Source: Fibrobacterota bacterium (GTDB lineage Bacteria > Fibrobacterota > Fibrobacteria > UBA11236). From it: 52,711 nt of DNA. Both the position numbers and the translations under genes were made by a program. Shown in pieces: positions 1-52,711 of the stretch. The stretch covers positions 1 to 52,711 of the forward strand of contig CANKII010000010.1 in assembly GCA_947482115.1 (NCBI GenBank). The letters are read 5' to 3'. The notes under the pieces are model-generated. The model was not told the origin of the DNA. It worked only from the letters and a program-made list of their open reading frames with translations, and searched no databases. The first letter of the stretch is position 1, and each line of letters opens with the position of its first letter.

Positions 1-146
1 TCACCGTAGCTCTTGGCAACTGCGCCGCCGGTCTTTGAAAGTACCGTCGTGATTGCAGCCGTCAGGGATGTCTTCCCATGATCCACGTGGCCAATCGTGC
101 CCACGTTTACGTGCGGTTTTGTCCGCTCAAATTTGGCCTTTGCCAT
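1..146 (-). CDS. tuf: Elongation factor Tu, N-terminal part (runs off the window)
   Basis: EF-Tu delivers aminoacyl-tRNA to the ribosome as a GTPase in the cytoplasm. The 48 codons present begin [20 protein letters not shown] and contain the P-loop [10 protein letters not shown], which is diagnostic of EF-Tu. The start is the ATG complementary to 144-146. The gene lies 100 bp downstream of the EF-G-like gene on the same strand, as in the fusA-tuf end of a classical str operon. The rest of the gene lies outside the window. A second tuf fragment (C-terminal end) is found at the other end of the window, so the genome probably carries two tuf copies. Confidence 0.96.
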
Positions 147-246
147 GATCCTGTCGCAGCCCCTCTTCTTGAGTTCCTACCGGCTTCCTTCGCACCCGGC
201 GAATTCGGCCCATTTTTTTCGTTATCGGGATTTGGTTGGAGGCTTT

Positions 247-2169
247 TCAGCCGCGTCTTTTGACGCTGTGCTTCTCGTACGTTAACACGAAAACGCCCAA
301 CCCCTTCGATAAGGAGCGGAGTAAAGTAGTATACCCAAAAGTGTTCTCCAAGGGTATCTCAAGGAAGATTATCGAGTTACGTCCGTCTGCGTCGATCTTG
401 CGAACTATCCCCCCTCGGGAGGCCAAATCCGACAGAACCACCCCGCAATATTCTTCGGGAACGATGATTTCAAGCTTCATAATTGGCTCAAAAACGTCAA
501 AATCGGCAGATCCGAGGCTTAATTTCAGGCAATCCAGAAAAACTTTGGCCAGAAGCGGAGATGGAATAGGCCGCTGAGACCCCTCGAGGCCCCGAATATT
601 CAAATCAAATCCCGACAAGCCCCCCAAACCACAAACCCCTTGAGCACAAAAAGCGTCAAAACAACCCCTCAAAACCTCTTCTTCCAACGAATTGCGTTCG
701 CAAGAAAACGCAATGTGATTTTCATCCCCATTTTTATTGAGCTTCACATCAAGGGAAATCTGCGTTTCCGCGCCAAAGCCACTGGCCTCATTCACGAGAC
801 CCGGACGGGAATGACGGAGCTTTTCGAGATAGCGCACACTGGGCGCACCCACGCGAATATCACAGTTGTGTTCGCGCTGCAAACGCTGACAGAAGACGTC
901 CAGTTGTAACTCACCGACAGCACGAAGAATCCAGCCGCTTGCGGCCATGTCGGGTTCGATTTGAATGGAGGGATCCACATCCGCGAGTTCGTGAAAAACC
1001 TGATTCACCCGTTCATAATCTTCGCCATTCACCAATTCGATGCGAACCTGCAACAGGGGTTTGTAGGCTTTGTGAGAAATATTTTCACCCGTTGCAGAAC
1101 GAAGATATTGCCCCGCAGAATAAGGGCGATCCGTTTGAATGGCTACGAGATCACCCGCTTCAAAGTCGTGAATTTCCTTGAGGTTCTCCGCGAAGACCCG
1201 ATAGAAACGGGCGGAGTCCAAATGAGTGACAACTCGATCGGAAAAAAGTTTGGCGAGATAAATCCGGCCTATCTCCGGATACCATCTCACCTTCAATACA
1301 AAACCCAGCGCATCCTCTGCGTTCTTTGGAATCACAGGCGCGGGCAAAAGCTGATTGATGCCGTTGAGCAACTGCCGCATCCCCACATTCTTCAGGGCCG
1401 ATCCCATAAAAACCGGAACACCTTCGCGCTTCGCCATTCCAATGCGCGCACCTTCCAGCAAAATCGCCGCATCGATCTCTGAGCCTTGCAAATAGGCCTC
1501 TAAAACGGTGTCGTTATATCGCGACGCAAAATCCACCAACTCGCGGCGATAGCGGGAATATTCCTCGCGATAGACTGCGGGGATTTCACCTTTGATCAAA
1601 CGACGGGGATTCTCCACGGAACGAAACAAAGCGAGTTCGTGAGCCACATCCACCACGCCGTGAATCTGTCCGTTGTGATAGACGGGAAACACCATGACAA
1701 TGGGCTGGGCCTGAAATAAAACACGAACCTGTTCCAGCACTTTGGCATGATCCGCGCCAGGAAGATCGAGCTTGTTGATAAAGATCAGGGGTTGATTTCC
1801 ATTGCGGATGATTTTTTCCCATGCCGAATGCGTTTGGGATTCGACACCGCTTTGACCGGAGATGACCAGCACCACGCCTTCAACGCATTGCAGGGCGAAA
1901 TCCACTTCGACACCGAAGTCTACATGACCGGGCGTGTCCACAAAGGTGACGCGAACACCTTTCCAGTCATAGGAAGCGATGCCCGCTTCGATGGTGATGC
2001 CTCGATGTTTCTCCTCGAGGAGATAATCCATGGTCGCAAGACCTTCGTCCACCTCACCAGTGCCGGGAATCCGATCGCTGAAATACAAGAGTCGTTCGGA
2101 CACCGTGGTTTTACCGGCATCCACATGCGCCAGAATGGCGATGTTGCGTTTGTTTGCGAGAGAGGACAT
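247..2169 (-). CDS. fusA: Elongation factor G-like translational GTPase, short and divergent
   Basis: A 640-residue translational GTPase. All GTPase motifs are visible: AHVDAGKTT (14-22), RGITI (56-60), DTPGH (78-82), NKLD (132-135) and GSALKN (256-261). The C-terminal part keeps EF-G domain V signatures (FEPIMKLEIIVPEEY, then FGYTTLLRSLSKG). EF-G promotes ribosomal translocation. The position directly upstream of tuf is the normal place for fusA. It is odd in two ways: about 50-60 residues shorter than usual EF-G (about 700), and G4 reads NKLD, not the usual NKMD. Its length is close to Tet(M)-type ribosomal protection proteins and to fusA2-type paralogues, so it may not be the housekeeping EF-G. 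The EF-G superfamily call is secure; the exact role is not. Confidence 0.85.
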   Translation of the reverse strand: MSSLANKRNIAILAHVDAGKTTVSERLLYFSDRIPGTGEVDEGLATMDYLLEEKHRGITIEAGIASYDWKGVRVTFVDTPGHVDFGVEVDFALQCVEGVVLVISGQSGVESQTHSAWEKIIRNGNQPLIFINKLDLPGADHAKVLEQVRVLFQAQPIVMVFPVYHNGQIHGVVDVAHELALFRSVENPRRLIKGEIPAVYREEYSRYRRELVDFASRYNDTVLEAYLQGSEIDAAILLEGARIGMAKREGVPVFMGSALKNVGMRQLLNGINQLLPAPVIPKNAEDALGFVLKVRWYPEIGRIYLAKLFSDRVVTHLDSARFYRVFAENLKEIHDFEAGDLVAIQTDRPYSAGQYLRSATGENISHKAYKPLLQVRIELVNGEDYERVNQVFHELADVDPSIQIEPDMAASGWILRAVGELQLDVFCQRLQREHNCDIRVGAPSVRYLEKLRHSRPGLVNEASGFGAETQISLDVKLNKNGDENHIAFSCERNSLEEEVLRGCFDAFCAQGVCGLGGLSGFDLNIRGLEGSQRPIPSPLLAKVFLDCLKLSLGSADFDVFEPIMKLEIIVPEEYCGVVLSDLASRGGIVRKIDADGRNSIIFLEIPLENTFGYTTLLRSLSKGLGVFVLTYEKHSVKRRG

Positions 2170-2221
2170 GGGAGAAGGAAGATATAATTCGCGGGCCTCT
2201 AGCCAGCGGGACGAGCGTCAA

Positions 2222-3253
2222 CTAAAACGTGTAACCGATGTTGATCATGGGAAGCAGGAAGATGTTGCCCATGTCCACTTCCAAAGACCGGAAACCGCAG
2301 ATGTCGGCGCTTAGATGCTGGCCGTGTATCCTGAAACCGAAATTCAGAATGGACTGGAAATCGGAGTCCCCGTTAAATTCCCCACCCCTCAGGTATTCCA
2401 CGATAAATTTGGCGTTCGGAGAAATTCGAATATCGGAACCCAGAAACAATGAAAAGGAGTTATGTGTCTTCGTCACCGTCCTTGAAGTGGAGTAATAAGA
2501 GCTGTAATCATATACCTGCTCTTTGGTGGTGGAGCCCATGTCGCCCATTGCGATATGCACCCCGCCAATATCACCCGCCCCATCAACTCCTTGAAACGCC
2601 ACGGAACCCACCAGATTCACCGTCCAGGTCGTCGAAAGAACTTCACGTGAGAAATCCCCTGAAAAATCAGTGAAACTACCGGTAATTGCCATCGCCGTAC
2701 GATGATCCGGCGTTTCAAGAAGTTGCTGTTTAGCGCCAAAAGTGAATGCCTCAAAATCATTCGGATCCACAGGAAACAACATGCCTCCGGTTATTTGTGT
2801 TGTAGAAGTGACGGCATAACTCATGGTAAGAAAGAGCAATTCAAAGTCCTCGAAGGACCATGTACCCACCGGCAGTGTAAAAGCAGTAGGCATGAAAACC
2901 AGAGAGTGATTGCTCGGATCCGTTCCCTCCTTTTCCTCAACACGGGGTACGGCGGGTGCTGAACGCAATACCGGTGCAGGTGGGGCTACAGGTTCAGGCA
3001 ATAAAACCGGCGCAGGAGGCTCGATCTTGGGGGCCACAACGACCGGAGGGGGTATTGGTTTTTCAATAATCTGGTCTACGGGAATCCAAATTTCCCCCAT
3101 GGCCTGGGTGCGAAACACCTGAGTATGCATGTTATTCTCAAGGCGAATCCGTTCTCCCTGAAGAATGGTTCCATCCTTGAGGTAAAGTTCTTCGGCCTGA
3201 ACGGCAAAGGCCAGTAATAGGGACATCAAAAGGGGGCTTTTGTAAGATTTCAT
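2222..3253 (-). CDS. Secreted hypothetical protein, probable outer-membrane beta-barrel with proline-rich linker
   Basis: A 343-residue protein that I cannot assign to a named family. It starts with a typical signal peptide (MKSYKSPLLMSLLLAFAVQA, then E). A small beta-rich segment follows (residues about 21-65, with YLKDGTILQGERI), then a proline/valine-rich linker (about 66-110). The remaining 230 residues have alternating hydrophobic strands and end in an aromatic residue (GYTF), as outer-membrane barrels often do. The inferred place is the outer membrane with a periplasmic N-terminal part. It is transcribed toward the EF-G-like gene with a gap of 52 bp and diverges from the dehydrogenase at 3337. 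The ribosome site AAAGG lies 8-12 bp before the ATG. Confidence 0.7.
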   Translation of the reverse strand: MKSYKSPLLMSLLLAFAVQAEELYLKDGTILQGERIRLENNMHTQVFRTQAMGEIWIPVDQIIEKPIPPPVVVAPKIEPPAPVLLPEPVAPPAPVLRSAPAVPRVEEKEGTDPSNHSLVFMPTAFTLPVGTWSFEDFELLFLTMSYAVTSTTQITGGMLFPVDPNDFEAFTFGAKQQLLETPDHRTAMAITGSFTDFSGDFSREVLSTTWTVNLVGSVAFQGVDGAGDIGGVHIAMGDMGSTTKEQVYDYSSYYSTSRTVTKTHNSFSLFLGSDIRISPNAKFIVEYLRGGEFNGDSDFQSILNFGFRIHGQHLSADICGFRSLEVDMGNIFLLPMINIGYTF

Positions 3254-3336
3254 GCAACAACCTTTCGATTCTTTCCTTTTAACGGCCCGATTTTACAAAT
3301 GGTAACCTATTTCATGACAATAAAAAAGCGGGTCCG

Positions 3337-4290
3337 ATGCGCATCGTAGTCCTTGACGGCTTCACCACGGATCAAGGCGATCCCGAAGTCTGGAATGAAA
3401 TACGGACTCTCGGTGAACTTCACGTTTATCTTCGAACACCTCTCGAGCAAATGGCGGCCCATTCCGCCGATGCCGAAATTGTGTTCACCAACAAAGTTCC
3501 CTTGAATGATCAGAATATCGGACCCAAGGTTCGCTATATCGGCATTCTCGCCACAGGAACCAATGTGGTGGATTTGGAAGCGGCGAAACGGCGCGGGATT
3601 GCAGTCACCAACATTCCCGGATACAGCACGGACTCAGTGGCGCAAATCGTTTTCGCATTGCTGCTTCAACTCACCCATGATGTGGCCGGACACAACACGG
3701 ATGTGAAGGCTGGAAAATGGGCGGCCATTCCCGATTTCTGTTTCATACGACAGCCGTTGATGGAATTAAGCGGAAAAAATCTCGTTCTCATCGGTAGCGG
3801 AGCGATCGGCTCCGCCGTGGGTCGCATCGCAAAAGCATTTGGAATGAATGTCATTAACGCGCAAGTTCCAGGTTCCTCCAGCCCCAATCGCATTCCGTTG
3901 GAGGAAGCACTTCCCAAAGCGGATGTGGTAAGTCTTCATTGTCCGCTCACCGATAAAACCGGCAATCTGGTGGATCGAAAATTCCTCGCGTGTTTAAAAC
4001 CCTCCGCCATCCTGATCAATACGGGGCGCGGACCGCTGATTCATGAACCGGATTTAATCGAAGCCTTGAATCAGGGACATTTGGGAGGTGTAGGATTGGA
4101 CGTGCTTTCGCAGGAGCCTCCTCCCGCCAATCATCCCTTGTTGGACTCGAAAACTCCATGGGCCCATAAAGTTGTCGTAACCCCGCATATTGGTTGGGCC
4201 TCTTTGGAAGCGCGTCAACGTCTGGTAAAAATGGCATTAAAAAACCTTCAAGGGTTCTTAAAAGGCGAATCGCTCAACCGGGTGGCTTGA
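3337..4290 (+). CDS. D-2-hydroxyacid dehydrogenase, hydroxypyruvate reductase/glycerate dehydrogenase type
   Basis: A 317-residue NAD(P)-dependent dehydrogenase of the D-isomer-specific 2-hydroxyacid family. The opening MRIVVLDGFT and the LATGTNVVDLEAAK block (71-84) are typical of glycerate dehydrogenases. The nucleotide-binding loop is GSGAIGSAVG (153-162). The catalytic triad is visible as Arg231 (NTGRG), Glu260 (SQEPP) and His284 (TPHIGW). The likely reaction is reduction of hydroxypyruvate (or glyoxylate) to D-glycerate. It heads a plus-strand run of seven metabolic genes and is followed by a hydroxypyruvate isomerase homologue, which supports hydroxypyruvate as substrate. No strong ribosome site is seen before the ATG; the start is chosen because it matches the conserved N-terminus. 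Confidence 0.88.
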   Translation: MRIVVLDGFTTDQGDPEVWNEIRTLGELHVYLRTPLEQMAAHSADAEIVFTNKVPLNDQNIGPKVRYIGILATGTNVVDLEAAKRRGIAVTNIPGYSTDSVAQIVFALLLQLTHDVAGHNTDVKAGKWAAIPDFCFIRQPLMELSGKNLVLIGSGAIGSAVGRIAKAFGMNVINAQVPGSSSPNRIPLEEALPKADVVSLHCPLTDKTGNLVDRKFLACLKPSAILINTGRGPLIHEPDLIEALNQGHLGGVGLDVLSQEPPPANHPLLDSKTPWAHKVVVTPHIGWASLEARQRLVKMALKNLQGFLKGESLNRVA

Positions 4291-4384
4291 AGCCAAAACT
4301 TGTTGCGGGATTCTCAAACTGTTTTTTTAAATATGCGGGTCTCGAATCCCTGTGGATTCCCGAACCTTTAATCAAGGGGAAACG

Positions 4385-5200
4385 ATGAGCATCATCAAGG
4401 GAAAAATCAAACCCGCCCTCGCCACATGGCCCATGGGCCTCTGTCATCCCGAAAAATGGTCCTTGGAAAAGATCTGCCAGGTCGCCAAGCAAATGGGAAT
4501 GGAAGCCGTTGAAGTGGTGTCCCCCGAGGATTTCCCCACACTTAAATCCCACGGCCTTACTTGCGCCCTTACAACTTCACATTGGTTTATCAAAGGCCCG
4601 AACAACCGCGTTCATTGGCCGGAATGCGAAACCGCCCTGTTAAAATCCATCGATGCCGCCGCCGAATACGGTTTTACAAATGTGATCACATTCTGGGGTT
4701 TCGAAGATACGACCGCCGAAGGCGGAAGCCGTGTGACTTTGGAAGAAGGCAAAAAAAATCTGATCGAATTTTACAAGAAACTGGCGTCATACGCCGAAAA
4801 GAAAAAAGTGATGATTCTTTTGGAAGCCTTGAATACCCGCGATCCCGCCGACTGGAAAGGCCACCCCGGGTATCAGGGCGCCAATGTCGACGATTGCATG
4901 GAAGTCATCAAGGCGGTGAATTCACCCGGCCTGCGACTTCTGCTGGATATTTATCACGTGCAAATCATGAACGGCGATTTGATCCGCCGCATTCAGGAAT
5001 ACAAGGACTATATCGGCTATGTTCAGGCTGCCGGAGTGCCGGGGCGCAATGAACTCGATGCGGATCAGGAAATCAATTTCCCCGCCGTGCTGAAAGCACT
5101 TGCAGAAAACGGTTATCGCGGATTTCTGGGATTGGAATTCATCCCCGCCAAAGATCCAATGGATTCTTTAGCCAAGACCATGGAATGGTTCAACGCCTGA
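4385..5200 (+). CDS. hyi: Hydroxypyruvate isomerase-like TIM-barrel protein
   Basis: A 271-residue member of the xylose-isomerase-like TIM barrel superfamily, close to hydroxypyruvate isomerase (hydroxypyruvate to tartronate semialdehyde) and 2-oxo-tetronate isomerase. Diagnostic blocks are LLEALN (Glu147), LLLDIYHVQIMNGDLIRRI (185-203), AAGVPGRNELD (215-225), QEINFP (228-233) and GLEFIPA (Glu251). Metal/catalytic residues Glu147, Asp188, Gln214 and Glu251 are in place. The start is ATG 4385, because AAGGGGA lies 5-11 bp upstream; a GTG at 4352 is in frame but less likely. The stop overlaps the next start by one base (TGATG), so translation is probably coupled. Confidence 0.85.
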   Translation: MSIIKGKIKPALATWPMGLCHPEKWSLEKICQVAKQMGMEAVEVVSPEDFPTLKSHGLTCALTTSHWFIKGPNNRVHWPECETALLKSIDAAAEYGFTNVITFWGFEDTTAEGGSRVTLEEGKKNLIEFYKKLASYAEKKKVMILLEALNTRDPADWKGHPGYQGANVDDCMEVIKAVNSPGLRLLLDIYHVQIMNGDLIRRIQEYKDYIGYVQAAGVPGRNELDADQEINFPAVLKALAENGYRGFLGLEFIPAKDPMDSLAKTMEWFNA

Positions 5201-6300
5201 TGCATATCGTCCACGGCGAGCCGTCATACCGGCTGGCCAACAAGGACATCGAATTATTCCTCACACGCCGCGCCGGTCAAATGGCTCCGGTGCGCTTTCG
5301 ACTCGGCAAACGCTGGGTGCAACCGTATGCACTCGCTCCGTGGAAACCCAATGAACTTTCCAAAGACATGCCTCCCGTCCTGCGCGTTTTGCGCGGGGAT
5401 TATTTCTGCCTTCCTTTCGGAAGCAGCAAAGGCGTCAAGGATGTACATGGCGAAACCGCCAATGAAAGCTGGAGTTTAATCGAACAAACTCCGGAAAAAT
5501 TGGTGTTGGAAATGCAGGTGAAGGCACCCAAGTGCCGCGTTCAAAAAACGTTGCATATTCGCAAAGGTCAACGCGCGATTTATCAGGAACATTTGATTGA
5601 AGGATTGAAAGGCAAATTCAATTTCGGTCATCACGCCATTCTTCTCTTTCCGGAAAAAGGCGGGCCTTATCACGTCAACACCAGCCCGTTTCATTTCGGC
5701 AGTGTCAAACCGGATCTTTTTTCCGATCCGTTGAATCGCGAATATGGCGCATTAAAAACCGGCGCGCGCTTTAAATCCCTCGACAAGGTTGCCTTGGCGA
5801 ATGGCGGCCACACTTCGCTGCACGAATATCCGGCGCGGCAGGGATTTGAAGATCTCATCCTGGTTTCCAGCAAGCCCGGTGATCTCGCGTGGACGGCAGC
5901 CACTTTGGATGGTTACGTATGGATTTCCCTGAAAGATCCGCGCACCTTGCCCAACACTTTGTTCTGGATGTCCAACGGAGGTCGTCACGGTTCTCCGTGG
6001 AATGGAATCCATCTTCGCCGTTTGGGTTTGGAGGAAGTTTGCGGTCATTACTCCGACGGGCTCGAAACTTCGCGACAGAACAAACTCAAGAAATTCGGAG
6101 TTCCCACCACACTTTCCTTTGATTCCAAGCCGAAATCCATAAGATTGATTCATCTGGTCTGTCCAGTTCCTAAAGGGTTTGGACTTGTTCGCAGCATTGA
6201 AAAAGGGAAAAGCGCTTCCAAGGTGGTGATAACGGGCCAACAGGGGGCGGTTGTCCATGCTCCCGTGGACTTGTCTTTTCTTAATTTAATGCTCCCCTAA
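5200..6300 (+). CDS. Hypothetical protein, possible mutarotase-fold (aldose-epimerase-like)
   Basis: A 366-residue soluble protein of predominantly beta character that I do not recognise with certainty. It has no signal peptide or membrane segment. Residues such as GGRHGSPWNGIHLRRLGLEEVCGHY (about 263-287) recall sugar-binding beta-sandwich proteins of the galactose-mutarotase/DUF4432 type, where glycan-facing histidines and glutamates act on anomers; this is an inference. The start is ATG 5200, overlapping the upstream hyi stop by one base; an in-frame ATG at 5185 would add five residues. It is sandwiched between sugar isomerases, which favours a role in handling the same substrate. Alternatives are a sugar-binding scaffold or a lyase. 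Confidence 0.6.
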   Translation: MHIVHGEPSYRLANKDIELFLTRRAGQMAPVRFRLGKRWVQPYALAPWKPNELSKDMPPVLRVLRGDYFCLPFGSSKGVKDVHGETANESWSLIEQTPEKLVLEMQVKAPKCRVQKTLHIRKGQRAIYQEHLIEGLKGKFNFGHHAILLFPEKGGPYHVNTSPFHFGSVKPDLFSDPLNREYGALKTGARFKSLDKVALANGGHTSLHEYPARQGFEDLILVSSKPGDLAWTAATLDGYVWISLKDPRTLPNTLFWMSNGGRHGSPWNGIHLRRLGLEEVCGHYSDGLETSRQNKLKKFGVPTTLSFDSKPKSIRLIHLVCPVPKGFGLVRSIEKGKSASKVVITGQQGAVVHAPVDLSFLNLMLP

Positions 6301-6354
6301 AAGCAAACGTTTAAGGGTTCATATTGGTTCCTGTTTTTCTTCGGAGTCCTCTCA

Positions 6355-7608
6355 ATGATCGCAACGGCCGTCCCAAAAATCAACAGCAAGTTCAACGTAC
6401 GCGCCGCCATTGAAGCCGGTGAAGGCGTTCTTCGCCTTGCTCCCTGCTGGGTGCCCCGTTCCTTCATGATTCCGGGAAGACGCATCAAACTGCATCCCGA
6501 TGACATTTACGCGCTTGGTGCGCATCGCGGCGGCATTTGCGAACGCTGGTTTGCCTCCACCACCGAAGCGGGAAACGAGAACCGTGCATTGGATGAAGGG
6601 CTGAGTTATGCCGTCCATGCGGGGGAACGCTTCACCCTGCTTGAAGCGGTGGCCGCGGAAGGCGCCACCATGATCGGCAAAAAAATGTGGGAGAAGTACA
6701 AGCGCTGGCCGGTGTATTCAAAGTACTTCGACAATCAGGGCCCCATTGCTCATCACATGCATCAGAGCAAAGAACAGGCTGCGAAAGTGGGACGCGAGGG
6801 TAAGCCCGAGGGATATTATTTCCCTCCACAGTTGAACGCCATTGGCAATAATTTTCCGCACACCTATTTCGGTCTCGAACCCGGAGTCACCAAGGACGAC
6901 GTGCGCCGCTGCCTGGAAAACTGGAACAAGGGTGACAACGGTATCATTGATTTGGCCAAGGCCTATCGCCTGCAACCCGGCACCGGCTGGCACGTTCCGG
7001 ATCGCATCCTGCACGCTCCCGGATCTTTCGTGACCTATGAACCGCAATGGGGCAGCGACGTTTTCGCCTATTACCAAAGCATGGTGGAAGGCCGCGCCAT
7101 TGACTGGGAACTCATGACCAAGGATTTTCCGCCCGAACATGCTCATGATTTGGACTACCTCGTTGACCAATTGGATTGGGAAGCCAACGTGGACCCCAAC
7201 TTCCGCGATCATCATTACCTTGAGCCCATCCCGGTGGCCGACTCCAAATCCGAAGGGTACGAAGACAAATGGGTGATGTATGGAAATTTCCACGGCGAAC
7301 AACTTTTCACTGCCAAGGAACTCACCCTGGATCCCGGCGTCAAGGTCACTGTTAAAGACGGCGGTGCCTATGGTCTTATCACAGTTCAGGGCGTGGGACG
7401 TGTTAACAGCACGCGCCTGCAATCTCCGAACATGATCCGCTTTGGTATCATGACCGAGGACGAGGCTTTCGTATCGCACGAAGCAGCCGTCCAAGGCGTG
7501 ACCTATGAAAACAACGGCAGTGAACCGCTTGTGGTGTTGCGTTATTTCGGCCCCGATTCCTGTCCGGACGCTCCGGATACCGGCGCTTTCAAGAAATTGA
7601 AAAAGTAA
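6355..7608 (+). CDS. Phosphomannose-isomerase-like cupin, copy 1
   Basis: A 417-residue cupin related to type I mannose-6-phosphate isomerases. The metal-site pattern is visible: AHHMHQ (His133, 134, 136), GKPEGYYF (Glu152) and WHVPDRILHAPGS (His213, His220). The block YFGLEPGVTKDDVRRCLENW (171-190) matches the region between metal ligands in known isomerases. The expected activity is aldose-ketose isomerisation or epimerisation of a sugar or sugar phosphate; the substrate cannot be read from sequence. It lies next to a close paralogue (7657-8937), and both have the same leader TTCTTCGGAGTCCTC before the ATG, so the duplication included the ribosome site. It is longer and more divergent than standard ManA, so a mannose-6-phosphate role is not assumed. 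Confidence 0.78.
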   Translation: MIATAVPKINSKFNVRAAIEAGEGVLRLAPCWVPRSFMIPGRRIKLHPDDIYALGAHRGGICERWFASTTEAGNENRALDEGLSYAVHAGERFTLLEAVAAEGATMIGKKMWEKYKRWPVYSKYFDNQGPIAHHMHQSKEQAAKVGREGKPEGYYFPPQLNAIGNNFPHTYFGLEPGVTKDDVRRCLENWNKGDNGIIDLAKAYRLQPGTGWHVPDRILHAPGSFVTYEPQWGSDVFAYYQSMVEGRAIDWELMTKDFPPEHAHDLDYLVDQLDWEANVDPNFRDHHYLEPIPVADSKSEGYEDKWVMYGNFHGEQLFTAKELTLDPGVKVTVKDGGAYGLITVQGVGRVNSTRLQSPNMIRFGIMTEDEAFVSHEAAVQGVTYENNGSEPLVVLRYFGPDSCPDAPDTGAFKKLKK

Positions 7609-7656
7609 TGTCCTCGCATTTCAAAGTTTCACGTTCCTTTCTTCGGAGTCCTCACC

Positions 7657-8937
7657 ATGATTGCAACAGCTGTCCCAAAAACCAGCAGTAAATTTGACGT
7701 TCGTGCAGCCATTGAAGCCGGTGAAGGGATTCTTCGCCTCGCTCCCTGCTGGGTTCCGCGATCCTTTTTGTTCCCGGGCAAGCGCCTCAAGTTGCATCCG
7801 GATGATTATTACGCGCTCGGTGCTCATCGCGGCGGAATCGACGAACGCTGGTTCGCTTCGACAACTGAAGCCGGCAACGACAACCGCGCGGACGACGAAG
7901 GTCTCAGCTACGTAGTTCACAACGGCGAACGCTTCACGCTTCTCGAAGCGGTGATGGCGGAAGGCCCCGCGCTCATCGGCAAAAAAATGTGGGACAAGTA
8001 CAAGCGCTGGCCCGTCTACTCCAAGTTCTTCGACAACGAGGGACCCATTCCCCATCACATGCATCACAACGAAGATCAAGCTGCGCTGTTGCAAATGGAA
8101 GGCAAGCCCGAGTGCTATTACTTCCCTCCGCAGGTGAACTCCATCGGCAATAATTTTCCGCATACTTATTTCGGACTCGAGCCCGGAGTTACCAAGGCCG
8201 ACGTGCGCAAGTGCTTGGAAAACTGGAACAAGGGCGACAACGGTCTGCTCGATTTGTCGAAAGCCTATCGCTTGAAACCCGGAACCGGCTGGCATGTGCC
8301 CGCCTGCATTTTGCATGCGCCCGGCTCCTTGCTCACCTATGAACCGCAATGGGGCAGCGATGTGTTCGCCATGTACCAGAGCATGGTCGAAGGCCGCCGC
8401 GTGGATTGGGACCTGTTCGTGAAGGATACTCCGGACAAATACAAGAATGACCTGGATTACCTCGTCGAGCAACTTGACTGGGAAGGCAATGTGGACACGC
8501 ATTTCCGTGATCACCATTTCCTCGTTCCCATTCCCTCGGGCGACACGCTCGGCGAGGGGTATGAGGACAAGTGGGTAGTGTATGGTCGCTTCGGCGGACC
8601 GAACAAGGGCGCGCAACAGGGCGATCGCGATTTGTTCAGCGCCAAGGAGTTGACGGTGCAACCCGGTGCGAAGGTGACGATCAAGGACGACGGCGCTTCG
8701 GGTCTCATCACCACGCAGGGTATCGGCAAGATCAACAAACACTTCATGCAGTCGCCGAACATGATCCGCTATGGCGCGATGACCCAGGACGAAGTGTTCA
8801 TTTCGCATGAGGCGGCCACGCAAGGCGTGACCTTCGAGAACACGGGTACGGAACCGTTTGTGACGCTGCGCTACTTCGGACCGGACTCGGCACCGAATTC
8901 GCCGCACACCGGCGCGTTCAAATCCCTCAACAAATAA
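7657..8937 (+). CDS. Phosphomannose-isomerase-like cupin, copy 2
   Basis: A 426-residue paralogue of the preceding gene, identical over long runs (for example RAAIEAGEG, LAPCWVPRSF, GNNFPHTYFGLEPGVTK). The metal site is conserved (PHHMHHNEDQ, GKPECYYF, WHVPACILHAPGS). It differs by an insert of about nine residues in the C-terminal half (GGPNKGAQQGDRD) at a site where copy 1 has only a short loop, and by MHHN for MHQS beside the metal ligands. Such changes near the active site fit two isomerases acting on related substrates. It has a tight gap (48 bp) to copy 1 and 27 bp to the TIM-barrel gene downstream, so it belongs to the same operon. Inferred role: sugar isomerase or epimerase in the cytoplasm. 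Confidence 0.78.
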   Translation: MIATAVPKTSSKFDVRAAIEAGEGILRLAPCWVPRSFLFPGKRLKLHPDDYYALGAHRGGIDERWFASTTEAGNDNRADDEGLSYVVHNGERFTLLEAVMAEGPALIGKKMWDKYKRWPVYSKFFDNEGPIPHHMHHNEDQAALLQMEGKPECYYFPPQVNSIGNNFPHTYFGLEPGVTKADVRKCLENWNKGDNGLLDLSKAYRLKPGTGWHVPACILHAPGSLLTYEPQWGSDVFAMYQSMVEGRRVDWDLFVKDTPDKYKNDLDYLVEQLDWEGNVDTHFRDHHFLVPIPSGDTLGEGYEDKWVVYGRFGGPNKGAQQGDRDLFSAKELTVQPGAKVTIKDDGASGLITTQGIGKINKHFMQSPNMIRYGAMTQDEVFISHEAATQGVTFENTGTEPFVTLRYFGPDSAPNSPHTGAFKSLNK

Positions 8938-8964
8938 TTCATCACCAAAAAAAGCGGAGCAATC

Positions 8965-9999
8965 ATGGCAAATGCATATCCGAAAATTCACAACGCAGCA
9001 TGGCCCGGACTGGTTGGCAAGGGCGGCACCGAAGCGGGTGCTGATCCGGTCATTTCTCAGGACAGGATGCTGGAGCTGACTGCCAATGCCGAAGTAAACG
9101 GCGTTAAGTTTGACGGCTTCGACATCTTCCTCTCACTTCCGCACACCGATTTGGAATCCACGGATGATGATCTCAAGAAGTTGGCCGACAAAGTCGCCGC
9201 CAAAAACTTGGTCATCGGATCTTTGGTCGCACCCATCTGGGGCGGCGGCGGAGCTTTCGGCACTGAAGAGGATCGAAAGAACTATTTGAATGTGCTCAAG
9301 AAATCCTGCGCCATCGGCAAGAAGCTGAAGGACATCGGCATCCGCAAGTACGGAGTCATTCGCTTGGATACCGCCAACAGCCCTTCCAACTTCAACCAAG
9401 ACCCGATCACCAACCAGAAAAAGAACATCGAGACCATCAAGGAAGCTGCGAAGATCGCCGAGAGCTACGGAGAGCAACTGGCCCTTGAAGGTGAGATCTG
9501 CTGGGGCGGCATGCACAGCTGGAGATCGTTGCTGGAGATTTTGGAAGGCGTTGACAATCCCAAGACCGTCGGCATTCAAGCGGACATGGCCCACACGCTT
9601 TTGTTCATGCTGGGATACAATGCCGAAGAGGATTCTCTCGTGCCCAAAGGCTTCAACTGGGAAAAGGATGCGTTCGACAAGGGCTACAAAATCCTCACCG
9701 ACAAGCTGCGTCCGTGGGTCAAGGACTTCCATGTCGCTCAGAACGACGCGACCGCATTCGGTTCCGGTTCTCATGACAAAACCGGGCGGCATTGCCGCGT
9801 GGATGATCCGAACGGCAAGCTGGACATCCCCTATCATGCCGGTTTCTGGTTGCGCAATCCCGATGGCACACACATCGACATCAAGCACATGTGCTGGGAC
9901 GGTTGCATGTTCCCGAACAGCGTGATGGAGCAGCAGAAAACATGGAACGATATCCTGGGCGCGATGATCGCAGTCCGGGACAGACACGGTTGGAACTGA
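8965..9999 (+). CDS. Sugar isomerase/epimerase, xylose-isomerase-like TIM barrel
   Basis: A 344-residue protein of the xylose-isomerase-like TIM barrel superfamily. Metal-binding acidic and histidine residues are seen in [14 protein letters not shown] (about 173-186), [13 protein letters not shown] (about 206-218), KDFHVAQND (about 252-260) and a charged loop, [16 protein letters not shown]. It has no signal peptide. It is larger than typical hydroxypyruvate isomerases (about 260) but shorter than L-rhamnose isomerases of the RhaI type (about 430). It could be a ketose 3-epimerase, an inosose-type dehydratase/isomerase, or the isomerase missing from the nearby rhamnose operon. A ribosome site, AGCGGAG, precedes the ATG. 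A hairpin repeat lies directly after its stop codon. Confidence 0.75.
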
Positions 10000-10000
10000 G

Positions 10001-10028
10001 CGGTCGTTTCGACTCCGCTCAACGACCG
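10001..10028. repeat. Dispersed hairpin repeat, member 1
   Basis: Stem CGGTCGTT (10001-10008), loop TCGACTCCGCTC, stem AACGACCG (10021-10028). It fills the gap between the TIM-barrel stop and the oxidoreductase ribosome site. The loop core TCGAC-N3-GCTC recurs at 14499, 22805 and 40504 (reverse orientation) with different stem bases that still pair. Confidence 0.8.
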
Positions 10029-10049
10029 AGAAAACAAAAAGGAAAGTCT

Positions 10050-11192
10050 ATGGCAAAGAAAAAACTGAATGTCGGCATGATCGGGTACGGGTTCATGGCC
10101 CGCACCCACTCCAACGCCTTCCGCAAGGTCGGCAACTTCTTTGATCTCGAATACGAACCGGTTCTTAAAGCGGTGTGTGGCCGCAATGAAGCTGCGGTGA
10201 AAAAATTTGCGGGCACGTGGGGTTATGAATCCGTCGAAACTGACTGGCGCAAGATCATCGAGCGCAAAGACATCGACCTCGTCGACATCTGCACGCCCAA
10301 TGATTTGCATGTCGAAATGGCCGTGGCTGCCGCCAAGGCTGGCAAGATGATCATCTGCGAAAAACCGCTGGCCCGCAACGGCGCGGAAGGCGAGATCATG
10401 GTCGCGGCCGTGGAAGCTGCCAAGGTTCCCAACTTCGTGTCCTACAACTATCGTCGCATACCGGCGGTGACGTTGGCGAAAAAATTGATCGACGAAGGCC
10501 GTCTCGGAAAAATCTTCCACTATCGCGCCAAGTTCCTGCAGGACTGGACCATCTCCGCTGACCTGCCCGTGGGCGGAACCGGTCTGTGGCGCCTCGATGT
10601 GAACTCCGCCGGATCGGGTGTGACCGGCGACCTGCTGGCGCATTGCATCGACACGGCCATCTGGTTGAACGGTTCGATCAAGGACGTTAACGCCATGACC
10701 GAAACGTTCATCAAGGAACGCAAGAACACCTTCACCGGCGAAACGCAAAAAATCGGCATCGACGACGCCTGTACCTTCATGGGGCACTTCGAGAACGGCT
10801 CGCTTGCGACGTTCGAATCCACACGCTACGCGCGAGGGCACAAGGCGCTGTACACGCTGGAGATCAACGGCGAACACGCTTCCATCGCATGGGACCTGCA
10901 CGATCTGCACCGCCTGCAATGGTTTGATCACAAGGACGAAAGCCAGTTGCGCGGATGGAAATCCATTCACATCACCGACGGCGATCATCCGTACATGAAA
11001 CACTGGTGGGTGCCGGGTTTGCAAATCGGTTATGAGCACAGCTTCGTGCATCAGATCGCGGACTTCCTGGAAGGTTTGGCCACCGGCAAACCTGCCGGGC
11101 CGACGTTCCGCGATGCGTTGGAGACGACGTATATCTGCGATGCGGTCTTGGAATCTGCGAAGACCGGCTCGTGGCAGAATGTGAAGAAGTAG
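10050..11192 (+). CDS. Gfo/Idh/MocA family NAD(P)-dependent sugar oxidoreductase
   Basis: A 380-residue oxidoreductase. The N-terminal Rossmann fold opens [19 protein letters not shown] (6-24). The catalytic EKP motif is present ([10 protein letters not shown], about 108-117). The substrate domain has [13 protein letters not shown] (about 194-206), equivalent to the GD-SH-D block of the family. Members oxidise a secondary hydroxyl of a sugar, inositol or anhydro-sugar, often to a 3-keto form that a TIM-barrel partner then isomerises, hydrates or cleaves. The direct neighbour is such a TIM-barrel gene. The start is ATG 10050, with GGAAAG upstream; a longer open frame would run through the hairpin repeat and is rejected. 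It is the last gene of the run and is followed by a terminator. Confidence 0.88.
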
Positions 11193-11214
11193 ACTTCCAA
11201 TACAGATTGAACTT

Positions 11215-11248
11215 AAAACGCTACCCAAAAGGGTGGCGTTTTTATTTT
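11215..11248 (+). terminator. Rho-independent terminator after the seven-gene cluster
   Basis: Stem AACGCTACCC, loop AAAA, stem GGGTGGCGTT with one G-T pair, followed by a T-rich tail. It lies 23 bp after the oxidoreductase stop and marks the 3' end of the 3337-11192 transcription unit. Confidence 0.85.
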
Positions 11249-11259
11249 AGGCTTTAGCA

Positions 11260-11945
11260 ATGAGCAATTTAATACTGATAGCAAGCATACTTGTTTCAGC
11301 AATTTCCTGGGCATTAAGTTTTATTGAACCAAAAAAACGTAGGCTGACTTGGACCGCCCTCACAACAATGGCAACCATCACGATTTTAGTTGTGGGTCAT
11401 TTTCGAAAGGAAAACCTTAGTAGAGATGTCAATAGAATTAGCATCGAAAACACAAACCTTAAAAAAGGACAAGACTCAAGTAATCAAAAAATAAATCAGC
11501 TGAAGATTGAAAATGGAGATCTTTCTGTAAAAATAAAAGTGGCTGAAGAAATGGCATACCAAGAATACGCCCTATATGATGTGACTGGTCGAAAAAACAG
11601 TGGTGGAATCGCCGCCTTCGCACCAGGCATACGCTTGTATATTCCAACCCCTCTTACCGATTGGAATAAGGGCTTCTTTTCAAGATCCGAGATCGAATAA
11701 TTTGTGCCTGCGTTCCTTCTACCGATTCTATCTGCAAAACCGTGATCGACAAGTCGCCCCAATACCCATTCCCCCACTACTTCCTCGCAAGATGCCTAAA
11801 GGAACACGGGGACTCTTCTTGGAGGCTTTCTGCCCACACAGCAAGGAAAACTTTATTAAAGACCACCAAAATCTTGAACCATCATGGCGATCATGATTGG
11901 ATTCTTACAGAGGTGAATAAATTGTTGGCTGAGTCAAAGCTCTGA
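11260..11945 (+). pseudogene. Frameshifted membrane/coiled-coil protein with TPR-like tail
   Basis: Two open segments look like one gene in two frames. The first (11260-11700, 146 residues) has two N-terminal membrane segments (SNLILIASILVSAISWALSF and WTALTTMATITILVVGHF) and then a coiled coil rich in Asn, Lys and Glu (about 50-100). It stops at 11698-11700. The second (readable to 11945 in the -1/+2 frame) contains IDKSPQYPFPHYFLARCLKEHGD, a TPR-like helix pair, and ends TEVNKLLAESKL. Neither part has an independent ribosome site apart from the first start. The region is clearly more AT-rich than its neighbours. A sequencing or assembly indel near 11690-11740 would explain it equally well as true decay. 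Function unknown. Confidence 0.55.
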
Positions 11946-11959
11946 AAAAATCAAATCCG

Positions 11960-11975
11960 GGTGACACCCGTCACC
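11960..11975. repeat. Small REP-like hairpin upstream of the transposase
   Basis: Inverted repeat GGTGAC-ACCC-GTCACC, about 35 bp before the REP-associated transposase start. Its place beside a RAYT gene makes it a candidate REP unit, but it is short and seen only once here. Confidence 0.35.
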
Positions 11976-12009
11976 TCCGCCGTTTCAACTGCCATCCATA
12001 TTTTCCCAC

Positions 12010-12576
12010 ATGCCATTCAATCCAGCCAAACACCATCGGCGATCCGTTCGCCTGCGGGGATGGGATTATTCGAACGCTGGCGCATATTTCGTGACCCTGT
12101 GTGCCAAAAACCGGGAATGTTTATTCGGCACCGTGGTTCACGGCGAAATGCAATTGAATGAAATGGGTCGTATCGCGGCCGAATGTTGGGAATGGTTGGA
12201 AAAACAATATGCCCATGTGGAATGGGATCAATGGGTGATTATGCCGAATCACATGCATGCAATCATCGTGTTACATGGTAGGGGCGCGTTGCAACGCGCC
12301 CCTACGGAATCCCAACCCGTAAAAACCAAATCATTGGGCCAATTAATCGGCATGTATAAAACCGTTTCCACCCGGCGCATCAACGAATTTCGCAACACAC
12401 CGGGCATAATCGTATGGCAACGCAATTACCACGAACACATCGTTCGGAATGATGATGAATTGATTCGAATTCGGCGATATATCGCCAACAATCCCGGAAA
12501 ATGGGAATCCGATCTGGAAAACCCTGCGTTGATTACGTTCGCGCCCGCAACCAATCCAAACCCATCGCCCCGATGA
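12010..12576 (+). mobile_element. REP-associated tyrosine transposase (RAYT, IS200/Y1 family)
   Basis: An intact 188-residue RAYT. Diagnostic parts are the N-terminal RRSVRLRGWDYSNAGAYFVTLCAKNR, the HUH-type metal motif in MPNHMHAI (HMH), and the C-terminal WQRNYHEHIVRNDDEL with the probable nucleophilic tyrosine. The tail IRRYIANNPGKWESD is also typical. These enzymes bind and cut REP palindromes and are usually single-copy, domesticated relatives of IS200 transposases. A 28-bp perfect palindrome sits within its own frame (12278-12305), between the HUH motif and the tyrosine helix. The 3' end overlaps the convergent ABC permease gene by 44 bp, so insertion next to, or into, the transporter operon is likely. 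Confidence 0.9.
12278..12305. repeat. 28-bp perfect palindrome inside the RAYT coding frame
   Basis: Arms GTAGGGGCGCG (12278-12288) and CGCGCCCCTAC (12295-12305) flank the self-complementary centre TTGCAA, so all 28 bases are palindromic. Pairing stops exactly at both ends (G/G at the next position). It encodes part of a loop, GRGALQRAPT, between the catalytic motifs of the transposase. Confidence 0.9.
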
Positions 12577-13528
12577 TGATAGTTCCCACAATGATGTTCT
12601 GCATGTAGTTCGGAACCCCGGCCATGTTGCATCCATTGCGCAGCACCGTCATCAACAAAGCCCCGACGAGCGATCCCGCTGCGCGGCCTTCTCCGCCACG
12701 CAGCGAACCCCCGCCGATCACCACTGCCGCAACGATGTCCAATTCCATTCCCTCTGCTGCAGTCGGATCGCCGAGCGTGAGGTTGGCGAATTGCATCGCA
12801 CCCGCCATGCCGGCAAAGGCACCGCCGACTGCGTAGAGAAGCAATCGCTGGCGAATCACAGGAATGCCGCAATAGCGTGCGGCGGTTTCGTTGGAACCCA
12901 GCGCATACGCATAGCGGCCAAAGATCGTGAACCGTAAAATACCACCGACGAGCAAACCCAATATGATCAGAATCCAAACGCCGGGAGCCAGGAGCAGCCA
13001 CGAGGGAGTCGGATCAATTTCCATCAAAGAGTTGATCCACGTTGTCGGAGCCGTCACCGTTTGTTCCTGCGCCAGCCATTTCGCCACACCGCGAAAGATT
13101 TGCATGGTGCCGAGAGTTGCGATGAAGGGCATGATGCGCCATCGCGCAGAAAGAAACCCATTGAGTAGCCCGCACAATCCGCCAATCCCAATGGCCGCGC
13201 ACAATGCGATCCACGGAAGCATGCGACCGGGTTCGGGATGCAAGCGGAGAATTTGCGCTATGAGCACGGTGGACAGGGCGATGATCGACCCGACGCTGAG
13301 ATCAATGCCACCGCTCACAATCACGAAGGTCATTCCCAATGCGCCGATTCCCACAATGACGGATTGGGTCAATAGGGTTTTGAGATTGTACCCACTATGA
13401 AATGCCGGAGGGGCGATGAAGGAAAAAAGAAGAAAGACAGCGATCAGGCACAGGTATGGCGCCAACAACCGGATCGTTTCACGATTGACACGGCGGTTGG
13501 GGCGTAGGGGCGGGGTTATTCCAACCAT
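12533..13528 (-). CDS. Sugar ABC transporter permease (RbsC/RhaP-type)
   Basis: A 331-residue inner-membrane permease of the ribose/rhamnose-type carbohydrate importer family. It has about nine hydrophobic segments and the family signature GMTFVIVSGGIDLSVGSIIAL (about 64-84). GGGSLRGGEGRAAGSLVGALLM (about 273-294) matches the conserved EAA-like cytoplasmic loop region. It forms the membrane channel for a periplasmic binding protein encoded just upstream (overlap of 13 bp). No ATPase gene is found beside it or elsewhere in the window, although these systems need one. The 3' end overlaps the RAYT gene on the other strand. Divergence from the DeoR gene and the rhamnose operon suggests L-rhamnose or a related deoxysugar as substrate. 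Confidence 0.9.
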   Translation of the reverse strand: MVGITPPLRPNRRVNRETIRLLAPYLCLIAVFLLFSFIAPPAFHSGYNLKTLLTQSVIVGIGALGMTFVIVSGGIDLSVGSIIALSTVLIAQILRLHPEPGRMLPWIALCAAIGIGGLCGLLNGFLSARWRIMPFIATLGTMQIFRGVAKWLAQEQTVTAPTTWINSLMEIDPTPSWLLLAPGVWILIILGLLVGGILRFTIFGRYAYALGSNETAARYCGIPVIRQRLLLYAVGGAFAGMAGAMQFANLTLGDPTAAEGMELDIVAAVVIGGGSLRGGEGRAAGSLVGALLMTVLRNGCNMAGVPNYMQNIIVGTIIIGAMGLDWLRART

Positions 13529-14475
13529 TTTTTCAAATCCGGTGAAACCAATTCCTTCACATCCGGATCGGAAAGATTACCTGCCGTAATGAATCGTGCA
13601 CCGGTATCAATGCGCTTTTCCACCTTTTGCCCGCGCACTGCGGCCACCGCTGTCTTTACACCGAGATAGCCGATGCGAAACGGATCTTGAACCACCAAGC
13701 CTTCAATCTCCCCCACCTTCATCGCATTCAACAACGGCTCGGTGGCATCGAAGCCAATGAGTTTCACCTTCTTCGCACGCCCCGCCGTCTGTAAAGCGCG
13801 CAGCATGCCGAATGTGGTGGGTGCATTGGGAGTGAAAATGCCATCGACCTCGGAGAACTTGTTCAACAAATTTTGCGCAGTCTTTAAAGCCGATTCGGCT
13901 GTCACGCCCGCATATTGATTCGAAGAAATCACCTGCACGTTCGGCGCATATTCCTTGATGCCATCCAAAAAACCATCTTCGCGGTAACTGTTGCTGGCCG
14001 ATCCTTCCAAGTATCTCATCACCATGACTTTGGACGGTTTCTTTCCTAAAAGATCCGCCATGTGTTTTGCCGCCAGTTTTCCCGCCGCATAATTGTCCGT
14101 GGCCACAAAACTTGCGAAGGCTTTCGATTTGAGATCGGAATCGATGATCACCGTTTTGATGCCGCGTTTGTCCGCCGCTTCCACAGGACGGGCCAAAGCC
14201 GTCTCATCCAGAGGCGCGAGCACAATCGCCGAGACCCCGCGGCTGATGAAATTTTGAACCACTTCGATTTGGCCCTTGCGATCATCCTCCTTGGACGGCC
14301 CCTGCCAGATGATATCGACGCTGTCTTCCCGGGACGCTTTCACCGCTCCGGCATGCACGGTTTTCCAATACTCGTGAATGGTGCCTTTGGGAATCACTGC
14401 CACGGTAATCTTTGCCGCCAAAGAGAAAACCGGGAGAATTAGCAAGGCCAAAAGGGAAAGGCAGAATTTTTGCAT
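13516..14475 (-). CDS. Sugar ABC transporter periplasmic binding protein
   Basis: A 319-residue binding protein of the RbsB/RhaS-like type I periplasmic fold. The signal peptide is MQKFCLSLLALLILPVFSLA, with cleavage before AKITVAVIPKG. Family blocks include GAVKASREDSVDIIWQGPSKEDD, GVSAIVLAPLDETALARPVEAA, VIIDSDLKS, VDGIFTPNAPTTFGMLRAL and VKLIGFDATEPLLNAM. It captures the sugar in the periplasm and hands it to the permease at 12533-13528, with which it overlaps. The ribosome site GGAAAG lies about 8 bp before the ATG. It shares a 99-bp divergent promoter region with the DeoR regulator, which holds one operator-like palindrome and one hairpin repeat. Rhamnose as ligand is inferred from context. 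Confidence 0.9.
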   Translation of the reverse strand: MQKFCLSLLALLILPVFSLAAKITVAVIPKGTIHEYWKTVHAGAVKASREDSVDIIWQGPSKEDDRKGQIEVVQNFISRGVSAIVLAPLDETALARPVEAADKRGIKTVIIDSDLKSKAFASFVATDNYAAGKLAAKHMADLLGKKPSKVMVMRYLEGSASNSYREDGFLDGIKEYAPNVQVISSNQYAGVTAESALKTAQNLLNKFSEVDGIFTPNAPTTFGMLRALQTAGRAKKVKLIGFDATEPLLNAMKVGEIEGLVVQDPFRIGYLGVKTAVAAVRGQKVEKRIDTGARFITAGNLSDPDVKELVSPDLKKWLE

Positions 14476-14498
14476 AAAGATCTTTCCGTACCACCGTC

Positions 14499-14523
14499 GG
14501 CCCTTCGACTCCGCTCAGGGACC
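14499..14523. repeat. Dispersed hairpin repeat, member 2
   Basis: Stem GGCCCT, loop TCGACTCCGCTC, stem AGGGACC. The loop is identical to that of member 1 (10009-10020), while the stem bases differ but still pair. It sits in the divergent promoter gap between the binding-protein gene and deoR. Confidence 0.75.
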
Positions 14524-14541
14524 TCCGGTTGGAAATAAATA

Positions 14542-14559
14542 TATTTTCATTTTGAAATT
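14542..14559. promoter_or_regulatory. Operator-like palindrome 1, probable DeoR-family site
   Basis: TATTTTC-ATTT-TGAAATT. The arrangement TATTTTC-N4-TGAAA is matched at 15370-15387, and a relaxed version occurs at 15401-15418. It lies 16 bp before the deoR start codon in the divergent gap with the ABC transporter genes, a usual place for autoregulation. Confidence 0.6.
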
Positions 14560-14574
14560 AATAATGGGGATAAA

Positions 14575-15357
14575 ATGCGGACCGTGAAATTCCGGAACGA
14601 ACGCCGGGAAAAAATCGTGGGATTACTGTCGTCCAACCGGCGCATGTCGGTGGGCGAACTCAGCAAACAGTTGCGGGTCACGGGCGCCACCATTCGCGCT
14701 GACCTTGAAGCGTTGAACCGGCAGAATAAGATCATCCGCACCTTCGGCGGAGCATTGGCTCCGCATGAATCCACACCCTTGTCCGAAATGCCGATGGACG
14801 TGCGTTTGCGAAAACAGGTCACTGAAAAGCAGGCCATCGGCCGTGCAGCCGCCGCCTTGGTGCATGACGGGATGGTTGTGGCGCTGGACGCCAGTACCAC
14901 TTCGCTCGCCATGTCCTATTTCCTCAAAGGACGCAAGGCTTTGACCATCATCACCAACAGCCTGCCCATTGCCTCGCATTTGGTGGACGCGCCGGGAGTG
15001 AACGTCATTTTACCCGGCGGAACCTTGCGTCACGAATCTTCATCGGTAGTAGGACCGGAGGCGGTCAATTTTCTTTCCCGCATGGAAGCGGAATTGTGTT
15101 TCATGGGCGTGCACAGCATTCATTTGACAAAGGGACTTGGTGAGGTGAGTCAGGCGGAGATGGGGGTCAAGCAGGCGCTGGCCGGATTCAGTCGGAAAGT
15201 GATTGTGCTGGCGGACTCGACGAAATGGAACCGGGTATCCGCCGCTTACTTCTGGTCGCTCGATAAAATCGACACCCTCATCACCGAAGGCCAAATTCCC
15301 AGCGAAACGAAGGATTCCTTGAAAACAAGCCGAGTCAAGCTGGTTTTAGCGCAATAA
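14575..15357 (+). CDS. DeoR-family transcriptional regulator
   Basis: A 260-residue regulator. The N-terminal winged helix-turn-helix reads RREKIVGLLSSNRRMSVGELSKQLRVTGATIRADLEALNRQNKIIRTFGGA (about 10-60), the classic DeoR signature. The sensor domain follows from about residue 75 (AIGRAAAALVHDGMVVALDASTTS, LTIITNSLPIA, ILPGGTLRHESSSVVGP, VLADSTKW), a fold that binds phosphorylated sugars in this family. It likely represses the divergent ABC transporter genes and the rhamnulose operon until a sugar phosphate such as rhamnulose-1-phosphate accumulates. The ribosome site GGGGAT lies before ATG 14575. Matching palindromes in both adjacent regulatory gaps support this. Confidence 0.9.
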   Translation: MRTVKFRNERREKIVGLLSSNRRMSVGELSKQLRVTGATIRADLEALNRQNKIIRTFGGALAPHESTPLSEMPMDVRLRKQVTEKQAIGRAAAALVHDGMVVALDASTTSLAMSYFLKGRKALTIITNSLPIASHLVDAPGVNVILPGGTLRHESSSVVGPEAVNFLSRMEAELCFMGVHSIHLTKGLGEVSQAEMGVKQALAGFSRKVIVLADSTKWNRVSAAYFWSLDKIDTLITEGQIPSETKDSLKTSRVKLVLAQ

Positions 15358-15369
15358 AAGCAGCCACTT

Positions 15370-15387
15370 TATTTTCTAATTGAAAAT
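15370..15387. promoter_or_regulatory. Operator-like palindrome 2
   Basis: TATTTTC-TAAT-TGAAAAT, the strongest match to the site at 14542. It lies between deoR and the aldolase/dehydrogenase gene, 118 bp before its start codon. Confidence 0.6.
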
Positions 15388-15400
15388 ATAGATCGTTTAA

Positions 15401-15418
15401 TATTTTTGTTTTAAAAAT
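15401..15418. promoter_or_regulatory. Operator-like palindrome 3
   Basis: TATTTTT-GTTT-TAAAAAT: same arm and spacer lengths, perfect arms but without the C/G pair. It is 31 bp centre-to-centre from palindrome 2, about three helical turns, so two repressor dimers could bind one face of the DNA. Confidence 0.5.
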
Positions 15419-15505
15419 GGACTCAACGTAGTACCTTATGGCATCTCGATTTACTGAAACGAAGACCCGGGGAAATCACCCCTTTTAAAAACACCAGGAG
15501 AAATT

Positions 15506-17599
15506 ATGAAATCCGCCAAATCCACCATCCCGAATAACTGGGACGACAAAGCCGCACAAGGACTTTCCGAAGAACAGCTTCTTCTCTATCGCTCCAACTT
15601 GTTGGGTTCCGATTTGCGCGTCACCAACTACGGCGGCGGAAACACCTCGGCCAAGGTGATGATGAAAGATCCGCTCACCGGCAAGGAAGCCGAAGTGATG
15701 TGGGTCAAGGGTTCCGGCGGGGATCTCGGCAGCATGAAGCTGGACGGTTTCTCGACGCTTTACATGGAGAAGCTCCACGCACTCAAGGGACTTTATCGCG
15801 GATTGGCTCAGGAAGATGAAATGGTCGGATATCTTCCCCATTGCACGTTCAACCTGAATCCGCGCGCAGCCAGCATCGACACACCGTTGCACGCCTATAT
15901 TCCCGTCAAGCATGTGGATCACGTGCATCCCGATTCGGTGATCGCCATTGCGGCCACCAAAAACGGCGAGGCCATCACGCAAAAAGTGTTCAACGGAGAA
16001 TTGGGCTGGCTGCCGTGGCAGCGCCCCGGCTATGATCTCGGTTTGAAACTGGAAGCCATGTACAAGTCCAATCCCAAACTCAAGGGAATCATGTTGGGCG
16101 GCCACGGATTCTTCACGTGGGGCGACACTTCGAAGGAATGCTACGAGAACACTTTGCATGTGATTCAACGGGCGCAGGATTACATCGACAGCAAGGATGA
16201 CGGCAAGCCTTTCGGCGGCCCGGTGATTACGGCCTTGGATGCAACACAGCGCCAGGAATTCGCTTCCAAGTTGATGCCCGCCTTGCGCGGCAAGCTCAGC
16301 AAGGTGAATCGCAAGATTGGACACTTCAACGATTCCGAAGAAGTATTGACTTTCGTCGGATCGAAGAATGCCAAGACACTCGCTGCCTTGGGAACTTCCT
16401 GTCCGGATCATTTTCTCCGCACCAAAATTTTCCCGATGTTGGTCGAATTCAATCCGGCCAAGGACACCGTGGAAGGCATGCTCACGTCGTTGGACAATTT
16501 GCTTGAAGCCTATCGCAAGGATTACGAAGCCTATTACAAACGCTGCGCCAGCCCCACATCTCCTGCCGTGCGCGATCCGTATCCTGTGATCATTCTGGTT
16601 CCCGGCATCGGCATGTTCTCTTTCGCGAATGACAAAGCCACGGCCCGCATTGCCGGAGAGTTCTACGTCAACGCCATCAACGTGATGCGCGGTGCGGCCG
16701 CCATGGACGAATATGTGGGCCTGCCCGAACAGGAAGCCTTCAACATCGAATACTGGGCTTTGGAAGAAGCCAAACTGCAACGCATGCCGAAAGCGAAACC
16801 GTTGGCGGCGCGCATCGCCCTCATCACCGGCGGTGCCGGCGGCATCGGCAAAGCCACGGCCCGTCGTCTTCTCGGCGAAGGTGCAGTGGTGTGTCTCACC
16901 GACATCGATGCGAAAGCGCTGGCGGAAACGGAAAAGGAATTCCATTCCAAGTACGGCAAGGACAGCGTGCGCGTAGTGACTTGTAATGTCACGGACGAAC
17001 AATCCGTGATCGACTCCTTCAAATTCTGCGTGCGCGAATTCGGCGGTTTGGACATTCTGGTTTCCAATGCCGGAATTTCCTCGGCCTCCAACTATGAAGA
17101 CACGACGCTCGACATTTGGAACAAGAACATCAGCATTCTCGCCACGGGTTATTTCCTCGTTTCCCGCTCCGGTTATCGCATCATGCTCGAACAGGGTCTC
17201 GAGGGTTCCGTTGTGTTCATCGCCAGCAAAAATGCCTTGGCGGCATCGCCCGGCGCAGCGGCATATTGCACGGCAAAGGCAGCCGAAGTGCATTTGGCGC
17301 GCTGTCTCGCGCTCGAAGGCGCACCACGCGGCATTCGCGTCAACGTGGTCAATCCTGACGCCGTATTGCGCGGTTCCAAAATCTGGCAGGGCGACTGGCG
17401 CAAGGAACGCGCCGAAGCTTACAACCTCGCCGAGGAACAACTGGAAGAACATTATCGCAATCGCAGCCTGCTGAAGCGCAGCGTGTTTCCGGAAGACATT
17501 GCGGAAGCGGTGTACTTCTTCGCGGGCGATGCTTCGGCAAAATCCACGGCCAACATTCTCAACGTGGATGCGGGTAACAACCAAAGCTTCACCCGCTAG
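15506..17599 (+). CDS. rhaDE: Bifunctional rhamnulose-1-phosphate aldolase / L-lactaldehyde dehydrogenase (RhaD-RhaE fusion)
   Basis: A 697-residue fusion. The N-terminal part (1 to about 400) is a class II aldolase: GGGNTSAKV near the start, HVDHVHPDS (His136, 139, 141) and GGHGFFTWGD (about 200) supply the zinc site. The C-terminal part (from about 430) is a short-chain dehydrogenase: ITGGAGGIGKATA (about 440), SNAGISSAS, catalytic Ser in VFIASKNAL and the YCTAK pair near residue 587. Together it would split L-rhamnulose-1-phosphate to DHAP and L-lactaldehyde and oxidise the latter to L-lactate. The ribosome site CAGGAG precedes ATG 15506. It is the first gene of an operon ending with lutC, and two operator-like palindromes lie upstream. 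Fuculose-type substrates cannot be excluded. Confidence 0.92.
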   Translation: MKSAKSTIPNNWDDKAAQGLSEEQLLLYRSNLLGSDLRVTNYGGGNTSAKVMMKDPLTGKEAEVMWVKGSGGDLGSMKLDGFSTLYMEKLHALKGLYRGLAQEDEMVGYLPHCTFNLNPRAASIDTPLHAYIPVKHVDHVHPDSVIAIAATKNGEAITQKVFNGELGWLPWQRPGYDLGLKLEAMYKSNPKLKGIMLGGHGFFTWGDTSKECYENTLHVIQRAQDYIDSKDDGKPFGGPVITALDATQRQEFASKLMPALRGKLSKVNRKIGHFNDSEEVLTFVGSKNAKTLAALGTSCPDHFLRTKIFPMLVEFNPAKDTVEGMLTSLDNLLEAYRKDYEAYYKRCASPTSPAVRDPYPVIILVPGIGMFSFANDKATARIAGEFYVNAINVMRGAAAMDEYVGLPEQEAFNIEYWALEEAKLQRMPKAKPLAARIALITGGAGGIGKATARRLLGEGAVVCLTDIDAKALAETEKEFHSKYGKDSVRVVTCNVTDEQSVIDSFKFCVREFGGLDILVSNAGISSASNYEDTTLDIWNKNISILATGYFLVSRSGYRIMLEQGLEGSVVFIASKNALAASPGAAAYCTAKAAEVHLARCLALEGAPRGIRVNVVNPDAVLRGSKIWQGDWRKERAEAYNLAEEQLEEHYRNRSLLKRSVFPEDIAEAVYFFAGDASAKSTANILNVDAGNNQSFTR

Positions 17600-17628
17600 A
17601 GAAAACGGAAAAGGGTTCAGGAAAAGCC

Positions 17629-19086
17629 ATGGACAAGTTTTTCCTGGCGATTGATCTGGGCGCTGAAAGCGGACGGGTCATGCTTGGAACTGTTGGTTCG
17701 GAACGCGTGGCGGTGGAAGAAATCCACCGCTTTGCCAACGTTCCCGTGTTCATTCAAAAAACATTGCGTTGGGACATTCACCACCTGTTCGCTGAAATCA
17801 AAAAGGGAATGCGACTGGCCGCCGATCGCGGAATACCGATTTCCGGAATCAGCGCAGATGCATGGGGTTTGGATTATGTCCTGCTGCCTGCGAATGAATT
17901 GCCATTTCACTATCGCGATGCCCGCACCGATGATGTGATGGAAAAGGTTTTCGCGGTGGTTTCCGCCGGTGAAATTTTTGAAACCACCGGCATTCAATTC
18001 ATGCCCATCAATACGCTTTACCAGCTCTTTTCGGATTCGCGAAATCGACCCGAAGTTTTGGGAAAAGCGGAACAGCTTTTGAACATCGGAGATTACTTCA
18101 ATTATCTGCTCTCCGGCAATCTTTGCGGTGAGATTTCCATCGCCAGCACCACCCAGCTTTTCGATGCGCGGAAAAAAGACTGGGCCTGGGATTTGATTCA
18201 GCATCTTGGCCTGCCGAAAAAGATTTTCCCGGCCTTGGTTCCTCCGGGAACATCGATGGGTTCCTTATTGCCGAACATCGCGGAAGAAACACATCTCGAA
18301 AATGTTCAGGTCATCGCCTCCTGTACGCATGACACGGCAGCAGCCGTGGCGGCCACACCGGGACAGGGCGACGACTGGGCCTTTCTGAGTTCAGGAACGT
18401 GGTCTTTACTGGGTGTGGAACTGCCAACTCCGGTGATCAACGCCGAAAGCCGGAAATTCAATTTCACCAATGAAGCCGGTTATGCCAACTCCATTATGTT
18501 CCGCAAGAACATCGTGGGCTTGTGGATTGTGCAGGAGTGCAAACGCGCTTGGGCCGCTGAAGGCAACGATTTTGATTACGATGAATTGACCCGTCTGGCG
18601 GAAACCTCCCATTCATTGACAACCTTTATACGACCGGAAGATTCGCGTTTTGGCAAAGCCGGACGCATGCCGGAAAAGATTGCGGATTATTGCCGGGAAA
18701 CAAACCAGCCTGTTCCGGAAAATCCCGGGGCCACGATCCGCTGCATCCTCGAAAGTCTGGCATTGTTGTATGCCAGGACTCTTTCAGAATGCGCTGCGGC
18801 CTCCGGAAAAAAATTCAAAGTCTTGCATATCGTGGGTGGCGGCTCCAAAAACAAATTATTGAATCAACTCACCTCCAACGCCGTGCAATTGCCTGTGCTC
18901 GCAGGTCCGGTGGAAGCCACCGCGATTGGAAATATTCTGATCCAAGCCAAAACCTTGGGCCATATTACGGACGATTTGCGATCCCATGTGCGCAATTCCT
19001 TTGACCTGGAAAGTTTCCAGCCAACCGATGCCGCAACATGGGTGATGGCATTGAAACGATTCGAAACCTTGCCCGTTCCCGCATGA
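17629..19086 (+). CDS. rhaB: Rhamnulokinase
   Basis: A 485-residue FGGY-type sugar kinase that phosphorylates L-rhamnulose at C1 with ATP in the cytoplasm. Visible family blocks are FFLAIDLGAESGRVMLGTV (3-21), ISADAWGLDYVLL (about 73-85), SCTHDTAAAVAATPGQGDDWAFLSSGTWSLLGVE (about 226-259) and HIVGGGSKNKLLNQLTSNA near the C-terminus. The DLGAESGR opening is typical of rhamnulokinases, in contrast to the DxGT of xylulokinases and glycerol kinases. It follows the aldolase fusion by 29 bp and overlaps the next start by four bases (ATGA), so it is co-translated with the regulator downstream. Confidence 0.93.
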   Translation: MDKFFLAIDLGAESGRVMLGTVGSERVAVEEIHRFANVPVFIQKTLRWDIHHLFAEIKKGMRLAADRGIPISGISADAWGLDYVLLPANELPFHYRDARTDDVMEKVFAVVSAGEIFETTGIQFMPINTLYQLFSDSRNRPEVLGKAEQLLNIGDYFNYLLSGNLCGEISIASTTQLFDARKKDWAWDLIQHLGLPKKIFPALVPPGTSMGSLLPNIAEETHLENVQVIASCTHDTAAAVAATPGQGDDWAFLSSGTWSLLGVELPTPVINAESRKFNFTNEAGYANSIMFRKNIVGLWIVQECKRAWAAEGNDFDYDELTRLAETSHSLTTFIRPEDSRFGKAGRMPEKIADYCRETNQPVPENPGATIRCILESLALLYARTLSECAAASGKKFKVLHIVGGGSKNKLLNQLTSNAVQLPVLAGPVEATAIGNILIQAKTLGHITDDLRSHVRNSFDLESFQPTDAATWVMALKRFETLPVPA

Positions 19087-20684
19087 ACGTCATCTCCATC
19101 CAAAAATCGCTGACCTATCTCCGCAGTGAGATCAAGGCCAGCGCATGGTTACAAAAGGAACGCCTTCCTCCGGTTCGCATTCTGGCGCGACAGGCGCAGG
19201 TTTCCGCAGCAGCCATGTGCTCCGCACTGGGAATTTTGCGTGAAGAAGGCGTCGTGTCCATCATCAAAAATCGCGGCGCTTATCTCGGCGCTTCCCCGGC
19301 GGCAAACCGGAAGGATCGGGATTATACTCCGTGGTCTACGGGCCAGCGCTGGCAGCGTCTCAAGACGCAGATCGAAAGCGATATTTTCAACGGGTTCTAT
19401 GCCGCAGGCGAACCCATGCCTTCGCTGCGCGATTTGGAAAAATCCTATTCCGTCTCCTATAAAACTTTGCACAAGGCTTTGGAGTCCATTGCTGCGGAAG
19501 GATTGATCACTCCCAGCAAAAAAACCTACCGCATCCCTCCGCTTCGCAAAACCCATGCGACGCTGGCATTTATCAGTGTGGCGGGCGCGTCTTCCCTAAT
19601 CAGCTTTGGCGGTTACCCGCATACCGAATTCCTGTCCGCGTTGCGGCGCGAAGGCGGAAAAAGCCTGATCAATATTGCCATGTGCGTCTATCATCCCGAA
19701 AAAAGCGTGGAGGATTTTGCCAACCAGCTTAAAGCCTTGCGGGAAAAACATTCCGTGCTCGGTTATGTGTTGTGGGTTTCCAAACTTCCGGACCAGAAAT
19801 TAAACCAGCTGGTGCAAATCCTTCGCAAAGAAACCAAAAGACCGCTGAAAAAACAGGGAAAGGAAAACCCGCTTGCCGTAGTGGATACGATCACGGATCA
19901 TCCGACGACTCAATTTCTTCGGCAACAATTCAATCCGGAAAATACGACCGCCCGGTTTTTCAGTGTGGCGGGTTTGATGGCGGGACGTCAAGCAGGCCAG
20001 TATTTGCTCAAACTGGGACACCGTCAAACAGCTTTTCTCTCTTATTGTCACAAGGAACTGTGGTCGCAGCAACGCTACCGGGGATTGCTGCAGGCCTATC
20101 AAAGCGCCGGATTCGGCGAAGGCGTGCAGAAGTTCGTCATTGATGAAATGGATGACGATCCGCATGCTTTGCCTGCGCCGCCGGACATTGAAAAATATCT
20201 GAAACAAGCAGACGCCTTTGTTTCCACTTCAGAAGAAGCGGGACTCGGCCACTATGCAGCGTACGCTTTGGAACAATTGCAGGGTGCCGTTTCGAATTTT
20301 ATCCACCAGCTCAAAATGGCCGAACGCGTGGAACCCGTGCTTAATGCCATCCTTGAACAACCCGGCATCACCGCCTGCGTGGCCGCCAATGATCGCATGG
20401 CATTGCTGGTTCGCGATCATTTGCTTCGGAAGGGTATGCGCATTTCCAAGGACATCTCCGTCATCAGTTTTGACGACAGCAAGGCCGCGACGGACAATGA
20501 TCTCTCCAGTTACAGCTTTGCCTTTGCGGAAATTGCACGCAAAGTGCTGACTTATGTTTTGGCTCCCCGGCCCAAACACCCGGTCCGTGATGATAGTTTT
20601 GTAGAATGCGAGGGACTGCTTATTGAACGCGGCTCCAGCGGCATAGTGCGCAGCGGAAAGATTCCGGAGGGAATGGCGGGATGA
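19083..20684 (+). CDS. Transcriptional regulator: two tandem GntR-type HTH domains plus LacI-type sensor
   Basis: A 533-residue regulator of unusual layout. The first winged helix-turn-helix spans about 1-70 (LRSEIKASAWLQKERLPPVRILARQAQVSAAAMCSALGILREEGVV). A second, also GntR-like, spans about 88-152 (LKTQIESDIFNGFYAAGEPMPSLRDLEKSYSVSYKTLHKALESIAAEGLI). The rest is a periplasmic-binding-protein-like effector domain of the LacI/GalR type: GRQAGQYLLKLGHRQTAFLSY, QQRYRGLLQAYQSAGFG, ACVAANDRMALLVRDHLLRKGMRISKDISVISFDDS. The start is ATG 19083, inside the rhaB stop (ATGA). The stop overlaps lutA in the same way. It probably senses rhamnose, rhamnulose or lactate and controls this operon alongside the DeoR protein. 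Confidence 0.85.
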   Translation: MNVISIQKSLTYLRSEIKASAWLQKERLPPVRILARQAQVSAAAMCSALGILREEGVVSIIKNRGAYLGASPAANRKDRDYTPWSTGQRWQRLKTQIESDIFNGFYAAGEPMPSLRDLEKSYSVSYKTLHKALESIAAEGLITPSKKTYRIPPLRKTHATLAFISVAGASSLISFGGYPHTEFLSALRREGGKSLINIAMCVYHPEKSVEDFANQLKALREKHSVLGYVLWVSKLPDQKLNQLVQILRKETKRPLKKQGKENPLAVVDTITDHPTTQFLRQQFNPENTTARFFSVAGLMAGRQAGQYLLKLGHRQTAFLSYCHKELWSQQRYRGLLQAYQSAGFGEGVQKFVIDEMDDDPHALPAPPDIEKYLKQADAFVSTSEEAGLGHYAAYALEQLQGAVSNFIHQLKMAERVEPVLNAILEQPGITACVAANDRMALLVRDHLLRKGMRISKDISVISFDDSKAATDNDLSSYSFAFAEIARKVLTYVLAPRPKHPVRDDSFVECEGLLIERGSSGIVRSGKIPEGMAG

Positions 20685-21424
20685 AACAAATTCCTTCGAA
20701 AGTGCAACTGTTTCATACTTGCATTGTCAATGAGGTTTATCCCGATGTAGGCCTCTCCGTGGTTTCCATTCTCGAACATCTCGGAATTGAAGTTGAAGTT
20801 CCCCTCGAACAAACCTGTTGCGGACAGCCCGCCTTCAATGCCGGGTTCCATGTCGATGCACGCAAGGTGGCGCGACACACGATCGATTTGCTTTTAAGCA
20901 CCGAAGGTCCCATCATCATTCCTTCGGGTTCCTGTTGCGACATGATATCGCATCAATATCATCTTCTCTTTGAAGGCGACAAAGAATACCTCGACAAATC
21001 CCATGAACTTTCCGAACGCTGCTATGAGTTCAGCCGGTTTTTGGTGGATGTCATGGGCATTACGAATCTGGGATCGCGCTTCAAAACAAAAGCCGCGTAT
21101 CATCCCTCCTGCCACTTGATGCGGGGTTTGGGAATCAAGACGCAACCGAAAACCTTGCTCGCAGGTGTTCAGGATCTGGAATACGTTCCGTTCAAGGATC
21201 AGGAAGAGTGCTGCGGCTTCGGGGGAATGTTCTCCGTCAAAAATCCCGGAATCTCCACCGGTATGATGGAAAACAAATTGAAAAACATTGAAGCTTCCGG
21301 TGCTGAAACCCTGACGTCCTGCGACATGGGTTGCCTGATGCATTTGGAAGGCGGCCTGCAACGGCATGGCTCCAAAATCAAGGTCAAACATCTCGCGCAG
21401 ATTCTGGCCGAAGGACTTCCCTGA
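20681..21424 (+). CDS. lutA: L-lactate utilisation protein A, CCG-domain iron-sulfur subunit
   Basis: A 247-residue protein of the LutA/YkgE family. Two cysteine-rich CCG domains are seen: TCCGQPAFNAG (near 46-56), and the HPSCHLMRG block followed by EECCGFGGMFSVKNPGIS (about 177-194), with CDMGCLMHLEGG at the end. LutABC oxidises L-lactate to pyruvate at the cytoplasmic side of the membrane. Here it would consume lactate released by the aldolase/dehydrogenase fusion. The start overlaps the regulator stop, and its own stop overlaps the lutB start (TGATG). The length is normal for the family (about 240). Confidence 0.92.
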   Translation: MKQIPSKVQLFHTCIVNEVYPDVGLSVVSILEHLGIEVEVPLEQTCCGQPAFNAGFHVDARKVARHTIDLLLSTEGPIIIPSGSCCDMISHQYHLLFEGDKEYLDKSHELSERCYEFSRFLVDVMGITNLGSRFKTKAAYHPSCHLMRGLGIKTQPKTLLAGVQDLEYVPFKDQEECCGFGGMFSVKNPGISTGMMENKLKNIEASGAETLTSCDMGCLMHLEGGLQRHGSKIKVKHLAQILAEGLP

Positions 21425-22851
21425 TGTCGCATTTTCTGGACCGTGTTGAAACCGCCCTGCGCGATGATCATTTGCAGGGTGCACTGCACAGTGCCACCGA
21501 GCGTTTGTGGTCACGTCGATCCGCCGCGCTTGACGGATTGGAAAACTCCGACACCATCCGCGACATGGCCCGGCGATCCAAACTGGGATTGCTGCGGGAT
21601 TTGGCGGGCAATCTCGAAACCTTTGAAAAGAATTTGATCCGCAACGGCATCAAAGTGCATTGGGCGCAAAACGGAAAAGAAGCCAATCGCATCGTCGTGG
21701 AAATCGCCAGAAAAAGCGGATGCAAACGGGCGGTCAAGTCGAAGTCCATGGTCACGGAAGAAACGCATCTCAATCACGACTTGCTGGAAGCCGGACTGGA
21801 TGTTCTGGAAACCGATCTCGGCGAATACATCGTGCAGCTCGCCGAGACCACGCCTTCGCATATCATCCTGCCCATCATTCACATGACCCGGCAGGATATC
21901 GGCAAGATCATGCACAACCGGATTTCCGTGCCTTACACCGACAGTCCTGAAGAACTGGCAAAGATCGCACGCGTCAAATTGCGTGAAGCTTTTCTCTCGG
22001 CAGATCTCGGCATCACCGGTGCCAACTTCGGTGTCATCGATTCCGGCGCCATCTGTCTGGTTTCCAATGAAGGCAATGCACGACTCGTGACAACGCTTCC
22101 TCGTGTGCATGTGGCCATCATGGGCATTGAGAAATTAGTGCCTTCACTTGCAGATTTGGATTTGATGATCAAAATCCTGGCCCGTTCCGCCACGGGTCAA
22201 AAGATCACGACTTACACTTCACTGGTTTCAGGACCACGTCGACCCGGTGAACTCGATGGACCGGAAGAAATGCACGTCGTACTGCTCGACAATGGCCGTA
22301 CCAATATTCTCGGCGGTGACCTCGCGGAAATTCTCGGCTGCATTCGCTGCGGTGCCTGTCTGAATGCCTGTCCGGTTTACAAGAACATCGGCGGTCATGC
22401 TTATGGCGACACCTATCCCGGCCCGATAGGCGCGATTGTCACGCCCGGTTTGCGCGGACTGGAAAATTGGAAGGAACTTCCCGACGCGAGTTCCCTATGC
22501 GGAGCATGCCGCGAAGTGTGTCCGGTGCGTCTGGACATTCCGCGCATGCTGCTTAAACTGCGTCAAACAGGCGTCGAAGAAGGCCGCTCACCTTTCACGC
22601 TGAAGTTTATCATGAAGGGCTTCGGGATGGTCGTTTCCCGTCCCTGGCTTTATCGACTTTCCGCGCGCTGGGGTGGGCGGCTCGCAAGAGTGGTGGCCAA
22701 AGCCGGATGGATCCATAAACTGCCGGGTCTCGGCGGAGGCTGGACGCGTTCGCGCGAAATGCGCGCACCGGTGGCAAAATCTTTTCAGGATTTGTGGAAG
22801 GAACGGGGTTCGACAGGCTCACCCACCGGCGGGAGGGGCAAAAATGGATAA
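21424..22851 (+). CDS. lutB: L-lactate utilisation protein B, 4Fe-4S protein
   Basis: A 475-residue LutB/YkgF homologue. The large N-terminal DUF162/LUD-type domain includes SKSMVTEETHLNHDLLEAGLDVLETDLGEYIVQL (about 103-136) and TGANFGVIDSGAICLVSNEGNARL. Two ferredoxin-like clusters follow: CIRCGACLNACPVYKNIGG (about 306-324) and CGACREVCPVRLDIP (about 360-374). It transfers electrons from lactate oxidation. The last 17 residues (ERGSTGSPTGGRGKNG and neighbours) are low in complexity and are encoded by a dispersed hairpin repeat plus flanking GC-rich sequence, so the original stop was probably upstream. It overlaps lutA by one base and lutC by eight bases. Confidence 0.92.
   Translation: MSHFLDRVETALRDDHLQGALHSATERLWSRRSAALDGLENSDTIRDMARRSKLGLLRDLAGNLETFEKNLIRNGIKVHWAQNGKEANRIVVEIARKSGCKRAVKSKSMVTEETHLNHDLLEAGLDVLETDLGEYIVQLAETTPSHIILPIIHMTRQDIGKIMHNRISVPYTDSPEELAKIARVKLREAFLSADLGITGANFGVIDSGAICLVSNEGNARLVTTLPRVHVAIMGIEKLVPSLADLDLMIKILARSATGQKITTYTSLVSGPRRPGELDGPEEMHVVLLDNGRTNILGGDLAEILGCIRCGACLNACPVYKNIGGHAYGDTYPGPIGAIVTPGLRGLENWKELPDASSLCGACREVCPVRLDIPRMLLKLRQTGVEEGRSPFTLKFIMKGFGMVVSRPWLYRLSARWGGRLARVVAKAGWIHKLPGLGGGWTRSREMRAPVAKSFQDLWKERGSTGSPTGGRGKNG
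22805..22824. repeat. Dispersed hairpin repeat, member 3, within the lutB 3' end
   Basis: Stem GGGT, loop TCGACAGGCTC, stem ACCC. It shares the core TCGAC-N3-GCTC with the other members. It is translated as part of the lutB C-terminal extension, in frame and without creating a stop. Confidence 0.7.
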
Positions 22852-23491
22852 GGCCTCACGCACTTCCATCCTCGCCCGCGTGCGGCAATCGCAGATTCGC
22901 GGTTTTATACCCGAATCTCCCGAAGGCCTTCCCGATGGATTGGTTGCCAAAAAAACAGACCCGGCAGATTTGCTCTTTCGCTTGCAGGAAGAGTTCAATC
23001 TTCTCGGAGTGAAAACTTTCATTGAGGCTTCCGAAGAAGCTGTGTGCGATCGAGTCCAAAAATTGATTGCGGGAAAATCCGTACTCAGTTGGGACTTGGA
23101 TCAATTGCCTTATGGTTTGGGAAAAGGTTTGGAAATTTCCCTGCAAAACCAAACCGTTTATTACGGCCGCGATTCCAAAGAAGATCAAGCCAAAGCGGAG
23201 ATTGGTTTGACCGGTTGTGAAGCCGTGCTGGCTGAAACCGGAAGCCTCGCCATGATCTCCGCAACCGGAAAACCCCGTACCGCCTCGCTGCTTCCTTATG
23301 TTCATGTCGTCGTCATTCGTCGTTCGGATATTGTCATGAGCATGGGTGAATTCTTGGAGAAGCACAAATCCCGGGAATGGCTGCCCTACCTGGTTTTTAT
23401 CACCGGCCCCAGCCGCACTGCGGACATTGAATTGTCGCTGACCTTGGGTGTTCACGGTCCCGGTGAAGTCATTGCCGTGATTGGATCTTAA
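22844..23491 (+). CDS. lutC: L-lactate utilisation protein C, LUD domain
   Basis: A 215-residue LutC/YkgG homologue with one LUD domain. Key stretches are TGCEAVLAETGSLAMISATGKPRTASLLPYVHVVVI (about 122-157) and GPSRTADIELSLTLGVHGPGEVIAVI at the C-terminus, both characteristic of the family. It is the third part of the LutABC lactate oxidation complex. The start chosen is ATG 22844, preceded by GGGAGGGG, inside the last codons of lutB; longer frames upstream merely read through lutB. It is the last gene of the rhamnulose/lactate operon. No convincing rho-independent terminator is seen in the 174 bp that follow. Confidence 0.92.
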   Translation: MDKASRTSILARVRQSQIRGFIPESPEGLPDGLVAKKTDPADLLFRLQEEFNLLGVKTFIEASEEAVCDRVQKLIAGKSVLSWDLDQLPYGLGKGLEISLQNQTVYYGRDSKEDQAKAEIGLTGCEAVLAETGSLAMISATGKPRTASLLPYVHVVVIRRSDIVMSMGEFLEKHKSREWLPYLVFITGPSRTADIELSLTLGVHGPGEVIAVIGS

Positions 23492-23524
23492 AACGATATT
23501 TAGCCTGCCGCAGGAATTTCATTG

Positions 23525-23613
23525 TTTTTGGCAGTTTTGGGAAATTTGGAATTACTGAATGCCTTAGAATGACAATCAATGGATGCGTAAGAATTTTAAA
23601 CCGGCCCTATATT
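23525..23613 (+). promoter_or_regulatory. Conserved upstream element, copy A
   Basis: Ordered blocks TTTTTGGC (23525), GGAATTACT (23548), ATGACAATCAAT (23569) and TATATT (23608). The same blocks occur with almost the same spacing before the secreted gene at 25851. The last block is 58 bp before the ATG and may be a -10-like hexamer. Nothing resembling a sigma-70 -35 box lies at the right distance. Confidence 0.6.
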
Positions 23614-23665
23614 TCCAAGGAATGGACTTCATAACACCTTCTTTTCCTTGAAAGGGGATCTTAAA

Positions 23666-25654
23666 ATGAAAATCAAGGGAATGCTTCTTGCGATTCTGGC
23701 GCACTCGACTCTCGTTTCCGCGAGCGATTATAGTTCATGGAGTTCTTATCGGGAAATTACAATCAATCCCGCCACCGCTGGCGGCATCACTGCGGCTGAG
23801 ACCCATTATCCTTTACTCCTTCGATTGACCACCCCGGGCGGGTCTGGAGCCGGCAGTTTCAATTTCAGCCAAGCCATGGCAAATGGTAACGACATCCGTT
23901 TCACCGCGTCGGACGGCGTAACGGATCTTCCCTATGAAATCGAACGCTGGGATTCCGCGAATGGCACGGCGGATGTCTGGGTGAAGGTGAATTCCTTGAG
24001 CGGTTCCGCGAACACCGTCATCCGTATGTACTGGGGCAAAGCCGGGGCTGCGGCAGTCACGAACGGTTCCAGCGTCTTCAACTCCACGACCAACAATTTC
24101 AAGGCCGTTTTTCACTTCAACAATTCCACCGGCAGTTCCACCGATGTTCCTCTGACCCCCGTCAATAACGGCACGTCCGACTTCGCCACCTCTAGCGCCC
24201 TCATCGGCGGCCATGTGCGAAACTTCAATTCAAGCACTTCCAATACCGGTACGAATACGGCGAACTATGTCGATTTGGGCGCGTCTTCTGCCGACACCGG
24301 ATTTATGAACAGCTCTTCGAATACCACCTTGGGAGCCTGGATTTATACAACCACCTTCGCCACAGGTTCCGGCAGCTATGGAACCATCATCGCTCACGGA
24401 GCAGGGGATAACGCGGAACATTTTCTTCGAACGACACGAAATACCAGCACCAGCACCTATTGGACCGCAGGCATCTGGAACGGTACGGATTATCGGAACG
24501 ACTTCAGCGTCACCAACACGGCCGAAGCCGGCAATTGGCATTACATTGTCGGGACTTACGCGCTGGACGCTTCCGGGGGAACGATCACCCTGTACCGGGA
24601 TGGAGTCGCAGTGGGAACACCTTCTTCCGTATCCTCGGCTTTTACTGCTTCCGTTCAGAACTGGGTGATGGGAAGATATGGCGCGAATACGACCGGGCGT
24701 TATTTCCAGGGGTGGCTGGAAGAAGCCCGTCTTGCGGGCAAAGTCCTCGACGCTTCCTGGATCAAATGGGATTTTGAAACTCAAAAAGCCAATCAGACCT
24801 GTGTGACCTTTGGAACAGCCCAGTCACCGGTTGGCGTTCCCTCCCTCGTTTACTCTTTAAATCCTGCCGTGTACACGTTAAACACGGCAATCACAAACAA
24901 TACTCCAATGGTGACGGGTTCCGTGGACAGCTTCACCGTAAATCCCGCTCTTCCCGTAGGATTATCCTTGAACAAGACCTCCGGCGTGATTTCAGGAACT
25001 CCCACGACTCCCACTGCAATGGCCAGTTACATGGTGACAGCCCGCAATAGCGCAGGCACGGCCACCGTATCTTTGGGCATTACGGTGCTGGCTCCTCCCA
25101 GCAATCTGTCCTATTTAGCGAATCCTGTCGTGTACACGGTAGGCACGGAGATCGGGAACAATTCTCCGACAGTGACGGGTTCTGTGGACAGCTTCACCGT
25201 AAATCCCGCTCTTCCCGTAGGATTATCCTTGAACAAGACCTCCGGCGTGATTTCAGGAACTCCCACGACTCCCACTGCAATGGCCAGTTACATGGTGACA
25301 GCCCGCAACAACGCGGGTATCACCACGATATCATTGAGCATCACGGTAAACAATGTGGTGGGAATCATGGCATCGGCCCTCGCTTCCTCGTTCCAAGCCC
25401 GGACCGTGGGTTTCAGCGTGGAATTTCGTCTTCCTGTCTCCTCTATTTCGGGGGAACGTATTTCCGTGATGGACCTTTGGGGTCGCACGGTATGGAGTCA
25501 GAGTGTCGCCACCGGCATTACCCAAGTTTGGTGGGATGGCATCGGTTCCAACGGCCTTCGTATGAATCCCGGGCTTTATTTGGTTCAAATGAGGGGTGTT
25601 GGACTTCTGGGACATTCCATTATGATCCAAAGGAAAATCACTTACACGCCCTAA
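23666..25654 (+). CDS. Secreted multidomain protein: DUF2341, LamG-like, two Ig-like repeats, sorting domain
   Basis: A 662-residue secreted protein. The signal peptide is MKIKGMLLAILAHSTLVSA. Residues about 25-135 match DUF2341 (YREITINPATAGG, DLPYEIERWDSANGTADVWVKV, VIRMYWGKAGA). A concanavalin-like LamG domain follows (about 150-375; WHYIVGTYALDASGGTITLYRDGVAVG). Two putative Ig repeats lie at about 390-560 (VYSLNPAVYTLNTAITN, then ALPVGLSLNKTSGVISGTP). The tail has the form of a Por/type IX sorting domain (ISVMDLWGRTVW, NPGLYLVQMRG). The likely role is binding or processing of a polysaccharide at the cell surface. Start ATG 23666 is set by AAAGGGGA; an upstream TTG at 23648 is rejected. 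Confidence 0.8.
   Translation: MKIKGMLLAILAHSTLVSASDYSSWSSYREITINPATAGGITAAETHYPLLLRLTTPGGSGAGSFNFSQAMANGNDIRFTASDGVTDLPYEIERWDSANGTADVWVKVNSLSGSANTVIRMYWGKAGAAAVTNGSSVFNSTTNNFKAVFHFNNSTGSSTDVPLTPVNNGTSDFATSSALIGGHVRNFNSSTSNTGTNTANYVDLGASSADTGFMNSSSNTTLGAWIYTTTFATGSGSYGTIIAHGAGDNAEHFLRTTRNTSTSTYWTAGIWNGTDYRNDFSVTNTAEAGNWHYIVGTYALDASGGTITLYRDGVAVGTPSSVSSAFTASVQNWVMGRYGANTTGRYFQGWLEEARLAGKVLDASWIKWDFETQKANQTCVTFGTAQSPVGVPSLVYSLNPAVYTLNTAITNNTPMVTGSVDSFTVNPALPVGLSLNKTSGVISGTPTTPTAMASYMVTARNSAGTATVSLGITVLAPPSNLSYLANPVVYTVGTEIGNNSPTVTGSVDSFTVNPALPVGLSLNKTSGVISGTPTTPTAMASYMVTARNNAGITTISLSITVNNVVGIMASALASSFQARTVGFSVEFRLPVSSISGERISVMDLWGRTVWSQSVATGITQVWWDGIGSNGLRMNPGLYLVQMRGVGLLGHSIMIQRKITYTP
24911..25047 (+). 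repeat. Internal direct repeat, unit 1 (Ig-like domain)
   Basis: 137 bp repeated at 25172-25308 with one visible mismatch (C at 24922, T at 25183). Offset 261 bp, equal to 87 codons, so the frame is kept. Confidence 0.92.
25172..25308 (+). repeat. Internal direct repeat, unit 2 (Ig-like domain)
   Basis: Second copy of the 137-bp unit at 24911-25047. Flanking sequence of the two Ig domains is only loosely similar, so the near-identity is confined to this part and points to recent duplication or gene conversion. Confidence 0.92.
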
Positions 25655-25700
25655 CAAGGTTTTAACGGGAGATTCAAGTGGACCATTGCAATTTCGCCGT

Positions 25701-25788
25701 TTTTTGGCGTTTTTAGGAACACCGGAATTACTAAAAAGCTTTTATGACGATCAATATGTGAGCGAAAATGCGAGGTCCGCCTTATATT
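25701..25788 (+). promoter_or_regulatory. Conserved upstream element, copy B
   Basis: Blocks TTTTTGGC (25701), GGAATTACT (25724), ATGACGATCAAT (25744) and TATATT (25783). Spacing equals copy A in two of three intervals (same start-to-start distance for the first and third) and differs by one base in the second. The last block lies 68 bp before the ATG at 25851. Confidence 0.6.
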
Positions 25789-25850
25789 CCTACTTACATG
25801 TTTTAGAGATGGGGAACCCGTATCACCCCACTTTTAAAAGGAGATTTTAA

Positions 25851-27722
25851 ATGAAACAATGGAAACTTTTTTGCCTGTGTGCTTTGGTGTCGGCACCCAT
25901 TTACGCCCAGTTCACCTATCCCAGCTGCAACCCCCTCCAGCAATCCGAATTCCAAGCCACGGAATTGTTCAACAAGACCGGAGCAAATTCGGCGCAAGCG
26001 ACCAACTCCGGTCTGAATGAACCCGTGCAATTCGATGTTCAGGGCGTCTATAACACCAACGGCGACAGCGTCCTTTACACCAACATCTATTTCGTGGAAA
26101 GAAAGGGGAAGGTCAAGTATTACGACGGCCTAGCCAAACGGGTGGATAGCATCGGATTCATTCCCAACTGGGGGTACCAATCCAGCAATAACAGCAATGA
26201 CAACGGGCTGATGGGCATTGTCCTGGATCCCAATTTCAATACCAACAAATGGATTTACTTCTGGTACACCCCCACCATTCCTGGCGCAGCGGCCACCGGT
26301 GCCAGCAGCAACGCCAACCGGAGATTGCGCCTGTCGCGTATCACCCTGACCGCGCAAAACAGGCTGGACATGGCCTCGGAAAAGATCCTGATCGATGTGC
26401 TGGGATCCAAAACGGATCAATACCATTGCGGTGGCCCCATGACCTTTGATCGCAACGGCGACCTCTGGGTGACGATCGGCAACAACAGCAATGATCTCAA
26501 CGGAAGCGGCAGCCAGTATGCGGGGCAAACCAGCACCTCCCCCACGGCGACCGACAGCAACAACAGCGGCGAATGGGGATCCGCCAACACCGCCAGCATC
26601 CGAGGCGGTGTAATCCGCATCCACCCTGACAATGCCGCCACTACTGTCCGCACCGATCGCAGCGGAACCTATGGCCCCGGTTATACCGTTCCCGCCGGAA
26701 ACTTCGGCGATTATTGGGCGGGACAATTCGACCAAAGCAACCCCACGTTGGCAGCCCAGTACCGCGACCCTTCCAAGGTGCTTCCGGAGGTGTATATCAA
26801 GGGAACACGCAGCAATTATTCCGTTGCCGTTCATCCCACCAAAGGCTGGCTGGCATGGGGTGACGTCCAATATAACGCCACTAATGACGAATACAATCTG
26901 GTCACCCATCCCGCGTTCACAGGCATGCCCTATTTCATGGCAAACAACACTCCGACTCCGGCGGGCTCCATTGTCCTTCCCACTGGTCACAGTGCTGCCA
27001 CACCCATCAATGCATCCCTGATGAATAGCGGCGTCCGAAATCTGCCTCCCGCCACCCCAGCGCTTATCTGGTACGGTACCACAACAACCCAAACCACCAT
27101 GAACAACAACGTGGCCATCAGCGGCCCGATCTACAGCTACAATCGCAACCTGAAGTCCAGCGTCAAATTCCCGCCGCATCTGAACAACAGCTGGGTTCTC
27201 ATGACCGTGTATGGATCACCCTCCAGCGGCCAGATGTATATCGCCATGCTGGACAGCATCAATCCCGTCCTGCAGGGAACACCCCAACAACAGGGCACCG
27301 CCGGCGTCGTGCGTTTCAACGTCCGGAACCCGCTACAGGCCAAATATGGTCCGGAAGGCGCCCTGTACATCCTGAATTATGGCAGCACTGGTGCGTATGG
27401 CTCCGGAAACAATCCCGGCATATCGCGCATCAATTACACGGGAAGCTGCCAGCTGGCCGCCGTTCCCATTGCGAAAAACACGCGTGCCGCAAATTTGAAT
27501 GTTTCCATGTTCGTGGACGGTTTGGTCGTGCATGAAGGTGGTTCGCATGAATTCTCCATGATTGATTTAAACGGTCATCAAATTTTCACGGTGAAAGGCA
27601 TCGGTGAAACCCGTTATTCCTTCCCCAAATTGTCCGCGCAGTTTGGATTCAAGAAGGGTGTGTATCTCGCACGGGTTCAATCCAACCAGGGCGTGTTTAC
27701 CCGGAAAGTGTCCCTGCTTTAA
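25851..27722 (+). CDS. Secreted glucose/sorbosone-dehydrogenase-like beta-propeller with sorting domain
   Basis: A 623-residue secreted protein. The signal peptide is MKQWKLFCLCALVSAPIYAQ. The core (about 30-530) is a PQQ-type sugar dehydrogenase beta-propeller: GLMGIVLDPNFNTNKWIYFWYTP (about 123-145), HCGGPMTFDRNGDLWVTIGNNSND (about 192-215), GGVIRIHPDN and GTRSNYSVAVHPTKGWLAWGDV (about 318-339). The C-terminal 80 residues (HEFSMIDLNGHQIFTVKG, FKKGVYLARVQSNQGVFTRKVSLL) resemble a type IX sorting domain. Such proteins oxidise free sugars at the surface or in the periplasm when loaded with PQQ; whether this one is catalytic is not shown. The ribosome site AAAAGGAG precedes the ATG. The stop overlaps the stop of the convergent TPR gene. 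Confidence 0.82.
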   Translation: MKQWKLFCLCALVSAPIYAQFTYPSCNPLQQSEFQATELFNKTGANSAQATNSGLNEPVQFDVQGVYNTNGDSVLYTNIYFVERKGKVKYYDGLAKRVDSIGFIPNWGYQSSNNSNDNGLMGIVLDPNFNTNKWIYFWYTPTIPGAAATGASSNANRRLRLSRITLTAQNRLDMASEKILIDVLGSKTDQYHCGGPMTFDRNGDLWVTIGNNSNDLNGSGSQYAGQTSTSPTATDSNNSGEWGSANTASIRGGVIRIHPDNAATTVRTDRSGTYGPGYTVPAGNFGDYWAGQFDQSNPTLAAQYRDPSKVLPEVYIKGTRSNYSVAVHPTKGWLAWGDVQYNATNDEYNLVTHPAFTGMPYFMANNTPTPAGSIVLPTGHSAATPINASLMNSGVRNLPPATPALIWYGTTTTQTTMNNNVAISGPIYSYNRNLKSSVKFPPHLNNSWVLMTVYGSPSSGQMYIAMLDSINPVLQGTPQQQGTAGVVRFNVRNPLQAKYGPEGALYILNYGSTGAYGSGNNPGISRINYTGSCQLAAVPIAKNTRAANLNVSMFVDGLVVHEGGSHEFSMIDLNGHQIFTVKGIGETRYSFPKLSAQFGFKKGVYLARVQSNQGVFTRKVSLL

Positions 27723-29542
27723 AAACCGCTTTTAACCTTTGCATCGCTGAGATTTTGACGGGCGCTGGCGTTGGTGGAATCCAACGCCAGCGCTTTTTGA
27801 TAATAGGCCGTCGCGATGGATGCATTGCCCCGGGCATCCTGAATCATTCCCAGATAATTTAACGCGCCGGAGTGATTCGGAGAAAGCTGAAGGGTTTTTT
27901 TGGCGTACTCTTCCGCCTCCTCGATCCGGTTTTGTTTCAGGAGCGAAGAAGCCATTCCAAAAGTCAAATCCGGATTCTCCGGTTCCGACTTCAAAGCCGC
28001 CTGAAATTGCCCGGTGGCCAGGAAAGGCTGGTCGAGTTTTAAATAAAGAAAGGCGAGACTTTTTCGCCCCACCATGTCGGAAGGATCCAAATCCACCGAG
28101 CGTTGATAATGTTCCGCCGCCTCACGAAGATCCCCCTTCTTGTAAAGGATATCTCCGAGGAACAAATGCCCCACCGCAAAGTCCGGTTTGTATTTGATGG
28201 CCAGCCCATAGTGTACCTCGGCTGAATCCAGAAGCCCACGTTCGCTGTAAGAAGTCCCGGTGAAGAAATGCGCCAGCCAGCTATCCGGTATCGCCTTGGT
28301 TAGGTTCAGCATTTGGGATTCAAAATTGGCTGTCCATCCACGATGTTGGGCAAACCCGAGATAACCCACGGGAATGATGAAAAAGGCCCACTTCCAGCCA
28401 TGCCACGCAAAAGAACCTCTGCGTGTTTCGGCGGACTGTACTTGTTCATCTTGAACGCCAAGTCCCTGGCGAATGCTTTTTTCCCTGATTCTCCAAATGA
28501 ATCCGTCGTAATAGAAGTGAAGTAACGCGGAAGCTAGGGTAACGCGAAAAATCCACTGGGTGGATCCGTTTGCCAACATGAATTTTTCCGGCATATTAAG
28601 ATCGCCAAAGGAGGTCACGACTCCGATATATCCGTAGGCCAGGACCAAAACCGAATAACAAGCCAATCTCTCCCAACCCGGAAGGAAGAGCATTTTCTCA
28701 ACGGGACTGACGTTCAAACTTTTATCCACGCGTTGGCGCTGGAAAAGCCATACCAACACATCATACTGAACATCGTGAAAGATTTCCCACATAATTACAC
28801 CCAAGAGAAGGTTGTTGAGGGTCACCGTGCAAAACCACCAGAATGCAAAGCTTGAGGCCAGCGTGAGCAATTTGACCGGGCTGGGAGAATGACCGGCTTT
28901 CCATTGTTGAAAAAGGTTGATTAAAAACAAGCACGTGATAAGCAACGTGGAGACACCCCAGAATTGTCGGAAGAGGATGAAAGCATGGGGTGGGATCAAA
29001 AATCCGCCCGAGGCGTAGAACTGGGTGACAAGCGAGAATTGCTTGGCGGGGGAATGCAAGATGGCGAGTCCGAACCAAGTCAGGCACATTAACCAATCGA
29101 GGCGAGCCGTAACGGGCCGAAACGATTTTACCTTGGAGTCGTAAATCCGCATAAAACCGTTTATCTGCATGGCACCATGCCAAGTACCCCAAGCCACCGT
29201 GGCGCAGATCAATGCGTTTAAATTGAGGAATGAATAAAACCCGCAAACCAGAATCAACAATAAAGGAATGACGGTAAAACGGAGCTTGTACTGTTTAAAT
29301 AAATTGCGATCCGAATAAGCGCGAATAAATCCGGGCAAGTGGTGTCCAAAGCCTCCAAAACCGAGCACACAAATTCCGAGGGTTTCCAGTGGAAGGCGAT
29401 CTTTGACGGCAAAAATCAAAGGGATGATGAAAAGTGGCGTGAGAATGAAAAAAATCAGGTCCCGCTTGGGACCCAGAATCCAAAGATTCCGGTGCGCTGA
29501 TAAAGGATTTAGTAATTCTGTTCCTTGTATTTCTGATCGCAT
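27719..29542 (-). CDS. Polytopic membrane protein with conserved histidine motifs and C-terminal TPR repeats, paralogue 1
   Basis: A 607-residue inner-membrane protein of a family I do not recognise. About ten hydrophobic segments fill residues 28-400. Five histidine-bearing motifs shared with the paralogues at 36893 and 38611 are GHHLPGFIRAY (His67, 68), WHGAMQINGF (His122), LDW-MCL-WFG with a following LHS (His163), EIFHDVQY (His256) and LLHFYYDGFIWRIRE (His342). A TPR region covers about 424-600 (four to five repeats, for example AEHYQRSVDLDPSDMVGRKSLAFLYL). Conserved histidines within or beside membrane helices suggest bound metal or haem; this is an inference. It is encoded alone between two secreted/envelope genes and diverges from the porin gene at 29616. 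Confidence 0.75.
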   Translation of the reverse strand: MRSEIQGTELLNPLSAHRNLWILGPKRDLIFFILTPLFIIPLIFAVKDRLPLETLGICVLGFGGFGHHLPGFIRAYSDRNLFKQYKLRFTVIPLLLILVCGFYSFLNLNALICATVAWGTWHGAMQINGFMRIYDSKVKSFRPVTARLDWLMCLTWFGLAILHSPAKQFSLVTQFYASGGFLIPPHAFILFRQFWGVSTLLITCLFLINLFQQWKAGHSPSPVKLLTLASSFAFWWFCTVTLNNLLLGVIMWEIFHDVQYDVLVWLFQRQRVDKSLNVSPVEKMLFLPGWERLACYSVLVLAYGYIGVVTSFGDLNMPEKFMLANGSTQWIFRVTLASALLHFYYDGFIWRIREKSIRQGLGVQDEQVQSAETRRGSFAWHGWKWAFFIIPVGYLGFAQHRGWTANFESQMLNLTKAIPDSWLAHFFTGTSYSERGLLDSAEVHYGLAIKYKPDFAVGHLFLGDILYKKGDLREAAEHYQRSVDLDPSDMVGRKSLAFLYLKLDQPFLATGQFQAALKSEPENPDLTFGMASSLLKQNRIEEAEEYAKKTLQLSPNHSGALNYLGMIQDARGNASIATAYYQKALALDSTNASARQNLSDAKVKSGF

Positions 29543-29615
29543 GGTAATTGCAAATTAAGTTAACCCAAAATTGGGAATCGGGGTTATTCTAATTGTCACT
29601 ATGAGGCAATCTTGG

Positions 29616-31274
29616 ATGAAACAATACTTAGTCGGAAGCTTTTTGCTGGTGAGTCTAATTCCGGGTAAGATTGTCGCCGACATCCCTATCGATAAGCTCC
29701 GGGGCGAAGCAGTCTCCGAAATGGGAAGCATCGTCAATGGCAGTTTCGGCGGAGGTTCGGTCGAAAATCAATACCTAAGTCGACTGGGTGTGAATATCAC
29801 GGCGTCGGATACGGTGAATGGAAAACTGAGGCTGACCGTGGGCGTTGGTGGAATTTTCTACCAACCCCTTCCGATTGGGGGTTTCTGGCAAAAGTCTCTT
29901 AAGTTTGCCCCTAAAATCACCGAGGCCTCTTCGGAGCTCATTTTTGCTCCCAACTTGAGTTTAGAGCAGGGATATTTTCCCCTCAAATACAATTCTCCCG
30001 CGATGGATCTGGGCGAGTATCTGCTTAAAAGTGAATCTTATCCGACCTACATCAGTACCGGGGGATGGACCTGGGTGGACAGCGCCTACACCCGCGCTTT
30101 TGGAATGCGATTAAAAGCATCCCATTTAGGTGGAAAATTTCAGCATGAAGTCGGGATCTATATGGAGTTGAATAACGCTCCTTATTACGATTTCACGCCC
30201 GCCTATCTTTTTTCCTTGCGGCCGTCGAAGGGCATTGAATTCGGTGGAGGCATCGCGTTGCGGCGCTGGTTCAGCCCCAATTCGGGGAACACGAGCACGA
30301 ACCCCAAGGATGAAGCTCTGGCTGCGGCGCAATATGTGACGATTGCGAACTTTCCCGAAGTCCAGAATCAAGCGGCGGTGTTTTACACCTATGAAGACGG
30401 CACGGGTAACCGCGTCGGTGGCCAGGCGTTCGCGGTCTGGAATCCTGGATCCGGTTTGGATACTGCGGGACTCCTTGCGGGTAAAACCAACCCCAGGGTA
30501 TCGAGTGTCCAAATGATCCAAGACGGCAGCCCTGCGGGTTCGCGGACCGGGATCAAGAAATTTTTGCAAAACCTGGCCGGATGCAGCGCGGATTCGAGCA
30601 AATGCACGACCTACCTGAGCGCAACGGACACCGTGAGCCAAGTGGATGCCACGGGTGTTGCGGCGGGAACGCCTGGTGCCGCTGTAATAACCAACACGGA
30701 GACCATCACTCGCAAGGCTATCAATGTAATGGCCCATGTGAATTTCAACTTCACCAAAATATTCGGGTGGGAAGAGCGCTACGGCTTCTGCGAACTCTAT
30801 GGAGAATGGGCCGTGCTTGGCATGCAAAACCAACCGGTTTATTACCAGAATATTTTACAGCGCATGCCAGTGATGGTAGGGGTACACATACCCACTTTCG
30901 GTCTGCTTGATCTTTTGGCTCTGGAAACCGAATATCTCGACAATCCCTATCCGGATAGTTACCAGCAGTTGGCTGGCCAACAATTCGAACAGTTGACGGG
31001 GGTGGACGAGGCCATTCCGGACATGGATTATACCTTGCGGAAATTCACGCTTCCCTCAGTGCATCGCGATGATTGGAAATGGTGCATGTATGGCGTCAAA
31101 ACCATTCTACCCGGCGTGAAACTGAAAATACAGGTGGCGAATGATCATGCGCGCATGCAATACTTCGATGTCGACGCGCTGGCTGGAGCAGCCTTCGGAG
31201 CAATTTCGGCCCAACCGCAAACCACGAACATGCGCCAGTGGTATTACGTGGCCCACTTGCAGTGGGGTTTCTGA
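29616..31274 (+). CDS. Outer-membrane porin-like beta-barrel, copy 1
   Basis: A 552-residue probable outer-membrane barrel. The signal peptide is MKQYLVGSFLLVSLIPGKIVA, with cleavage before DIPIDK. The rest is rich in alternating aromatic strands and turns (LRLTVGVGGIFYQPLPIGGFWQKSLKFAPKITEASSELIF, LEQGYFPLKYNSPAMDLGEYLLKSESYPTYI) and ends in YYVAHLQWGF with a terminal Phe. It is paralogous to the next gene. The start is ATG 29616, with GAGG about 10 bp upstream; ATG 29601 is in frame but would spoil the signal peptide. Its function may be uptake of oligosaccharides or anchoring of surface enzymes; no substrate can be read. Confidence 0.7.
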   Translation: MKQYLVGSFLLVSLIPGKIVADIPIDKLRGEAVSEMGSIVNGSFGGGSVENQYLSRLGVNITASDTVNGKLRLTVGVGGIFYQPLPIGGFWQKSLKFAPKITEASSELIFAPNLSLEQGYFPLKYNSPAMDLGEYLLKSESYPTYISTGGWTWVDSAYTRAFGMRLKASHLGGKFQHEVGIYMELNNAPYYDFTPAYLFSLRPSKGIEFGGGIALRRWFSPNSGNTSTNPKDEALAAAQYVTIANFPEVQNQAAVFYTYEDGTGNRVGGQAFAVWNPGSGLDTAGLLAGKTNPRVSSVQMIQDGSPAGSRTGIKKFLQNLAGCSADSSKCTTYLSATDTVSQVDATGVAAGTPGAAVITNTETITRKAINVMAHVNFNFTKIFGWEERYGFCELYGEWAVLGMQNQPVYYQNILQRMPVMVGVHIPTFGLLDLLALETEYLDNPYPDSYQQLAGQQFEQLTGVDEAIPDMDYTLRKFTLPSVHRDDWKWCMYGVKTILPGVKLKIQVANDHARMQYFDVDALAGAAFGAISAQPQTTNMRQWYYVAHLQWGF

Positions 31275-31314
31275 ACATGACGCGATCGGGGCCATTCTTG
31301 AAAGGAAAAATTCC

Positions 31315-32805
31315 ATGAAAACCACCCATTGTCTGGCATTCGCCTGCGTCGTGGGCTTTGCGAATGCCGATAAAGGCGCGCCCGTCGTCACGGAACGGAA
31401 TCTCTCCATCGCCGCTTTTGTCGATGCCGGACAAGTCGTGCAAGGAAGCTATGTCAACGATGACGGACACGATCCCAAGACTTTGCATGATATTTTCATG
31501 AACCGGGATGGCATTGCGCTTACCTATTCCGGCACGCTGAATGGAAACGTTCACATGAACATCGGGGTCGGAGGCCTTTTCTGGAAACCGTTTTTGGGGA
31601 TCCCCGGAAATGCTTCGACCAAGAAAATCAATTTCGGGCCGGGCATTTCCGAGGCATCCACGCAATACGATTATAATCCTCGTCTTACAGTGAAATTCGG
31701 TTACTTCGGCTACAAATACAATCCCGATGCAACGAATCTTGGGGAATATTTATTGCGCAGCGAGGCCTATCCAACCATTTTGCAAAACGGAACGGTTGGA
31801 GACTGGGTTTGGCTGGGGAACGAATACAAGAGCATGGGAGCCAAGGTGACATGGGATTTATTGAATGGCGCTTTCCGCCAGGATTTTTTGATCTTCAGCG
31901 ATTTTTACGGGAGCCCTCTTTTTGATTTCTCCCCCTCTTACGTTGCGACCTGGAAAGTGAGCAAGGCGTTTGAGATCAGTGGCGGATTTTCCCTTCATCG
32001 CTGGCTACCCATCAAGCCCAGTGAAACAACCCCCAATCAACCCGGTAACATCTATGCCGAGGTTCCAAATTTTCCGGCCTTGTCGGATCCGGCCGACGCT
32101 GTTCTCGGTTTCAATGGTGGAACGTTGAAAGCGATGGAAAGCCAAATCGTTAACTTTGTCGACTCTTCAGGAAATCCCATTGTTAAACAAGAGGTGGATG
32201 CTAAAGGTCGAACGATATTCATCGTGAATTCCACGGGCGATACTTTGCGCCCCACCACCGAAACCAAGCTGACCTTCAAGGCGATTGAAGTGATGGGTCG
32301 CGCTTCCTTGAATCTTTCCAGTCTATTGGGACTCGAAGAAAAAACGACCGGCCCGTTCAAGCTCTTCGGTGAAATTGCCATTTTGGGATTGGAAAACCAA
32401 CCTTATTTTTACGAGGACAGGACCCAACGCATGCCCATCATGCTGGGCGCGGATATTCCGACCTTTAATTGGCTTGATTTGTTTTCCGTTCAAGTGGAGT
32501 ATCTGAAAAATCCCTTCCCTGACAACAACTTCTCTCAATTTCAGAATACGGTGCCCCAACCGCAATTGCCGTCCGATAACCCGGCCATTTACAAGCTGAG
32601 GGAACAAGCAGGCATCTATGATCGCGATGATTTTAAATGGTCGATTAACCTCCAAAAAACCATCGTGAGCGGCTGGCGGGCTGATTTACAAGTCGCCAAT
32701 GACCATTTACGAGTGCAAGATGAAAGCGCCCAGCCCTCATTTATGCCAGTAACTCAGGGAAAATCGGATTGGTATTACCTGTTAAGGTTCTTGTGGAGCA
32801 TGTAA
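31315..32805 (+). CDS. Outer-membrane porin-like beta-barrel, copy 2
   Basis: A 496-residue paralogue of the preceding gene, with signal peptide MKTTHCLAFACVVGFANA. Equivalent blocks are MNIGVGGLFWKPFLGIPG, INFGPGISEASTQYDYNPRLTVKFGYFGYKYNPDATNLGEYLLRSEAYPTIL, FEISGGFSLHRWLP and LFGEIAILGLENQPYFYEDRTQRMPIMLGADIPTF. The C-terminus reads DWYYLLRFLWSM. It is 56 residues shorter than copy 1, mainly through a shorter loop region between the strand at about 220 and that at 330. The ribosome site AAAGGAAA precedes ATG 31315. A longer frame from 31141 overlaps copy 1 and is rejected. The 40-bp gap suggests one transcript for the two barrels. Confidence 0.72.
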   Translation: MKTTHCLAFACVVGFANADKGAPVVTERNLSIAAFVDAGQVVQGSYVNDDGHDPKTLHDIFMNRDGIALTYSGTLNGNVHMNIGVGGLFWKPFLGIPGNASTKKINFGPGISEASTQYDYNPRLTVKFGYFGYKYNPDATNLGEYLLRSEAYPTILQNGTVGDWVWLGNEYKSMGAKVTWDLLNGAFRQDFLIFSDFYGSPLFDFSPSYVATWKVSKAFEISGGFSLHRWLPIKPSETTPNQPGNIYAEVPNFPALSDPADAVLGFNGGTLKAMESQIVNFVDSSGNPIVKQEVDAKGRTIFIVNSTGDTLRPTTETKLTFKAIEVMGRASLNLSSLLGLEEKTTGPFKLFGEIAILGLENQPYFYEDRTQRMPIMLGADIPTFNWLDLFSVQVEYLKNPFPDNNFSQFQNTVPQPQLPSDNPAIYKLREQAGIYDRDDFKWSINLQKTIVSGWRADLQVANDHLRVQDESAQPSFMPVTQGKSDWYYLLRFLWSM

Positions 32806-32923
32806 AAAACGAGAATTTCCGCAGAATCGCTAAAAACACACAATTAATTGAACGCCGAAATGCTTTTGCTTGTAAAAAAGAAACCTACGTTAGAATACTG
32901 GGCATGAACAGGAGGAGTTTGTG

Positions 32924-34177
32924 ATGACGAAAATTGAAATGCGCATACCAAAGGGATGGAACCTTGCCCTCGCTGCGGGGTTGTGTTTTGGCCTTGCCAA
33001 TGTATCTCAAGCTCAAACTGTGTCCCTTGCACAGCAAAGGACCGAAACCATCAACGGCCAGCAATACCTTTTGACCTCCAAATTGAAGTCCATCGTGCTT
33101 GGAGAATTCACTTTCGGATTCAATCATACGGTTGGATATCCGAATTTGGATTCGACGATCAGCCGTATCGGCAAGGCGGAAACTCCGGCTTGGACGGTAA
33201 CTCGGATGACGCAAGCTAGTCAGGTGACTTCGGCCAACCTGGCCAATTATCAGGTATTCTTTGCGAACTATATCTCAGGATTTGGCGGAGGAAGAACCGG
33301 TGGTTTCACTTCCGCCCAACAGACGGCCTTGCAGGATTTCGTGGAAACGCAGGGCAAGGGAATATTCCTGATGCATTCCTCCGGAGATTCGCCAGTAAAC
33401 ACCAGTTGGCCCTGGTATTCAACCACGCTGATGCCCAATCATTATACCGGAGAAGCGGGCGCCGGTTCATCGAATAGCACTGGAAAAGTCGGCATTTGGA
33501 GCCAGAACAACAAAGCGGCCAAATCGCATCCCATCATGGAAGGAATTGGTTGGGGTGGTACCAATCCCGATACCGTAAGCATTACGGGCATGGAGCTGCA
33601 TACCTTTGACAAGGCGATAACGAATTCCAGTATTACGCCTGTCAAGTGGCAGGGATTATTGGGGCTCAATGCGGCCACATGTGGCCGTGCGAATACCTGT
33701 TCCGGGGGTAGTTATAACTATACAACCGCCGGCGGTCCCGATGGATGGCCTATTTCCTGGACCTTCCCGGCGAAGAAAGGCAGTGTCGGTTATTTCATGG
33801 AAGGCCATGATCTCGTTACCATGAATAACATGACGAAAATCATTTGGGATAAGTATTTCAAACAGTTCATGTATTACATCGCAGGATACGACACTGTACT
33901 GGTCACCACCGGCATCAATAAATCGAGCCTCGATTTTTCCATAGATGCGTCCGGCATCACCTTCCACCCTGCCGAAGTGGGCGTTCTCATCAACAAGCCC
34001 GGAAATCATATCGTATCCCTCTACGACATCGCCGGCCACAAGGTCAAGGAAATGCGCGGCAGCCGCGTTCCCGTTGACTACAATTGGAGCGAAGAATTGA
34101 AATCGAAGAGTGGAGTTTATGTCATGCGCGTGTCCGTTTCCGGCGCATTTAAATCCAGGAGATTCTTCGTAAAGTAA
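32924..34177 (+). CDS. Secreted ThuA-like protein with sorting domain
   Basis: A 417-residue secreted protein. The signal peptide covers about 1-30 (NLALAAGLCFGLANVSQA, then QT). The core is ThuA-like, a glutamine-amidotransferase-like fold linked to sugar metabolism and common in secreted proteins of this kind of bacteria: SAQQTALQDFVETQGKGIFLMHSSGD (about 127-152), HPIMEGIGW, and GYFMEGHDLVTMNN. The C-terminal 85 residues look like a type IX sorting domain (GNHIVSLYDIAGHKVKEMRG, KSGVYVMRVSVSGAFKSRRFFVK). The start is ATG 32924, placed by GGAGGAG with correct spacing; GTG 32921 is too close to it. A terminator follows at 34200. The enzymatic role of ThuA domains is not well settled. Confidence 0.78.
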   Translation: MTKIEMRIPKGWNLALAAGLCFGLANVSQAQTVSLAQQRTETINGQQYLLTSKLKSIVLGEFTFGFNHTVGYPNLDSTISRIGKAETPAWTVTRMTQASQVTSANLANYQVFFANYISGFGGGRTGGFTSAQQTALQDFVETQGKGIFLMHSSGDSPVNTSWPWYSTTLMPNHYTGEAGAGSSNSTGKVGIWSQNNKAAKSHPIMEGIGWGGTNPDTVSITGMELHTFDKAITNSSITPVKWQGLLGLNAATCGRANTCSGGSYNYTTAGGPDGWPISWTFPAKKGSVGYFMEGHDLVTMNNMTKIIWDKYFKQFMYYIAGYDTVLVTTGINKSSLDFSIDASGITFHPAEVGVLINKPGNHIVSLYDIAGHKVKEMRGSRVPVDYNWSEELKSKSGVYVMRVSVSGAFKSRRFFVK

Positions 34178-34199
34178 TCCATACGTTTCATGGCCAATG

Positions 34200-34229
34200 A
34201 AAAGAGTCGGAGAAATCCGGCTCTTTTTT
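34200..34229 (+). terminator. Rho-independent terminator after the ThuA-like gene
   Basis: Stem AAAAGAGTCGGA, loop GAAA, stem TCCGGCTCTTTT with one G-T pair, continuing into a T run. Confidence 0.88.
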
Positions 34230-34277
34230 ATGTCCGGAATACTTTAGCCAAACCCCAATGAATACCTTATCACCATC

Positions 34278-35546
34278 ATGAAAGTCGCCCTGCAATATGG
34301 AAAGGGAGAACTCGAAACCGAGATCCCCTTTCGCAATGTCACCGTTTTAAGGCCCCGCTTCCTTGAAGGTTTACCGGACGAAGCGACATCCTTTCGCGAT
34401 GCCACCCGCAATCCTATTGGCGCGAAACCCTTGCGGGAATTGATTCACGCGAAAGACAAGGTCGCCGTGGTCATTCCCGATATCACGCGCGCCTTGCCGT
34501 CCGATCGCCTGCTACCGTGGCTGTTTGAAGAGCTCTCCCATGTTCCGGACTCCAACTTCACCATCATCAATGGTACCGGTTCCCACCGGGGAAACACTCC
34601 TGAAGAGTTGGAAGGGATGGTCGGAAAAGAAATCGCATCACGCTATCGCATCGTGAACCACGACGCCCATGATTCATCAACGTTGGAAATTGCGGGAACG
34701 ACTGCTGATGGCCGCGTCATAAAAATGAACCGGGAATATGTGCAGGCCGACAAGCGCATTGTGCTGGGCTTTATCGAGCCCCATTTCATGGCCGGATTTT
34801 CCGGAGGTTACAAGGGCGCGTTCCCGGCGGTGGCAGGAATCCGCGCCATCATGCATTATCACCGCGCCGAGATCATTGGCGATGCGCGCAGCACGTGGGG
34901 TGTTCTGGATGGCAATCCCACACAGTCGCAGGTGCGTGAATACGGAGCCATACTGCCTTTGCATTTTTGCGTCAACGTTACTTTGAATCATCGCCACCAA
35001 ATCACGCGGTTCTTCTGCGGCGATCCCATTGCGGCACACGATCAAGGATGCGCCTTCACCAAACAAACCGCCATGGTGCCCTGCAAACAGGCTTTCCCTC
35101 TCGTTATCACCAGCAACGGCGGTTATCCGCTCGATCAGAATCTGTATCAAGCCGTGAAAGGCATGTCCGCGGCAGCGCAAATCGTGGCACCGGGTGGAAA
35201 CATTCTCTGCGCCGCCTTGTGCAATGATGGTTTTCCCTCACATGGAAACTTCACGGATTTGCTGTTCAAGTATTCTTCACCGCGTGCTTTGCTGGATGCA
35301 ATCCTCAGTCCGGGCTTTCATGTGTTTGATCAATGGCAGGTGCAAATCCTCGCCAATGTTTTACTGAAAGCCGATGTATCCGTGTATAGCTCTTTGAATC
35401 CGGAAGAAGTAAAGCGGGCGCATCTGAATCCGGTTTCGAACATTGAATCCTTTCTGTCAAACGCATTGAAACGACTGGGACCGGATGCGCCCGTGGCCGT
35501 CCTGCCTGAAGGCCCCATGACCATTCCTTATCTCGAAAACGCGTGA
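34278..35546 (+). CDS. larA: LarA-type nickel-dependent 2-hydroxyacid racemase
   Basis: A 422-residue LarA-family protein (DUF2088). Typical blocks are VVIPDITRALPSDRLL (about 63-78), INGTGSHRGNTPEELEGMVG (about 96-115) and EPHFMAGFSGGYKGAFPAVAGIRAIMHYHRAEII (about 166-199), which carry the conserved histidines and the lysine that holds the nickel-pincer cofactor in lactate racemase. Family members racemise or epimerise lactate and various other 2-hydroxyacids. No larB, larC or larE cofactor genes are in the window. The stop overlaps the GTG start of the glycerate kinase gene (GTGA), so the two are translationally coupled. That pairing favours glycerate or a related sugar acid as substrate over plain lactate, although LutABC nearby keeps lactate possible. 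Confidence 0.85.
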   Translation: MKVALQYGKGELETEIPFRNVTVLRPRFLEGLPDEATSFRDATRNPIGAKPLRELIHAKDKVAVVIPDITRALPSDRLLPWLFEELSHVPDSNFTIINGTGSHRGNTPEELEGMVGKEIASRYRIVNHDAHDSSTLEIAGTTADGRVIKMNREYVQADKRIVLGFIEPHFMAGFSGGYKGAFPAVAGIRAIMHYHRAEIIGDARSTWGVLDGNPTQSQVREYGAILPLHFCVNVTLNHRHQITRFFCGDPIAAHDQGCAFTKQTAMVPCKQAFPLVITSNGGYPLDQNLYQAVKGMSAAAQIVAPGGNILCAALCNDGFPSHGNFTDLLFKYSSPRALLDAILSPGFHVFDQWQVQILANVLLKADVSVYSSLNPEEVKRAHLNPVSNIESFLSNALKRLGPDAPVAVLPEGPMTIPYLENA

Positions 35547-36880
35547 AATCAAATCCTTTCCTGAATTTCACAGAGCTTGCGATTTCACCCGCGAGGAAAT
35601 TTGCATTGGACGTCGCTGCCGCAGGATTGACCGCATTGAATCCGGAAACTTTGCTGCGGAAAGTTGTGCACCTAAATGAGAGTGAACTCCTTGAAATCGT
35701 GGGCCATTTTTTTCCCACAACGTCCGGAAGAATATTCGTCATCGGAGGAGGCAAAGCCGCCGATGTTATGGCCGCCGCATTGGAAAGTATTCTGACTCCG
35801 AAATCCATTACCGCCGGAATCGTGATTTGCAAAACACAATCCGCGCGGCCCCGCAAGATTCAAGTTCGCGAAGCCGGTCATCCCATTCCGGATCAACGCG
35901 GTTTGGACGCCATGAATGAAATCATGGCCATGAAGGACAAGTATGATATCGACAAGAACGATCTTGTCATTTGTTTGTTGAGTGGCGGAGCATCCGCCTT
36001 GATGCCTCTTCCCGCGCCGGGCATTACTCTTGAAGACAAACAAGCATTGACCCGTATGTTACTGGCCAGCGGAGCGGAAATCTCCGAAGTCAACGTGATT
36101 CGTAAACACCTATCGTCATCCAAGGGTGGAAAGCTGGGCCTGCATTTCGCCTCAGCTATGGTGATTTCATTAATTGTTTCGGATGTAATCGGAAATGATT
36201 TGGCCGCCATCGGTTCCGGCCCCACTTTTCCGGAAAAAACAACTCCTCAAGCTGCGGTGAAACTGATTCAACACTACGGATTATGGGACAAGATTCCCGA
36301 ATCTATCCAGCAGCATCTGAAATCCAATTCCGATCAACCCGTGATGAACGAACCGGAAAACTGTTTTAATTACATCATCGGTGACAGCAACACGGCTCTG
36401 GAAGCAATGAAGCATGAAGTAGAACAAAAAGGCAAACGGGTGTTGATGATTAGCAATGCTCTCAAGGGAGAACCTGAATCCACCGCCCGCGAATTGGCGG
36501 GAAATATTCTCGATGGAAAATACGGTGGATACGATGTCCTATTAGCCGCAGGAGAAACCACGCCCGCACTGCCGAACAATCCGGGCCAAGGTGGAAGAAA
36601 TCAACACTTTGCCGCCTCCACGCTATTGTGTCTGAAAGATCTTTCGAGAGACTGGGTGCATATCAGTCTTGGAAGTGATGGCTCGGATTATTTATCGGAT
36701 GTGGCAGGCGCTTTGGTGGATTCCAATGTTTTGGAAAAATCCCGCACTCTTGGATTATCTCTTCGGGATTATCTGGATCGATTCGACACCTATAACTTCT
36801 TCAAAAAAATCGGGAGTAGTCTGATTGAAACAGGTCCCACCGGAACCAATGTGGGCGACTTGATGATTTATGTGATTTAG
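35543..36880 (+). CDS. gck: Glycerate 2-kinase, MOFRL family
   Basis: A 445-residue kinase of the DUF4147/MOFRL type that converts D-glycerate to 2-phosphoglycerate. Motifs include VIGGGKAADVMAAALE (about 67-82), CLLSGGASALMPLPAPGITLEDKQALTRMLLASGAEISEVNVIRKHLSSSKGGKL (about 144-197) and AAGETTPALPNNPGQGGRNQHFA (about 335-357), the MOFRL signature region. The start is GTG 35543 within the larA stop; no ATG with a ribosome site is near. It could use the glycerate made by the dehydrogenase at 3337 and feed lower glycolysis. It is convergent with the TPR gene at 36893 across a 12-bp gap. Confidence 0.9.
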   Translation: MKSNPFLNFTELAISPARKFALDVAAAGLTALNPETLLRKVVHLNESELLEIVGHFFPTTSGRIFVIGGGKAADVMAAALESILTPKSITAGIVICKTQSARPRKIQVREAGHPIPDQRGLDAMNEIMAMKDKYDIDKNDLVICLLSGGASALMPLPAPGITLEDKQALTRMLLASGAEISEVNVIRKHLSSSKGGKLGLHFASAMVISLIVSDVIGNDLAAIGSGPTFPEKTTPQAAVKLIQHYGLWDKIPESIQQHLKSNSDQPVMNEPENCFNYIIGDSNTALEAMKHEVEQKGKRVLMISNALKGEPESTARELAGNILDGKYGGYDVLLAAGETTPALPNNPGQGGRNQHFAASTLLCLKDLSRDWVHISLGSDGSDYLSDVAGALVDSNVLEKSRTLGLSLRDYLDRFDTYNFFKKIGSSLIETGPTGTNVGDLMIYVI

Positions 36881-36892
36881 ACGGCTTTCGTT

Positions 36893-38611
36893 TCATCCCC
36901 CGGCAGCCATTAGCTTTTCCGCCTGTTCCAGTTTCTCGCGCGCACCAGAAAAATTGGGATCCAACTGCAAGGTCCGTTGCAGCCACGGAATGGCTTCTGA
37001 TACTTTGCGGTTTTGCATCAAGGCCGTGCCCACCAAATAAGACAGGTTTGCGTCATTGGGTTCATGCTCCGCCGCCGCCAGAAGATGCGGGACGGCTTCA
37101 AAAGTTCTGCCCTGCATCAGCAACAAAGTCCCCAAATGATCCTGCACTTCATAATCCGAAGAATCCAGTGCAGCGGCTTTGAGATAATGTTCCAAGGCCA
37201 AATCCAGTTTTTCCGAATGGAAATAAATATCCCCAAGCAACGCCTGCGCCCCTTCAAAATCCGGGTTGATGGAAACCGTTTTTTCAAAATGATCCGTCGC
37301 CCCATCCAAATCCCCTGCGGATTTTTTCATCAGGCCCAAAACAAAATGGACCTGCCAACTGTCGGGTATGAGATTGACCATATTTTCATATTGATTCACA
37401 AGAGGAATCGCATTTCCCCTGTATTCCGAAACACCCAGTAAAAATGCGGGAATGATGAAGAGAGACCATTTCCATCCAGATACTGTCAGCCATTTTGGAA
37501 AACCCACCGAGGTGGATGTAAGCACAGATCGGGCGGTTTTCTTTTCAATGCCAAGTCCCTGCCGAAACTCCCCCTCACGAACCCGCCAGATGAATCCGTC
37601 GAAATAAAAATGCAGAAGCGCGGAAGCGACAAATAATCCCGTCCAGAAATGAACCGTACCCGTTCCCGCATGAAGAAGATTTTGAGTCTGGGTGCTGGCA
37701 TAGTTTGCGGCCATGCCAAAATACCCATATCCCAATACCAGCAAGGCATAGAAGGCGAAACGCCATGCAACGGGTTGAAAGAGAAATTTCTCCGCAGGAC
37801 TTGCGGTGATCCCCTGCTCCACGCGCCGCTGATTGTAAACCCAAACCAGTGCGTTGTATTGAACATCATGAAATATTTCAAATAAAACCAAAGCCACCAG
37901 CAGATCGCCTACATAAGTCATCGCGAACCACCAAAAACCAAAACTGGATGCCATCAACAGAAATTTGACTGGGTTGGGTGGAATACCCGCACGGGTTTGT
38001 CTCCACGCATTGATGCCAAAAGCGATCGTTGTGCATACGATCAGAACATCCCACGTTTGTCGAAAAAGAAAAAATGCCTCTGGAGAAATCGACCAGCCAC
38101 CCGCGCCGTAAAAATAAGAGAACACCTCTATCAATCGTATGGAGGAATGCAACAGGCCACCACCAAACCAAAGCAGACACATGGCCCAATCCAGCCATGC
38201 CGTGATTGGAGAAATGGAGCCGACTTTGGAATCGTAGATGCGAAGGAAACCGTTGATTTGCATGGCTCCATGCCATACGCCCCAAAGCAGTAGAATCAAT
38301 TTGAGGCTTTGCAAATGATAAGTGGAAAAAATCAGGCATGTGGTGACGAACAAAACGGGTGCAAGAATAAAACGCATCCGAAACCGACGGAACAGAACGG
38401 GATCGGTATAGGCACGGATGAATCCGGGAAGATGATGTCCGATTCCACCGATGGCGAGAATGGCTGCACCAAATACATTCACATCGAATCGTGTCTTGGC
38501 CAGCCACATCAGCGGAATAATCCAGAGGGGTGCGAGCACGAACAAAGACAGATCCCGTTTGGGACCTAGAATCCAGAGACGGGGATTCAGGGACAGGGCG
38601 CGTGCGGACAT
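36893..38611 (-). CDS. Polytopic membrane protein with histidine motifs and TPR repeats, paralogue 2
   Basis: A 572-residue paralogue of 27719-29542. It opens NPRLWILGPKRDLSLFVLAPLWIIPL and keeps every shared motif: GHHLPGFIRAYTD, WHGAMQINGFLRIYDSKVGS, LLHSSIR, EIFHDVQYNALVW and LLHFYFDGFIWRVRE. About ten membrane segments are followed by a TPR region (about 395-565; ALEHYLKAAALDSSDYEVQDHLGTLLL). The start overlaps the stop of paralogue 3 (shared base 38611), so the two form one translationally coupled pair on the minus strand. Function unknown. The shared histidines suggest a metal or haem site; the TPR part probably recruits a partner. Confidence 0.75.
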   Translation of the reverse strand: MSARALSLNPRLWILGPKRDLSLFVLAPLWIIPLMWLAKTRFDVNVFGAAILAIGGIGHHLPGFIRAYTDPVLFRRFRMRFILAPVLFVTTCLIFSTYHLQSLKLILLLWGVWHGAMQINGFLRIYDSKVGSISPITAWLDWAMCLLWFGGGLLHSSIRLIEVFSYFYGAGGWSISPEAFFLFRQTWDVLIVCTTIAFGINAWRQTRAGIPPNPVKFLLMASSFGFWWFAMTYVGDLLVALVLFEIFHDVQYNALVWVYNQRRVEQGITASPAEKFLFQPVAWRFAFYALLVLGYGYFGMAANYASTQTQNLLHAGTGTVHFWTGLFVASALLHFYFDGFIWRVREGEFRQGLGIEKKTARSVLTSTSVGFPKWLTVSGWKWSLFIIPAFLLGVSEYRGNAIPLVNQYENMVNLIPDSWQVHFVLGLMKKSAGDLDGATDHFEKTVSINPDFEGAQALLGDIYFHSEKLDLALEHYLKAAALDSSDYEVQDHLGTLLLMQGRTFEAVPHLLAAAEHEPNDANLSYLVGTALMQNRKVSEAIPWLQRTLQLDPNFSGAREKLEQAEKLMAAGG

Positions 38612-40398
38612 CAGCGCCAGGCGTTTTTCGGGTCCAGCATGTAGGCGCGCCTGTAATACTCTTCTGCTCGGGCCGAGTCGCCCCGCATCCTCAGCGCGAC
38701 GCCCAGAAAGCTCCAGGCCTGAGGCTGTCGCGGATCTAATGCCAGGGTACTCTGAAGATAAGCTATTGCCTCTTCGGAGCGATTCTCATGCATCAAGGCG
38801 ACTCCAGTCAGGTAAATGAAGTTCGTGTCTTGAGGAAACCGCGGCGCGATCGCCAGCATTTGCGGCAAGGCTTCCTCGACGCGGTTGAATCTCATGAGGG
38901 TGGTCGCAAGATGTTCTCGCGTTTTAAAGTCGAGCGAATCCAGTTCCGCCGCGCGGAGATAATGCGAGAGTGCCATTTCATAAAGGCCGGCATAGGCCGC
39001 GACATCCGCAAGCTCCGCGTGCGCCGGCTGAAAGTCGGGGTCCAATGCCAGTGAGTGGGAGTATTCCTCGATGGCATCCCCAAAGTGGCTTCGGAACTTC
39101 TCAAGATTTGCAACCAGGTAATGAAGCCGCCCGCTTTCCGGGAGGATAGTGACGATATTCCGGTACTGATCCACCGCCGGAGGAATGTTTCCGTGGAGTT
39201 CAAGCGTTCCGAGTAACGCTACGGGGACGATGAAAAAAGCCCATTTCCACCCCGCCGGCAATAGCCTGGAGGGGCGTGAGGCCTGGAGAGTCTTCCCCCC
39301 CTTCGCTTCCTTTTTTCCTTCGATGCCCAGACCCTGGCGAAGTTCTTTCTCGCGCACCTGCCAGATGAATCCGTCGAAATAAAAATGCAGGAATGCCGAG
39401 ACCGCGAATAGGCCCGTCCAAAAACCGGCGGTACTCCAGGCGGGTTCCGCAAAATCCGGGGCCATCACCTTGGAATAGCCGGTGAAGACTCCCATCGTCC
39501 CATAAGCCAGTACGAGCAGCGTGTAGAGCAGAATGCGCCATGCGCCGGGTCCGAAGAGGAATGTCTCGAGGCGTCCCACGCCGACTCCCCGATCCACGCG
39601 TCTTCGGTTGTAGGCCCATACCAAGGCGTTGTATTGCAGGTCGTGGAAGATTTCAAAAATCAACAATCCAAATATCGGCTCACTGACCTTCACCATGGCG
39701 AACCAGAAGAATCCAAAGCTCGACGCCATCAGCAGGAATTTAACGGGGCTGGGTGCATGGCCCGCGCGCGTTTCCCTCCATGCGTTAACAAGGAATCCCA
39801 AAGTAACGCAGGCGGTAAGAACGTCCCACACCAGGCGAAACGCGGCGAAAGCGCCCGGGTCCAGTACGGGAAGCCCGGCGTTGTAGAAGTTCAATAGAAT
39901 GGAGGTCATGCGGAAATTGGAATGAAGCAGCCCCCCTCCGAACCAGACGAGGCACATGGCCCAATCCAACCGGGCAGTGAGCGGCGAGAAGGATCCCACC
40001 TTGGTGTCGTAGATACGGAGAAACCCGTTGACCTGCATAGCCCCGTGCCACGCACCCCAGAGCACCACGATAACGGCCAAGGTGTTCAGGTGCAGCAGCG
40101 AGAGAACGATGAACACCACGAGAAGAAACAGGGGGGCCGCTATGAAACGCGTGCGATAGCGCTGGAACAGTGCGGAGTCCGTATAAACGCGGATGAAGCC
40201 AGGCAGATGATGGCCCACTCCGACAAATGCCAGAAACATGGCGCCATAAATATTGAGGTCGATACGCGTCTTGGCCCACAGCATTATCGGAACGATCCAA
40301 AGCGGAACCAGGACGAAAAGGGCGAGGTCCCGCCCGGGACCCAGAATCCATAAACGAGAGCTTGGCTCTCGGGAATTGGATGCGGCCGTGGTGGACAT
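38611..40398 (-). CDS. Polytopic membrane protein with histidine motifs and TPR repeats, paralogue 3
   Basis: A 595-residue paralogue, first gene of the pair with 36893-38611. Shared motifs are GHHLPGFIRVYTD, WHGAMQVNGFLRIYDTKVGS, LLHSNFR, EIFHDLQYNALVW and FLHFYFDGFIWQVREKELRQGLG. The TPR region spans about 415-590 (ALSHYLRAAELDSLDFKTREHLATTLM, SEEAIAYLQSTLALDPRQPQAW). Its DNA is visibly richer in G and C than that of the other two paralogues, which suggests a different origin or age. No clear ribosome site precedes the ATG complementary to 40396-40398. It ends in TGATG overlap with the next gene. Function unknown. Confidence 0.75.
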   Translation of the reverse strand: MSTTAASNSREPSSRLWILGPGRDLALFVLVPLWIVPIMLWAKTRIDLNIYGAMFLAFVGVGHHLPGFIRVYTDSALFQRYRTRFIAAPLFLLVVFIVLSLLHLNTLAVIVVLWGAWHGAMQVNGFLRIYDTKVGSFSPLTARLDWAMCLVWFGGGLLHSNFRMTSILLNFYNAGLPVLDPGAFAAFRLVWDVLTACVTLGFLVNAWRETRAGHAPSPVKFLLMASSFGFFWFAMVKVSEPIFGLLIFEIFHDLQYNALVWAYNRRRVDRGVGVGRLETFLFGPGAWRILLYTLLVLAYGTMGVFTGYSKVMAPDFAEPAWSTAGFWTGLFAVSAFLHFYFDGFIWQVREKELRQGLGIEGKKEAKGGKTLQASRPSRLLPAGWKWAFFIVPVALLGTLELHGNIPPAVDQYRNIVTILPESGRLHYLVANLEKFRSHFGDAIEEYSHSLALDPDFQPAHAELADVAAYAGLYEMALSHYLRAAELDSLDFKTREHLATTLMRFNRVEEALPQMLAIAPRFPQDTNFIYLTGVALMHENRSEEAIAYLQSTLALDPRQPQAWSFLGVALRMRGDSARAEEYYRRAYMLDPKNAWR

Positions 40399-40460
40399 GG
40401 GGCGGAAAGTAGAATACGGGGACTCAGGAACCGCTTCCCGGTCTCTAGGTGCTTAGAAAC

Positions 40461-40486
40461 AAAAAAACCCTCCGTTTCCAGAGGGC
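40461..40486 (-). terminator. Terminator of the rpsL-rpsG transcript
   Basis: On the minus strand: stem CCCTCTG, loop GAAA, stem CGGAGGG with one G-T pair, then a run of seven T. It lies about 55 bp after the rpsG stop and closes the ribosomal/RNA polymerase operon before the accessory region. Confidence 0.9.
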
Positions 40487-40503
40487 TTATTGAATTCAGA
40501 GAC

Positions 40504-40530
40504 CGGTCGTTGAGCTTGTCGAAACGACCG
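40504..40530. repeat. Dispersed hairpin repeat, member 4
   Basis: Stem CGGTCGTT, loop GAGCTTGTCGA, stem AACGACCG. The arms are identical to those of member 1 at 10001, and the loop is the family core in reverse orientation. It lies 9 bp from the rpsG stop, between the gene and its terminator. Confidence 0.85.
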
Positions 40531-40539
40531 CGGCGCAAG

Positions 40540-41016
40540 TTACCAGCGGAAGTGCGCAAAGGCCTTGTTGGACTCGGCCATGCGATGGATGTCCTGCTTC
40601 TTCTTCACCGCATTGCCTTCATTGTTAAAAGCCTGGATGAGTTCAGCAGACAAACGGCGGGACATGTCCTTTTCATTGCGACCCTGCGCCGCATCCTTGA
40701 TCCAGCGCAAAGCCAAAGCTGTGCGACGGGTTGCAGGAACTTCGATGGGAACCTGATAGTTGGCGCCACCGACGCGGCGGGATTTCACTTCGAGCATGGG
40801 CTTCACGTTGTTGAGCGCAGCCTTGAACAAGGTGAGCTCATCATCTTCACCGCCGATTTTCTTTTTGAATTCCTTGAGCGCACCATAAACGATGGTTTCA
40901 CCGACGGACTTCTTGCCACGGCTCACAATGACGTTCATGAACTGTGTCAGCAACGTGCTATTGTAACGGGGATCCGGATAAATCTTGCGTTTATCGGCCT
41001 TTTTTCTTCTGGACAT
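40540..41016 (-). CDS. rpsG: 30S ribosomal protein S7
   Basis: A 158-residue S7, the usual length. It opens MSRRKKADKRKIYPDPRYNS and ends ESNKAFAHFRW. The conserved RRVGGANYQVPIEVPATRRTALALRWI block (about 78-104) binds the 3' domain of 16S rRNA and contacts E-site tRNA. It follows rpsL by 26 bp. In many bacteria fusA comes next; here a hairpin repeat and a terminator follow instead, and the EF-G-like gene is some 38 kb away on the same strand. Confidence 0.97.
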   Translation of the reverse strand: MSRRKKADKRKIYPDPRYNSTLLTQFMNVIVSRGKKSVGETIVYGALKEFKKKIGGEDDELTLFKAALNNVKPMLEVKSRRVGGANYQVPIEVPATRRTALALRWIKDAAQGRNEKDMSRRLSAELIQAFNNEGNAVKKKQDIHRMAESNKAFAHFRW

Positions 41017-41042
41017 GCTATTCCCTACTTAAACGATGCGGT

Positions 41043-41465
41043 TTATTTCTTTTTGCCTTTGGCGGCGGGGGCGGCTTTACCGACCGGAGCACCAGCCTTG
41101 GGCTTCTTCACGCCGTACAAGGAACGGCTTTGACGACGGCCTTCAACACCGGAGGTATCGAGAGTACCGCGAATGATATGATAGCGCACACCCGGAACGT
41201 CCTTGACGCGACCACCGCGAATCAGAACGATCGAATGCTCTTGCAAGTTATGACCTTCACCCGGGATGTAGCAGGTCACTTCCATTTTGTTGGAAAGACG
41301 CACGCGGGCAATTTTACGCAAAGCCGAGTTCGGCTTTTTGGGCGTGGTGGTATAAACACGAGTGCAAACTCCGCGCTTTTGCGGGCTTCCCATCAAAGCG
41401 GGAGCCTTGCTCTTGACGCGCTGGGCCTGGCGGCCTTTTCGGATTAATTGACTGATCGTCGGCAA
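41043..41465 (-). CDS. rpsL: 30S ribosomal protein S12
   Basis: A 140-residue S12 located at the decoding centre. The hallmark [21 protein letters not shown] (about 40-60) is intact, with lysines at the positions where streptomycin-resistance changes occur elsewhere, so the sequence is of the sensitive type. [28 protein letters not shown] is also conserved. The C-terminal tail is extended by an Ala/Lys-rich stretch ([16 protein letters not shown]), longer than in E. coli (124 residues). It starts 93 bp after the rpoC stop, so it probably belongs to the rpoBC transcript or has its own promoter in that gap. Confidence 0.97.
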
Positions 41466-41537
41466 AGTGACTCCAAATACGTTTTAGGGTGGTGAAACCT
41501 AGTTTTTGAACTCCATTAACGTCAAGGCCTTACGCCC

Positions 41538-41565
41538 TGTTTAAGGCCCTGACGGGCCTTAAACA
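41538..41565 (-). promoter_or_regulatory. Hairpin over the rpoC stop codon
   Basis: A 12-bp perfect stem (TGTTTAAGGCCC / GGGCCTTAAACA) with a TGAC/GTCA tetraloop. The rpoC stop (41559-41561) is in the stem. No T run follows on the minus strand, so it is more likely an RNA-processing or stability element than a terminator. Confidence 0.65.
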
Positions 41566-44500
41566 ACGCTCTCATTGGAAAAAATCGACTCTTCCACGCC
41601 CGTTCCGCTGGCCAATTCCTCGGCAGCAAGACGTGCGGAAGCTTCTTCTTCCGCTTCGGCATCCAAGTCCTTGACCCGGATCTTGTTGATCCCGATATTT
41701 CCCGTCCCGGAGGGGATGAGGTGACCCATGATGACGTTTTCCTTGAGACCTTCCAAAGTGTCCATTTTGCCGGCAATCGCGGCATTGGTGAGCACCTTGG
41801 TCGTTTCCTGGAAGGAAGCCGCGGAGATGAAACTGTCGGTGCCCAGAGAGGCCTTGGTGATTCCCAACAAGAGGGGCCGGAATGTCGCCGGTTTGCCGCC
41901 GATGTTGGTGACACGCAGATTCTCGGCGCGCAACTTGGCCTTGGAAATATCCTCGCTCTCCAGCAAATCGCTGTCGCCCGGATTTTCGACCTGCACTTTG
42001 CGCATCATCTGGCGGACGATGCACTCGATGTGCTTGTCGGAAATGGTCACACCCTGCAAACGATACACGGCCTGAATTTCTTCCACGAGATAACGCTGCA
42101 CTTCGGCGTCACCGGAAATGCGGAGAATATCATGCGGATCAATCGGACCGTCGCAAAGCTTGTCGCCGCTGCGAACGCGGTCGCCCGGATGCACGGTGAC
42201 GTGTTTGCCGCGCGGAATGAGATAGGATTCCTTGACTTCGTTGTCGGAAATGACAATGCGCTGCTGGCCGCGTTCGACTTCACCGAATTCCACGATGCCG
42301 TCAATGGCCGAAACCACGGCAGGACTCTTGGGGCGGCGAGCTTCGAACAATTCGGCCACACGCGGAAGACCGCCGGTGATGTCGCGGGTTTTGCCGGCGG
42401 CACGGGCAATCTTCACAAGAGCATCACCGGAGTGAACGGCGTCGTTGTGACGGAACTGCAGATACGCATTCTCGGGAACGGAATAACGGCCCAGTTTGGC
42501 ACCGGTTTCCGCGTCAACGATGTTGATGTGCGGATGCAAACGCGCGCGCTTGTCACGAATCACCCGCAACTGTTCAATGCCGGTCGCGTCGTCAAACTCG
42601 GTGACGAAAGTGACGCCATCCTTCAATCCGTCGAATTCCACTTTACCGGAATTGCGGCTGATGATCAAAGTATTGTACGGATCCCAATCGAAAAGCAAGG
42701 TTCCGGTTTTCACGGACTGGCCGTCGTTCACCTTCAACACCGAACCGTAAGGAACCACATAGCGGACCTTGGTGATTCCATGTTCGTCGACGAGGGACAT
42801 TTCACCGGAACGCGAGGTGACCACCTTTTCGCCCTTGCGGGAGGTTACGGTTTCCACTTCGATCAAATTGACCTTGCAATCCCACTTCGACTTTTTGTGC
42901 GACTCGGCCGTCATACGGGAAGCCGCACCGCCGATGTGGAAGGTACGGAGCGTAAGCTGGGTACCCGGTTCACCGATGGACTGGGCCGCCACAACGCCGA
43001 CCGCTTCACCGACATCGATCTTGCGACCGTTGGCGAGGTTACGACCGTAGCACTTGGCGCAAACGCCTCTCCAGGCTTCGCAAGTCAGCACAGAACGGAC
43101 GCGAACGCTTTCGAGACCGGCTTGGCCGATTTTTTCCGCGAGGGCTTCGTCGATCAGCTGACCGGCGGGGCAAATGAGTTCGTCGTTCACGGGATGATAA
43201 ACATCGTCACAGGTGACGCGACCCAGTATTTTTTCCTGAATGGCAACGACCACATCGTCGCCTTCCATGGTGTCGCGCATTTCAAGACCCAGCACCGTGC
43301 CGCAATCTTCCTCGTTGATCACAAGATCCTGCGCCACGTCCACAAGACGACGCGTCAGGTAACCGGCGTCCGCAGTCTTCAGAGCGGTATCGGCCAAACC
43401 TTTACGGGCACCGTGAGTCGAAATGAAGTACTCCAGCACATTAAGACCTTCTCGGAAGCAGGAAAGAATCGGGTTTTCGATAATTTCATGACCCGTAATT
43501 TTCTTCTGCGGCTTGGACATCAATCCGCGCATACCGGAGAGCTGTTTGATCTGTTCGCGGCTACCGCGGGCACCGGACACGGCCATCATGTACACGGGGT
43601 TGAATCCGTCGCGATCCTGCGAAAGCTTTTCGTACACGAGCGAAGCCACGTCGTTGGTGGTGTGCGACCACAAGTCGACGATCTGATTGTAGCGTTCGCC
43701 GTCCGTGATGACGCCGTTTTCGTACAACTCGACGATCTTGTCGGCTTTTTTCTGGCTTTGCGAAATCATCTCATGCTTTTCAGGCGGGATGATCATGTCG
43801 CTAATACCGATGCTCATTCCACCGCGTGTCGCCCAACGGAAACCGGTTTCCTTGATGGCGTCAAGGAACTGGCAGGTTTTCTCGTTGCCAGCGATACGGA
43901 AATACCGGTCGATGGTTTGCGAAATGGTTTTCTTGTCGAACGTCTTGTTAAGGAATCCGAGTTCCTTGGGAACGACCTGATTGAGAATGACGCGGCCCGT
44001 CGAAGTTTCGACCAGCTTGCCATCCATCATCACCTTCACCAACACGTGAAGATCCACAATGCCTTCTTCAAATGCGCGAATGGCTTCATCCGGAGTGGAG
44101 AAACGCTTACCGGCACCCTTGCCCGTCGTCTTGACGGCGGAGAGGTAATAGCAACCGAGCACGATATCTTGCGAAGGCACCGCAATGGGCTGGCCCGACG
44201 CCGGATGCAGAATATTGTTCGCCGCAATCATGAGAATGCGGGTTTCCAGCTGCGCTTCAAAAGACAGCGGCAAGTGAACAGCCATTTGATCGCCGTCAAA
44301 GTCAGCGTTAAAGGCGGTGCAAACCAGCGGGTGAAGACGGATCGCCTTGCCTTCAATGAGCTTGGGATAAAATCCCTGAATGCCCAAACGGTGCAAGGTC
44401 GGAGCGCGGTTCAAGAGCACGGGATGATCGTCGATGATCTCCTCGAGAATGTCCCACACTTCGGGGCGTTCTTTTTCCACGAACTTTTTGGCGGATTTCA

Positions 44501-45668
44501 CCGTATGCACAAAGCCGCGCTCTTCAAGCCTTTGAATGATAAAGGGCTTGTAAAGTTCGAGGGCCATGGGCTTGGGTAAACCGCACTGGTGAATCTTCAG
44601 CTCGGGACCGACCACGATGACGGAACGGCCGGAATAGTCCACGCGCTTGCCGAGCAAGTTCTGACGGAAGCGGCCCTGCTTGCCCTTGAGCAATTCGGAC
44701 AGCGACTTGAGCGGACGACGATTTTCACCCTTGACGGAAAAAGTGCGGCGGCCGTTGTCGAACAACACGTCGACAGCTTCCTGAAGCATGCGCTTTTCGT
44801 TGCGCAAAATGACTTCGGGCGCTTTGATGTCGATCAGTTTCTTGAGACGGTTATTGCGGTTGATGACGCGGCGATACAGATCGTTGAGATCGGAAGTCGC
44901 AAAACGTCCGCCTTCCAGCGGAACCAGCGGACGCAAATCCGGCGGGATGACAGGAATCACATCCAGCACCATCCACTCGGGACGGTTGGGCGATTTACGG
45001 AAAGCTTCGACAACCTTGAGGCGCTTCAGCAATTCCTGCTTACGCTGGCTGCTGGTTTCGGTTTTGATGCGCGCGCGCATGTCATGTGACAGTGAGTCGG
45101 CATCAATCTCGGCCAGCAATTGCTTGATGGCGGGAGCACCCATCTTGGCGTCAAAGTGACGGCCTTCATCTTCCAGGTCGATGTATTCGTCTTCGGTGAT
45201 GAGCTGACCCGGCTTTAATTCCGTATCGCCCGAATCAATCACGATATACGATTCATGGTAAATGACGCGTTCGAGGTTGGTCACGGAAATACCGAGCAAG
45301 GCGCCGACCGTGGAAGGCAGACTCTTGAAGAACCAGATGTGAACCACGGGCACAGCCAGTTCAATGTGGCCCATGCGCTCGCGACGCACCTTGGAGTGGG
45401 TGACTTCCACACCGCAACGATCGCAAACCACACCGCGATAGCGAATGCGCTTGTACTTGCCGCAGCTGCATTCCCAGTTCTTCACCGGGCCAAAAATGCG
45501 TTCGCAGAACAAGCCGTCCTTCTCGGGTTTGAAGGATCGGTAGTTGATCGTTTCCGGTTTGGTCACTTCGCCGTAGGACCAGCCGCGAATGACGTCCGGA
45601 GAGGCCAGCTGAATGCTGATCCCTTCCTTGGGTTTCGCGTCCTGGACGATTTCTTGTGTCTCGTTCAT
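41559..45668 (-). CDS. rpoC: DNA-directed RNA polymerase subunit beta'
   Basis: A 1369-residue beta' subunit. The N-terminal zinc site is [22 protein letters not shown] (about 61-82). The active-site Mg motif [12 protein letters not shown] is present (about 449-460). The second zinc site is [15 protein letters not shown] (about 848-862). The bridge/trigger region includes [16 protein letters not shown]. Length and order are normal, without large insertions. It is transcribed after rpoB with a 38-bp gap. The start ATG is complementary to 45666-45668, with AAGGAAATTCCA upstream. Confidence 0.98.
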
Positions 45669-45706
45669 TGGAATTTCCTTCCGACTCTTATCCAGATTTT
45701 TTCAGC

Positions 45707-48700
45707 TTAGGCCAAATCTTCTTCGTTTTGCAGGAACTTCACGTCGAGGCAAAGCGCTTGCATTTCCTTGATGAGCACATTGAAGGATTCCGGCACGCCG
45801 GGACGCGGCGCGTTCTCACCCTTGACAATGGCTTCGTAAATCTTGGAACGGCCCATGACATCATCCGACTTCACCGTCAGGAGTTCCTGCAGGGTGTAAG
45901 CCGCACCATAGGCTTCGAGCGCCCACACTTCCATTTCACCGAAGCGCTGGCCGCCGAACTGCGACTTGCCGCCCAACGGCTGCTGGGTGACGAGCGAGTA
46001 AGGCCCGATGGACCGGGCGTGGATCTTGTCATCCACCAAGTGACCCAGCTTGAGCATGTACATGTATCCGACGGTCACTTCGTTGTGAAGCTTGTCGCCG
46101 GTGCGTCCGTCGAACAAAACCGTTTTACCGTTGACGGGTCTTCCGGCTTCCTTCAACAATCCCAGCACGTCGTCGTAGCTGGCACCGTCAAACACCGGAG
46201 TCGCAACCTTGAGGCCCAAAGCCGCAGCCGCCCAACCCAAATGCGTTTCGAGAACCTGACCCACGTTCATACGCGAAGGCACACCGAGCGGATTCAAGAG
46301 AATCTGAACGGGAGTTCCGTCCGGCATGAAAGGCATGTCTTCGACCGGAACGATCTTGGAAATCACACCCTTGTTCCCATGGCGACCGGCCATTTTATCA
46401 CCCACCGAAACCTTGCGCTTCTTGGCGATGTAAACCTTGACCAATTGCAACACGCCTGGCTTGAGTTCATCGCCGCGGATAATCTTGTCGATTTCCTTGT
46501 CGAGTTCCTCTTCGAGGCGCAGAATCATTTCATTCGCCGTTTGCAAAACTTTTTCCGCGATGGTGTTGGCGGCCTTGTCGGACGTCAAACCTTCGGGAAC
46601 ATGCACTTCGGAGAAGTTCATCTTCTGCAAAAGTTTCTCGGTGAACTTTTTGCCACGGGCCATGAGCAGTTCATGCGTTGCGCCGTCGCGAATTTCCTGC
46701 GCATCCTTGCCATCCAGCACTTCCAGCAACTTCTTGTCGCGGGCGGCGGTGATGTTCTGAATGCGCTCGCCGATCTCGGCGCGCAACTCGTCGATGCGCT
46801 CCTTGTCGGTCTTCTTGGTTTTCTTGTCGCGTTCCTTGCGGGAGAAGGTGCGCGTCTCCACCACGATACCCTTCATTCCGGGAGGAGCTTTCAAAGAGCT
46901 GTCGCGAACATCACCGGCTTTTTCGCCGAAGATGGCGCGCAACAAGCGCTCTTCCGGTGACAATTCGGTTTCACCCTTCGGTGTCACCTTGCCGACCAGA
47001 ATATCGCCCGCTTCCACATCCGCACCGACGCGGATGATTCCGTTCTCATCGAGGTTGCGCAAGGCTTCCTCGGAGACGTTCGGAATTTCACGGGTCAGTT
47101 CTTCGGGACCCCGCTTGGTGTCGCGTACTTCGAGTTCGTATTCCTCAATGTGAATCGAGGTGAACGTATCCTTCTTGCACAACTCTTCGGAGACGATGAT
47201 GGCGTCTTCGTAGTTGTAACCGTTCCAAGGCAAAAAGCCGACCAGAATGTTTTTGCCCAATGCGAGCTCACCCTGATGCGTGCTGGAACCATCGGCCAAA
47301 ACCTGGCCTTTCTTCACGGTTTGGCCCAACTTCACCACAGCCCGCTGATTGATGCAGGAATCCTGATTGCTGCGTTCGAACTTGCGCAAATGATGCGTAT
47401 CGAATTCCGGAACATCGAGGAAGTCGGTGGCCTGCTTCTTGGATTCTTCGCGCTTGATGACGATGGTATGGGCATCCACATGGGAAACCACGCCATTATT
47501 ATAAGCGATGACCATGGCGCCGGAATCGTATGCAGCGCGGCCTTCAAGACCCGTGCCCACGAGAGGCGACTCGGGGATCAACAATGGCACCGCTTGGCGC
47601 TGCATGTTGGAACCCATCAAAGCGCGGTTCGCGTCATCATGTTCAAGGAAGGGGATCAATCCGGCGGCGATGGACACGAGCTGCTTGGGCGAAACGTCCA
47701 TGAGCTGAACCTGATCGCGCGGAATGACGGGGAAATCACCCTGCTTGCGCACGATGACCCATTCATTCACGAAACGATTCTTCTCGTCGATCTTGGTCGA
47801 GGCCGGAGCCACGTTATAATCGTCTTCCTGATCGGCCGTGAGGAACACGGTTTCATTTCCGACGACTCCGTTTTTGACCTTGCGATACGGCGTTTCAATG
47901 AAGCCGTATTGATTCACACGGGCATAGGCGGCCAGCGAAGAGATCAAACCGATGTTCGGACCTTCAGGTGTTTCAATCGGGCACAAACGGCCATAGTGAC
48001 TGTGATGCACGTCGCGGACTTCAAATCCGGCGCGCTCACGCGTCAAACCACCCGGGCCAAGGGCCGACATGCGGCGCTTGTGGGTGAGTTCGGCGAGCGG
48101 ATTCATTTGATCCATGAACTGCGAAAGCTGCGAGGAACCGAAGAACGTGGAGATCACCGTGCTCACCGTGCGGGCGTTCACGAGATCCTGTGGCGTCACT
48201 TCTTCCGTGTCGCGCAACGACAAGCGCTCGCGAATGGTGCGGGACATGCGCGTGAGGCCGAGTGAGAATTGGTTGCCCAAAAGCTCTCCCACGGAACGAA
48301 CGCGGCGGTTGCCCAAATGATCGATATCGTCGAGGATGCCCTGATTCTCAAACAAGGTGGTGAGATAACGCATGATGGACAGGAAATCGTCCTTGGTCAG
48401 CGTCATGGTGCTCATCGGCACTTCCATCTTGAGACGGCTGTTCATGCGATAGCGGCCGACTTCGCCGAGGTCATAACGCTTGTCGTCAAAGAACAGGCGC
48501 TCCAGCAACGTGCGCGCAGTCGCGACGTTGGGGGGATCTCCCGGACGGATCAAGGTGTAAATGCGGAACAAAGCCTCTTCCTCGGTGGAAGTAGGGTCCG
48601 CGTTCAAGGTGTTGTGCAAAACCGGATTTTGATCCAGATTGGCGATGACTTTAATCTTCTTATAGCCCGCTTCTTGAGCGCGCTTGAGAATGACGGGAGT

Positions 48701-49468
48701 GACCACGGTGTTCGCATCGGAGATCAACTCACCGGTATGCGGATCGACCAAATCTTCCCAGAGGACTTTTTCGTCCAAATCCTCGGCCGTAACCGAAACA
48801 TCTTCCGGCTGATAGAACAGTTTGACAATGTCGTTGTTGCGCGAGAAACCGATGGCGCGCAACAGAATGGTGGCGGGAATTTTGCGGCGGCGATCGATGT
48901 TGATGTACATCGCTTCGTTGACATCCACGAGAAATTCCACCCACGAGCCGCGATACGGAATGACGCGGGCTTTGAGGATGCGCTTGCCATTGGTGTGCGT
49001 CTCTTCGTCAAAGCTCACGCCCGGTGAACGATGCAGCTGCGACACAATGACGCGCTCCGCGCCGTTGATGATGAACGTCCCGTTGCGGGTGATCAGGGGA
49101 AGATCGCCGATGTACACATCGTTGGTGATCTTTTCGACAAACTTGCGCTCTTCGCCTTCGCCTTCAAAAATATTGAGGCTCAAGGTGGCCTTCAGCGGAG
49201 CGGCAAAAGTCATTCCGCGCTTCTGGCATTCCTCGATGGAATACTTGGGAACGCCCAGCGTATATCCCTCGTACTCGAGGGAATACTGTTCCTTGACATC
49301 GGTGATCGGAAAGACCTCAACAAAGATCTTTTGCAATCCCTCTTTCTTCCGTTCCTTGGGCAGCACACCCGCCTGGATGAAACGGTTGAACGAGTTTACC
49401 TGCACATCGAGCAGATAAGGGAGATCGAAATTAAACCGACTCGAGGAATATGTTTTTCTCTCAACCAT
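45707..49468 (-). CDS. rpoB: DNA-directed RNA polymerase subunit beta
   Basis: A 1253-residue beta subunit that begins [20 protein letters not shown]. The rifampicin region reads [53 protein letters not shown]; the Ser, Asp, His and Ser positions most often changed in resistant mutants are wild type, with Met in place of the usual Asn after DQ. The C-terminal [30 protein letters not shown] is conserved. It lacks the larger lineage insertions of gamma-proteobacterial RpoB (1342 residues). It lies behind rplL across an attenuator-like hairpin. Confidence 0.98.
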
Positions 49469-49485
49469 GTGATCCTACCCCTCAG

Positions 49486-49524
49486 AAAAAAAGGAAAACA
49501 CCCTGACCGCGCCGCGGGTCAGGG
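49486..49524 (-). terminator. Attenuator-like terminator between rplL and rpoB
   Basis: On the minus strand an 8-bp perfect stem CCCTGACC / GGTCAGGG with a GC-rich loop is followed by a T-rich run (TTTTCC then seven T). It lies in the 99-bp rplL-rpoB gap, the place of the known partial terminator in enterobacteria, and would lower rpoBC expression relative to ribosomal proteins. Confidence 0.85.
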
Positions 49525-49567
49525 CGTTTCAAAAACAGAAGTGTCTTCGATCCTTGTTGACCAAGGA

Positions 49568-49963
49568 TTACTTGAGGGCGACCTTCGCGCCGGCTTCCTC
49601 GAGGTCCTTCTTCATCTTTTCGGCATCGGCCTTGGCCACTGCTTCCTTGACGGTTTTGGGAGCTCCGTCGACCAAAGCTTTTGCTTCGGCAAGACCGAGT
49701 GAGGTAAGCGTACGCACGACCTTGATCACATTGATCTTGTTCGCACCGGCGTTCTCGAGAACGACGTCGAATTCCGTCTTCTCTTCGGCGGCAGCGGCGC
49801 CACCGCCGGCGGCGGGGGCCATCGCCACTGCGGCAGCGGCAGCGGCTTCAAGGCCGTATTCGTTCTTCAAGTAGTCGGACAACTCCTTGGCTTGAAGCAA
49901 GGACAATGCGACAATCTTGTCGCCGATATCCTTGATGGCGGGTGTATAGGTTGCTTCTGACAT
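49568..49963 (-). CDS. rplL: 50S ribosomal protein L7/L12
   Basis: A 131-residue stalk protein. The N-terminal dimerisation helix ([20 protein letters not shown]) is followed by an Ala-rich hinge ([22 protein letters not shown], about 35-57) and the factor-binding domain ([68 protein letters not shown]). Its length is slightly above the usual 120-128. Ribosome site GGAGAG precedes the ATG. Confidence 0.97.
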
Positions 49964-50005
49964 GGGACTCTCCTTCGTGGATAGGATTGGGTTGACTTGT
50001 TTTTG

Positions 50006-50545
50006 TTAGGCCGAGACAGTCTCGCCTTTTTCGATTTTTTCGACCAAGGCCTGAATCTGGCTCGCGAGTTTTGAACCCGGACCTTTGAACAGACCGATGA
50101 GATTCGCTCCCGGACCCATGGCCAGTGTAATGACCTGAGCCTGAAGTTCGCGCTTGCCCGGCATCTTGGCCAAGGAGGTCAGTTGATCGCCGGCATAAGC
50201 CTGGCCGTCAATGTGAACCGTCTTGACTTTGATGGCATCCTCATTGGTTTTGAGGAACTCCACCAACAATTTGGCGGGAGCCATCGGATCTTCGTTGTCC
50301 GCAAGAATCATGGCGGTCGGACCGACCAGATATTTATCAAGACCCTGGACACCGGCATTGTTCAATGCGCGGCGGATGAGGGTGTTTTTGGACACCCGCA
50401 TGCTGAGGCCTTTCTTGTGCAATGTGCTGCGCAAGACGGTCACTTTTTCCACCGTGAGCCCGGTGAAATCGGCCAGATAGACACCGCTGGATCCCTTGAG
50501 GGATTCGGTCATCTGGTCTACGGCATCATGTTTCAGCGCTGGCAT
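50006..50545 (-). CDS. rplJ: 50S ribosomal protein L10
   Basis: A 179-residue L10, the base of the L7/L12 stalk. GVYLADFTGLTVEKVTVLRSTLHKKGLSMRVSKNTLIRRAL (about 21-61) is the rRNA-binding region. PTAMILADNEDPMAPAKLL follows, and a C-terminal helix (KLASQIQALVEKIEKGE) binds L7/L12 dimers. It sits 10 bp after rplA and 42 bp before rplL. In many bacteria L10 with L7/L12 represses its own operon through an mRNA leader; no clear leader structure is visible in the short gap here. Confidence 0.97.
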   Translation of the reverse strand: MPALKHDAVDQMTESLKGSSGVYLADFTGLTVEKVTVLRSTLHKKGLSMRVSKNTLIRRALNNAGVQGLDKYLVGPTAMILADNEDPMAPAKLLVEFLKTNEDAIKVKTVHIDGQAYAGDQLTSLAKMPGKRELQAQVITLAMGPGANLIGLFKGPGSKLASQIQALVEKIEKGETVSA

Positions 50546-50555
50546 GGGACTTTCC

Positions 50556-51245
50556 TTACTTGACCATGGAACGATCGACCCGGACGCCCGGAGTCATGGT
50601 TCCTGCAATGGTGAGACTCTTGACATATACACCTTTGGCGGTGGAAGGCTTGGCCTTCGCCACCGAGTCGATGAGCATTTCCGCGTTTTCCTTGAGCTGA
50701 TCCAGCGTGAAGGACAATTTGCCCACCGGCGCATGAATGTTGGAACCCTTGTCGACGCGATAAGAAATCTTACCGGCCTTGAGCTCCTTGATGACCTGGG
50801 CGACGTTGACCGTAACCGTGCCGGCCTTGGGGCTCGGCATCAATCCACGGGGACCGAGCACGCGCGCCACCTTACCCACCAAGGGCATCATGTCGGGCGA
50901 AGCCACCACCGCATCAAAATCCATCCAGCCGTCGAGAATTTTCTGAACCAATTCTTCAGCGCCCACAAAGTCGGCACCGGCAGTCGTTGCGGCCTTCTCC
51001 AATTCGCCCTTGGCGAAAGCGAGGATGCGCACTTTTTTTCCGGTTCCATGCGGCAGGGCCACGTTTCCACGCACCACCTGATCGCTATGACGCGGATCGA
51101 CACCGAGATTCATATGCACTTCGAGCGAGAAATCGGCCTTGTACTTACCGGTTCCCTTCAAGATCTGGATCGCTTCAGCCAAGGCGTATTCCTTGCCTGG
51201 AACAATTTTCTCCGCAATGCTGCGGTAGTTTTTACTGCGCTTCAT
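50556..51245 (-). CDS. rplA: 50S ribosomal protein L1
   Basis: A 229-residue L1 of standard length. Typical blocks are VDPRHSDQVVRGNVALPHGTGKKVRILAFAKGE (about 49-81) and ARVLGPRGLMPSPKAGTVTVNVAQVIKELKAGKISYRVDKGSNIHAPVGKLSF (about 127-179), which hold the rRNA-binding residues. It forms the mobile L1 stalk at the E site. It follows rplK by 12 bp, the usual order. Confidence 0.97.
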   Translation of the reverse strand: MKRSKNYRSIAEKIVPGKEYALAEAIQILKGTGKYKADFSLEVHMNLGVDPRHSDQVVRGNVALPHGTGKKVRILAFAKGELEKAATTAGADFVGAEELVQKILDGWMDFDAVVASPDMMPLVGKVARVLGPRGLMPSPKAGTVTVNVAQVIKELKAGKISYRVDKGSNIHAPVGKLSFTLDQLKENAEMLIDSVAKAKPSTAKGVYVKSLTIAGTMTPGVRVDRSMVK

Positions 51246-51257
51246 CGATCCTGCCCT

Positions 51258-51683
51258 TTATTTAACGATGTCCAAGCCCATGCTCTTGGCGGTACCTTCG
51301 ACCATGGAGCAGGCTGATGTCAAATTTTCCGTGTTGAGATCCGGCATTTTCATCTTGGCGATCTCTTCGATCTGCTTCAGGGTGATCTTGCCGACTTTTT
51401 TGCGATTGGGTTCGCCGGAACCCTTTTCCAGACTGATGGCCTTCTTGATCAATTCCGCCACGGGGGGCGTCTTGGTCACAAAGGTGAAGGAGCGATCGGC
51501 ATACACCGTGATGACAACGGGGATGATGTAGCCCTTCTTGTCCTGCGTGGCGGCATTGAACGCCTTGCAGAATTCCATGATGTTGAGACCGCGCTGACCG
51601 AGCGCAGGACCAATGGGAGGCGAAGGATTCGCCGAGCCGGCCTGCACCTGCAGTTTGATGTATCCAGTAATCTTCTTAGCCAC
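51258..51683 (-). CDS. rplK: 50S ribosomal protein L11
   Basis: A 141-residue L11 of standard length. The N-terminal [37 protein letters not shown] (about 8-44) and the C-terminal rRNA-binding domain ([48 protein letters not shown]) are both clear. It helps form the GTPase-associated centre. It lies 27 bp after nusG. Confidence 0.97.
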
Positions 51684-51710
51684 GTTGACTCCTCATTCCA
51701 TTCTTGCGGA

Positions 51711-52238
51711 TCAGACCGCGTCCACTTGGCCGAAATCGAGTTCCACCGGAGTGGAACGGCCGAACACGCTGACCATGACCTTGATTTTGCCTTTTTCGGG
51801 ATTGATTTCTTCAACCGTTCCGTCGAAATCCTTGAAGGGCCCGTCCTTGATGCGAATCTTGTCGCCGCTGCGGAACGGGATTTCCATGACGCCGTTTTCC
51901 GCAGCCTCGGGTGTTCCCTGTCCGAGAATGCGATCCACCTCGCTTTTGCGCATCGGTTGCGGCTTGTTGTCCACGCCCACAAAATGCGTCACACCCGGAA
52001 TGTCGGTGACGCAATGCATGGTGTCCTTGTTCATTTCCATCTCAACGATGAGATAGCTGGGAAAGAACTTGCGATCGCGAACCGTCTTTTTGCCCTTTTG
52101 CACCGTCGTCACTTCGCGCATGGGAAGAAGCACTCTTCCGATTTGATCGCGCAGGCCGTTTTTTTCCACAACGGCATCCAGGTGCTGCTTCACCTTGCCC
52201 TCTTGGCCTGAATAAGTATGAACGACGTACCACTTCAC
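51711..52238 (-). CDS. nusG: Transcription termination/antitermination protein NusG
   Basis: A 175-residue NusG. The N-terminal NGN domain opens KWYVVHTYSGQEGKVKQHLD and includes LLPMREVTTVQKGKKTVRDRKFFPSYLIVEMEM. The KOW domain is FRSGDKIRIKDGPFKDFDGTVEEINPEKGKIKVMVSVFGRSTPVELDFGQVDAV. It binds the RNA polymerase clamp and couples transcription to Rho or to ribosomes. The start is a GTG (complement of 52236-52238) preceded by TGAGGAAT; there is no ATG in a suitable place, and a longer frame from 52310 would overlap secE. Confidence 0.95.
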   Translation of the reverse strand: MKWYVVHTYSGQEGKVKQHLDAVVEKNGLRDQIGRVLLPMREVTTVQKGKKTVRDRKFFPSYLIVEMEMNKDTMHCVTDIPGVTHFVGVDNKPQPMRKSEVDRILGQGTPEAAENGVMEIPFRSGDKIRIKDGPFKDFDGTVEEINPEKGKIKVMVSVFGRSTPVELDFGQVDAV

Positions 52239-52257
52239 TTTTTTATTCCTCAGTCCC

Positions 52258-52440
52258 TCAGCCCAAAACGAGCCGGACGATGTATCCCAACACAAAGTCC
52301 ACCACACCAACGAACACCGTCGAAAGCAGGGTGAAAATGATCACGGTAACTGTGGCACCCTTGAGCTCATCGCGGGTCGGCCAAGTGACCTTACGCAGCT
52401 CCTGGATCACGTCCCGGATATAATTTTGAAAACCACGCAT
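52258..52440 (-). CDS. secE: Preprotein translocase subunit SecE
   Basis: A 60-residue, single-membrane-span SecE of the short type. It opens MRGFQNYIRDVIQELRKVTWPTRDELKGAT, with the conserved RKVTWPTRDE amphipathic helix. The membrane span is VTVIIFTLLSTVFVGVVDFVLGYIV (about 31-55). It clamps the SecYEG channel. The start is ATG 52440; the longer open frame to 52488 enters the tRNA gene and is rejected. It is followed by nusG after 19 bp, the usual pairing. Confidence 0.95.
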   Translation of the reverse strand: MRGFQNYIRDVIQELRKVTWPTRDELKGATVTVIIFTLLSTVFVGVVDFVLGYIVRLVLG

Positions 52441-52458
52441 TCTCGTTTTCCATTTTCC

Positions 52459-52530
52459 AGGCCAGGGGGGACTTGAACCCACAACCAACGGTTTTGGAGA
52501 CCGCTACTCTACCAATTGAGCTACTGACCT
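52459..52530 (-). tRNA. trnW: tRNA-Trp (anticodon CCA)
   Basis: A 72-nt cloverleaf is readable on the minus strand. The acceptor stem is AGGTCAG / CTGGCCT (one G-T pair), the D arm is GCTC-AATTGGTA-GAGT, the anticodon loop is CTCCAAA with CCA, and the T loop is TTCAAGT. The T stem has one apparent T-C mismatch. No CCA is encoded. Its place between tuf and secE is the conserved one in many bacteria. Confidence 0.93.
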
Positions 52531-52546
52531 TTGGTTTTTCTCTCCG

Positions 52547-52711
52547 TTATTTGATGATTTCCGTTACGACACCCGCGCCGACGGTTTTACCGCCTTCACG
52601 AATAGCGAAACGCAAGTCCTTCGCCATGGCGATGGGGGCAATCAGCTCCACCGTCATCGACACCTTGTCGCCAGGCATCACCATCTCCACGCCATCCGCC
52701 AACGTCACCGA
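52547..52711 (-). CDS. tuf: Elongation factor Tu, C-terminal part (runs off the window)
   Basis: The last 54 residues of EF-Tu, reading from [20 protein letters not shown] to [11 protein letters not shown] and stop. The block [16 protein letters not shown] is strictly typical of EF-Tu domain III. The gene is upstream of tRNA-Trp-secE-nusG, the usual tufB-type position. It covers a different part of EF-Tu from the fragment at 1-146, so the two cannot be compared within the window. Confidence 0.96.

Follow-up and report, generated by a model that had tools for sequence, protein, structure and literature searches.

Three paralogous genes and their setting

The window, by which we mean the whole 52,711-nucleotide stretch of DNA analysed here, carries on its minus strand three full-length open reading frames for related membrane proteins: paralog A (27719-29542, 607 amino acids), paralog B (36893-38611, 572 amino acids) and paralog C (38611-40398, 595 amino acids). 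In each case a membrane domain (28352-29488 in A, with 10-11 transmembrane helices; 37430-38581 in B; 39205-40356 in C) is followed by C-terminal TPR repeats, which score 62-79 bits against the Pfam TPR_2 cut-off of 27; the domain fusion described in an earlier note on this DNA, made from the sequence alone, is therefore borne out. The three proteins align end to end at 40-52% identity (B-C 52%, B-A 44%), and every motif quoted in that note as common to them recurs, in the same order, in the alignment. A whole-genome search revealed no fourth copy in the 2.7 Mb genome; the remaining matches were to TPR sequence only, with E >= 1e-7.

The stop codon of C and the start codon of B overlap as TGATG, an arrangement by which the two genes are predicted to be translationally coupled. 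A terminator-like hairpin (40488-40465) follows rpsG and separates it from C, so that C-B probably forms its own operon, apart from rpsG and as originally proposed. Paralog A sits 7.4 kb from this pair and does lie, as had been described, within a locus of secreted proteins.

Moving rightwards along the plus strand, a secreted glucose/sorbosone-dehydrogenase-like protein (GSDH, PF07995; 25851-27722) with a type A T9SS sorting tail precedes A; beyond A, and divergent from it, comes a conserved pair of outer-membrane-barrel-like proteins, the first (29571-31274) belonging to no Pfam family and the second (31141-32805) showing homology from about position 31294. Next is a ThuA-like secreted protein (32921-34177) with a weak T9SS tail, its 29.4 bits falling under the Pfam cut-off of 33.4, and then a LarA-type nickel-dependent lactate racemase (34278-35546) and a glycerate 2-kinase (DUF4147 + MOFRL; 35543-36880), all on the same strand. 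GSDH, A, the two barrels and the ThuA-like gene thus stand side by side in the window. In each of the 10 sampled genomes of the same Fibrobacteria family, a ThuA-like gene lies no more than 4 kb from a family gene, and the barrel pair usually adjoins one too; GSDH is adjacent in three loci, and at locus L091 all of these appear as five co-directional genes (barrel, barrel, ThuA-like, family gene, GSDH).

The barrel-like proteins belong to a very large, unnamed family with no Pfam entry (20-72 matches per genome, pieces being counted apart), often encoded in tandem arrays (window 29571-32805; contigs C1, C2, C3, C8 and C12 of genome G000). The 20 best barrel matches all lie on contigs bearing a gene of the A-B-C family, for a profile that was itself built from these barrels. 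More widely, the family genes are surrounded in the window by genes for a class II aldolase/SDR fusion, an FGGY kinase and LutABC-like proteins (15506-23491) along with LarA and the glycerate 2-kinase (34278-36880), as well as a GntR regulator with a sugar-binding domain; together these have the appearance of a catabolic locus of the rhamnose-to-lactate type. Near the start of the window is a 640-amino-acid elongation-factor-G-like GTPase (247-2169; GTP_EFTU, EFG_III and EFG_C domains).

Fold, topology and invariant residues of the membrane domain

When A, B and C are compared with Pfam-A and NCBIfam, the TPR repeats alone are matched. The membrane domain finds no match in PHROGs, and its profiles retrieve only a chance match (E = 1.3) from PDB sequences. 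AlphaFold models, built on alignments of 15 sequences, contain ten helices for both the B domain (pLDDT 72, pTM 0.71) and the A domain (pLDDT 80, pTM 0.79), in accord with the approximate number given in the earlier note; Foldseek matched neither to the PDB at E <= 0.001 (best values 1.3 for B, 0.34 for A), nor the B-domain model to any entry in BFVD. Shorter, TPR-less relatives (see below) likewise belong to no Pfam or NCBIfam family, none of the metallo- and haem-proteins represented in Pfam, NCBIfam or the PDB matches the membrane domain in sequence family or in fold, and literature searches turned up nothing relevant on such a family or locus. The domain is thus an unnamed family with respect to Pfam-A, NCBIfam, PHROGs, PDB sequences and PDB folds, in line with the suggestion that it was undescribed; the profile match to a characterised family that would have spoken against this was sought and not found.

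The loops between helices 2-3, 4-5, 6-7 and 8-9, together with the tail that follows helix 10, are strongly basic, and all others are neutral or acidic; net charges run from +1.6 to +4.0 for inside loops and from -0.4 to +0.1 for outside loops. This distribution gives good support to a predicted topology in which the N-terminus lies inside, the chain spans the membrane ten times to return inside, and an additional helix found in TPR-fused members (TM11; about residues 373-393 of B) then leads to a periplasmic TPR domain; the suggestion that the TPR domain reaches out into the envelope is therefore upheld, at the level of prediction.

Such a layout is shared with TMTC proteins and bacterial GT-C glycosyltransferases, which are also N-in, with 11 transmembrane helices and an exported C-terminal TPR domain (PMC7801869)—a likeness of predicted architecture, not of homology. 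It lends some weight, as do the invariant Asp and His residues described below, to the idea that the family comprises cytosol-facing lipid or cell-envelope transferases or hydrolases, in which His and Asp would serve as acid-base catalysts in place of metal ligands and the TPR domain would recruit envelope proteins. Membership of GT-C fails, however, on both loop motif and fold: the hallmark acidic DD/DE motif is missing from the first exported loop, where the best column is Glu or Asp in only 27 of 72 members, no Pfam transferase matches, neither model has a PDB fold match at E <= 0.001 (best 0.34), and the conserved residues of our family face the cytosol. We regard a transferase or hydrolase as rather improbable.

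Conservation was assessed over 72 diverse members of the superfamily, with residues numbered by domain (full-length B minus 10). Exactly four histidines are invariant in all 72: H49, H104, H238 and H324, equivalent to H59, H114, H248 and H334 of full-length B, H67, H122, H256 and H342 of A, and H63, H118, H252 and H338 of C. D10, Q108, G111, Y242, D328 and W332 are also invariant throughout, and R56, Y58, D60, Y116, K119, D131 and K206 nearly so; the four histidines with D10, Q108, Y242, D328 and W332, set in about ten transmembrane helices, make up a recognisable signature of the superfamily. Five histidine positions had been put forward in the earlier note, and four of these stand; the fifth, in the 'LHS' motif, is His in 26 of 72 members and Cys, Gln or Trp in several Fibrobacteria copies, so that its conservation rules it out as a further ligand. 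The second histidine of the 'HH' motif is confined to TPR-fused members. Many short members have two extra histidines, giving HxxxxH on helices 4 and 8, and these are absent from the Fibrobacteria copies; apparent covariation of these residues (109 and 243), both present in most short members and lost in TPR-fused ones, was set aside, as it tracks the tree and is not independent.

Helices 2, 4, 8 and 10 are co-directional, and each carries a single invariant histidine near mid-membrane, 11-16 residues in from its periplasmic end; in a post hoc test, random placement reproduced this depth and direction in ~0.05% of draws. Those on helices 2 and 4 lie 13 degrees from the conserved side of their helix, the relationship being less clear for helices 8 and 10 (53 and 63 degrees). 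Given their similar depth on co-directional helices, it is plausible that the four converge in three dimensions.

All of the conserved polar residues map to mid-membrane or the cytosolic side; across the 72 members none occurs in a periplasmic loop, where there is also no conserved acidic residue. This bears on the possibility of a proton-coupled sugar or sugar-acid transporter, with a path of His, Asp, Arg and Tyr through the ten helices and the TPR domain as a docking or regulatory appendage. The ten to eleven helices and conserved charged residues are in keeping with a transporter, the invariant residues would suit proton coupling, and the genes adjoin outer-membrane barrels and the apparent rhamnose/lactate-type locus. 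Set against this, no conserved polar residue lines the periplasmic half, neither a Pfam transporter family nor a PDB transporter fold is matched, and ten fully invariant residues, four of them histidines, in so diverse a family look more like a catalytic site than a transport path; we therefore think a transporter unlikely.

A broad superfamily and the TPR fusion

The family extends well beyond this genome. A scan of GTDB contigs combined with whole-genome searches placed TPR-fused relatives in 10 of 10 sampled genomes of the window's Fibrobacteria family and in 0 of 158 other Fibrobacterota genomes. The Acidobacteriota contain TPR-fused members and also, commonly, shorter TPR-less ones of ~340-440 amino acids, the superfamily being present in 41 of 399 and 52 of 396 sampled genomes; the short type was looked for in Fibrobacterota and not found, and viral contigs, phages and plasmids yielded no relatives. 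With an hhalign E-value of 4.5e-29 over 325 columns, the two types are, by profile comparison, clearly homologous. The superfamily is accordingly broad, spanning Fibrobacterota and Acidobacteriota, and the family itself is well supported; a sizeable group of membrane proteins, missing from curated family libraries and the PDB, is hereby defined.

In a tree of the 72 membrane domains all TPR fusions fall on one side of a single branch (support 100/98), with the Fibrobacteria copies grouped together inside that side and the remainder of it made up of Acidobacteriota sequences. This suggests that TPR was fused to the membrane domain once, possibly with transfer between the phyla, the direction of which is unsure given the long branches and limited sampling. 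One distinct TPR-less subfamily (L165-L175; LIDVAHVWSTSFRVYFD ... IIHGVPYFALI ... LTHYVLDGFIWRRR), common in Acidobacteriota, has Gln and Pro in place of His109 and Gln241.

A putative cytosol-facing metallo- or haem-enzyme

Four invariant histidines make the suggestion of a metal- or haem-binding membrane enzyme a plausible one; the accompanying suggestion of desaturase likeness is not supported. Membrane fatty acid desaturases and hydroxylases (PF00487, PF04116) do have conserved membrane histidines towards the cytosol, but ours are four isolated residues with no paired HxxxH/HxxHH boxes, and there is no match at the level of Pfam or fold. Haem A synthase (CtaA/COX15; PF02628) carries single conserved histidines on even-numbered helices, and in this the family resembles it; here too, however, Pfam and fold matches are lacking, and ten helices stand against eight.

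The Brp/Blh beta-carotene dioxygenases (PF15461), polytopic membrane proteins with conserved intramembrane histidines, have the motifs GxPHGALD, HFG, HxxRH and PHhL, to which the four histidine motifs of our helices are loosely similar. We compared the family with five Brp/Blh proteins, all of them database records and four of the five confirmed by PF15461: hhalign returned probabilities of 0.3% and 0.1% with no full-length alignment, and motifs, length and helix count all differ. No Pfam match connects the two; a PF15461 search of the organism's own genome found nothing, but its controls were equally silent and it is given no weight here. Homology is rejected by profile comparison, and we hold even a strongly diverged relationship to be very improbable.

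The reading we favour, at somewhat short of even confidence, is an intramembrane enzyme that faces the cytosol, binds metal or haem, docks partners through its periplasmic TPR arm and helps to acquire or oxidise sugars; cofactor, substrate and docking are all putative. Ten N-in helices would pack to bring the four histidines together as ligands of a metal ion, or of one or two b haems, with the invariant Asp, Gln, Tyr and Trp and the nearly invariant Arg and Lys lying cytosolward of them; the resulting pocket would be accessible from the cytosolic leaflet and may be the site of an oxidation or oxygenation. One branch would then have gained the eleventh helix and the periplasmic TPR domain through the single fusion, and in this Fibrobacteria family the arm may dock the envelope partners encoded alongside—the barrel pair, the ThuA-like protein and sometimes GSDH—and so link the membrane enzyme with the uptake or oxidation of sugars. 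Haem-copper oxidase in 10 of 10 and ferrochelatase in 9 of 10 genomes of the Fibrobacteria family indicate that haem and oxygen chemistry would be possible in these hosts. Counting against an enzyme of this kind are the absence of any matching metallo- or haem-protein among those searched, and the fact that the Acidobacteriota relatives lack the sugar-locus partners (barrel pair, ThuA-like protein, GSDH) as neighbours.

A bolder version, which we put forward as speculation and consider unlikely, would place these proteins in a class of their own: intramembrane metallo- or haem-enzymes that face the cytosol, have a novel fold and occur across Fibrobacterota and Acidobacteriota, the TPR arm of one branch coupling inner-membrane redox chemistry to sugar capture at the outer membrane. 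As the absolutely invariant residues are few, the question of the cofactor is directly open to mutagenesis; should the family prove enzymatic, the handling of plant-derived sugars by abundant soil bacteria would include an additional step at the membrane.

The neighbours of the Acidobacteriota family genes are varied, with Oar-like barrels among them. Proteins combining seven CxxCH haem motifs with TPR repeats are encoded two genes away from members at three loci (L105:4721-6655, L114:4308-6494 and L116:4709-6895), and at a fourth (L106:9335-11206) a gene resembling GH106 alpha-L-rhamnosidase lies directly beside a TPR-fused member, an echo of the rhamnose context of the window.
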